Shown here: one piece after another, positions 1 through 32,471 of the stretch
Position numbering within the stretch: position 1 is the stretch's first letter
Layout of the letters: every line of letters begins with the position of its first letter
Assembly: GCA_025455785.1 (NCBI GenBank)
Contig: JALOLV010000001.1
Location: 1-32,471, forward strand
Source of the DNA: Spirosomataceae bacterium
GTDB taxonomy: Bacteria > Bacteroidota > Bacteroidia > Cytophagales > Spirosomataceae
Length of the DNA stretch: 32,471 nucleotides
Direction: 5' to 3'
The notes under the pieces: model-generated
Databases searched by the model: none
What the model was told of the DNA's origin: nothing
What the model saw: only the letters and a program-made list of their open reading frames with translations
Position numbers and translations under genes: made by a program

Positions 1-99
1 AAGTCATTCAAAAGAATAAAGGGTCTCTTTTAATTCGTTCATAATAAAAGCCTGTTTTCCTTAAAGGTTTTTCAATATCACTATGAAGATAAGAGGTAA
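1..99. repeat. Terminal direct repeat, first copy (identical to 32373-32471): circular-molecule overlap
   Basis: aagtcattcaaaagaataaagggtctc...agaggtaa is identical at both window ends, offset 32372. Confidence 0.95.
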
Positions 100-181
100 G
101 TATAATTTCTGTCCCATCATTGAGATAGATAATCGCTTTATTAAAAAAATGATGCGGAAAAATAGCCCAACCATCATCCAT
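8..181 (-). CDS. 57-aa ORF (MDDGWAIFPHHFFNKAIIYLNDGTEIILTSYLHSDIEKPLRKTGFYYERIKRDPLFF); probably the C-terminal half of a frameshifted gene with 202-486
   Basis: Read manually on the minus strand (below the ORF-track cutoff); frame is open upstream to the T4/A4 run at 205-208. Confidence 0.5.
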   Translation of the reverse strand: MDDGWAIFPHHFFNKAIIYLNDGTEIILTSYLHSDIEKPLRKTGFYYERIKRDPLFF

Positions 182-201
182 TGTTGCACTTTTAAATAGT
201 T

Positions 202-486
202 TTATTTTGTAAGATTAGCTTTATTAATTTCTCTTTTATTTCCATTTTGAACATAAACAATCAAACCAACATCGAATGAGGCGTTTGTTCGTTTGTTTAT
301 TGAAACATATCTGAAAATTACCCAAAGTGATATAAGTAATGTAATAATATAAAATGACCCAAAAATTAGAATTAGTAATAGACCTCCTCCTATGTAAGAT
401 AATAGAGCAACATAAAATATACAGAGGACGATTAATCTCACTATAATTTTACTAAAGTTTTTAAAATTACTTTGGCAGTCTATCAT
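202..486 (-). CDS. Small membrane protein (two hydrophobic segments), likely N-terminal part of a longer frameshifted protein
   Basis: Hydrophobic stretches; start overlaps the stop of the 483-1148 ORF (ATGA-type coupling). Confidence 0.55.
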   Translation of the reverse strand: MIDCQSNFKNFSKIIVRLIVLCIFYVALLSYIGGGLLLILIFGSFYIITLLISLWVIFRYVSINKRTNASFDVGLIVYVQNGNKREINKANLTK

Positions 487-1148
487 TGGTATTGACCAAT
501 TATTTCAATTTCTCCTACTATATTATTGTTAAACTCGTCTAACTCCTCTGATGGTATCCAATATTCATCAATATTCTTACCACCTACATTATGAATTTCA
601 TACTTTAACAAATGAACTTTCTTTACTTTAAATTTGGTCACATACCCAACTCCATAAGCGGGTACATTCCAATCTTGAGTTATTTTTGTTGCATATTCTT
701 CATTGAGTACTTGGTAAAAGAAGGGTTGTTGTGGCAATCTTGGGGGAAACATTTTGTAATTGGATTTAATAATCAAATCAAGCTCCTGTTGATTAACAGG
801 ACGATAAAGGTTCACATACTCCAATTCTGGATAATGTACAATATCTTCAATAATACTACTACCTAATCTTATTTGAGGAACTCCCCAAGTTAAATTCTCT
901 CCTATTCTGAACGAAGCACTCAAATCACTCGGAATTACAACAATAATAATTTGGGCTGTTTTTCCAACCGACAAGGATTGTTCAATTGTATTAACAAATT
1001 GAACAACTTGGCATGTAGATGCATCTAATATGTCTCGCCAAATATAAAACTGTGTATCAATCTGTATTAAATCCTTTATCATTGCAGTATTGGTCTCATC
1101 GTATGAGATTTTTACTTTAAACCAATACAAATCACTAAATTTTTTCAT
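483..1148 (-). CDS. 221-aa protein; C-terminal half resembles the widespread family often annotated 'ADP-ribosylation/crystallin J1' (LYRPV..EL.LI..S....FPPRLP.QP.FY.VLNEEYA..I..DWNVP..G.GYVTKF...GG....EYWIP.EEL.EFN..IVG.IE.I)
   Basis: Motif recognition in the translation; directly downstream of an orphan RHS tip. Confidence 0.55.
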   Translation of the reverse strand: MKKFSDLYWFKVKISYDETNTAMIKDLIQIDTQFYIWRDILDASTCQVVQFVNTIEQSLSVGKTAQIIIVVIPSDLSASFRIGENLTWGVPQIRLGSSIIEDIVHYPELEYVNLYRPVNQQELDLIIKSNYKMFPPRLPQQPFFYQVLNEEYATKITQDWNVPAYGVGYVTKFKVKKVHLLKYEIHNVGGKNIDEYWIPSEELDEFNNNIVGEIEIIGQYQ

Positions 1149-1149
1149 G

Positions 1150-2152
1150 CTATCTCTTTGTTATTGATACAACTATTTTTACTTGATTAAATGAGTTTAT
1201 ATTATTAGGGTAAACAATACCTGCCAAATGACCGTCTAAAATTTGTTGCTGCACAAGTCCGTAGGGTGTTATTACAGCAGTTGGCATAGTTATGGCAACA
1301 TTATAAGGACCTGATAGTGATTTTGAGTTCCAAAAGGCTAAACCATCGGGTGTCATCCAGAATTGCTTAGAATGGTCTAATGTATTAACACCAAAGCCAA
1401 AGTTTCCTCCTTTCCTCATAAAACTACTATATTCTGCTTCGCTCATATTTCGGTACATCGTTGTATATCTTATAGGCTTTTTTGAAGCATCTCCTTCTAC
1501 ACTTGTAGCAAGTGTTGCAAACCAACCAACAGTTCTAACAGCCCCTTTTCCTAATGTACCTAACCAATGCCCCCAAGGTATAGCAGAAGGTGGTGGTAGT
1601 CTCTTGAGTGCCGTTACAGATGCTGTAATATTCCATAAGAAAGGGTTTTGCTTACTGCCTTTTGGTGGGTCGCCCTGTGCCATTGCGGTTTCTGTATTGT
1701 GTAGTTGTAATTTAACCCCCCAATCTGCCAACCCAAACCCAATACCACCCATTACTCCGCCTGTTACAGCACCCCATAATGCTCCGCTTCCGTTTCCGCC
1801 GTTTAAAGCATCACTGATACCACCTGTTACACCCCCTGAAAATATACCATAGCCAATGCTTTGACCTAAGCCAACTTTAATGGGGTTTGGTGCTACTGCT
1901 CCAAAGTACCCACCAACTGCCCCAACAATACCAGGTTTTACAAAATCCCACATATTTTTGGGCATTGTACTCTTAATCATATGCTTGGCTGCTCCTGTAA
2001 ACAAGCCCACCATAAAGCCTATCATCACAGGGTTTCTACCGTCGGGGTCAATGTAGCTCAACGGGTTATTCATCATCCCAGCATACCCACTCAAAGAGTA
2101 ATTATCTACTGGGTCTATGCCATCAAAACGCCCTGTGTTTCCATCGTATTTT
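1150..2152 (-). pseudogene. Orphan RHS C-terminal tip (silent toxin cassette): KYDGNTGRFDGIDPVDNYSLSGYAGMMNNPLSYIDPDGRNPV + glycine-rich pre-toxin region + divergent CT
   Basis: Duplicates the RHS core/tip boundary of the 2784-9680 gene; in-frame TGA immediately upstream of KYDGN and no ATG before the homology (the ORF-track start is a TTG). Confidence 0.8.
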
Positions 2153-2160
2153 CAACTGGA

Positions 2161-2775
2161 TTATTTTTGTACTATCAGCGGTTTTATAAAGATTTCAGTA
2201 GTATACGGCATAAAATCGCCGACTATATTTTTATAAAATTCATCTTGAACCCTTTTTCTCTTTGCTACAATTTTTCCATTACCACTGTAATCAATACTTT
2301 TAAACGTAACTATATATGGACATCCTTTTTTGAAGTTTGAAACCAAATATTTATGGGATATTTCACTGTGTTTAGGAAGTAGAATAAACAGTTGATTCAA
2401 AAAAGATTCAAAACCATCCGATTGTTCACGTGCTAATAATGTATCTCTTTTCGAGAAACCATCAAAACCATTTTTCTTGTAGATTTCATTTAGACTTAAA
2501 TACAAACTTGATTGAATTTCTTTGTTTTGGTAGCCATCGACTTTTACGAGATTAAAATTAAGACAGTCATTGTTATAACAGTTGTTACTGTCTGTGTTTT
2601 TAGTACATCCCTCAATAATTTTATATGTGATAAAATAATTATTATTACTCTGATTGTTTAATGTAAGTGTTAACATATCTTCATTAGAATTATATTGAAG
2701 AGAACCTATAACTTTCGCTTGTTTTTCACAAGAAAAGAGAAAAGTTAGAAACATCGTCGATAGTATCTTTTTCAT
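2161..2775 (-). CDS. Putative lipoprotein, candidate immunity protein for the RHS tip
   Basis: Signal peptide with lipobox-like MKKILSTMFLTFLFSC|EK; starts 9 bp after the RHS stop. Confidence 0.6.
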   Translation of the reverse strand: MKKILSTMFLTFLFSCEKQAKVIGSLQYNSNEDMLTLTLNNQSNNNYFITYKIIEGCTKNTDSNNCYNNDCLNFNLVKVDGYQNKEIQSSLYLSLNEIYKKNGFDGFSKRDTLLAREQSDGFESFLNQLFILLPKHSEISHKYLVSNFKKGCPYIVTFKSIDYSGNGKIVAKRKRVQDEFYKNIVGDFMPYTTEIFIKPLIVQK

Positions 2776-2783
2776 AAAAATAT

Positions 2784-5700
2784 TTATTTTGGGAAGATTA
2801 TTATTCGTGCTAACTGTTTGATAGGATTTAAAAGGGATGCTTCAGCTCGTGTACCTAAAAAATTAGTTGCTTGAGATGGAAAATTAGCAAGTTGCCATTT
2901 ATTAATCTTGATTAAATCGAGAGTCATTCCTTGTATTGCAACATGCCCCTCAGTATCAAGTAAGCCTGATAGTGCTTTCTCAGAAGCCTCGGACGAAAGA
3001 CCAAGGTTATTGTGTATAACATGTCCCATTTCATGAGTCATTGTATATGCTAATAATTCTTTTGATGCAAAAGATGCCTTTGAAAAGAATATGCTTTGTT
3101 TAGAGCCACCCTTCCAAACCCTGTAATAAGTAACAGCAAGAACATCATCACCTTTAGAATTAGTAAATGAACCTCTTGAATTTACCTTATAGCTTTTTGG
3201 CATCCAATCTTTTGAGATATTAGAAACACCTTTGACATCTGAAAAATTTAAGTCTTTCATTTCTTTTAAATATTCGTTTGTATAAGGAGCTTCTTCACCA
3301 CCTTTTATTGCTGGGACTTCAGATGCAAGCAATAAATGAGGCTCTCTATATCCCGTCCAAATATTTGCCCCTAATTTATCGGCTTGCAACCCTCCTGAAA
3401 TACCGCCAAAAATACTGCCACCAATGGCACCCATTAATGCTCCTCTACCAATATTATTACCATTTAATGCTGCTCCCAAAGTTCCTGTGATAGCTCCGCT
3501 TCCTGCACCGTATGCCATACCGGGTAGAATACCTATTGGAGCATAAAACCCTAATATTCCCCCAACCGCTCCTGTGATAGCCCCCTTTCCAAAACCACCC
3601 CAGTAGCTTTTGCCCTTTCCTACGCTTAATGTGCCACTTATATGTCCACCCATGAAAGCACCGATTGCCATCGCTATTAGTACAGGGTTTCTACCATCTG
3701 GGTCAATATAACTCAGAGGGTTATTCATCATCCCGGCATACCCACTCAAAGCGTAATTATCTACTGGGTCTATGCCATCAAAACGCCCTGTGTTTGCATC
3801 GTATCCTCTCGCATGAAAATCATAAGAATTGTACCCAAAAGCATCAATGTATTCTTGGCTCTGGTAAAGCCATTGCCAAGAGCTATCCACCCCGATTCCT
3901 TCCAAAAGCGTTCCGAATGGGCTATAATGGTTTTCTTGGGCAATGTAAACAGAATCATTGAGTTTTTCAAAGATAACCCTTGTATTACCCAGATGGTCGT
4001 TGATAAAATACTGATAATGAGAACCTAATGTGTCAAATCTAATTTTGCCTTCATCGTGCAGGGCGGCTGTGAGGGTATCATTACGGTATAGTAAACTACC
4101 AACATAGTCTGTTCGGATGGTGCTACTCCCATTCACAATCTTTTGGTAGAGCTTCTGCCCATCGGCAGTATAAACGTTCTCAATGTACTTATCGGTATCA
4201 AAGAAAATATGGCTTGGTAGCCCTAAATAGTTATAACGAATACTATCTATACCTTTGTTGGCATCTGTTTTTAGGCTACCATCGGGGTAGTAAGTATAAG
4301 CCCCTACTCCACCCGTTAGAGCTTCTTTAAAGCCGATATTATCGTTGGCGGCATCGGTAAGACCTGTCAATTGGTTTTGATAGGTGGGGTATATATAACT
4401 TAAACTGTCAATCCGTTGCCAATTATTAGTAGATTCTAAGCCAAATCGGTTGAGTTTCTCTATATTACCGTTGGCATCATAAGCTACATTTTCATCATAT
4501 TTCTCATTCGTTTTACCTTTAAAAGCTGCTTTGGTGTAGCGTTGCGATTTATCATAGTCATACGTAAAGCTCCGCAAAGTAGTATCTCGGCTTGTTTTCC
4601 ATGATTGTTTACTTAGGTTTCCATCAAAATATCTACCGTCTTCAAAATAATCAAGTTTCATTGAGAATACTTTGCTACTATCCAGTTTACCCGCAGGAGT
4701 CAGGTTAATACCTCTGAGATTGCCCCTTATATTGTAGCTGTAATCAACCTTTTGTATGCCGCTACCGATAAAAGCAAGGTAGTTGGTATCGGGCAAAATG
4801 GTTGTGCCAGGTTTGAGCAAAATGTATTTTTTGGCCACATCAATCACCCGATTATTCAAGGTCTCATTTTGCCTGATGATACTGTCTTTTTGGGCTTCGT
4901 TGAGATTTTTCCTAATCATCCTCCCAATTTCGTCATATTCATAGGTTGCCAGTAGCTCGGGCGAATGACCTGTAAAATAGTGTATTGCTTGGGTTTTACG
5001 TCCTACATGGTCGTATTGATAGGTCGTTTTGCTTTCAATTTCTGAAGAATACGGAATACTGCCCGTTGGTTTGCGATACAGCGTTCGCTCTTCTAATAAC
5101 TGACCTATAAAATCAAATACAAAATCATTCTGGTTAATATCTCCAAAGCGGTTTTCGGCTTGTGATTGTATCAATCGGTTTTGGTCATCGTAGTACATGG
5201 CGGTACGTAACCATGCTTGGGTATCTAATCGCCGAACTTGATTCCCCGTTTGGAGCCCCTTCACATTGCCATATTTGACACCTCTGTAAGGTACAAAATT
5301 TAATGTATCGGCAGGTTTCCATGAGTAATCATCATAGTAGTTTACGACCATCACATCTGGTTCTATAACGGGTATAGAACTCGGGAAACTACGATTGGTA
5401 TATCCCAGTATTCCGCCTGTGGGCGTAGTTTCTTCATATTGTTTTATTAGTGTGAGTGTATCAAATGTAGCTTGTAATGTGGCTCTGGTACTGTTATTGG
5501 GTAGTATTCCTGCCAGAGCCATTCTGCCATAAGCATCGTATTTACTAAATCTCCATTGGTTATTGGTTCTGATTCTGGCATCCTGCTCTAAAACGATTTG
5601 CCCTAAACGATTATAAACTACATAGCTCCAACCTGCATCCGGTGTGTGTTTTTCGATTATTCGATTTCGTTTATCATATTTCATCATATATACACCCACC

Positions 5701-8700
5701 AAATAACTACTTGAAGCGATATTGGTATTGTCGGGTATCACTCCATACATTTTCGGAGGAATGATTAGAGCTAAACGACCTAAATAGTCGTAAACGTAAG
5801 TTGTGATTAGATAATGACTTGTTGATGTACCATCACCTGTAAATTGCACATGTTTTTCAAGGATTCTACCATCTTTGTCGCTGTAACTTATAACAGCTTG
5901 CTGTTGCTCATCAATACCTACGGTTTTTAGAATCTGATTGCCTGAATATGTATTGATATTGAGATTACCGTTATAATCTAATTCATATTTGGCAATTCCA
6001 AAATTGCCTGTTTCAAACTTTTGTTCGGTCTCTCGATTAGGTCTAAACGCTGCTCCTACGCCGATACCCTTAAATGCCCTACTTAATGGTGAGTTTTCGT
6101 ATTGTGTTACTTCGGAGTAAGGAGCTGTGTCGTTATAAAAAGTTTGAGCCAACGATTGACTACCCGATTGGAAATTCCCCGTTGCAATTGGGCTAACGAC
6201 TGGTAAAATATTCTTTTGAGGGCGACCAAAGGTATCGTATTCGGGTGTACTACTCAGCAAATCTTTAGCTTTTGGCGATGCTTTGTAGGCAACAGATTGT
6301 AATGTACGCCCGCTACCGTCACTGTAAGATACAGAAGTACTAACTTTTTGATAGTCTTGATAGACATTTCGGGTACTATCTCTTGGGCTTCTGACAACAA
6401 CCCTATTTTTTGTAGTATCAGTATTGAATGTGCCTGATGTATTGATTAGATTTTGTTTGAAATAAGGGTATTCATAGTGGGATAGAATATAACCATCCTT
6501 GTCGGTTATTTGCTTTAATTGCCCGACTTTATGTAACTCACTATCAGTATAATATTTGTAATTAATGGCTAATTTATTCGGGCTTATTTGTTTAGACAAA
6601 CCAAAAATTTTGGTTTCATATTCATATTGGGTTGTATCAATGACTACACCACCAATATTATTGATACTCCTTATAGGTAAAACCCCTGCGGTATCGTAAT
6701 CTGTACCATTAATTGAAGCCCCAAAGCCTTTTACCTTTTTTGAAAATCCTTTGTTGTTGTAGTCTTGATATTCTACGATTGGATAAAAATTGGTGTCTCG
6801 AACCAGCGAATCATCACTCACTCGATTATAGATAACATCACTAAATATTGCCTCTCCAATATTATTTAATGCGAACGACTCTTTTAGAAAGTAGCCAAAT
6901 TGGCTATTTGTGGTTACATTTAAGCTATCATAACGATTAAATGCTGCTTGTGCCACTCGTGTACCATTTTTACTGACTATTTCGATGGTAGGAGTTAATA
7001 TGTGTCGCCGTTGCATTTCATAAATGGCTCGGGCTTGTGTGCCTAATCGGGGAACATGGATAAAGTATTCGGTGGTATCACAATTATAAGGAGTACCATA
7101 CTCAGGGTCATAACAAATGCGAGGTATTAGAACTGTATCTAAACCAAAATTAAAATCTGCAATATATTTTGTTAAACTACTTAGTTGGTGGTTTTGCCCG
7201 TCACTACTCTCAATTTTTACAAGGAAATTATGTTGCCCAGGGTATGTATTGTGGTATCCTGATAATATTTCATCTTTGTATGTAAACTCTTGTATTGTTG
7301 TGATAGGGTTAGTACCATTTTGAGAAAACACTTTACTGGTTTGTTTTTCTAAGTGATACCGTTTAAATAATTGACTGTACTCTTCTAAGAAAACACCTCC
7401 ACAACAAGAAGCATAGCCCAAGTTATAACCGTTTACTTTAAAGACCTTACTTGAAAATGTATTATCAACAGAATTGCCTTGTAAGGTCGTGTACGCAAAT
7501 GTCTGAACGGATAAAGTATCCCCATTTTGATTTAATATTTCGGTTCTAATGGGGTTTCCACTCTTAAAATCATGGTAAACAATTACCCCCTCTTTTATTC
7601 TCTCAGGTTGATAGTAGTATGTCGTATCACATATCTGATTAGGATATTCTCCCGTACAATTAACAACGATTCTTTCAGTAGTTATTTCTGTTGTATCATG
7701 GTCAAACGTGTAGATAGTTTTACCTAACGTATTATCTATATTATTTTTTATTTGCTCAACCACTCTGGTATATCCCACAACTGGTCGTCCTATTTCCGCA
7801 AATAATCGGTCATAAATACCTGAATTAGCACCTATTGCTGCAAAGTTATTTTTGAAACGATAAATGGGCTTCATACTAAGAAAACCAGACGGACGGGTAT
7901 CGGGTAATACGTAGCTGTAAGACTTGATGGTTTCGATGCCAGAAATCAAATCTTTGTTTTTTATTTCTTTAATTCTCGCTCCACCAATTGGCTTATATGT
8001 ACCATTGCTATTTTTATAATTACGAGCTTCGTGTAGCTCATAAATAAACTTTGTATAACTACCAGTAGAAACGACTACACTATCTAAACTACCATAAAAT
8101 GCAAAATCTATATTTGTTTCTCTATTACTTGTATTAGGAGTACAGCCAGAAAAGAATGAGTCTCTCGGGATTAGCCCTGTTAGAAAACGATTGCCTGTTG
8201 AGCCATTTGGAAATCCCCAATGGTCTATTCCGTAGTTTAATCTACTTTTGCCATTAAATGTAGGAGAATCACCATTGTACCTAAACCGATAAGTGGTTTT
8301 ATCTGGGAAAGTTACTTTTTCTAACCGTAGTCGTTTTGTATGAGAATAGCCTACATCATCGTGAGTATATCCGCTTGGTAGGTCGTCCTCAAAGCCTGTA
8401 AAATGACCGTAGTCAAACTGGTATTTTAGAGTATCAGTGGGATTTACCTTGTCCATTACTGTCATTTCAACCAATTTTTTTGCATTAGATTGGCTGGTTG
8501 GGTTTTCATCCCAAGAATCAAGGTCTAATCTTGGAGGGGCGTTAATATAACAAATTTCGTTTCCTGATTCTGTTTCAAAACATTCTCTGAATCTTCGGTT
8601 GAACTCAACCTTTTTATGGTCTGTTGTGATACTGCCCAATGAAGCCCCCTCAACGTAAACCTTATTGATACGTTTATCTACTTGTGCTGGGGTTGGGCAT

Positions 8701-9680
8701 ACCCCAGATGATTGGCTTTCTGCTAATTTAAAAAATGAGTATTGGACTACATCGTATGTAAAGTTTATCTCTTGCCCATAAGGTGTGATGATTTTTCGTA
8801 GATACCAAGCTGATGTTACTGATTCATTTTTCCAAAAATGATTCCATCGGCTTGCACCTGGATAAATATTTTCATCTTGTGCTGTTTTGACATCTACCTC
8901 TGTACTTTTTTCATAAGCCCCATCACCAAAAACATATTTTGTTCCATCGGGCATCAAAACATCAAACCTTGTGAATTTTCCTACATCTGTTGTTCCATCA
9001 AATTCAAAAATGGGTATTATCTCAATATCTGTATCGGGGAAAAATATAAACTTTGATACTCCTGAATATTTATACATAAATTTATAGGACTGACCATTGA
9101 TATTCATGTAAAAAACATCGGGTTCTGTATCATCATCTACGGTGCTTAAACCTGTATAGCCATACCAATAATACCCTTTTCTTTCATAACTACTCGACCA
9201 CGTATTAATATCAAACTTACCCTCGTCTGGAATCCCCCTTACTTGTCGGGTAATCATACCCCCAGCCATTAAAGACCAATTCATTCCACTCCATGAAGCA
9301 ACCTCGTGTAATTTCATACCAGAGGCATTGTAATTTAAAGCAATTGGTACATTCAATGCACCTTCTTGCAAATTATAGAGTGGTAATGGAACGATGGCAG
9401 TACCAGTAAATTGATTTACTGCAATATCTTTAAAGCGATTTATGTCTGCGGCTTCTGGAGGGGCTGCTGGTGCAATTCCCGAGGGTAGGTTTCCAAAAGA
9501 AGAGATAGTAGGAATACCCAGATTTGTAGGTTTGTTAGATTCAAATTGTTTGAGTTCTTCGGGTGTAAAAGTCCGAACTGGTGGATAACCGTGATTTGCG
9601 ACCTTAACTGAGATAACTTGCTGTGCAAAAGTAATAAGGTTTACCAAGACTAAAATTAACAGTAAAATTACTTTTTTCAT
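2784..9680 (-). CDS. Large secreted RHS-repeat protein with RHS-associated core and a metallopeptidase-like C-terminal tip (MTHEMGHVIHNN)
   Basis: Signal peptide MKKVILLLILVLVNLITFAQQ; many YDxxGRxxxxxx repeats; core motif DHLGNTRV...YSPFG...GYNSYDFHARGYDANTGRFDGIDP; HExxH in the variable tip. Confidence 0.92.
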   Translation of the reverse strand: MKKVILLLILVLVNLITFAQQVISVKVANHGYPPVRTFTPEELKQFESNKPTNLGIPTISSFGNLPSGIAPAAPPEAADINRFKDIAVNQFTGTAIVPLPLYNLQEGALNVPIALNYNASGMKLHEVASWSGMNWSLMAGGMITRQVRGIPDEGKFDINTWSSSYERKGYYWYGYTGLSTVDDDTEPDVFYMNINGQSYKFMYKYSGVSKFIFFPDTDIEIIPIFEFDGTTDVGKFTRFDVLMPDGTKYVFGDGAYEKSTEVDVKTAQDENIYPGASRWNHFWKNESVTSAWYLRKIITPYGQEINFTYDVVQYSFFKLAESQSSGVCPTPAQVDKRINKVYVEGASLGSITTDHKKVEFNRRFRECFETESGNEICYINAPPRLDLDSWDENPTSQSNAKKLVEMTVMDKVNPTDTLKYQFDYGHFTGFEDDLPSGYTHDDVGYSHTKRLRLEKVTFPDKTTYRFRYNGDSPTFNGKSRLNYGIDHWGFPNGSTGNRFLTGLIPRDSFFSGCTPNTSNRETNIDFAFYGSLDSVVVSTGSYTKFIYELHEARNYKNSNGTYKPIGGARIKEIKNKDLISGIETIKSYSYVLPDTRPSGFLSMKPIYRFKNNFAAIGANSGIYDRLFAEIGRPVVGYTRVVEQIKNNIDNTLGKTIYTFDHDTTEITTERIVVNCTGEYPNQICDTTYYYQPERIKEGVIVYHDFKSGNPIRTEILNQNGDTLSVQTFAYTTLQGNSVDNTFSSKVFKVNGYNLGYASCCGGVFLEEYSQLFKRYHLEKQTSKVFSQNGTNPITTIQEFTYKDEILSGYHNTYPGQHNFLVKIESSDGQNHQLSSLTKYIADFNFGLDTVLIPRICYDPEYGTPYNCDTTEYFIHVPRLGTQARAIYEMQRRHILTPTIEIVSKNGTRVAQAAFNRYDSLNVTTNSQFGYFLKESFALNNIGEAIFSDVIYNRVSDDSLVRDTNFYPIVEYQDYNNKGFSKKVKGFGASINGTDYDTAGVLPIRSINNIGGVVIDTTQYEYETKIFGLSKQISPNKLAINYKYYTDSELHKVGQLKQITDKDGYILSHYEYPYFKQNLINTSGTFNTDTTKNRVVVRSPRDSTRNVYQDYQKVSTSVSYSDGSGRTLQSVAYKASPKAKDLLSSTPEYDTFGRPQKNILPVVSPIATGNFQSGSQSLAQTFYNDTAPYSEVTQYENSPLSRAFKGIGVGAAFRPNRETEQKFETGNFGIAKYELDYNGNLNINTYSGNQILKTVGIDEQQQAVISYSDKDGRILEKHVQFTGDGTSTSHYLITTYVYDYLGRLALIIPPKMYGVIPDNTNIASSSYLVGVYMMKYDKRNRIIEKHTPDAGWSYVVYNRLGQIVLEQDARIRTNNQWRFSKYDAYGRMALAGILPNNSTRATLQATFDTLTLIKQYEETTPTGGILGYTNRSFPSSIPVIEPDVMVVNYYDDYSWKPADTLNFVPYRGVKYGNVKGLQTGNQVRRLDTQAWLRTAMYYDDQNRLIQSQAENRFGDINQNDFVFDFIGQLLEERTLYRKPTGSIPYSSEIESKTTYQYDHVGRKTQAIHYFTGHSPELLATYEYDEIGRMIRKNLNEAQKDSIIRQNETLNNRVIDVAKKYILLKPGTTILPDTNYLAFIGSGIQKVDYSYNIRGNLRGINLTPAGKLDSSKVFSMKLDYFEDGRYFDGNLSKQSWKTSRDTTLRSFTYDYDKSQRYTKAAFKGKTNEKYDENVAYDANGNIEKLNRFGLESTNNWQRIDSLSYIYPTYQNQLTGLTDAANDNIGFKEALTGGVGAYTYYPDGSLKTDANKGIDSIRYNYLGLPSHIFFDTDKYIENVYTADGQKLYQKIVNGSSTIRTDYVGSLLYRNDTLTAALHDEGKIRFDTLGSHYQYFINDHLGNTRVIFEKLNDSVYIAQENHYSPFGTLLEGIGVDSSWQWLYQSQEYIDAFGYNSYDFHARGYDANTGRFDGIDPVDNYALSGYAGMMNNPLSYIDPDGRNPVLIAMAIGAFMGGHISGTLSVGKGKSYWGGFGKGAITGAVGGILGFYAPIGILPGMAYGAGSGAITGTLGAALNGNNIGRGALMGAIGGSIFGGISGGLQADKLGANIWTGYREPHLLLASEVPAIKGGEEAPYTNEYLKEMKDLNFSDVKGVSNISKDWMPKSYKVNSRGSFTNSKGDDVLAVTYYRVWKGGSKQSIFFSKASFASKELLAYTMTHEMGHVIHNNLGLSSEASEKALSGLLDTEGHVAIQGMTLDLIKINKWQLANFPSQATNFLGTRAEASLLNPIKQLARIIIFPK

Positions 9681-9769
9681 AAGAAAATGGATTAAAGTTT
9701 GACATGTGTATTTGTATAGCGACTTTTTGGGTTCGGTGAAAATAAAAAGCGTGTCGTGTCTTCTACTTT

Positions 9770-9877
9770 GTTGCTCTGGGGGTCAAATCCCTTGTACGCA
9801 AAGTAAAGCCACGCCCACGCAAACCGTAGGCGTTTGCTTTAACTCTCCTGCGTACATTTTTTTGACCTTTGAGCAAC
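9770..9877. other. Structured intergenic element: nested inverted repeats (GTTGCTC/GAGCAAC, GGTCAAA/TTTGACC, TGTACGCA/TGCGTACA, GCAAAC/GTTTGC)
   Basis: Four nested arm pairs at 9770-9776/9871-9877, 9781-9787/9861-9867, 9793-9800/9849-9856, 9819-9824/9832-9837. Confidence 0.7.
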
Positions 9878-9985
9878 AGGACTGTTAAGCTAAACGCTAT
9901 GATAATTTTAGTGTGTGGCTATAAAATTGAGATGTAAATTACTCAATTAAGTAACACAATTCCAAAAGAATTTATTTTTCGGCAT

Positions 9986-10648
9986 TTATATTTCGTTTTT
10001 TATAAACCTTCTTAATTCAACAGAATATACAAGTAAAATGTCATTTACTTGTTTTAATGAACTGACTAATTCTTGATAATTTGGATATAATTTTTGTATT
10101 TCTTGTGGTGTTTTATTTTTATTCTCATTATCCTCTGAATGATTGGTATACCATTTTTTAAATTTTGCTTGGTGTTCAGTTAAATGAGGTCTAAGTCCTT
10201 TATTTAGTATATCAGTAGTTAGTTCTATAAGTTTATCTGATGCTGAACTTTTTTGTAGTAACTCGCCAGAAATGTTTTTCAGTTCTTGCCTGATTACTTG
10301 AAATAATGAGTACCAAGAATTATAGACCTCAATTATTAAGTCATGGTTTTCATCGAATGGGAGTGCTGCTTTTCTCGTTATTAGCTCAACGTATATTTTA
10401 TGTGCTATTTCGAGATTTGTAAAGTTTCGCACAATATCATATTCAACTTCTCCTCCTCCCACACTGACTTTCATTTTAACAGGGATAATTTGCGAATAAT
10501 GATTGTTTTTACTTTTGACAGATTTAATTATCAGCCAAATAATCAAACCTATAACGGATAATATAAAAACAATAAATAAACTTATTTGTATTGTAAAACC
10601 CCAGGTTTCGGGGTTGAAAGAAAGGTCGATTATCTTTATATCATTCAT
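9986..10648 (-). CDS. Membrane-anchored protein (one strong N-terminal TM helix), last gene of the hypermodification/TIR operon
   Basis: TM segment ISLFIVFILSVIGLIIWLIIKS; ATG at 10648 overlaps the upstream stop. Confidence 0.7.
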   Translation of the reverse strand: MNDIKIIDLSFNPETWGFTIQISLFIVFILSVIGLIIWLIIKSVKSKNNHYSQIIPVKMKVSVGGGEVEYDIVRNFTNLEIAHKIYVELITRKAALPFDENHDLIIEVYNSWYSLFQVIRQELKNISGELLQKSSASDKLIELTTDILNKGLRPHLTEHQAKFKKWYTNHSEDNENKNKTPQEIQKLYPNYQELVSSLKQVNDILLVYSVELRRFIKNEI

Positions 10649-11270
10649 TGTAGCTATATCGTTCAAAGTTTTCGTTAAAACTTATCGGGTCGGCGTGAAT
10701 ACCCATTTCAAATTTTGAAAGCCAATCTAAAAAGCTATTAATTTCTTCAAAGTTAGTAATCGTTTTATACCCCTGACCCTTTTTTAGAAAAGATTCGTGC
10801 AACTGTTCAGGAAGTTTACGAGCAAGTCTTCCAAAATAATAAAAATTTTCTGATACTAAGACAAAGGAACTTTTAGTATCTCGTGCGATATTTACACTAT
10901 TCGGACTACCATCTTCATTACTATGATGAGAGTTTTGTTGAATCCAAATATCGTTCTCCTTGTGATAGATATTATCTCCATACATTTGGACTAAACTACC
11001 ATTAATTACGGGTTTTTTTAATTCAAATCGAGAATCTTCCCAATATTGATTATACGTTAATTTTTCATCTACCCTCATAGCATAGACTAACTTACCCTCA
11101 AAATCACCATCACTTCCTGCAATGTCTTTGCCACCTGTTCCGATAATCCAATCACCAACATTTGCATTTTGTCTTATATCTGCTTTACATGTTGCAAGTG
11201 TACATAAACCATTAAAAGGATTTGGGGCAAACCCATAATCACGAACAATGACATAAGAATATATTTTCAT
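10641..11270 (-). CDS. Nmad2-like protein (nucleotide modification associated domain 2)
   Basis: MKIYSYVIVRDYGFAPNPFNGLCTLATCKADIRQNANVGDWIIGTGG matches the characteristic N-terminus of this family as I know it; start probably ATG at 11270, not the track start 11279. Confidence 0.7.
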   Translation of the reverse strand: MKIYSYVIVRDYGFAPNPFNGLCTLATCKADIRQNANVGDWIIGTGGKDIAGSDGDFEGKLVYAMRVDEKLTYNQYWEDSRFELKKPVINGSLVQMYGDNIYHKENDIWIQQNSHHSNEDGSPNSVNIARDTKSSFVLVSENFYYFGRLARKLPEQLHESFLKKGQGYKTITNFEEINSFLDWLSKFEMGIHADPISFNENFERYSYNE

Positions 11271-11272
11271 AC

Positions 11273-11767
11273 TTAACAATTACTAACGATTCGTGTAAAA
11301 GGACTATTCCATGAAGAGTTTTCTCCATCTTCCCATTTAGGAGGTGTCCCACCGCCCTCCAATGCTTCAATTATTTTATTACCTGTCCATCCAACCATTG
11401 CATGGCCATATTTTGCAAGTTTTTCGGGAATATCAGATTGTCCAGCACCATTAATATAGACGCCTACTATACGTTTACCTTTTTTGTGAGCTTGTTCAAT
11501 CTCCCAATCAACCCATGGTCTTGTATGTGTTTCTGGACCAACTAAAACAATGACTGTACCAGACCAGTGTATTCTAAGTCGAAGCAGTCTTTTAATGTAA
11601 TCGGGGTTTGATGCTTGATTCGGCTTTGTGCTATCAATAGAGCTATTTTTAAGCTGATACCCTCTATTACGCAATAGTGTTTTTAATCGCCCTATATGTT
11701 CTTCATCTTGCCCAAAATGACTTATGAAAACATTTTTTGCTTTGCGTTTTATTTTATCTCCAACCAT
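11273..11767 (-). CDS. TIR-like protein of the ThsB/DUF1863 type
   Basis: KNVFISHFGQDEEHIGRLKTLL...YIKRLLRLRIHWSGTVIVLVGPETHTRPWVDWEIEQAHKKGKRIVGVYINGA. Confidence 0.8.
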   Translation of the reverse strand: MVGDKIKRKAKNVFISHFGQDEEHIGRLKTLLRNRGYQLKNSSIDSTKPNQASNPDYIKRLLRLRIHWSGTVIVLVGPETHTRPWVDWEIEQAHKKGKRIVGVYINGAGQSDIPEKLAKYGHAMVGWTGNKIIEALEGGGTPPKWEDGENSSWNSPFTRIVSNC

Positions 11768-11769
11768 TT

Positions 11770-12057
11770 TTAGACTTGTTTATCTTCATCAATAATAATT
11801 AACCCAATTATTGCATATCCGATAATATCTCTCAATGTATCTTCAATACTTTCAAAGTTAGGCGTCTCATTTTTAAGTGATTTTTCTACAAGGGTTTTAT
11901 ACCGACTAACTTTATCCCACAGGTGTACCATATTACCCAACATTCCTAAATCAAAACTTGCTCCCCCATAATCTTGATTTTTTTGAATTAAGATTTTTAT
12001 TATTTCATCTGTTATTAGCCTAACTTTTTCCTCTGTCATTGGATTATGTCGTTTCAT
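11770..12057 (-). CDS. Nmad1/DUF1599-like small protein
   Basis: QKNQDYGGASFDLGMLGNMVHLWDKVSRYKTLVEKS....ESIEDTLRDIIGYAIIGLIIIDED. Confidence 0.65.
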   Translation of the reverse strand: MKRHNPMTEEKVRLITDEIIKILIQKNQDYGGASFDLGMLGNMVHLWDKVSRYKTLVEKSLKNETPNFESIEDTLRDIIGYAIIGLIIIDEDKQV

Positions 12058-13057
12058 AGCTTAATTGATTTAAAATTGGATTAGCGAATTTAGGTTTTTT
12101 ATTTAGATTAAACTTATAAAAGACTTTTGCCCAATCATTTAGAAAATCATCATTAAAATAAGGCTCAGAGTCTAATAGTTTCAATCGGGTTTTTTCTTCG
12201 TATTTCTCTAATTCTTTAATTTTTTCATTAAACTCTGAAAGGTTGGAAAAGGTGGGTGTGGAATAGTCGAAATGATTATCTATTGGGTTTTTGATTTTTG
12301 CCATTTCAACAACCATTGGCTTAAAATCATCATAGAAATGGAAGTTATTAACAATATGGTAGTATTCTCCAATTGGGATGTTTAGAATATATGAGAAATA
12401 TTCTTGAATAAATGTAAAATTAAAAATATTTACCCCACTTGCCCCCCAAATGAAATCATTTGAACGCATATGAGTTATTAAATTAAGCCGATTATCTTTC
12501 GATAGAATAAATTGTAAACTAACAGTACATGGAAAATCTTTTGTGGTTTTTAAATGTCCATTCTCATCGAAACAATCTTTTGTTGGGTCTTCAATTGTAA
12601 TAATTGCTTGGCGTGTAGTTTTCTCTTTTTGAAAGCTCTTCTCTACAAAATCAAATTGGTCAATTACTCCAACTTTGTCAAGGATACTAATTCTATTTTT
12701 ATCAATTTTGTAATCATTAAGGATACCATTTCTATATCTTATTCTTGCCCCATATCCAGCCCTCATATAATCATTTTCAGCATATTCGTAAAGTTTTTTT
12801 GCATAATGCCCAATTAAAGACATATCATTCCTACCAAGCCCAATCCAGAGTGATTCAGCATAAGGTAAGCTGAACTTCCACTTCCGTGGACTTATTGTCA
12901 CTAATCGAGCTTTTGGGTTACTAATTTTTATTATTACTGGTTCTGGGAGTTCATAGCAAATATGATTTCGTACATTTCTTATTTGATAATTTGACAGCAA
13001 AAGGTCGGACATCCCTACTAAAAAAGAGTTAATTCCGTTGAATTCATAGGTTTGCAT
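12044..13057 (-). CDS. Thymidylate-synthase-like protein (TS / pyrimidine hydroxymethylase superfamily)
   Basis: Active-site-like DFPCTVSLQF and RSNDFIWGASGVNIFNFTFIQEY (compare TS PPCHxxxQF and RSxDxxxGxPFNIAxY). Confidence 0.75.
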   Translation of the reverse strand: MQTYEFNGINSFLVGMSDLLLSNYQIRNVRNHICYELPEPVIIKISNPKARLVTISPRKWKFSLPYAESLWIGLGRNDMSLIGHYAKKLYEYAENDYMRAGYGARIRYRNGILNDYKIDKNRISILDKVGVIDQFDFVEKSFQKEKTTRQAIITIEDPTKDCFDENGHLKTTKDFPCTVSLQFILSKDNRLNLITHMRSNDFIWGASGVNIFNFTFIQEYFSYILNIPIGEYYHIVNNFHFYDDFKPMVVEMAKIKNPIDNHFDYSTPTFSNLSEFNEKIKELEKYEEKTRLKLLDSEPYFNDDFLNDWAKVFYKFNLNKKPKFANPILNQLSYETT

Positions 13058-14025
13058 GGTTCTATCCTTTCATTTATTCCCCATTTGGGTGGAAAAAAGT
13101 AATTAATTTGGTTCAGATTAGGGGAATTATATTTTTGTTTAATTCTAACATTATCTACTTGCAAACTCGGTAATGCAACTCTTAGATATTTATCTGTTTC
13201 GCAAAAACAATTTTGAAGGTCTATTAGTGTTAAATCTCTTCCAAATAAGTTAGAAAAACTTGTGTAACCGAATTCTTTTTGATATTTTTCAAAATTATCC
13301 TGCGTGTACTTAATAGCATCTTCCAAGCTATTTTTTCCTAAATCTTCAAAGCACTTTTTTATGCCTCTAACAGCACCTATACCAGCCTTAACAAAAGAGT
13401 TTTCATCAAAGTTTATTACTGGAGAATAATTTAGGTCTATTGAATATTGATAAGCTAAAAAATCGCCAATAAAAGAGCAATCATTCAATATATTATAAAC
13501 TTTTTCTAATGATTTGGCTGTAATTATTTTTTTTATTTTTTCACTTTTCATAATCTCAGTTTCGACCATTTTTAACCATTTTTCGTGTTTTGAATCAAAA
13601 TGGTCATATTTTCTATGCGAGCCAGTCATCATGTAAGCATTGTTAAAAATAGGTTTATTTTTAATACGTTCAGCAAGTAATGAAGAGATTTTATCGACAT
13701 TAAAATTTGATGTATTAAGCGGTCCAATCCGATTTTCTAAATACTCCCATGTTTCTATTTTATTGAAAATTTTGAATACTAATATTCTCAGGATAATATC
13801 TTCTTCTTTCATTTTTGTACAATCAACACCGTATATTACATTACTAATTAAGTATTGACTAACCCTATCACATGCCCTATAAACATTCGTAAATTTATTA
13901 TTTGCGAGAATTTTATCTTTTGAGAATGGGTAGTTTTCACCATTACATTTTTTCCAAAAAATGTTCATTCTTTCTTGCACAAAATAGAAATAATACTTGT
14001 ATGCTTCGGGTCTAATCTTTATCAT
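13018..14025 (-). CDS. DNA-base hypermodification-type protein (HMUDK-helical / alpha-glutamyl-putrescinyl-thymine pyrophosphorylase clade)
   Basis: YFYFVQERMNIFWKKCNGENYPFSKDKILANNKFTNVYRACDRVSQYLISNVIY is the characteristic 'FTNVxRxxDRVSQ' N-terminal block of these families; 40-bp overlap with the TS-like gene. Confidence 0.7.
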   Translation of the reverse strand: MIKIRPEAYKYYFYFVQERMNIFWKKCNGENYPFSKDKILANNKFTNVYRACDRVSQYLISNVIYGVDCTKMKEEDIILRILVFKIFNKIETWEYLENRIGPLNTSNFNVDKISSLLAERIKNKPIFNNAYMMTGSHRKYDHFDSKHEKWLKMVETEIMKSEKIKKIITAKSLEKVYNILNDCSFIGDFLAYQYSIDLNYSPVINFDENSFVKAGIGAVRGIKKCFEDLGKNSLEDAIKYTQDNFEKYQKEFGYTSFSNLFGRDLTLIDLQNCFCETDKYLRVALPSLQVDNVRIKQKYNSPNLNQINYFFPPKWGINERIEPCKPMNSTELTLF

Positions 14026-14043
14026 TTTGAAAGTTGAGTTTAT

Positions 14044-14443
14044 GGGTATAATTAAGCATTTAGGTGTAAAGTTACAAGGTAAAAATATAATACGCTTATA
14101 ATCAGCAAGTTAAGCCTTTAAATGTCATTTTTTAATATTTCAACAAAAATGAATAATTTATACAAAAAATTTGATTGTTTGTTTTGTATAAAATAAAAGA
14201 ACGTTTGGTATAAACAGGATTTGCATAAAAATGACTTTATTTTTATGCAAAAAGTGTTTAAAAATATTCATTTTATAACTTTCTTGTAACAAATCTAAAT
14301 TTAAAACTCGTTTCTTAAAGCATTTCAGTACTCAATATCATCAAACTAAAAACAATAAAGCATCTTTTTGAATATAAACTATTGATAATAAATCAATTAC
14401 ATAGGTTTCATGTAACTTTACGCCTAAATGTTTAGGAACACCC
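14044..14443. mobile_element. MITE-like element copy A (~400 bp, TIR about 32 bp, no transposase ORF)
   Basis: Ends gggtataattaagcatttaggtgtaaagttac / gtaactttacgcctaaatgtttaggaacaccc; reverse-complement homologue of 31816-32181. Confidence 0.85.
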
Positions 14444-14990
14444 TACGTTGGTATTACGATTTAATCTCTGGTATTTCGTTGTAATACGTCTGGTGTTACG
14501 ATTTAATCGTTTGGTATTACGTGTAATATGTCGGTATTACGATTTAATACGTCGGTATTACGCTGTATTACGTCTGGTATTACGTCGGTATTACGATTTA
14601 ATACATCGGTATTACGATTTAATACGTCTGATATTACGATTTAATCTCTGGTATTACGCTGTAATATGTCGGTATTACGATTTAATACGTCGGTATTACG
14701 ATTTAATACGTCGGTATTACGCTGTATTACGTCTGGTATTACGCTGTAATACGTCGGTATTACGCTGTAATACGTCGGTATTACGATTTAATACGTCGGT
14801 ATTACGCTGTATTACGTCTGGTATTACGCTGTATTACGTCTGGTATTACGCTGTAATACGTCGGTATTACGATTTAATACATCGGTATTACGCTGTAATA
14901 CGTCGGTATTACGTTTGGTATTACGTCGGTATTACGCTGTATTACGTCTGGTATTACGTTGTATTACATCGGTATTAGACGGTATTATGC
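14444..14990. repeat. Tandem array of about 28 GGTATTACG-headed units, mostly 21-22 bp (e.g. GGTATTACGCTGTAATACGTC, GGTATTACGATTTAATACGTC, GGTATTACGCTGTATTACGTCT) with some 10-12 bp half-units
   Basis: Manual parsing of every unit; GTATTAC-GCT-GTAATAC dyads. Confidence 0.95.
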
Positions 14991-15583
14991 TTTTTTAAGT
15001 AATTATATACTGTCCCATAGGCTACACCTGCACGAATACTTATCTGGTTCATTGATAATCCTTGTTTTTGTAATTCAAGGATTTCGTTGAGTTTATGTAT
15101 AGGTAGCTTCGGTCTCGAAATATTCTTACCTTGTACTTTGGCTCTTTGCATTCCTGCCTTTACTCGCTGACTTATCAACGAACTCTCAAATTGTGCCAAA
15201 GAAGCCATGACATGAAAAATCAATTCACCCGTTGGGGTTGTGGTGTCAATGTTTTCTTGGTAAGAAATGAAATCTACTCCCAAAGTCTGAAACTCTTTCA
15301 GGGCATTGACCAATGCTTGAGTCGAACGGGCAAATCGGTCGTATCGCCATACTAACACAACATCCAGTTTGCGTTTTTTGGCAGCATCCATCATCTGTTT
15401 GTATTGGGTTCGTTCTTGGGTAGTCCCCGAGGCATAATCTACGTACTCTCCCACAATTTCAAAGTTTCGCCTTTGGGCATATTCTCTCAATTGTAAAAGT
15501 TGGGTTTCGGGGTCTTGTGTTTTGTCGGTAGTAGATACCCTTGCATAGAGGGCAACACGATAATTTTTTGGGGTTTGATACAT
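14975..15583 (-). CDS. Small serine recombinase (resolvase/invertase type) with C-terminal HTH
   Basis: VALYARVSTTDKTQDPETQLLQLREYA; VWRYDRFARSTQALVNAL; GELIFHVMASLAQFESSLISQRVKAGMQRAK; ATG at 15583 preferred over TTG at 15598. Confidence 0.95.
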   Translation of the reverse strand: MYQTPKNYRVALYARVSTTDKTQDPETQLLQLREYAQRRNFEIVGEYVDYASGTTQERTQYKQMMDAAKKRKLDVVLVWRYDRFARSTQALVNALKEFQTLGVDFISYQENIDTTTPTGELIFHVMASLAQFESSLISQRVKAGMQRAKVQGKNISRPKLPIHKLNEILELQKQGLSMNQISIRAGVAYGTVYNYLKKHNTV

Positions 15584-15597
15584 GATAATAATTATCA
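15583..15597. promoter_or_regulatory. TGATAAT-A-ATTATCA dyad overlapping the recombinase start codon; possible autoregulatory/recombination site
   Basis: Perfect 7-bp arms with 1-nt centre. Confidence 0.4.
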
Positions 15598-15925
15598 AAA
15601 AGGATTTCCTTTACAAAGTTCCTTTTTAATCTCGTAAACACCTCATTTTCAAGTATATTTTTTACCGAAATTTTGACACCCATTTTGATAAGTGCTTTCG
15701 ACAGATTTGACTCACTGATTTTTAAAAATATAATTTGGCAATATTATTATTAGCCAATATAATTACTTATAAAAACTCTTAATTAATGATAACAAATTCT
15801 TAACATTGGATTTGGTGCAAAAAAAAATATTTAATCTATCTTTAGATAAAAAAATAAAACCCAAAAGCCAACATAAAAATTAAAAGTCCGACAACCTAAC
15901 AAATCAGTTTTAAATCGGATGAAAC

Positions 15926-16207
15926 ATGTTTAAGAATGATGAAATTTTATCCATTATCATGCTCATTAGACAAAAGGTTTCTAATGAACCTGAAATAGTC
16001 ACCTCTTTAGAAAAATTATATGATTTATCGAAGGAGGTAGTCGAGCAAGAGAATGAGCCTAATTTGCGGAAAAAATTAGGTGAAAAATTTGAGAAAGTAG
16101 CCCGATTTCTATCCTATCTATTCAAGCAGTTTAATAAAAAAATTGTAATTAAAGATGAAGAGCAACTTTTTAAAGAAATAATTGATATATTAGACAAAGA
16201 TTTTTAA
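15926..16207 (+). CDS. Small uncharacterised helical protein
   Basis: 93-aa ATG ORF followed by a strong hairpin. Confidence 0.6.
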   Translation: MFKNDEILSIIMLIRQKVSNEPEIVTSLEKLYDLSKEVVEQENEPNLRKKLGEKFEKVARFLSYLFKQFNKKIVIKDEEQLFKEIIDILDKDF

Positions 16208-16233
16208 TTGAAACATATTTTTCATTATTACCT

Positions 16234-16267
16234 CAGAAAAGGCATAACTTGTGTTATGCCTTTTCTG
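16234..16267 (+). terminator. Perfect 15-bp stem / TTGT loop: cagaaaaggcataac-ttgt-gttatgccttttctg
   Basis: Inverted repeat downstream of 15926-16207; T-rich tract on the 3' side. Confidence 0.75.
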
Positions 16268-16284
16268 TCCATTTTTTTACAGAA

Positions 16285-16704
16285 ATGACAAATCGTATAG
16301 AAATTCAAGGTAATAAAGACATCAACACAGAAGCAGAATTTATTTCAGATGAATATCTTTTAGAAGATACTGCGGTAGGTGCTACCATAAGTCTTTATAG
16401 AAAATTACAAGGAATATCATTGGTTGAATTATCTCAACTTACGGGTATTGACATTAATACTTTAATGTATATCGAGCAAGATATAATTAATCCGATAAAT
16501 GATATTAAACTCATTTGTAAGTGCATTAATATCCCATTTGCTGTTTTGATATTAAATGCGATTTTAACGGAGCGGGATTTTGAACAGAATTCTACAAACC
16601 AATTTGCAGCTATGTTACAACCGATAATACACAAGCTAACAAAAAAGATTTACCTGAAAGACTCAGATAATAAACTTGATGAGTTAGTAATAACTACAAA
16701 TTAG
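16285..16704 (+). CDS. XRE-family HTH protein
   Basis: GATISLYRKLQGISLVELSQLTGIDINTLMYIEQDIINPINDIKLICKCINIPFAVL; start moved to ATG 16285 because the track start (TTG 16249) lies in the terminator hairpin. Confidence 0.8.
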   Translation: MTNRIEIQGNKDINTEAEFISDEYLLEDTAVGATISLYRKLQGISLVELSQLTGIDINTLMYIEQDIINPINDIKLICKCINIPFAVLILNAILTERDFEQNSTNQFAAMLQPIIHKLTKKIYLKDSDNKLDELVITTN

Positions 16705-17350
16705 ATTGTTGATATAAAAACATGAAGACCTTAGATTTAATAATCCTATTTACTCTGTAAATTGTCAAAAGCAATCCAGATATTAAAGTGAATAGTACCA
16801 CAGTATTACCCCATTCGTAAAACGGGATAGTAGGTCTTAGTTTAAAAATATAAATAGTTGTAATTTGAGAAATTACAATAAAGCTATTCAGATTTTCTTC
16901 AATTTTAAGAGATATTTTTTTACTCCATTCTGAGATAAAAATATCTCTCTTTTCTTCCGATGATTTTTCAATATTCGGGTCAATAGACAACGTACCTCCT
17001 GAATATTCCTCCAGTAGTTTATCTATATTTTTATTTTGAAATCGATATTTGTAAAAAACTATTAAGAATCGCTCTACGAAGCCAAAAATCAGTACCTTAA
17101 CTATCCAATAAAATACTACCCAAACCAGTAGATATAAGATTATTGGAATAATAATCTGAAAAGAATAGAAGAAGTCAAAAACTGTTTTTGTAGAAATTTC
17201 TTTAGGAAAAATAATGCTCCCACCCAACAAATCATAGAGAAAAAAAGCAAAACAGATATTAGCAATTGCCTGAATGAGGCGTTTTGCATTATTACTATTG
17301 AAGTGTAGAAAATCAAGGTTTTCAACTAATCCTTCAATCATAGTTATCAT
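16694..17350 (-). CDS. Multi-pass membrane protein of unknown function
   Basis: Four or so hydrophobic segments; ATG start. Confidence 0.6.
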   Translation of the reverse strand: MITMIEGLVENLDFLHFNSNNAKRLIQAIANICFAFFLYDLLGGSIIFPKEISTKTVFDFFYSFQIIIPIILYLLVWVVFYWIVKVLIFGFVERFLIVFYKYRFQNKNIDKLLEEYSGGTLSIDPNIEKSSEEKRDIFISEWSKKISLKIEENLNSFIVISQITTIYIFKLRPTIPFYEWGNTVVLFTLISGLLLTIYRVNRIIKSKVFMFLYQQSNL

Positions 17351-17444
17351 ATTTTACAATACCAATGTATTCTTTATTTTCATGAAATACAAGGAAATAA
17401 TATTATCATATTATTAAATTTTTCACTCCTCCCTCATTTTACTT

Positions 17445-17524
17445 TGTAAACACCTTGTTTACATGATAAATACATAGATAATGCTGTAAACATAGTGTAA
17501 ACGCTTGTTTACACTATGTTTACA
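17445..17524. promoter_or_regulatory. Cluster of six TGTAAAC/GTTTACA half-sites: TGTAAAC-ACCTT-GTTTACA and an 18-bp perfect inverted repeat TGTAAACATAGTGTAAAC-GCTT-GTTTACACTATGTTTACA
   Basis: Direct reading; upstream of the minus-strand gene 16694-17350. Confidence 0.7.
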
Positions 17525-17566
17525 CGTTTTTTTTGAAATTATGAGTATCTATTAGTTCTAAAAGCA

Positions 17567-17612
17567 CAGCAGGGAATAATCTTTTTTACAAAGACCATTC
17601 CCTGCTGCCCGA
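17567..17612 (-). terminator. Inverted repeat cagcagggaat ... attccctgctg downstream of hsdS
   Basis: 11-bp arms after the hsdS stop codon (coordinates approximate to a few bases). Confidence 0.6.
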
Positions 17613-17627
17613 ATATAAAAATATTCT

Positions 17628-18860
17628 CTACTCTACCACCACTTGCCCATTCATCAGCATTGGTAAAAGCCAATCTCGTAAGCTGGAAAGTTGTTGGTTT
17701 TCTTTTTGTTTTTTATGAATAAGTTGGTAAAAATTGCTCAATTGGGTCGAAATTGCTATCAATAAAGTATCCTCTTTTGGTAATGCTATTTTTAGGTTTA
17801 AAATATCATCTACATTAATTGATGGATAAGATGAAACACTTGTATCTGCAATTGTTTGTAAGAAATCTACTGTTATCCTATTGGATAAAAAACAGTAGAT
17901 AAAATCATTCAAAACTGTATTTTTTTTATGACTGATAACTGCAAAACCCGTTGAAACAATCATATTCTCAACAGGTTCTTTTATTATTCCATAATGCTCT
18001 TGATTGGGTCTTACAGTTGAGTAAATGATGTCATTTTTTTTGACTATTCTTTTTGCTCTACTTGGTAGATTATTTTTTAAATCATCAATCAGTATCACAT
18101 TATCTATCTGATTTTTTGTAATATTACTTGTATCCAAGTAGTTTACATAAGAAAAATTACTTGATGAGTTCAATTGGTATTGATTTGCGTTACACATAGA
18201 CTTCAATTCTCCAACTTCCCACCCCTCAGGAATTTCTCTTTTCAATTCTTCATTCCAAACCATTGCACCACCAGAAGTTTTGTAGGGTTTGCCTTCGACA
18301 TCTGGGAAATCAAACTGCACAAACCAATAATCATACAGTGTTTTTGCCATGGCTTCCAGCTCGGCATTGATGCGGTTGTTGAGTTCTATTTTAGCATCTA
18401 AGGCGGAAAGGACATTGGCGATTTTTTGTTGGGTAGATAGTTCAAAATCAGGTATTAAAAAATCTAAAATTTGGTTTTTATCTCCACGTGGCATTTTCGT
18501 TCCTTTTGAGCCACGCATCATGTGGTCAAAGAAATCATCTCTAAAAAGGGTGTAATAAATGTACTTTGGGTAGTATTCTTTATTTACACTTAAAGTCAGT
18601 ACATCTGCCGAGCATCCTCCATCTCTATCAGCAAACCATATTTTTTTAAGATATGGGCGTATATTTCCAATAAGTATATTTTCAATTTTAAAAGCGGGTA
18701 TTGTTCCACTTTGGGGTGGAAGGTTAGATGCTAATGTAATTCCTTCTTTATTTTGGAGAAGGTTATCAGTTGTTATAAAATTTTCGAGACTTACATTTTC
18801 TATTTTAACTCTCTTATCAGAATAATTTGCGACTTTACTCAACTTCACTAACTTCCTCAT
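17628..18860 (-). CDS. hsdS: Type I restriction enzyme specificity subunit
   Basis: Two TRD-like halves with conserved LSALDAKIELNNRINAELEAMAKTLYDYWFVQFDFP and C-terminal QQLSSLRDWLLPMLMNGQV. Confidence 0.95.
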   Translation of the reverse strand: MRKLVKLSKVANYSDKRVKIENVSLENFITTDNLLQNKEGITLASNLPPQSGTIPAFKIENILIGNIRPYLKKIWFADRDGGCSADVLTLSVNKEYYPKYIYYTLFRDDFFDHMMRGSKGTKMPRGDKNQILDFLIPDFELSTQQKIANVLSALDAKIELNNRINAELEAMAKTLYDYWFVQFDFPDVEGKPYKTSGGAMVWNEELKREIPEGWEVGELKSMCNANQYQLNSSSNFSYVNYLDTSNITKNQIDNVILIDDLKNNLPSRAKRIVKKNDIIYSTVRPNQEHYGIIKEPVENMIVSTGFAVISHKKNTVLNDFIYCFLSNRITVDFLQTIADTSVSSYPSINVDDILNLKIALPKEDTLLIAISTQLSNFYQLIHKKQKENQQLSSLRDWLLPMLMNGQVVVE

Positions 18861-18949
18861 TTTCTATTGTTATTGATGGGTTGTTTTTAGTATTTTTTCT
18901 TGAAAAGTTTTTATTGTTCTTATTGCACAAACTCAGCTACCGAATTCGT

Positions 18950-20047
18950 TTAGTTTTTCATTTCATCCTCAATAAATCTCAGAAGTGTCTGTTTATCAGG
19001 CAATTGTAGCATATACTTCGAGATAAACAGTTCGTTTTCAAGCCCAGCGGTGGCATATTCTACGAGGGCATCGTCTTTGTCGGCACACAAAATCAGTCCT
19101 ACGGGTGGGTTATCGCCTTCGGTCATTTCGTTTTTTCGGTAGTAGTTGAGATACAGCACCATTTGCCCCGAATCGGCATGGTCAAATTTACCCACTTTCA
19201 AATCAATCAATACGTGGCATTTCAGAATACGGTGATAAAACACCAAATCTATTCGGTAATGCGTATTGCCAAAGGTGATTCTCTTCTGTCGAGCTTCAAA
19301 ACAAAAGCCCCTGCCCATTTCGGTCAAGAAAGTCTGCAAGTGGTCAATGATGGCGGTTTCGAGGTCGGTTTCGCTGTATTCTGTTTTTTCTTCTAAACCC
19401 AAAAACTCCAGAAAATACGGGTTTTTTATTAAATCTTGCGGGTTGGGAGCTTGTGTCTCTTTTATCTTTTGAATTACCGTCGCTTTGTCGGTCGAAAGCC
19501 CAGTTCGTTCAAACAGCAGGGTATCAATCGCACGGGCCAATTCTCTCACTTTCCAAGCATTTTTGATGGTTTCTACCTCATAAAACCTCCTTTTGAGGTC
19601 GGATTCGAGCCGAAGGAGTTCGATAAAGTGCGAAAACGATAAGGTATTAATGAGGGTCTCGGCAGGGAGCAACAGATGCTCATAGGAATCATTAGGAGGC
19701 GTCATTAGATTTTGTTTCAATTGGTCAGACGCTGTCTGACCAATTGAAACAAACAAAGCTCTCTTGAAGATAACCTCTCCTAAAACCAGATAATTCTGGT
19801 AAAATTGCCTGAATAACTTTAGGTTGGTCAATGACATCCCAGCAATATGTTTAAGTCTCTTACTGAGTTCGGTAAGAGTTTTATTACCATAGATTGCTTT
19901 TTCTTCGCCTTCTTGTTCAAATTCGACAATATAAAAGCCAATCAGCCAATTTCTGACTGTTTGGAGGGTGTTTACCTGCTTAACCGCCTGTGTCGAGGTT
20001 TGCTGATGAGTAATCTCTATACTTTGTATGAGTTCTTCAAATTTCAA
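18950..20047 (-). CDS. YhcG/DUF1016-family PD-(D/E)XK nuclease-like protein
   Basis: QTVRNWLIGFYIVEFEQEG....YGNKTLTELSKRL; RIDLVFYHRILKCHVLIDLKVGKFDHADSGQMVLYLNYY. Confidence 0.85.
   Translation of the reverse strand: MKFEELIQSIEITHQQTSTQAVKQVNTLQTVRNWLIGFYIVEFEQEGEEKAIYGNKTLTELSKRLKHIAGMSLTNLKLFRQFYQNYLVLGEVIFKRALFVSIGQTASDQLKQNLMTPPNDSYEHLLLPAETLINTLSFSHFIELLRLESDLKRRFYEVETIKNAWKVRELARAIDTLLFERTGLSTDKATVIQKIKETQAPNPQDLIKNPYFLEFLGLEEKTEYSETDLETAIIDHLQTFLTEMGRGFCFEARQKRITFGNTHYRIDLVFYHRILKCHVLIDLKVGKFDHADSGQMVLYLNYYRKNEMTEGDNPPVGLILCADKDDALVEYATAGLENELFISKYMLQLPDKQTLLRFIEDEMKN
19711..19753. repeat. Perfect 20-bp inverted repeat with 3-nt spacer inside the DUF1016 gene: TTTGTTTCAATTGGTCAGAC-GCT-GTCTGACCAATTGAAACAAA
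   Basis: Direct reading of both arms. Confidence 0.95.
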
Positions 20048-21668
20048 ATCGTAGCCCCTCCAAAGCCTTTTCTATTTGGGTTTCTAAAGCTCTTGATTCG
20101 GCAAACATATTGCCCAAATTTGCCTTAAAACGTTCCATTTTAGCCTTAAATTCTTCGGGAGAAATATCAATGTGTTCGATTTTTACATCAAAATACTGCC
20201 CCGCACTAAATGAATAATTCTTTTCGGCGATTTGTTCGTAGCTCAACACCACCGAGAAATCTTCAACCGCTTTATGCTGATTAAACGTATCAATGATTTG
20301 CTGCTCTTCTTCTTCGGTCAATACCGTTTTTTGGTTTTTGCCTTCTTTTACAATTTTTCCGAGTTTCGAGGCATCCATCAATACAATATCGCCCTTTTTG
20401 TTGCCACAATCAAGAAATAAAATCGAAACATTGGTACCTGTCGTAGCAAAAATATTGCTCGGCATACTCACTACCCCACGTAGCATTTTATTATTTACCA
20501 ATCGCTCCCGAATCTTACGCTCAATACTACTTTGGGCAGTTATAAAACCCGTAGGAACAACGATTGCCGCTTTACCAGATTTTTCTTTGAGTGAAAACAT
20601 AATATGCTGAATAAATAGCGGATAAATCGCCATTTTGTCTTTATCCTTGTTGGGGACATTGGCTACCCCAGCAAAAAAGCGAGCATTATTATTTTCGGCA
20701 ACGAGGTCTGAATGGTATTCGCTAAAATCGAGCTTAAACGGAGGGTTCGACACGATATAGTCAAACTTCATCAGCTCTTCTCCTTCTTTGTGATAAGGCG
20801 AAAGAATGGTATTACCCTGAATAATATTGGGTATTGAGTGAACGAGGTTATTCAGAATCAGGTTTAGCCGCAACATAGCCGATGATTTCTGCGAAATATC
20901 CTGTGAGTAAATCGTACAGCGGTCTTCGCCAATAGCATGAGCCAAATTCATTAAAAGTGTACCCGAACCAGCCGAAGGGTCATAGCAGGTCACATTCTGC
21001 ACAGGAGCATCAACCAAGCAAGCCGCCATGATTTTGGCTACAGCGTGAGGGGTATAATATTCGGCGTATTTGCCGCCACCATCTTTGTTATAATCTTTGA
21101 TTAGGTACTCAAAGATTGTAGAGAAAAAGTCGAATTTTTGACTAAAAATATTCTCAAAACTAAAATTTACCAACTGATTCACTATCGCTTTGCAAAAATT
21201 ATCACGCTGCGAAGGGTCAGCTACAAATTGGCTGAGTTCATCAAAAAGTGTAATTTTTGAGCCTGTACCCGTTTTTACCGAAAAAATCTCGTTATTGAAA
21301 ATCCCAATATCACGCAGGGTATCATCAAATATTTTAGCAAACTCTTCACTGTTTTGTTTATCGAACAGATACGATAAAAAATGCTCACGCTTTAGCTTCG
21401 CACTATCGGGGCTTAGTTGCATCAGCAACATCTCGTAGTCTTGGTCGGTATATTTTTTTATTTCGGCTTCCCAATTATCCGATTTTTGTAAGTTTGGGTC
21501 TATCTGCTTTACTTCATAGCCAAACTTATCATTCATGAATTTGTAGAGAAAAACTTGGGTAATTATCTTAAATTCGTTGCCATCATTGCCCAATCCGTAA
21601 GAAGTACATACACTTTTGAGGTTATCAATTAATAATTTGGTTTTTGTTGTAAAATCTTGTATCTGCAT
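20037..21668 (-). CDS. hsdM: Type I restriction-modification methyltransferase subunit
   Basis: DPSAGSGTLL and DYIVSNPPF motifs; HsdM N-terminal helical region. Confidence 0.95.
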   Translation of the reverse strand: MQIQDFTTKTKLLIDNLKSVCTSYGLGNDGNEFKIITQVFLYKFMNDKFGYEVKQIDPNLQKSDNWEAEIKKYTDQDYEMLLMQLSPDSAKLKREHFLSYLFDKQNSEEFAKIFDDTLRDIGIFNNEIFSVKTGTGSKITLFDELSQFVADPSQRDNFCKAIVNQLVNFSFENIFSQKFDFFSTIFEYLIKDYNKDGGGKYAEYYTPHAVAKIMAACLVDAPVQNVTCYDPSAGSGTLLMNLAHAIGEDRCTIYSQDISQKSSAMLRLNLILNNLVHSIPNIIQGNTILSPYHKEGEELMKFDYIVSNPPFKLDFSEYHSDLVAENNNARFFAGVANVPNKDKDKMAIYPLFIQHIMFSLKEKSGKAAIVVPTGFITAQSSIERKIRERLVNNKMLRGVVSMPSNIFATTGTNVSILFLDCGNKKGDIVLMDASKLGKIVKEGKNQKTVLTEEEEQQIIDTFNQHKAVEDFSVVLSYEQIAEKNYSFSAGQYFDVKIEHIDISPEEFKAKMERFKANLGNMFAESRALETQIEKALEGLRFEI

Positions 21669-21672
21669 TATT

Positions 21673-22083
21673 TTAAGGGTATAAACCTAATTCGGCTAAT
21701 TGTTTTCTAAAAATTAGGCGTTCGATATCATTAAATCTAAAAATTTGCTCGGTGGCTTTACCGATGGGTGTTTTACCTAAAATCATCGAATTTGACACCA
21801 TAAAGTGGTCGTTCCAATTATCTCTTCGAGGGTTAAAGAAGCGGGTAATTTCGTCAGATTCACCAACGAAGGTGGCAATGTCAGAGCCTTTAGCAAAGTT
21901 ACACTCGGGGCAACAATAGGCTAAGTTTTCTTGGTTATCGTTGCCGCCATGTTTCACGCTACGGATGTGTTCGATATGGAACGAATAAAACGAGAGTCTA
22001 TCCGCTAAAAGGCAGTATTCGCATTTAAAGTTAGCTCTTTTGGCAACTAATTTTTTAAGAGAATTACTGATATTTCGACTCAT
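21673..22083 (-). CDS. HNH endonuclease
   Basis: CEYCLLADRLSFYSFHIEHIRSVKHGGNDNQENLAYCCPECNFAKG. Confidence 0.9.
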   Translation of the reverse strand: MSRNISNSLKKLVAKRANFKCEYCLLADRLSFYSFHIEHIRSVKHGGNDNQENLAYCCPECNFAKGSDIATFVGESDEITRFFNPRRDNWNDHFMVSNSMILGKTPIGKATEQIFRFNDIERLIFRKQLAELGLYP

Positions 22084-22322
22084 TTAGCAGTCATTTTAAT
22101 TGCCCGAGCTTTGGCAAGTCCAATGATTCGGTTGATAATGAGGTAGTGTTCTAACTCGTTCTTTTCTTCGGCAGATAACATATTTGCTTTTTGTTTTTCA
22201 AAAAGTGTATCTACTCTTTTTTGGCTATTTTCAGAAGGTTTAAAACCAATAACTTTTTTAGGATTCATCTGTGCGATAAATTCCGATATTTCATCATATA
22301 TTGATACTTCTTGAAGTGTCAT
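22080..22322 (-). CDS. Small protein translationally coupled to the HNH gene (antitoxin-like partner)
   Basis: 4-bp overlap with HNH ORF; LFEKQKANMLSAEEKNELEHYLIINRIIGLAKARA. Confidence 0.65.
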   Translation of the reverse strand: MTLQEVSIYDEISEFIAQMNPKKVIGFKPSENSQKRVDTLFEKQKANMLSAEEKNELEHYLIINRIIGLAKARAIKMTAK

Positions 22323-22364
22323 TGCTAAGGTTTATTTTATTGATTAAAATTAATCATTTGAACG

Positions 22365-25300
22365 CTAAACAAAATGATTTTGCCCCAAAAATTCGTTTAA
22401 ATATTCTTTTACTACACAAGCATTGATGTACTTGGCAGAATCGGGTGCTAATTTAACATTTGTTTTCTGAAAACCCTTTATGACCAATTGCAACATATTT
22501 TGCTCAAAGTAGGGTTCATTATTCAATAATCTTTGATTGATTAATATTTTATCATCAGCTTGATGCTTAATATCAGTTAAAATCTGGTGTATCTCTGATT
22601 CACGCTGGTTGATATTTCCTTTTTCAACAATTCGTTTATGAACACGAGCAAATTTTACGTCGTTTTCATATTTGGCTTTTAGTAAATTATTCTTTCGATT
22701 TAATTCGGTTACCTTATCATAAATTAGTCGTAAGGCTCCAATATTTGCTTTCATTTCGTCTTGCGACACTTCATCGAGATTTTTCTTACTAAACAACCGT
22801 TTTAGTTCATCATAAAGAGATACAAATTCGGGGTCTCGCTGGTCGAAATTACTGCCGAGAGCTTCACGGGTTTTACGTAATGTGTCTTTTAGTTGGTCTG
22901 CTAAAACTAATTCGCTTTCGGAACGTTTCCGAAATTGGAAAAGTACATTTTCGAGAGCTACGTTCAGTAAGTTTGTAGTTTCAGGGCTATTTATGACCGA
23001 ATCTCTATCGTTCAGTAATTGTAGGCGGTCGCTGGCGACTCTGAATAAATCGTTGAATTTTCGGAAATCAGTCTTTTCTAAGAGGTCAAAATGCCCTAAA
23101 TGTCGAATTACATTGTATAATTCACGTAGAGTATTGAGTGCCTTTTTGATTTCGAGTACTTTCTTACGGTCTTCGATTTCGGTGATTTGTCGAGAGAAAT
23201 TTTCGGCATTCAGTAAATCAAAGTGAAATAGTTGCTCTTTGATGTCCCTTATTTCAGTATCAATTTCTTCTTTCGATTTAAAAAGATTTGAATAACTCTC
23301 CATCTCATCACCCAATTCTTGCTGCAATTCATCAAAATATGCCTTATTAGTTATATCAAATTCTTTACTTATATCCGCAAAATCGACTACATAACCGTAC
23401 TGAAAATTTTTATACGGGCGATTAACCCTCGTAAGTGTTTGTAGTAAATTATGGTCTCTTATGACTCGTCCTAAATAGAGTTTCTTCAGGCGTTTGGCAT
23501 CAAAACCCGTGAGCAGCATATTAAAAACAAATAAAATATCTATCTTTCCGTTTTTAAAATCTTCTACCTCTTGTTTACGGTCACTTTTTGAGCCACTATC
23601 ATGCAAAATAAGAGCTGATGTAAGCGGGGTCGTATTAGTAAGAGTAGTTACCGCATACTTGGCGTTAAATATCTCATGAAGCTTTCTTGCTTGTTCCGAA
23701 CTATCACAGACTACCATCGCCCCAATGGTTTTATCACCAAATTTGATTCTACTTTCAGAAAAATTCAGAATGATATAGTCGAGCATTGGCTCAACGAATC
23801 GCTCATGGGCATAGATATATTTTTTATCGGCTTTACCCTTCAATATCTCGATTTCTTTCATTGCTTGTACCAACTGAATCTTGTAAGTTGTTTCGATGTC
23901 TTCACGAATCAACTTTAAGGTGTAGCCATCAGCAATCGAAGAGTTGTAGTAATATTTATGAAAATAGTTACCAAAAGTAGCTTTTGAGCTTCTATCATCA
24001 GTAATTAAAGGTGTACCAGTAAGACCAATCAAAATAGCGTGTTTATCTGAATTGGTCAAGTTAGCTAAAAAACTACCTTTAGGGTCATAACTGCGGTGTA
24101 CTTCATCCAAAAAATAAACTCTCTGGATATTGATATTGTAGTCAGTTGTTTTCAGTATAGTGGTTTCTTCCTTAAACTTTTGAATATTTACTACTGTTAT
24201 TTCTCTCTGTCCTGTTTTATTGTGAATAGCTGTTTGTGTTCTAAAATCAGCAATCAGTTCTTCTTTAGAATTTACGGTATGAACAATTAATCCACGACTT
24301 TTAAACTCTCCGCTTGCTTGAGTAAGAAGGTCGAGTCTATCAACGATAAAATAAAATTTAGGTACAATGCCCTTTTGCTGATAATAATCGGTTAAGAAGT
24401 GTGTATTATAGAAAGCAAGAGCAGTTTTGCCACTACCTTGGGTGTGCCAAACAATACCTTTTCTGATACCTTTCTCCAGTTCGGTTTCAATTGCTTTGGT
24501 AGCGAAAAGTTGCGGGTAACGCATGATATGTTTTTCAAGCCCATGCTCCTCTCTAACGTATGCAATACCAAACTTCAGAAGAAATTGTAGTCTTTCTTTA
24601 GAGAATAGTGAGGTTATTGTTCGATTGGTAGATGTATTTGTTTCTTTGTTTGTAATAAATTCTGGCGAATGTTTAAGAGTAATCAAGTTATTATCTTTTA
24701 AGACAAAGTTTTCAATTGCTTCGTCTTCGGGGACTAGCAGTGTATTAAGGTCTAATTTCTGTTCTTCCCTAAAACAATTGAAAACCGTATCTTTAAATGA
24801 AGTCGTGGCATAGAAGGCTCCTTGAATTGGTACAATAGATTCTGTATCGTACTCCATGTTATTTGAAAACATCAATAATTGTGAGATATTGATAAATTTT
24901 CTAAACTTTTTATTTCTAAATCTTTCGTTGATTCTATTCTTCTCAGCTAAAATACCTTCTTTATTATTAGGCTTTTTCACCTCAATAAAAACCAACGGCA
25001 TACCATTTATTAGTAGTGTTATATCAGGCCGAAATTCATCTTCACCATTCTTATAAGTCAGCTCTGTAACAACATTGAATGAATTATTATTAAAGTCTCT
25101 AAAATCAATTAATTTAATTCCAGAAGTAGATGTAAGTAGCCTATAAAATTCTTCGCCCAAATCTTCATTGTCTAATATCAATGATATTTTTTCGAGCAAT
25201 CGCTTAATGTCCTTAGTTTCAACTTCAGGGTTTATATTAGCTATACTTTCTATGAAAATATCAGTAAAAATATTAGTGCTTTCATCTCTATTTGTATTTT

Positions 25301-25382
25301 ATAGTGAGAGATATTGGTATCCTAATCTGCATAAATGGAGAATTGCAGGAATTTTTACACGGGTGTTTTCATTGTGAGCCAT
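22365..25382 (-). pseudogene. hsdR: Type I restriction subunit HsdR interrupted by an in-frame TAA at codon 28 (25299-25301); remaining 944-aa ORF 22365-25199 begins only at an internal TTG
   Basis: ATG at 25382: MAHNENTRVKIPAILHLCRLGYQYLSL*NTNRDESTNIFTDIFIESIANINPEVETKDIKRLLEKISLILDNED...; nuclease motif DITLLINGMPLVFIEVKKPNN and helicase motifs HTQGSGKT, DEVHRS, LTGTP downstream. Confidence 0.8.
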
Positions 25383-25751
25383 TTAGTCGTATGTGTTAGG
25401 TTGATTCGTTTTAGCAAAAATAGAATATTTATAGGACTATAAAGTATAAATTTTATAAAGTTATTGCTTACCCTCAGTTTATATGTGTTTAATAATTATA
25501 TCACAAAAAGCTGAAAGTAATATTTAGCTATGAATCTATCTGTAAACTGCCGCCCCGCCCCCCCCTCTTTTATATTATAAAACTTGATTTTTCCTCCTTA
25601 TTTTTTTGATTGATTTCGTGGAAAACCTGTGTACAATTCCTAAAAGAAATAAAAAAAAGTATAGCATCAATAATTTGAGTTATTTATCAATATTATATTT
25701 GATTGATTTAGGGTGGGTGTAAATAATTGATAATAAGTATTTTATGAGTTG

Positions 25752-26338
25752 AAAAAGGAGGTTTGGAATAGGTAAAACGGAGATTTGGAATAATTTAAGA
25801 GGTTTTAAAAAAGAGATTTGGAATAAATAAAACGGAGATTTGGAATAATTTGGGAGGCTACAAAACGGAGTTTAATTTTGTTTTCTCCGTTTTTGTTGAT
25901 AAATTGCTTTTGCATTACAATTCTAACAAAAATACTAAAAAATTACTGTATTAACTATTGTATAATCTTGACAAAAACGGAGGTTTGGAATGTATGTGCA
26001 AAAATACTGGTTTTTGGGGGGCTTTCGGTTGTGATTCGGTTCTATTTCAGCTCAATTTCGAGTAAAAAGCTCAACTATTAAAACTGAAAACGGAGGTTTA
26101 GAATAAATAATTTTCAAAATAGTAATTAAAAAAACAAATTTATTTTATTCGCTATTAATATATTTATTATATGTATAGCGTTGCAATTTAAAGATTTACC
26201 TTTAAAAACGGAGGTTTGGAATAAGTAATTGAAAAATACTGACTTTTTGGGGTTTTCGGTTGTAATTCGGCTGTCTTTCGTTTCTATTTCGTGTGAAAGA
26301 CGCAAAAGTAAAACCGCAAAACGGAGATTTAGAATAGA
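25752..26338. repeat. Origin iterons: about nine copies of AAAACGGAG(G/A)TTTGGAATA (some degenerate)
   Basis: Copies near 25752, 25774, 25806, 25828, 25862 (partial), 25972, 26086, 26204, 26318, immediately upstream of rep. Confidence 0.9.
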
Positions 26339-26374
26339 TATACGTAGTATGTTTTACAATAAATATGTTTTGAT

Positions 26375-27361
26375 ATGAGTGATTTGAATCAAAGTGTAAT
26401 TAGTTTTAGCAGAAAATCTGATAATTACCAACCTAACCCAATAACAGAAAGCCGACAAGAATTTAGTGAAATCGAGAAAAAAATTGTTGTTTATGTTATT
26501 AATCAGTTAGGACAAGTTGCTAAAGATTGGAAAGGGCAAAATATTAGCTTCCCGATTCCTTTTACCGAGCTAACAGGTACTAATCATGCCAAAATAAAGA
26601 AAACGGCAGAGTCTATCATAACTAAGAGGATAACATTACTTGATAAGGTGTCTTCATCTGATAATGAAACTTACTATCATCTAATAATCCCGTTTACTGA
26701 GGTTTTATTGAGAAAAATCAATGGGAAGGACTACCTACAAGTTGTGATGAATAGTTCCGTTGTCCCTTTTTTTATTGAGCTGGGCAAGCATTTTACAAAA
26801 TACAGTTTAGATATAATGCTTTCGCTTGGTTCAATATATGCTCAACGTATGTACGAAATTATTATGTTACATGTAGGACGCAAACAACGTAAGTTTAATT
26901 ACACCGTTGAGAAATTAAAATTTATGTTTAACTGCCCCGAGAGTTATACTTACAATGAGGTTAGAAGATGGGCTTTAGACGTAGCACAAAAAGAACTAAG
27001 AGAGAAAGCCAATATTATTTTTACATACGAGCCTTCTAAGAAAGAAGGAAAAAGAATAGTTGAGTTACAGTTTTATGTAAAAACAGAATTAGAGATTTCG
27101 CTCGAAGCAATTGCAAATGAAGCAGAGCAATTTGAAAGAGGAACCCCTATACAACAAAGAGATTGTATTATGAGGCTCCTGAATAATTACTCATTCACGA
27201 GAGAGCAACAAACGATAATAATGGGGGATAAAGAAAAATGGGCAATTTTTTTAAAGATTGATAGTGAAATTTATAATGGAGTTAGAAAAGATATAGATAA
27301 CCCAACTGCTTATATTGCTAAAAGCCTTGGCTTTAATGTCAGTGCTAAGAAGAAAAGATAA
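26375..27361 (+). CDS. Plasmid replication initiator, Rep_3 superfamily
   Basis: Winged-helix Rep pattern: ...ITKRITLLDK...YSLDIMLSLGSIYAQRMYEIIMLHVGRKQRKFNYTVEKLKFMFNCPESYTYNEVRRWALDVAQKELREKANIIFTYEP; adjacent to iterons. Confidence 0.92.
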   Translation: MSDLNQSVISFSRKSDNYQPNPITESRQEFSEIEKKIVVYVINQLGQVAKDWKGQNISFPIPFTELTGTNHAKIKKTAESIITKRITLLDKVSSSDNETYYHLIIPFTEVLLRKINGKDYLQVVMNSSVVPFFIELGKHFTKYSLDIMLSLGSIYAQRMYEIIMLHVGRKQRKFNYTVEKLKFMFNCPESYTYNEVRRWALDVAQKELREKANIIFTYEPSKKEGKRIVELQFYVKTELEISLEAIANEAEQFERGTPIQQRDCIMRLLNNYSFTREQQTIIMGDKEKWAIFLKIDSEIYNGVRKDIDNPTAYIAKSLGFNVSAKKKR

Positions 27362-27423
27362 AAAATGAGTTTTTAAAACTTGTTTTAGATAAAATTTGTA
27401 CATTTGGAGAAATTTAAGAATTT

Positions 27424-28368
27424 ATGATTTCAGCAGAAAAAATTATAAAATTTCTCCGACAAAAACCAGCTTTAAACCTTTCTCAAATTGAAAAGGAATC
27501 GGGCTTACCATCCAGAACACTGCATAAAGCATTTAGTGGCTCGTTAAAACTGAATGAAAAACACTGCCAGTTGATAGAACCAGTTTTACGAAATTACGGA
27601 TATGCAGACGAGCTTTTTTCAAAAGCCAAAATTATATCAATCGTCAACCACAAGGGGGGAGTCGGTAAAACCACTACTACTATAAATCTTGGTAAAGCAT
27701 TAGTAATTTCAGGTTTTAGAGTCTTATTGGTTGATTTTGATTCACAAGGAAATACTTCACAGTGTTGTGGCGTACACCAAGTAGATGTTCAAGTGATTGA
27801 TGCTTTACTTGAAAAAGTAGATTTGCCAATTATACCACTCGATGAGAATTTATTTCTTGCTCCGTCAAATATTAAAATGGCTTATCGAGAACTTGAATTG
27901 ATAAATTCGATAGGGAACGAAAAACGACTTAAAAATAGACTTCAAAAAATATCAGAAGAGTTTGATTTTATCATCATTGATTGTCCTCCAGCCCTAAATA
28001 TTTTTACAACTAATGCGTTAGTTGCATCTGATTTGTGTATAATCCCTCTACAGCCAGAAGCATCAGCTCTTTATGGGGTAGATAGCTTATTCAACCGTAT
28101 TTACGAGGTAAGAGAGGAATCTAACCCTTCATTAATTGTAAAAGGAATTCTTTTTACGATGGTAACAGAAAATACCTTGGTACATAAACAGATGATTGAT
28201 TATGTAAAGAAAGAATATAAACATATACCAATTTTTAATGTATTGATTGAACGTGCTACAATTATTCAACAATCGCAGGTAGCTCAAAAAGATATTTTTA
28301 CATATTCACCAAAGTCGCCTGTTGCACTACAATATGCTGAATTGGCAAAAGAGTTTTTCATAATCTAA
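27424..28368 (+). CDS. parA: ParA-type partition ATPase with N-terminal HTH
   Basis: IISIVNHKGGVGKTTTTINLGKAL, VLLVDFDSQGNTSQ, FIIIDCPPALNIFT. Confidence 0.95.
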   Translation: MISAEKIIKFLRQKPALNLSQIEKESGLPSRTLHKAFSGSLKLNEKHCQLIEPVLRNYGYADELFSKAKIISIVNHKGGVGKTTTTINLGKALVISGFRVLLVDFDSQGNTSQCCGVHQVDVQVIDALLEKVDLPIIPLDENLFLAPSNIKMAYRELELINSIGNEKRLKNRLQKISEEFDFIIIDCPPALNIFTTNALVASDLCIIPLQPEASALYGVDSLFNRIYEVREESNPSLIVKGILFTMVTENTLVHKQMIDYVKKEYKHIPIFNVLIERATIIQQSQVAQKDIFTYSPKSPVALQYAELAKEFFII

Positions 28369-28382
28369 TTTAACTTGATAAG

Positions 28383-29339
28383 ATGGCAAAAAACTTTATG
28401 GCTGCAATGGTAACTACCAAATCTTCGACACCACCAGCCTTGTATTCTCAAACAGAAAAAATAAAAAAAGAGATTAGTATTTTAGACAATCTCAAGAAAT
28501 TTATTCCACCATTATCCGCCGAAGAACGTCAGCAGTTAGAACAGAATATTTTAGAATTTGGGTGTAAGGACTCGCTCACAATATGGGAAACCACAGAGGG
28601 GGTTATCTCTTCAGATTCTAAAACTCCAGATTTACCAAAATATATTTTAATAGATGGTCATAACAGATATGAAATCTGCCAGAAATATGGTATCGATTTT
28701 AAAATTCTAATTGTTGAGTTTGAAAATCTCGATAAGGTTTATGACTTTATGATAGACCATCAATTAGGAAGACGCAATTTATCGCCCGAGCAGATGTCAT
28801 ATTTGAGGGGTTTGAAGTATAATTCTTTGAAAAAAAATGAAGTTCAAAGAGATAGTAGTGGTAAGTTTTTATCGGATGAGAAGCCGAGTGGTCAAAGTGA
28901 CCAGACGGCAATTTTAAGTGAGGTAAATCAAGAAAATTTACCGAGTGGTCAAAATGACCAGGCGGCGAAAAAACAGACGCTATCAGAGCAATTAGCTGAA
29001 CAGTTTAATGTTGGAGAAAAGACGATTCGACGAGATGCTGCGTTTGCAAAAGGTCTTGAGATGTTACCGTCGGAGATTAAGAGTCAAGTTTTACAAGGAA
29101 AATCAATTCTGAATAAAGCTCAGATAATAGAGCTTAGTAAACTCAAAGATAAAAATGAGATTGAACTATTTATCAATAGACAGTCTAAAGAAAATGATTC
29201 TATTGTAGTTCAAACCGAAGATGATAATTTAAAAAAAGAAAAAGAACGTATTTCTATTCTCGTAAAATCTATTTCCAAACCCAAAGACTGCGATTTCTTA
29301 ATAAAAGAGTTAAGAGAACTAAAGAATAAAATGAACTAA
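28383..29339 (+). CDS. parB: ParB-like partition protein
   Basis: ParB-like KFIPPLSAEERQQLEQNILEFGCKDSLTIWE....YILIDGHNRYEICQKYG plus HTH; immediately downstream of parA. Confidence 0.88.
   Translation: MAKNFMAAMVTTKSSTPPALYSQTEKIKKEISILDNLKKFIPPLSAEERQQLEQNILEFGCKDSLTIWETTEGVISSDSKTPDLPKYILIDGHNRYEICQKYGIDFKILIVEFENLDKVYDFMIDHQLGRRNLSPEQMSYLRGLKYNSLKKNEVQRDSSGKFLSDEKPSGQSDQTAILSEVNQENLPSGQNDQAAKKQTLSEQLAEQFNVGEKTIRRDAAFAKGLEMLPSEIKSQVLQGKSILNKAQIIELSKLKDKNEIELFINRQSKENDSIVVQTEDDNLKKEKERISILVKSISKPKDCDFLIKELRELKNKMN
28889..28960. repeat. Two TGGTCA-NNN-TGACCA dyads (28889-28903 and 28946-28960) inside parB
   Basis: CCGAGTGGTCAAAGTGACCAGACGGC and CCGAGTGGTCAAAATGACCAGGCGGC, 57 bp apart (19 codons). 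Confidence 0.85.
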
Positions 29340-29394
29340 TATGGGTATTATATCGTTATTAATACGTTTTAATATTGAAATAAAATACATAACC

Positions 29395-29679
29395 ATGCCT
29401 ACTTTAGATAGAAGTTCATTCAAATATAACGCTAAAGTTTTTGAAAAAACTTGTTTATATTGTGGTACCACTTATTTTGCTAATCGCTCCACAGCAAAGT
29501 ATTGTAGCTCGACTTGTCGTGGCTATGCCAACCAAGCAAAAAATTTAAACGAAGCTGCACCATGGAATGAAGAAGACCGCACTGTGGATGCTTTACTTTC
29601 GCAAGTAGCGTACCTCAAAGGGCAATTGCAGCATTATATTAATGAGAATGAGCAATTGAAACTTTTATTGAAATCATAA
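29395..29679 (+). CDS. Small zinc-ribbon-like protein (CxxC...CxxxC)
   Basis: TCLYCGTTYFANRSTAKYCSSTCRGYANQ; ATG of MPTLDRSS preferred. Confidence 0.7.
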   Translation: MPTLDRSSFKYNAKVFEKTCLYCGTTYFANRSTAKYCSSTCRGYANQAKNLNEAAPWNEEDRTVDALLSQVAYLKGQLQHYINENEQLKLLLKS

Positions 29680-29811
29680 TGCTCCTAATAAATGACTTTT
29701 TAGAATAACGTATTTGGGTGTTGCTCGTTTCTAAAATGTTCTATTCGTGGTATTTTACCAACGTACAAACTTTGCAAGCATTGCCTCCTTCTCGTCGAAA
29801 CCACCTACTAT

Positions 29812-29863
29812 GGGACAATTAAACATTTAGGTGTAAGTTACGCCTAAATGTTTAGGAACACCC
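29812..29863. mobile_element. MITE-like remnant copy C: the two TIRs fused with interior lost
   Basis: gggacaattaaacatttaggtgtaagttacgcctaaatgtttaggaacaccc. Confidence 0.8.
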
Positions 29864-29879
29864 TTAAATGTTATAATTT

Positions 29880-31721
29880 CTATACTTTAGGCATATAATC
29901 GAATTTAGCGATACGCAATAAAGCTGCAATCAGTAATAAGATGTGTCCTTCATGATAATCTCCATAATCATAGAAACAATGTGCCACTTGGTTTCTCAAA
30001 TTCATTCCACCCTCATTTAAGAATAAATAGTTGAATAGTAAAAAATCATCATCATTAAAATATTTATGTAAGTCTTCAAACTTTAAAATCTCATGTATTA
30101 GAGCTTCTTGCATTCCTTTTTCTTTTAGTACACTTGTAGCAATGCCATTCATCCTACAAAATGCTCTGAAGAGACCTTCAATTTTTAGAGTTAAACTATC
30201 AATACATAAAATGTAGCTTGCCTTGTAACCATCCTTTGTTTTAGATGCCTTAACCTGCATAAAAAATTCAACAATTGCTGGAGTAATAAGAGCTACCAAC
30301 TGTAATGGCTCTTCACCTTCCTCATAATTGCTTTTTAGGTATTGCTTCCCAAGCCACGTCCTATCAGTCAGAAAAGTTAAAAAATTCTCAAATGTTAAAT
30401 GCCCTAACCCAATGCCATCAATAATTATGTTGTGCAAATAAGGTAGAACACTGAGGTTCAAAAATATTTTGTAACTATTGTATAAGTTATCTTTATCAGG
30501 TTCTAATTTATTATTTACAATATTTTGATTAGTATCAAATCTAATCTGTACAGCATACTTCAAAAACTCCTCCTCTTGATAAATACCATTTTGCAAATGT
30601 TTTATTTTAGGAAATAAGAAGCCGCCAGCAATTATTGTATAAATTTCGTACGGGTGTTCTTTTAATATTCGAGCTGAATATTCTCTAATAAAATTATGAT
30701 AGATTCGATATTCTTGTTGCCGTGTGTCATCAGGTGTGTATCTAATTTTTGATAGTTTTACATCTGGCTTTAATGTAGCATACATTTTTTCTACTTCTTT
30801 TCTTTTCTCAGTATTTGAGGCTCTTTGAAAAGCCTTTATAGCTTTAAAAAAATAATCTTGCTTTATCCAAAATCTATCAGTTTTTGTTTCTAATTCTGCC
30901 ATCCTTAAATATGCAAGCCCTATTTCATTATACCATTTTTTTATATCTGATGATGTCTTTTGTGCAATTTTAACGGCTAATGGTAAATAATAATTTACCA
31001 TTTGAAAATCTAAATCTACTGAATTGGCATCTTTTAGTAGTGATTCAAATACCTGTAAAGTATCTTTAAAATCTTCCACTTTGAAAATCTTGGGATATTC
31101 AAGCATTTTTTGTAAAATTTGAATTTTCACCCAAGACTCTATACGATTAGTTTTAAAAAGTAAGGTTTTAGTTACCTCTTTTAATGAGCTTGTATCCACT
31201 TTTATTTCTCCACTAAGACCTACTGCATTCTTAAATAATTCTAATATTTTGGAAGCAATCTCGTGGTATTCATTTCCATTACAAGCATCTATATAATGCT
31301 GAATGGCACTAAGGTAATTCTCAATAGCGATAATAGCATAAGTATTTTTCTTGATATAATTGGGGCTTCGCCAGAGTAGATGATTATATCTTGCTTTTAC
31401 AAGTGGGTTTTGTGATTCTACAGCTCTTTCTATTATATAATCAGTTAGTTTATTATCAAATTGAGGTTGTTCAAGGGTGGGGGTGACTTTAGAGGAGAAG
31501 ATTTGAGAAAAAATATTTCCTTCTTCAAAGTTGAAAAATATACAAGCCAATTCCCATTTAGCTTTTTGCTTTCCAGAAGTTGATTTTGTTTGACTACGAA
31601 AGGTTGCCCAAATATCTCTAAAATCCCACCTCCTATCCAAAGAAAAAGCATTATCATCAATCAAAGTATAAACATCTTTGATTGTTTTGACATCTCCTAC
31701 ATTTAGGTCTTTTGCTCTCAA
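29880..31721 (-). CDS. 613-aa DUF4209-like protein with C-terminal HEPN-type RNxxxH motif; putative defence protein
   Basis: LNEGGMNLRNQVAHCFYDYGDYHEGHILLLIAALLRIAKF at the C-terminus; family name tentative. Confidence 0.55.
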   Translation of the reverse strand: MRAKDLNVGDVKTIKDVYTLIDDNAFSLDRRWDFRDIWATFRSQTKSTSGKQKAKWELACIFFNFEEGNIFSQIFSSKVTPTLEQPQFDNKLTDYIIERAVESQNPLVKARYNHLLWRSPNYIKKNTYAIIAIENYLSAIQHYIDACNGNEYHEIASKILELFKNAVGLSGEIKVDTSSLKEVTKTLLFKTNRIESWVKIQILQKMLEYPKIFKVEDFKDTLQVFESLLKDANSVDLDFQMVNYYLPLAVKIAQKTSSDIKKWYNEIGLAYLRMAELETKTDRFWIKQDYFFKAIKAFQRASNTEKRKEVEKMYATLKPDVKLSKIRYTPDDTRQQEYRIYHNFIREYSARILKEHPYEIYTIIAGGFLFPKIKHLQNGIYQEEEFLKYAVQIRFDTNQNIVNNKLEPDKDNLYNSYKIFLNLSVLPYLHNIIIDGIGLGHLTFENFLTFLTDRTWLGKQYLKSNYEEGEEPLQLVALITPAIVEFFMQVKASKTKDGYKASYILCIDSLTLKIEGLFRAFCRMNGIATSVLKEKGMQEALIHEILKFEDLHKYFNDDDFLLFNYLFLNEGGMNLRNQVAHCFYDYGDYHEGHILLLIAALLRIAKFDYMPKV

Positions 31722-31815
31722 TTTTAATGTCTTTAGGTTTTTATTGATACGGAATTATATACTATCTGACATCCTTTATTTTTGTGGGTCTAATAGCTAT
31801 TTTTTTGCTATATCT

Positions 31816-32181
31816 GGGTGTTCCTAAACATTTAGGCGTAAAGTTACATAAAACCTATGTAATTGATTTATTATCAATAGTTTATATTCAAAAAGATGCT
31901 TTAAAAAACGAGTTTTAAATTTAGATTTGTTACAAGAAAGTTATAAAATGAAAATTTTTAAACACTTTTTGAATAAAAATAAAGTCATTTTTATATGCAA
32001 ATCCATCCTGTTTATACCAAACGTTCTTTTATTTTATACAAAACAAACAACCAAATTATTTGTATAAATTATTCATTTTTGTTGAAATATTAAAAAATGA
32101 CTTTTAATGGCTTAACTTGTTGATTATAAGCATACTATGCCCTTACAATGTAGTTTTACGCCTAAATGTTTAATTGTACCC
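31816..32181. mobile_element. MITE-like element copy B (366 bp), inverted relative to copy A, flanked by ATCT target-site duplication (31812-31815, 32182-32185)
   Basis: Ends gggtgttcctaaacatttaggcgtaaagttac / gtagttttacgcctaaatgtttaattgtaccc. Confidence 0.85.
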
Positions 32182-32329
32182 ATCTAACTTCATACCAACG
32201 GCTTGTAATATTTGGTTTTTCTATACAAATAATTTCCATTGATTTTTTACGGAAAATTTCTACTGATTCCGAACAATCTTCGGAATAACAGAATATAATA
32301 ATAAGTGGTAGCAGTAATATTAGCTTCAT
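32162..32329 (-). pseudogene. Small secreted/lipoprotein-like ORF whose 3' end is replaced by MITE copy B
   Basis: MKLILLLPLIIIFCYSEDCSESVEIFRKKSMEIICIEKPNITSRWYEVRW|VQLNI*; removing B plus one TSD gives ...YEVRYSKK*. Confidence 0.6.
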
Positions 32330-32372
32330 TGATTTTATAGACTATTTCAGCTACTATACTAACCATACTATA

Positions 32373-32471
32373 AAGTCATTCAAAAGAATAAAGGGTCTCT
32401 TTTAATTCGTTCATAATAAAAGCCTGTTTTCCTTAAAGGTTTTTCAATATCACTATGAAGATAAGAGGTAA
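32373..32471. repeat. Terminal direct repeat, second copy
   Basis: Same 99 bases as 1-99. Confidence 0.95.

What the first reader, a model, noticed from the sequence alone, without database searches (positions are those of the whole stretch)
9986..14025. Six-gene operon joining DNA-base-hypermodification enzymes to a TIR protein and a membrane protein
Seen: six minus-strand ORFs with overlaps or a 2-bp gap throughout, no room for internal promoters, and a single upstream region. Knowledge: HMUDK/aGPT-Pplase-like, TS-like and Nmad1/Nmad2 families are best known from phage pathways that make and elaborate 5-hydroxymethylpyrimidines. Inference: on a plasmid with no phage polymerase, combined with a ThsB-type TIR and a TM protein, the module may make or sense a modified pyrimidine nucleotide, either as an immune signal or to mark DNA, with TIR/TM as sensor or effector.
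Basis: partly seen in the sequence, partly recalled or inferred. Interest (0 to 1): 0.9.

Follow-up and report, generated by a model that had tools for sequence, protein, structure and literature searches.

The report
TIR immunity operon with pyrimidine module
A plasmid-borne bacterial operon joins a TIR immune protein and its constant partner Nmad2 to swappable enzymes that handle modified pyrimidines; in every relative examined the TIR protein carries a cysteine at or within five residues of its end, which suggests that the pyrimidine enzymes may act on that tail during phage defence.

Summary
In detail: six tightly packed minus-strand genes (HMUDK_hel, thymidylate-synthase-like, Nmad1, ThsB-type TIR, Nmad2, one-TM protein), with the order conserved in other Bacteroidota. 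Comparison of 35 Nmad2 loci from at least six phyla shows a modular system. TIR+Nmad2 is the constant core. The base enzyme is HMUDK_hel or a uracil-DNA-glycosylase, never both; the nucleotide enzyme is TS (with or without Nmad1) or MazG_C, never both. Downstream partners are the TM protein or TIR/SLOG pairs. It sits in a plasmid defence island. Main new fact: all 35 non-redundant core TIRs have a cysteine within five residues of the C-terminus (30 as last residue); 0 of 53 control TIRs end in cysteine. The 'kinase' label is misleading: the protein is only the helical part of phage 5-hmdU kinases, without P-loop, in the fold class of amino-acid:DNA transferases. Best reading: a Thoeris-like TIR defence system gated by a modified-pyrimidine pathway, possibly through modification of the TIR tail, as nucleobase-protein conjugation serves type IV CBASS. 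Function and chemistry are inferred, not shown.

The parts
13018..14025 (-). HMUDK_hel / aGPT-Pplase clade-1-like protein (335 aa), all-helical, no Walker A motif; base-handling enzyme
   Evidence: Pfam PF18723 1e-88; no G....GK[ST] motif in 27 relatives; AF2 pLDDT 89.9; viral fold hits: SP10 5-hmdU DNA kinase 1e-11, amino acid:DNA transferases 0.015-0.03 with probability 0.99-1.00; PDB best hit 8z2m 5-PmdU glycinyltransferase, weak E 0.4
12044..13057 (-). Thymidylate-synthase-superfamily enzyme (337 aa), predicted (d)UMP 5-hydroxymethylase or methylene-transfer enzyme; overlaps the previous gene by 40 nt
   Evidence: PF00303; best solved-structure relatives are MilA CMP 5-hydroxymethylase 9e-32 / 1e-31; catalytic Cys, Arg-Ser-Asn-Asp and His-x-Tyr motifs invariant; Asn210 aligned with the Asp of MilA
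11770..12057 (-). Nmad1 (DUF1599), 95 aa, possible small NTP-pyrophosphohydrolase-like protein
   Evidence: PF07659 4e-8; found only in loci with TS and never with MazG_C; homology to MazG not established
11273..11767 (-). ThsB-type TIR protein (164 aa), conserved Glu89, about 35-residue tail after the last invariant Trp, ending in Cys164
   Evidence: PF08937 6e-23; PADLOC ThsB profile 4e-50; invariant Glu and C-terminal Cys
10641..11279 (-). Nmad2 (212 aa in the ORF, likely start Met4), constant partner of the TIR; weakly PUA/ASCH/EVE-like fold, possible modified-base reader
   Evidence: PF18753 2e-75; AF2 pLDDT 87.9; many of the fold hits listed are ASCH, EVE/THYN1 and YTH domains, none significant
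9986..10666 (-). One-TM protein (226 aa in the ORF, likely start Met7) with a conserved domain (GLRPHLTxxQAxxxxW); presumed interchangeable effector
   Evidence: relatives in L002, L004, L006, L008, L009, L075; absent where TIR/SLOG pairs occupy the locus; no known family
14026..14443 (-). Sole upstream intergenic region of the operon
   Evidence: sequence; followed by a 21/42-bp tandem array at 14444-14977

Best explanation
A TIR-based anti-phage operon of Thoeris-like logic. SHOWN from sequence: a constant TIR+Nmad2 core; swappable pyrimidine enzymes (HMUDK_hel or UDG; TS with or without Nmad1, or MazG_C); swappable downstream partners (TM protein, TIR+SLOG pairs); and an invariant cysteine at or near the TIR C-terminus after a variable tail. 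INFERRED: on infection the TIR uses NAD to make a signal or deplete NAD, and the TM protein damages the membrane (abortive infection). The pyrimidine enzymes do not hypermodify the genome; they make or handle a C5-modified pyrimidine nucleotide that licenses or marks the core. Nmad2 recognises that pyrimidine, free or bound. Most specific version (about 0.22 on its own): a C5-methylene pyrimidine is attached to the thiol of the TIR's terminal cysteine, as deazaguanine is attached to the CD-NTase N-terminus in type IV CBASS. The confidence below is for the general claim: TIR defence gated by the pyrimidine module.
For: Recurrent linkage in at least six phyla. 34 of 35 core loci hold at least one pyrimidine enzyme within 6.5 kb; the exception, L125, is a short locus. 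TS and MazG_C exclude each other (0 of 33, p 4e-8), as do HMUDK and UDG (0 of 31, p 1e-4), and TIR38x+SLOG2 and TIR38y+SLOG3 travel as pairs; p-values are not corrected for relatedness. Terminal Cys in the TIR: 35/35 within the last five residues, 30/35 exactly last; controls 4/53 and 0/53; the sequences form 29 clusters at 80% and 19 at 60% identity. A strongly degenerate TIR (L142) keeps it, and a protein with no significant TIR match that precedes Nmad2 (L011) ends HKCR. TIR Glu invariant in the 35. Chemistry precedent: TS superfamily closest to MilA; HMUDK fold class includes amino acid:DNA transferases and the 5-PmdU glycinyltransferase. Biological precedent: Cap9/Cap10 deazaguanylation and QatBC with an essential terminal motif on a flexible tail (PMC11996544, PMC13279940). 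Defence setting: type I R-M, PDC-S02, PtuB-like and PDC-S39 matches nearby, plasmid Rep3. DefensePredictor reports E. coli defence systems with 5-hydroxymethyluracil-kinase, TS and NMAD domains (PMC13092281).
Against: No experiment on any TIR-Nmad2 locus was found. The terminal Cys could have another role (metal, disulfide, self-ADP-ribosylation, partner docking). UDG replacing HMUDK_hel and MazG_C replacing TS make a single chemistry hard to draw; loci without TS have no obvious source of a C5-methylene group. No kinase is encoded to make a 5-phosphomethyl group. Fold links of Nmad2 and HMUDK to solved structures are below significance.
Confidence: 0.55

Rival explanations
1. Surveillance of phage pyrimidine chemistry: the enzymes and Nmad2 recognise or process unusual pyrimidines in phage DNA or nucleotide pools (uracil, 5-hydroxymethyluracil, altered dNTPs) and so trigger the TIR.
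For: HMUDK_hel and UDG, two kinds of base-handling protein, replace each other; Nmad2 has weak resemblance to modified-base readers; HMUDK_hel-family proteins occur in many phages, and the SP10 match is to its 5-hmdU DNA kinase.
Against: A TS-like enzyme with an intact active site suggests that something is made, not only sensed; does not explain the invariant TIR C-terminal Cys.
Confidence: 0.2
2. Free modified pyrimidine nucleotide as a diffusible activator or inhibitor: TS/Nmad1/HMUDK make the ligand, Nmad2 and the SLOG domains sense it.
For: SLOG partners in many loci; TS(+Nmad1) or MazG_C fit nucleotide-pool enzymes; nucleotide pools and signals are a known focus of defence (PMC12265719, abstract).
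Against: No nucleotide ligase or cyclase in the operon; the TM-effector version has no SLOG or other obvious ligand domain; leaves the TIR Cys unexplained.
Confidence: 0.13
3. DNA marking for self/non-self: the pathway puts a modified pyrimidine in host or plasmid DNA, and Nmad2/TIR respond to DNA with or without it.
For: The same families belong to pathways that make hypermodified thymine in phage DNA (PMC6449724); type I R-M lies on the same contig.
Against: No polymerase, nuclease or DNA-targeting enzyme in the operon; no P-loop kinase part; HMUDK and TS are each replaceable in related loci.
Confidence: 0.07
4. Not an immune system: a mobile metabolic or phage-derived remnant that keeps these genes together for nucleotide metabolism.
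For: Phage homologues of HMUDK_hel and TS.
Against: No Nmad2 relative in 50,697 phage records; TIR, SLOG and phospholipase partners and the defence-island setting.
Confidence: 0.05

Closest known systems
Thoeris (ThsA/ThsB)
   Same: ThsB-type TIR with conserved Glu; TIR + SLOG partners in many related loci
   Different: No ThsA match in the window proteins scanned; constant Nmad2 partner, pyrimidine enzymes, C-terminal Cys tail
Type IV CBASS (Cap9/Cap10 deazaguanylation) and qatABCD
   Same: Nucleobase-biosynthesis enzymes inside a defence operon; a flexible terminal tail with a conserved terminal residue on the core immune protein
   Different: Pyrimidine not 7-deazaguanine families; C-terminal Cys not N-terminal Gly; TIR not CD-NTase; conjugation not shown
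Phage thymidine hypermodification (M6, ViI, SP10, phiW-14; 5-HMUDK, aGPT-Pplase/AADT, TS-like hydroxymethylase)
   Same: HMUDK_hel and TS-superfamily enzymes together
   Different: No P-loop kinase part, no DNA polymerase or later modification enzymes; coupled to TIR/Nmad2/TM on a bacterial plasmid
DefensePredictor systems with 5hmdUk, TS, dNMPk, NMAD (validated) and aGPT-Pplase, MazG, MazG-C, UDG, NMAD (predicted)
   Same: Same domain families already tied to anti-phage defence in E. coli
   Different: Gene composition per system is only in a figure and supplements not readable here; 'TIR' and 'Thoeris' do not occur in its main text
SLOG/TIR nucleotide-centric conflict systems (Burroughs et al. 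2015, cited in PMC13092281; paper not held)
   Same: SLOG cluster 2/3 and TIR partners occur as alternative modules
   Different: Could not be compared in detail; TIR-Cys/Nmad2 core not checked against that paper

Membership tests
Thoeris | ThsB-type TIR with conserved Glu | tested here: met
   PF08937 6e-23, PADLOC ThsB 4e-50, Glu invariant
Thoeris | ThsA effector (SIR2-SLOG, macro-TM or other known type) | tested here: not met
   no ThsA-type match among the operon proteins or the ten further window proteins scanned; TM protein matches no known family
Thoeris | NAD-derived signal activates the effector | not testable with these tools
   needs biochemistry
Phage thymidine hypermodification pathway | TS-superfamily pyrimidine 5-hydroxymethylase | tested here: inconclusive
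   closest to MilA, intact catalytic motifs, but TS versus hydroxymethylase not decidable from sequence
Phage thymidine hypermodification pathway | 5-hmdU DNA kinase with P-loop domain | tested here: not met
   only the helical domain, no Walker A in 27 relatives
Phage thymidine hypermodification pathway | modified base present in DNA | not testable with these tools
   needs LC-MS
Nucleobase-protein conjugation systems (type IV CBASS / Qat) | conserved terminal acceptor residue on a variable tail of the core protein | tested here: met
   Cys within last five residues in 35/35, exactly last in 30/35; that it is an acceptor is inference
Nucleobase-protein conjugation systems (type IV CBASS / Qat) | QueC-family ligase or 7-deazaguanine chemistry | tested here: not met
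   operon families are TS, HMUDK_hel, Nmad1, Nmad2
Nucleobase-protein conjugation systems (type IV CBASS / Qat) | covalent base on the protein, required for defence | not testable with these tools
   needs intact-mass MS and phage assays

The most novel reading that the evidence does not exclude
The operon covalently attaches a C5-modified pyrimidine (or its nucleotide) to the C-terminal cysteine of a TIR protein: a second, chemically unrelated kind of nucleobase-protein conjugation in immunity, read by Nmad2, with interchangeable enzyme sets (TS/HMUDK_hel, MazG_C/HMUDK_hel, MazG_C/UDG) that supply or control it.
Probability: 0.22. Interest if true: 0.92.

Novelty: new variant of a known kind. 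Interest (0 to 1): 0.74.

Why it matters
It defines a recurrent TIR-Nmad2 immune core whose partners follow clear swap rules, which predicts functional equivalence between enzymes not known to be related (HMUDK_hel and UDG; TS and MazG_C). The invariant C-terminal cysteine is a precise, single-residue handle: one mutant and one intact-mass measurement would say whether pyrimidine chemistry in defence acts on protein, on DNA or as a free signal. PADLOC's ThsB profile also matches this TIR, so automated surveys might record such loci as incomplete Thoeris.

Tried and rejected
Kinase reading of the first gene: rejected as an assumption (no P-loop; helical domain only). Nmad1 as a MazG relative: hhalign local match weak (probability 2.8%, E 0.016), left open. 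HMUDK versus UDG homology: none detected. E. coli counterpart of the DefensePredictor system: a distant DNA search with the Psychrobacter locus found nothing, only the centre genome itself among 274 gammaproteobacterial genomes has the family, and the paper's supplements cannot be read here. TM protein: no family; weak similarity to SipD/IpaD coiled coils taken as spurious; weak HEC-07 hit (0.004) not pursued. Promoter scan: no excess over shuffles. Key reviews and enzymology papers (Burroughs 2015, Iyer 2013, Lee 2018 and 2021, Wen 2024) are not held, so novelty against them is unchecked. Structure prediction of the TIR tail in complex with HMUDK_hel, TS or Nmad2 was not possible. Two Nmad2 searches failed because 'of' needs a genome handle.
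Full report
WHAT IS THERE. Six minus-strand genes fill 9986-14025 with junctions of -40, -14, +2, -7 and -26 nt. Pfam gives HMUDK_hel, Thymidylat_synt, DUF1599 (Nmad1), ThsB_TIR, Nmad2 and an unassigned one-TM protein. The window is a 32-kb contig of a fragmented, 66%-complete assembly. It carries a Rep3 replication initiator and a type I restriction-modification set, and other window proteins match PADLOC's PDC-S02, PtuB and PDC-S39 profiles: a plasmid defence island.

LINKAGE. A protein search with the first gene in species-representative genomes returned 42 loci. The first five genes occur in the window's order in L002, L003, L004, L006, L008, L009 and L075; the TM gene follows in all of these except L003, and in L009 only after two intervening ORFs, one of them a second TIR. 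L005 has the first four genes before its contig ends. L010 and L018 keep HMUDK-TS with Nmad1-TIR-Nmad2 on the opposite strand. The 40-nt HMUDK/TS overlap recurs in most of these loci.

A MODULAR SYSTEM. I widened the sample with Nmad2, HMUDK and TIR searches in whole genomes and plasmids and built profiles for each component. In 35 loci with a strong Nmad2 match the TIR+Nmad2 pair is the constant element (in two of them, L011 and L142, the TIR is degenerate). The base enzyme is HMUDK_hel (25 loci) or a uracil-DNA-glycosylase-superfamily protein (6), never both. The nucleotide enzyme is TS (17) or a MazG_C protein (16), never both; Nmad1 is present only with TS. Downstream partners are the TM protein (7), TIR38x with SLOG cluster 2, or TIR38y with SLOG cluster 3. 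Patatin or annotated cGAMP-activated-phospholipase genes lie nearby in some plasmid loci. Nmad2 proteins with lower scores occur without TIR in other settings and look like a separate class. The p-values treat loci as independent and are therefore optimistic.

THE TIR TAIL. Every core TIR has a cysteine as its last residue or within the last five. In 35 non-redundant core TIRs it is exactly last in 30 and within the last five in all 35. In 53 control TIRs (other TIRs of the same loci and weaker TIR hits in Bacteroidota genomes) the figures are 0 and 4 (Fisher 2e-20, not corrected for relatedness; the core sequences form 29 clusters at 80% and 19 at 60% identity). The exceptions to 'exactly last' read CN, CK, CAA (two) and CGARG. 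The tail is 32-38 residues after the last invariant Trp and mostly variable apart from a DG motif. The Glu of the W-x-x-x-E motif is invariant in these 35. Two departures are telling: in L142 the first half of the TIR is unrecognisable but the protein still ends NKC, and in L011 (Psychrobacter) the protein before Nmad2 has no significant TIR match and no Glu in the alignment, yet ends HKCR. One caution: the profile used to call core TIRs was built from Cys-ended sequences, but the gap between core hits (E < 1e-50) and the next hits (1e-14) in a 249-genome search is far larger than one column can explain, and all four strong hits there lie beside Nmad2.

THE ENZYMES. The first protein is all-helical (pLDDT 89.9) and lacks a Walker A motif in 27 relatives. 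Against viral structures it matches part of the 637-aa 5-hmdU DNA kinase of phage SP10 (1e-11) and stand-alone 'helical domain' proteins, then amino acid:DNA transferases (E 0.015-0.03, probability 0.99-1.00); a phage relative is annotated aGPT-Pplase clade 1. The best solved-structure hit is the 5-phosphomethyl-dU glycinyltransferase 8z2m, then HhH glycosylases, none significant. So 'kinase' should not be carried over. The second protein belongs to the TS superfamily with its catalytic motifs; the nearest solved relative is MilA, a CMP 5-hydroxymethylase. Asn210 stands where MilA has Asp; from established TS enzymology (own knowledge) Asn there favours uracil and Asp cytosine, so a (d)UMP-type substrate is predicted. 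Nmad2 (pLDDT 87.9) has no significant fold match; many of the weak hits are ASCH, EVE/THYN1 and YTH domains, folds that bind modified or ordinary bases. I treat this as a lead only.

HOW IT MOST LIKELY WORKS. The TIR, the SLOG/TIR partners, the defence-island setting and published protection by E. coli systems with 5-hydroxymethyluracil-kinase, TS and NMAD domains (PMC13092281) make an anti-phage role likely. Interchangeable downstream proteins are a usual sign of effectors, so the TM protein is the presumed effector here. The pyrimidine module is nearly always present but its enzymes swap, which fits a gating step more than genome modification. The invariant TIR tail cysteine suggests where the gate acts. 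In type IV CBASS, Cap9 joins a deazaguanine to the N-terminal glycine of the CD-NTase and Cap10, a transglycosylase-family protein, binds it (PMC11996544; PMC13279940); in qatABCD a flexible tail with a conserved terminal motif is essential. Here a thiol at a chain end lies in an operon with an enzyme family that generates C5-methylene pyrimidines and a structural relative of enzymes that join nucleophiles to such carbons. From general knowledge, the exocyclic methylene intermediate of TS can be trapped by thiols. Covalent pyrimidine attachment to the TIR is therefore the most specific hypothesis; I give it about 0.22, against 0.55 for the general claim that a pyrimidine module gates a TIR defence system. 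Nothing here shows chemistry or protection.

COMPARISON AND NOVELTY. It works like Thoeris in having a ThsB-type TIR but lacks a ThsA match, so it is not filed as Thoeris. It shares enzyme families with phage thymidine hypermodification but lacks the kinase part and any DNA-directed enzymes. Its logic resembles type IV CBASS/Qat without their families. The domain families are already linked to defence by DefensePredictor, whose figures and tables I could not read, and the key bioinformatic papers are not held, so I rate it a new variant of a known kind.

Noticed in passing
window 14444-14977: Array of 21/42-bp tandem repeats (GTATTACGCTGTAATACGTCG type) between the operon's upstream region and a serine resolvase gene; possible iteron-like or recombination site.
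   Followed up: no
window 14975-15598: Serine recombinase (Resolvase PF00239 1e-45) directly beside the repeat array.
   Followed up: no
window 17628-25199: Type I restriction-modification set (S, M, R) with a YhcG/DUF1016 PDDEXK protein (PADLOC PDC-S02 4e-128) between S and M, and a PtuB-like protein between M and R.
   Followed up: partly
window 29880-31721: 613-aa protein with DUF4209 and a PADLOC PDC-S39 match, a candidate defence protein.
   Followed up: no
window 2784-9680: 2298-aa RHS/YD-repeat-like protein (judged by eye from the translation) on the same strand next to the operon.
   Followed up: no
L020-L039: Many cyanobacterial (mostly Nostocales) loci carry HMUDK_hel without TIR/Nmad2; in L021 it is followed by a 172-aa protein and a MazG-like gene.
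   Followed up: partly
L017, L041, L087: HMUDK_hel followed directly by a radical-SAM-like gene (annotated so in L087, by eye in the others), with TIR-Nmad2 upstream in L087 and L017: another nucleobase module.
   Followed up: no
L143 6262-9913: TS-like protein, TylF-type O-methyltransferase and HMUDK_hel in a row beside TIR-Nmad2 on a Sinorhizobium plasmid.
   Followed up: no
L069 8285-9559: Protein with weak nucleoside 2-deoxyribosyltransferase similarity downstream of TIR-Nmad2, a possible further effector type.
   Followed up: no
L011 5720-6172: Protein without a significant TIR match occupies the TIR position before Nmad2 and ends HKCR.
   Followed up: yes
L076-L084, L126-L128, L144-L145, L147-L153: Lower-scoring Nmad2 proteins without a TIR partner; in several Bacteroidota loci they lie next to a conserved protein beginning MKLILSRKGFDS: apparently a second Nmad2 class.
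   Followed up: partly

Follow-up and report, generated by a model that had tools for sequence, protein, structure and literature searches.

What are the three related, gene-less repeats of this plasmid, and could they have moved? The window, that is the whole 32,471-nucleotide stretch of DNA analysed, is a circular contig whose first and last 99 bases are identical (a 99-bp terminal repeat), which leaves 32,372 unique bp. The plasmid has a Rep_3-type initiator (gene at 26375-27361), together with ParA- and ParB-like ORFs named from sequence only. The nearest relatives of its Rep are the Reps of Spirosoma plasmids, and its host is a Spirosoma-like member of the Cytophagales, represented by a MAG that is 66% complete and spread over 534 contigs. 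Repeated AAAACGGAGRTTTRGAATAA units at 25749-26343, immediately upstream of the Rep gene, are probably replication iterons. Elsewhere, behind an RHS-like ORF of 2298 aa (2784-9680), comes an orphan C-terminal cassette (1150-2094), in which a 131-bp junction is repeated (2019-2149 versus 3674-3804, 91%). The small ORFs behind it (202-1148) could be immunity genes, an assignment again made from their letters alone, and the region 1150-9680 resembles a polymorphic-toxin locus that has a spare tip.

A sequence-only reading of the window had proposed a MITE-like family in three forms on one plasmid, here A, B and C, with terminal inverted repeats of about 32 bp and no transposase. Our analysis bears this out: the coordinates given for A are exact, B lies inverted relative to it, and both are MITE-type non-autonomous elements (Table 1). 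BLAST of A against B gives an E value of 2.2e-129, and a separate alignment of the two has 406 columns, 334 of them identical and 46 gapped; the resulting 92.8% identity over 360 ungapped columns is close to the 85-90% estimated by eye. Relative to A, B lacks 40 bp (the main indel) and has a 6-bp insertion, and outside the indels the two diverge mostly at bases 26-50 from the left end. The outer 26 bp are identical in the right ends of A, B and C, and all six ends have TAARCATTTAGGYGTAA in common; the proposed consensus was essentially right. Neither A nor B has a transposase ORF, their longest stop-to-stop frames measuring 57 and 66 aa, respectively; tblastn detected no coding remnants of TnpA or TnpR in them, and the element had no match in Rfam.

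Table 1. Positions in the window of the three element forms and their parts
Feature	Coordinates	Strand	Remarks
TIME copy A	14044..14443	+	400 bp, no coding capacity; repeat and alignment
Left terminal inverted repeat of A	14044..14081	+	38-bp span; 19/21 against outer 21 bp of L155
Right terminal inverted repeat of A	14406..14443	-	38-bp span; 16/21 against outer 21 bp of L155
Second conserved block of A	14362..14391	-	bases 53-82 from A's right tip
Three stacked dyads of A, candidate res site	14125..14251	.	dyad scan
TIME copy B	31816..32181	-	366 bp, inverted relative to A, ATCT direct repeats at flanks
Second conserved block of B	31868..31897	+	bases 53-82 from B's right tip
Form C	29812..29863	+	52 bp; near-palindrome of one left and one right terminal repeat, head to head
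ATCT direct repeat left of B	31812..31815	.	
ATCT direct repeat right of B	32182..32185	.	

A and B are very probably TIMEs, internally deleted and gene-less derivatives of a Tn3-family transposon with GGGTNNNATTAAACATTTAGG tips. The copies, their ends, their lack of coding capacity and the homology of these ends to an intact Tn3 transposon are direct observations. With lengths of 400, 366 and 52 bp and no transposase gene, A, B and C all have the size (50-500 bp) and content of TIMEs, and A and B are also plasmid-borne and present in few copies, as described for these elements. The link to Tn3 came from a scan of GTDB220 contigs with a loose terminal-repeat pattern (GGGTNNNNNTAANCATTTAGG), which gave at least 114 stretches. 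The matches listed are mostly single and look like chance, with two sets standing out. One is L155 (JALONJ010000526.1), a 4105-bp contig from a Microscillaceae MAG of the same order, with inverted matches at both ends. It encodes a TnpA of 1018 aa (DDE_Tnp_Tn3 2.3e-116, DUF4158) and a serine resolvase (TnpR), measures 4025 bp between its outer ends, and is an intact, autonomous Tn3-family transposon.

Over bases 1-21, all 21 positions agree with L155 at the left end of B, 19 at that of A and 16 at either right end. A second block of similarity lies further inward: at bases 53-82, the right ends of A and B match both ends of L155 at 25 of 30 positions with zero offset, a score reached in none of 1000 shuffles, and the two ends of L155 itself agree at 26 of 30. 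This register-exact block argues strongly for a common descent of the ends of A and B and those of L155. The kinship with Tn3-family terminal repeats that is expected of a TIME is thus found in the outer 21 bp and at bases 53-82, whereas the inner half of the repeat (bases 22-38) disagrees (2-5 of 17). The exact parent is therefore not L155, which is a relative of it. Wider interior alignments are borderline against shuffles, and no homology to L155 could be detected in the middle of the element. The sequence-only reading had expected as parent an IS making 4-bp target duplications; the parent type is instead a Tn3-family transposon.

The second set comes from contigs of Desulfobacterales, where the L155-type tip has as its neighbour a Tn3 transposase of 1030 aa in L114 and a resolvase gene in L174. 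The same tip bounds gene-less or nearly gene-less elements at L105:5705-5912 (208 bp) and L144:164-1036 (873 bp). We also noticed that these MAGs (L105, L144, L174:1080) have many GGGTNNNATTAAACATTTAGGG tip copies, one of them apparently inserted into the tip of another; the GGGTNNNATTAAACATTTAGGG-tip elements apparently form an undescribed TIME-like family.

The flanks are less uniform. A 4-bp target duplication had been proposed for the family, and it was found at B, the sole form with direct repeats (ATCT/ATCT), but not at A (TTAT/TACG) or C (CTAT/TTAA). By chance, four flanking bases would match in about 1 of 256 cases. The target duplications of Tn3 elements are usually 5 bp long; B may have lost one base from a 5-bp repeat (TATCT/ATCT), or its ATCT match may be due to chance. 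TIMEs generate direct repeats of 5 bp, sometimes 6 bp, on insertion, and these are often absent in database copies (PMC4133298, PMC13367494); only four identified TIMEs had them (PMC4133298). A, B and C have unrelated flanks. The right end of A adjoins exactly a 21-bp tandem array that starts at 14444. This array (14444-14977) consists of about 25 units of about 21 bp (GTATTACGCTGTAATACGTCG), many of them palindromic, and ends beside a serine resolvase gene (14975-15598); its 30-base pattern had no match in IMG/VR. One may speculate that A was inserted at or in the array and that an adjacent deletion followed, a known outcome of intramolecular Tn3 transposition.

The proposed genome-wide copy count, made in the 66% complete host MAG and about 600 relatives, yielded no further copy. 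In a whole-element search of the own genome, 99 relatives and PLSDB, all off-plasmid matches were short, AT-rich and attributable to chance. Strict terminal-repeat patterns gave nothing above control in IMG/VR, GTDB220 and the family and order genomes, and a short terminal-repeat query had no match in PLSDB. A 17-mer core gave 33 single matches in IMG/VR, discarded as chance because no inverted partner accompanied them. No autonomous IS with the same terminal repeats was detected in the own genome, in 222 family and 390 order genomes, in IMG/VR or in the strict GTDB220 scan, nor among the matches listed from the loose scan. A Tn3 transposase is absent from the host MAG at its 66% completeness, and relatives in the family and order carry Tn3 TnpA. 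Restriction to this plasmid, with no duplication-bearing copies elsewhere, had been named as the result that would speak against a mobile family; among the genomes searched the element is indeed confined to the plasmid, but this is outweighed by the direct repeats of B and the shared Tn3 ends.

Several of these observations count against a Tn3 origin, namely the 4-bp repeats at B only, the GGGT tip (classical Tn3 ends being GGGG), bases 22-38 unlike L155, the lack of a Tn3 transposase in the incomplete MAG and a middle without homology to L155. One could instead regard A and B as MITEs of an IS family that makes 4-bp target duplications, their likeness to Tn3 ends being a coincidence, which would suit the ATCT repeats of B and a short non-coding element with inverted repeats. 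We consider this very unlikely, given the 21/21 identity of a tip and the register-exact 25/30 block shared with a Tn3 transposon, the same tip beside Tn3 transposases in other phyla, and the failure to find an IS with the terminal repeats of A and B in the genomes and databases searched. Least likely of all seems a view in which the three forms never moved, recombination having copied a repeat with a structural or regulatory role peculiar to this plasmid, such as a site for recombination, replication or stability. Confinement to the plasmid, the stacked dyads of A and the bare palindrome of C would fit such a repeat; its precise GGGT/ACCC ends, homologous to transposon ends, the direct repeats of B and the unrelated flanks would not.

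If A and B are TIMEs, a complete transposon located elsewhere would provide the TnpA, which would bind the ends of about 38 bp, perhaps together with the second block at bases 53-82. Replicative (paste-and-copy) transposition would place a copy of the element at another site, and either a serine resolvase or homologous recombination would go on to resolve the cointegrate. Past mobilization in trans, this resolution step and the origin of C are inferred. In C, almost nothing separates the two terminal repeats, and TTAC occurs close to the join on either side (left ...GTGTAAAGTTAC, right ...CTTTACGCC). We infer that C arose from a TIME by deletion of the centre between the short TTAC of both ends, leaving a bare palindrome that later underwent single-base losses. 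As RNA, C folds at -23.0 kcal/mol on the + strand and at -18.3 kcal/mol on the other, and it was rejected as a terminator, as the strong hairpin has neither a U-tract nor a terminator call. A 52-bp head-to-head palindrome resembling C, with similar terminal repeats, occurs in a Deltaproteobacteria MAG (L127:2349-2400); with no clean ACCC at its right end, it is only a weak parallel.

The interior of A contains three dyads, at 14125-14152 (28 bp), 14157-14192 (36 bp) and 14220-14251 (32 bp), separated by 4 and 27 bp. This is similar to the layout of Tn3-family res sites, whose three subsites measure 28, 34 and 25 bp and are spaced by 22 and 5 bp. A triple like that of A appeared in none of 3000 dinucleotide shuffles, in a test devised after the dyads had been seen, and it is no more than suggestive of a res site. 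The dyad at 14220-14251 is degraded in B, where the res-like layout is weaker, and the similarity of A's dyad region to the intergenic region of L155 or to the DNA upstream of the plasmid resolvase is at shuffle level. One might go further and see in A and B a TIME lineage that stems from a Tn3 subgroup so far undescribed and has a built-in res site and ends in two parts, the tip and the block 53-82, of which lineage the 52-bp form C may be a recurring minimal form with its terminal repeats joined. With A and B in opposite orientations, the roughly 17.4 kb between them could then be inverted by a serine resolvase, which may be the one encoded on the plasmid itself (14975-15598). This extended reading is unlikely; if true, the inversion would take in the type I restriction-modification and Rep-Par genes.

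The position of A and B directly upstream of putative defence genes, claimed by the sequence-only reading, also holds. A lies 18 bp upstream of the listed start (14025) of the next minus-strand ORF, an HMUDK-domain gene, and B 94 bp upstream of that (31721) of a DUF4209 gene, and 'putative defence' is a fair label for both. The products of the operon at 9986-14025 are an HMUDK helical-domain protein, a thymidylate-synthase-like protein, Nmad1, a ThsB-type TIR protein and Nmad2; we read it as a putative defence system that combines nucleotide modification with a TIR protein. A TIR gene also adjoins the nearest plasmid relative of the operon's kinase-domain protein, which is found on a plasmid of Parabacteroides distasonis. 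The DUF4209 gene (29880-31721), between C and B, matches the PADLOC candidate PDC-S39 weakly in its C-terminal part. Different ends face the two genes (the left end of A, the right end of B), and on a 32-kb plasmid the proximity may be incidental. The suggestion that the elements supply promoters found no support: A, B and C contain no match to the Bacteroidota-type promoter (-33 TTTG / -7 TANNTTTG), and shuffles gave sigma-70-type matches at least as often. A could still act as promoter source for the 14025 gene, because only 18 bp separate it from the start codon.

Mobilization of cargo in trans had been suggested as well, and in principle this fits the known TIME-COMP mechanism. C and B bracket a single gene within 2370 bp, and TIME-COMPs of about this size are known (PMC13367494); the weak PDC-S39 match of that gene would also speak for this. 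Nevertheless, the outermost flanks of the pair lack matching direct repeats (CTAT at C, ATCT at B), and B has direct repeats of its own and looks like a separate insertion. It is thus very unlikely that C and B brought the DUF4209 gene onto the plasmid as one unit.

We regard A and B as TIMEs as defined in earlier work (PMC4133298, PMC13367494), belonging to a GGGTNNNATTAAACATTTAGG-tipped Tn3 lineage, and C as a collapsed remnant. The kind of mobile element is known, and the host group is new for it. TIMEs have been described mainly from Pseudomonas and Enterobacteriaceae. Our literature search for Tn3-derived or other MITEs in Bacteroidetes gave nothing relevant in the library searched, which does not prove their absence, and annotation pipelines miss TIMEs. 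Two full-length copies and one collapsed copy beside putative defence genes suggest that Tn3-driven reshuffling by gene-less elements also takes place in Bacteroidota. The tip GGGTNNNATTAAACATTTAGG, present beside Tn3 genes in Bacteroidota and Desulfobacterota, offers a search handle for more TIMEs.

Compared by description, the Pseudomonas TIMEs (TIME1-4, TIME-RES, TIME-COMP; PMC4133298) resemble A and B in being short and non-coding (262 bp), with Tn3-type inverted repeats of about 38 bp, few copies that are mostly plasmid-borne, and often no direct repeats; a Tn3 TnpA has been proposed to move them in trans (PMC4133298). They differ in belonging to Gammaproteobacteria and in their 5-6-bp direct repeats, whereas A and B come from Bacteroidota, have GGGTNNNATTAAACATTTAGG tips and show 4-bp repeats at B only. 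TIME244, IS101, MITESen1 and IMU of Enterobacteriaceae (PMC13367494) are likewise non-autonomous and Tn3-derived, are often found as inverted copies, and some carry a res site. They derive from other Tn3 subgroups, and their movement of cargo is proven or supported by direct repeats, in contrast to A and B, for which none was seen. The L155 transposon shares with A and B the outer 21 bp and, in register with their right ends, the block 53-82; it differs in the inner half of its terminal repeats and in its autonomy, encoding TnpA and TnpR. The Desulfobacterales elements L105:5705-5912 and L144:164-1036, like A and B, have the GGGTNNNATTAAACATTTAGG tip at both ends and no transposase, whereas their bases 22-38 are GGAAAAWSCGYCAT-like and their interiors unrelated.

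Follow-up and report, generated by a model that had tools for sequence, protein, structure and literature searches.

A phased GTATTAC array on a Spirosomataceae plasmid: a possible binding cluster for a ribbon-helix-helix protein supplied in trans

What is the role of half a kilobase of helically phased GTATTAC/GTAATAC motifs next to the gene of a small serine resolvase? The motifs lie in contig JALOLV010000001.1 of a Spirosomataceae bacterium (assembly GCA_025455785.1), analyzed here over a window of 32,471 nucleotides, i.e., the whole stretch. The identity of window bases 1-99 and 32373-32471 shows that the window represents one complete circular plasmid, 32,372 bp in size. The GC content of the plasmid (0.34) is lower than that of the sampled contigs (0.35-0.41). 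Besides the resolvase, it encodes a Rep3-type replication initiator, which has eight iterons, together with ParA and a ParB-like protein; also present are an RHS protein and two operons, one for type I restriction-modification and one of the nucleotide-modification/TIR kind. The RHS-core protein counts 2298 aa (2784-9680), and a second ORF (1150-2094), which repeats its C-terminal junction motif SGYAGMMNNPLSYIDPDGRNP, looks like a displaced alternative RHS tip.

A 530-bp array was confirmed at 14444-14977 (plus strand), the limits called by TRF; a first-pass annotation had reported ~540 bp at 14444-14990, where the array is indeed present. TRF gave a 42-bp period repeated 12.8 times (score 629), and also periods of 21 and 85 bp. 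The exact sequence GTATTACG occurs 28 times, every copy within the array, against 0.82 expected from shuffles (sd 0.88). The array can be described as 28 heads, GGTATTACG, most of which are joined to one of the second halves TTAATACGTC, GTAATACGTC and GTATTACGTCT. Thirteen units are 21 bp long, seven 22 bp and three 20 bp, the 21/22-bp units being of three main types, and five half-units measure 10-12 bp; the recurrence every 21-22 bp with occasional half-units, as first described, is thus borne out by the unit list. The earlier count of ~28 dyads holds for the heads, but perfect GTATTACGCTGTAATAC dyads (7-3-7) are only four.

Based on a 6-bp core, 43 half-sites were counted in the array, with convergent pairs 10 bp apart at 11 places. 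Divergent half-sites are separated by 11 bp and direct ones by 10, 11 or 12 bp, and a few degenerate places show gaps of 20-33 bp. The periodicity fits best at 10.6-10.7 bp, with R = 0.80 compared to 0.41 at 10.5. The GGTATTACG half of the unit is less variable: in a hand count, it received 3 of 17 changes while making up 9 of 21 positions (binomial P = 0.028). The longest exact repeat inside the array, 66 bp, is shorter than the 99-bp end overlap, a length that suggests the assembler's k; hence, a collapse of the array is unlikely, and the assembled length is probably correct.

On the left, a MITE-like element (14044-14443) abuts the array, which begins at the next base, so this border stands as first proposed. 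An 83% identical copy of the element is located at 31816-32181 and a mini-copy near 29815-29863. Neither is accompanied by an array, and within the host bin, the family is confined to the plasmid contig. The left array edge is degenerate, and a higher-order periodicity of 85 bp is superimposed on the units. On the right, the resolvase stop codon had been taken as the border; it falls within the array (14975-14977), the last resolvase codons (HNTV*) being array-like sequence. A degenerate final half-unit, GGTATTATGCTT (14978-14992, plus strand), runs on into the 3' end of the resolvase gene.

Several general explanations can be set aside. The units are contiguous, without the unique spacers of a CRISPR array, and have no Rfam match, so that the early remark that this is not CRISPR was reasonable. 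A 176-aa open frame crosses the array, a length matched by 2% of unit shuffles, but the 21-/22-bp units shift the frame along it and give no convincing coding reading. A hairpin RNA or single-stranded DNA structure is not indicated either: the DNA fold has z = -1.1, Rfam gave no match, and the minus-strand RNA fold (z = -2.4) is modest and expected from the dyads.

No homologous array was identified in the plasmid's own genome, 59 relatives or 222 family genomes, nor in a pattern scan of 85k GTDB species genomes and IMG/VR, nor among PLSDB plasmids. A phage search with the array returned weak matches only, and a weak match in one genome (G312) resembles a coding repeat. The heptamer arrays recovered by the species-contig pattern scan (22-bp sets in Prevotella, (GTATTAC)n in Chloroflexi, and others) are unrelated outside the heptamer. 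In the ruminant Prevotella MAGs RGIG1062 and RGIG1544 (L018-L056), 22-bp repeats, GTATTACGACTGAAGGGCCTTC, form many scattered sets of about three, which look intergenic. On the plasmid itself, no significant motif copy was found outside the array; a plus-strand GGTATTA...TTAATACG just past parB, at 29344, comprises two half-sites only and lies outside the scoring matches.

The exact dyad has five matches outside the window in the 222 family genomes: two in TonB-receptor-like coding sequence (GTATTACGTGGTAATAC), one apparently coding, one short intergenic and one upstream of the gene of a 189-aa protein. The TonB-receptor-like matches and the other single dyads are not arrays. The last match is located in a promoter region, and the 189-aa protein encoded there resembles, only weakly by profile, the NikA-, Arc- and CopG-like families. 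Its N-terminus, SQxINxRTT...MSEYIL, has in our reading a ribbon-helix-helix (RHH) look; on these weak profile matches, the protein family is putatively assigned to the RHH DNA-binding proteins.

Homologues of this protein are present in nine family genomes (29-54% identity). Most have GTATTAC, GTAATAC, GTTTTAC or GTAAAAC upstream of the gene and, in most cases, downstream too. Around 10 RHH loci, 65 half-sites were counted in 12.7 kb, compared to 5.8 expected in Markov sequence (maximum 13 in 200 runs), an enrichment that is visible locus by locus; their spacings peak at 10, 20, 22 and 30 bp. Furthermore, a phased query of three half-sites at a 10-bp pitch, with one mismatch allowed, matched five loci in 101 family genomes, four of them at RHH genes, while the reversed control matched none. 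At most of these genes, a second gene is conserved, encoding a protein with one hydrophobic segment (DPFG...GWLIYE), i.e., a single-membrane-span protein; examples of the pair are found at L205 (8644-9613), L206 (8226-9174) and L213 (8823-9807). Tyrosine integrases, a VapE-like protein, a DUF6371 protein and restriction-modification genes are neighbors of these loci, and the units therefore apparently reside on mobile elements. No name was found for the pair. The array has thus led to a conserved, apparently unnamed unit of an RHH and a membrane protein, with phased putative binding sites, in the same bacterial family.

The array shares with the RHH loci the GTATTAC/GTAATAC half-sites, the pitch of about 10 bp and the use of both orientations. 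The heptamer served as the search query and is hence not independent; the pitch, the clustering and the family-wide recurrence are. Given the shared heptamer, the mixed orientation and the turn-length pitch, the array is somewhat more probably than otherwise an amplified binding cluster for an RHH protein of this family carried by mobile elements, acting in trans. Half-sites in either orientation, 10-11 bp apart, would face one side of the helix, and cooperative binding of an RHH protein, supplied by another element in the cell, would cover the array. Tandem duplication would have extended a few sites to the ~43 half-sites of today. As the RHH gene is paired with that of a conserved single-membrane-span protein, the likely consequence would be that the RHH protein is sequestered or that the coated array serves for anchoring, as a platform. 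The first-pass suggestion of a nucleoprotein platform is reasonable. Binding or crossover sites of the recombinase are not supported, the GTATTAC grammar recurring around RHH genes instead.

Other observations count against the RHH reading. No RHH homologue was found on the plasmid or in the 66%-complete host genome, the array is not accompanied in the window by the adjacent gene pair seen elsewhere, and a search of the PLSDB plasmids with one family member as the query found none. Moreover, the RHH loci also use GTTTTAC/GTAAAAC, and the 11-/12-bp gaps and linker bases of the array are not shared with them. Since no counterpart of the array was found in other genomes or plasmids, it cannot be shown that selection acts on the array as a unit. 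We infer binding and supply in trans, and a function that may be titration, anchoring or partition, or none. Should the array bind an RHH protein in trans, the plasmid would carry an operator or centromere array for the protein of another element, a testable case of hitch-hiking or titration between mobile elements.

Iterated half-sites at a 10-11-bp spacing are known from RHH operators of the Arc/CopG type and from RHH centromeres such as R1 parC, to which ParR binds. The array resembles them in its short half-sites at a one-turn pitch and in the RHH family tied to the motif in related genomes, but it is very long (43 half-sites) and its plasmid has no RHH gene. In contrast to R1, the RHH family associated with the array is paired with a single-membrane-span protein and not with the ParM actin. 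In plasmid pSM19035, parS is bound by ParB (omega), also an RHH-type protein. This parS consists of contiguous 7-bp heptads in mixed orientation (PMC9499535). The array likewise contains 7-bp elements in both orientations, but spaced to 10-12 bp.

A more specific version of this idea, to which we give only a small probability, is that the array is centromere-like, or a decoy, for a partition-like or anchoring system of another mobile element composed of the RHH protein, the membrane protein and phased GTATTAC sites. If true, this would be an undescribed DNA-tethering system, on which the plasmid hitch-hikes or which it disarms by titration.

The main rival to RHH binding is a minisatellite without current function, a short intergenic repeat beside a MITE grown by slippage and unequal recombination, its period and dyads having no partner. 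This is a real possibility, although we consider it the less probable explanation; it retains considerable weight, the array being confined to one plasmid. The lack of a homologous array in all the collections searched, the 85-bp higher-order periodicity with the degenerate left edge, and the lack of a conserved partner on the plasmid all fit such an origin. On the contrary, the half-site, its two orientations and the 10-bp pitch match an independent conserved cis-element, and one half-site varies less. Among the closest described cases is BrickBuilt of Porphyromonas gingivalis, a minisatellite/MITE with 23-nt spacerless units in up to ~23 copies at 19 dispersed loci (PMC4596501). Both occur in Bacteroidota and have intergenic spacerless tandem units associated with a MITE, and in both, most of the variation falls within one unit half. 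However, the BrickBuilt repeats lie within the MITE, between leader and tail, at 19 loci, while the array abuts its MITE at a single locus. The array does not follow the BrickBuilt layout, as it starts one base after the MITE end and the two other MITE copies are array-free.

It is rather unlikely that the array serves as a regulatory platform (operator/UAS) for the nucleotide-modification/TIR operon, which is encoded on the minus strand and begins 0.4 kb downstream of the array. This operon (9986-14025, minus strand) has six genes, encoding a protein with a 5-hmdU kinase-like helical domain, a thymidylate synthase-like protein, an Nmad1-like protein, a ThsB-type TIR protein, Nmad2 and a protein without a Pfam match. 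It is a candidate nucleotide-modification defence system, in which the TIR alone matched PADLOC models. The array and the MITE immediately precede the operon, which begins at 14025 and shares its strand with the resolvase; no terminator-like site lies in between. However, operon homologues in seven genomes are without such an array, and the motif has no significant copy elsewhere on the plasmid. The proposal that the array is an insertion hotspot for the defence operon finds no support for the same reason, homologous operons occurring without it.

The centromere of the plasmid's own ParAB, or a set of additional Rep iterons, is a still less probable identity. The architecture of the array is like that of the F plasmid sopC (parS F), in which a 43-bp unit containing 16-bp inverted repeats occurs twelve times in tandem (PMC6238139): the array is also a plasmid tandem array, with a double unit of ~42 bp and 7-bp inverted arms. 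Moreover, beside parB, one replicon of a relative (G036:C9; L184, 13176-13834) has a 79-bp tandem array made up of nine parS-like dyads. Unlike sopC, the array is away from parAB. ParA (27424-28368, plus strand) was assigned by Pfam, and the ParB-like protein (28383-29339, plus strand) by homologues beside ParA on Cytophagales plasmids. The putative parS, GTGGTCAAARTGACCAG, differs from GTATTAC, and its two copies, GTGGTCAAAGTGACCAG (28888-28904) and GTGGTCAAAATGACCAG (28945-28961), are both inside parB. This follows the family pattern, as 15 of the 30 loci with ParB homologues in the order have the GNCANNNTGNC dyad within or close to parB, compared to 3 of 92 control windows.

The motif mismatch extends to the iterons. 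The Rep3-type initiator (26375-27361, plus strand; Pfam) is preceded by eight iterons, AAAACGGAGRTTTGGAAT (25751-26335, plus strand), that differ in sequence and location from the array. Rep iterons of Cytophagales plasmids are helically spaced 21-22-bp tandem repeats as well, in ~3-8 copies, in the same order of bacteria, but they are located upstream of rep; among the sister plasmids examined, arrays of this kind are rep-proximal, apart from short ones in pSP2_2.

The neighboring gene (14975-15598, minus strand, ATG probably at 15583) encodes a small serine resolvase with Resolvase and HTH_7 domains (Pfam), its C-terminus having been compared with orthologues. Of 390 order genomes, 17, the plasmid's own included, have loci encoding resolvases 49-85% identical, mostly 70-85%, as do plasmids and viral contigs. 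Most of these loci, several of which are redundant copies, have in common TTATCAAAAAGG and CCTTTTTGATAA, two boxes that precede the gene and whose starts are 84-88 bp apart. In the window, they correspond to a proximal box, TTATCAAAAAGGATTTCCTTTACAAAG in plus-strand reading (15592-15618, minus strand), and a distal box, GACACCCATTTTGATAA in plus-strand reading (15675-15691, minus strand). They are likely the res site of the resolvase and are unrelated in sequence to GTATTAC. The first-pass inference that the array consists of binding or crossover sites of this recombinase had only adjacency in its favor and is now highly improbable, given this conserved, unrelated res site and the ~25 orthologous loci that, at 70-85% identity and apart from the window itself, are all array-free.

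The resolvase is hence regarded as a neighbor of the array, outside its proposed function. Judged by motif, the array is none of the three standard elements, res, parS and iterons. This negative result separates the array from the recombinase and yields candidate res, parS and iteron sites for the complete plasmid. On the Runella plasmid pSP2_2 (L100, 42770-42821 and 43093-43144), short arrays of GTAATAC/GTAATGATAC, phased at 10-11 bp and of few copies, are located downstream of a more distant resolvase.
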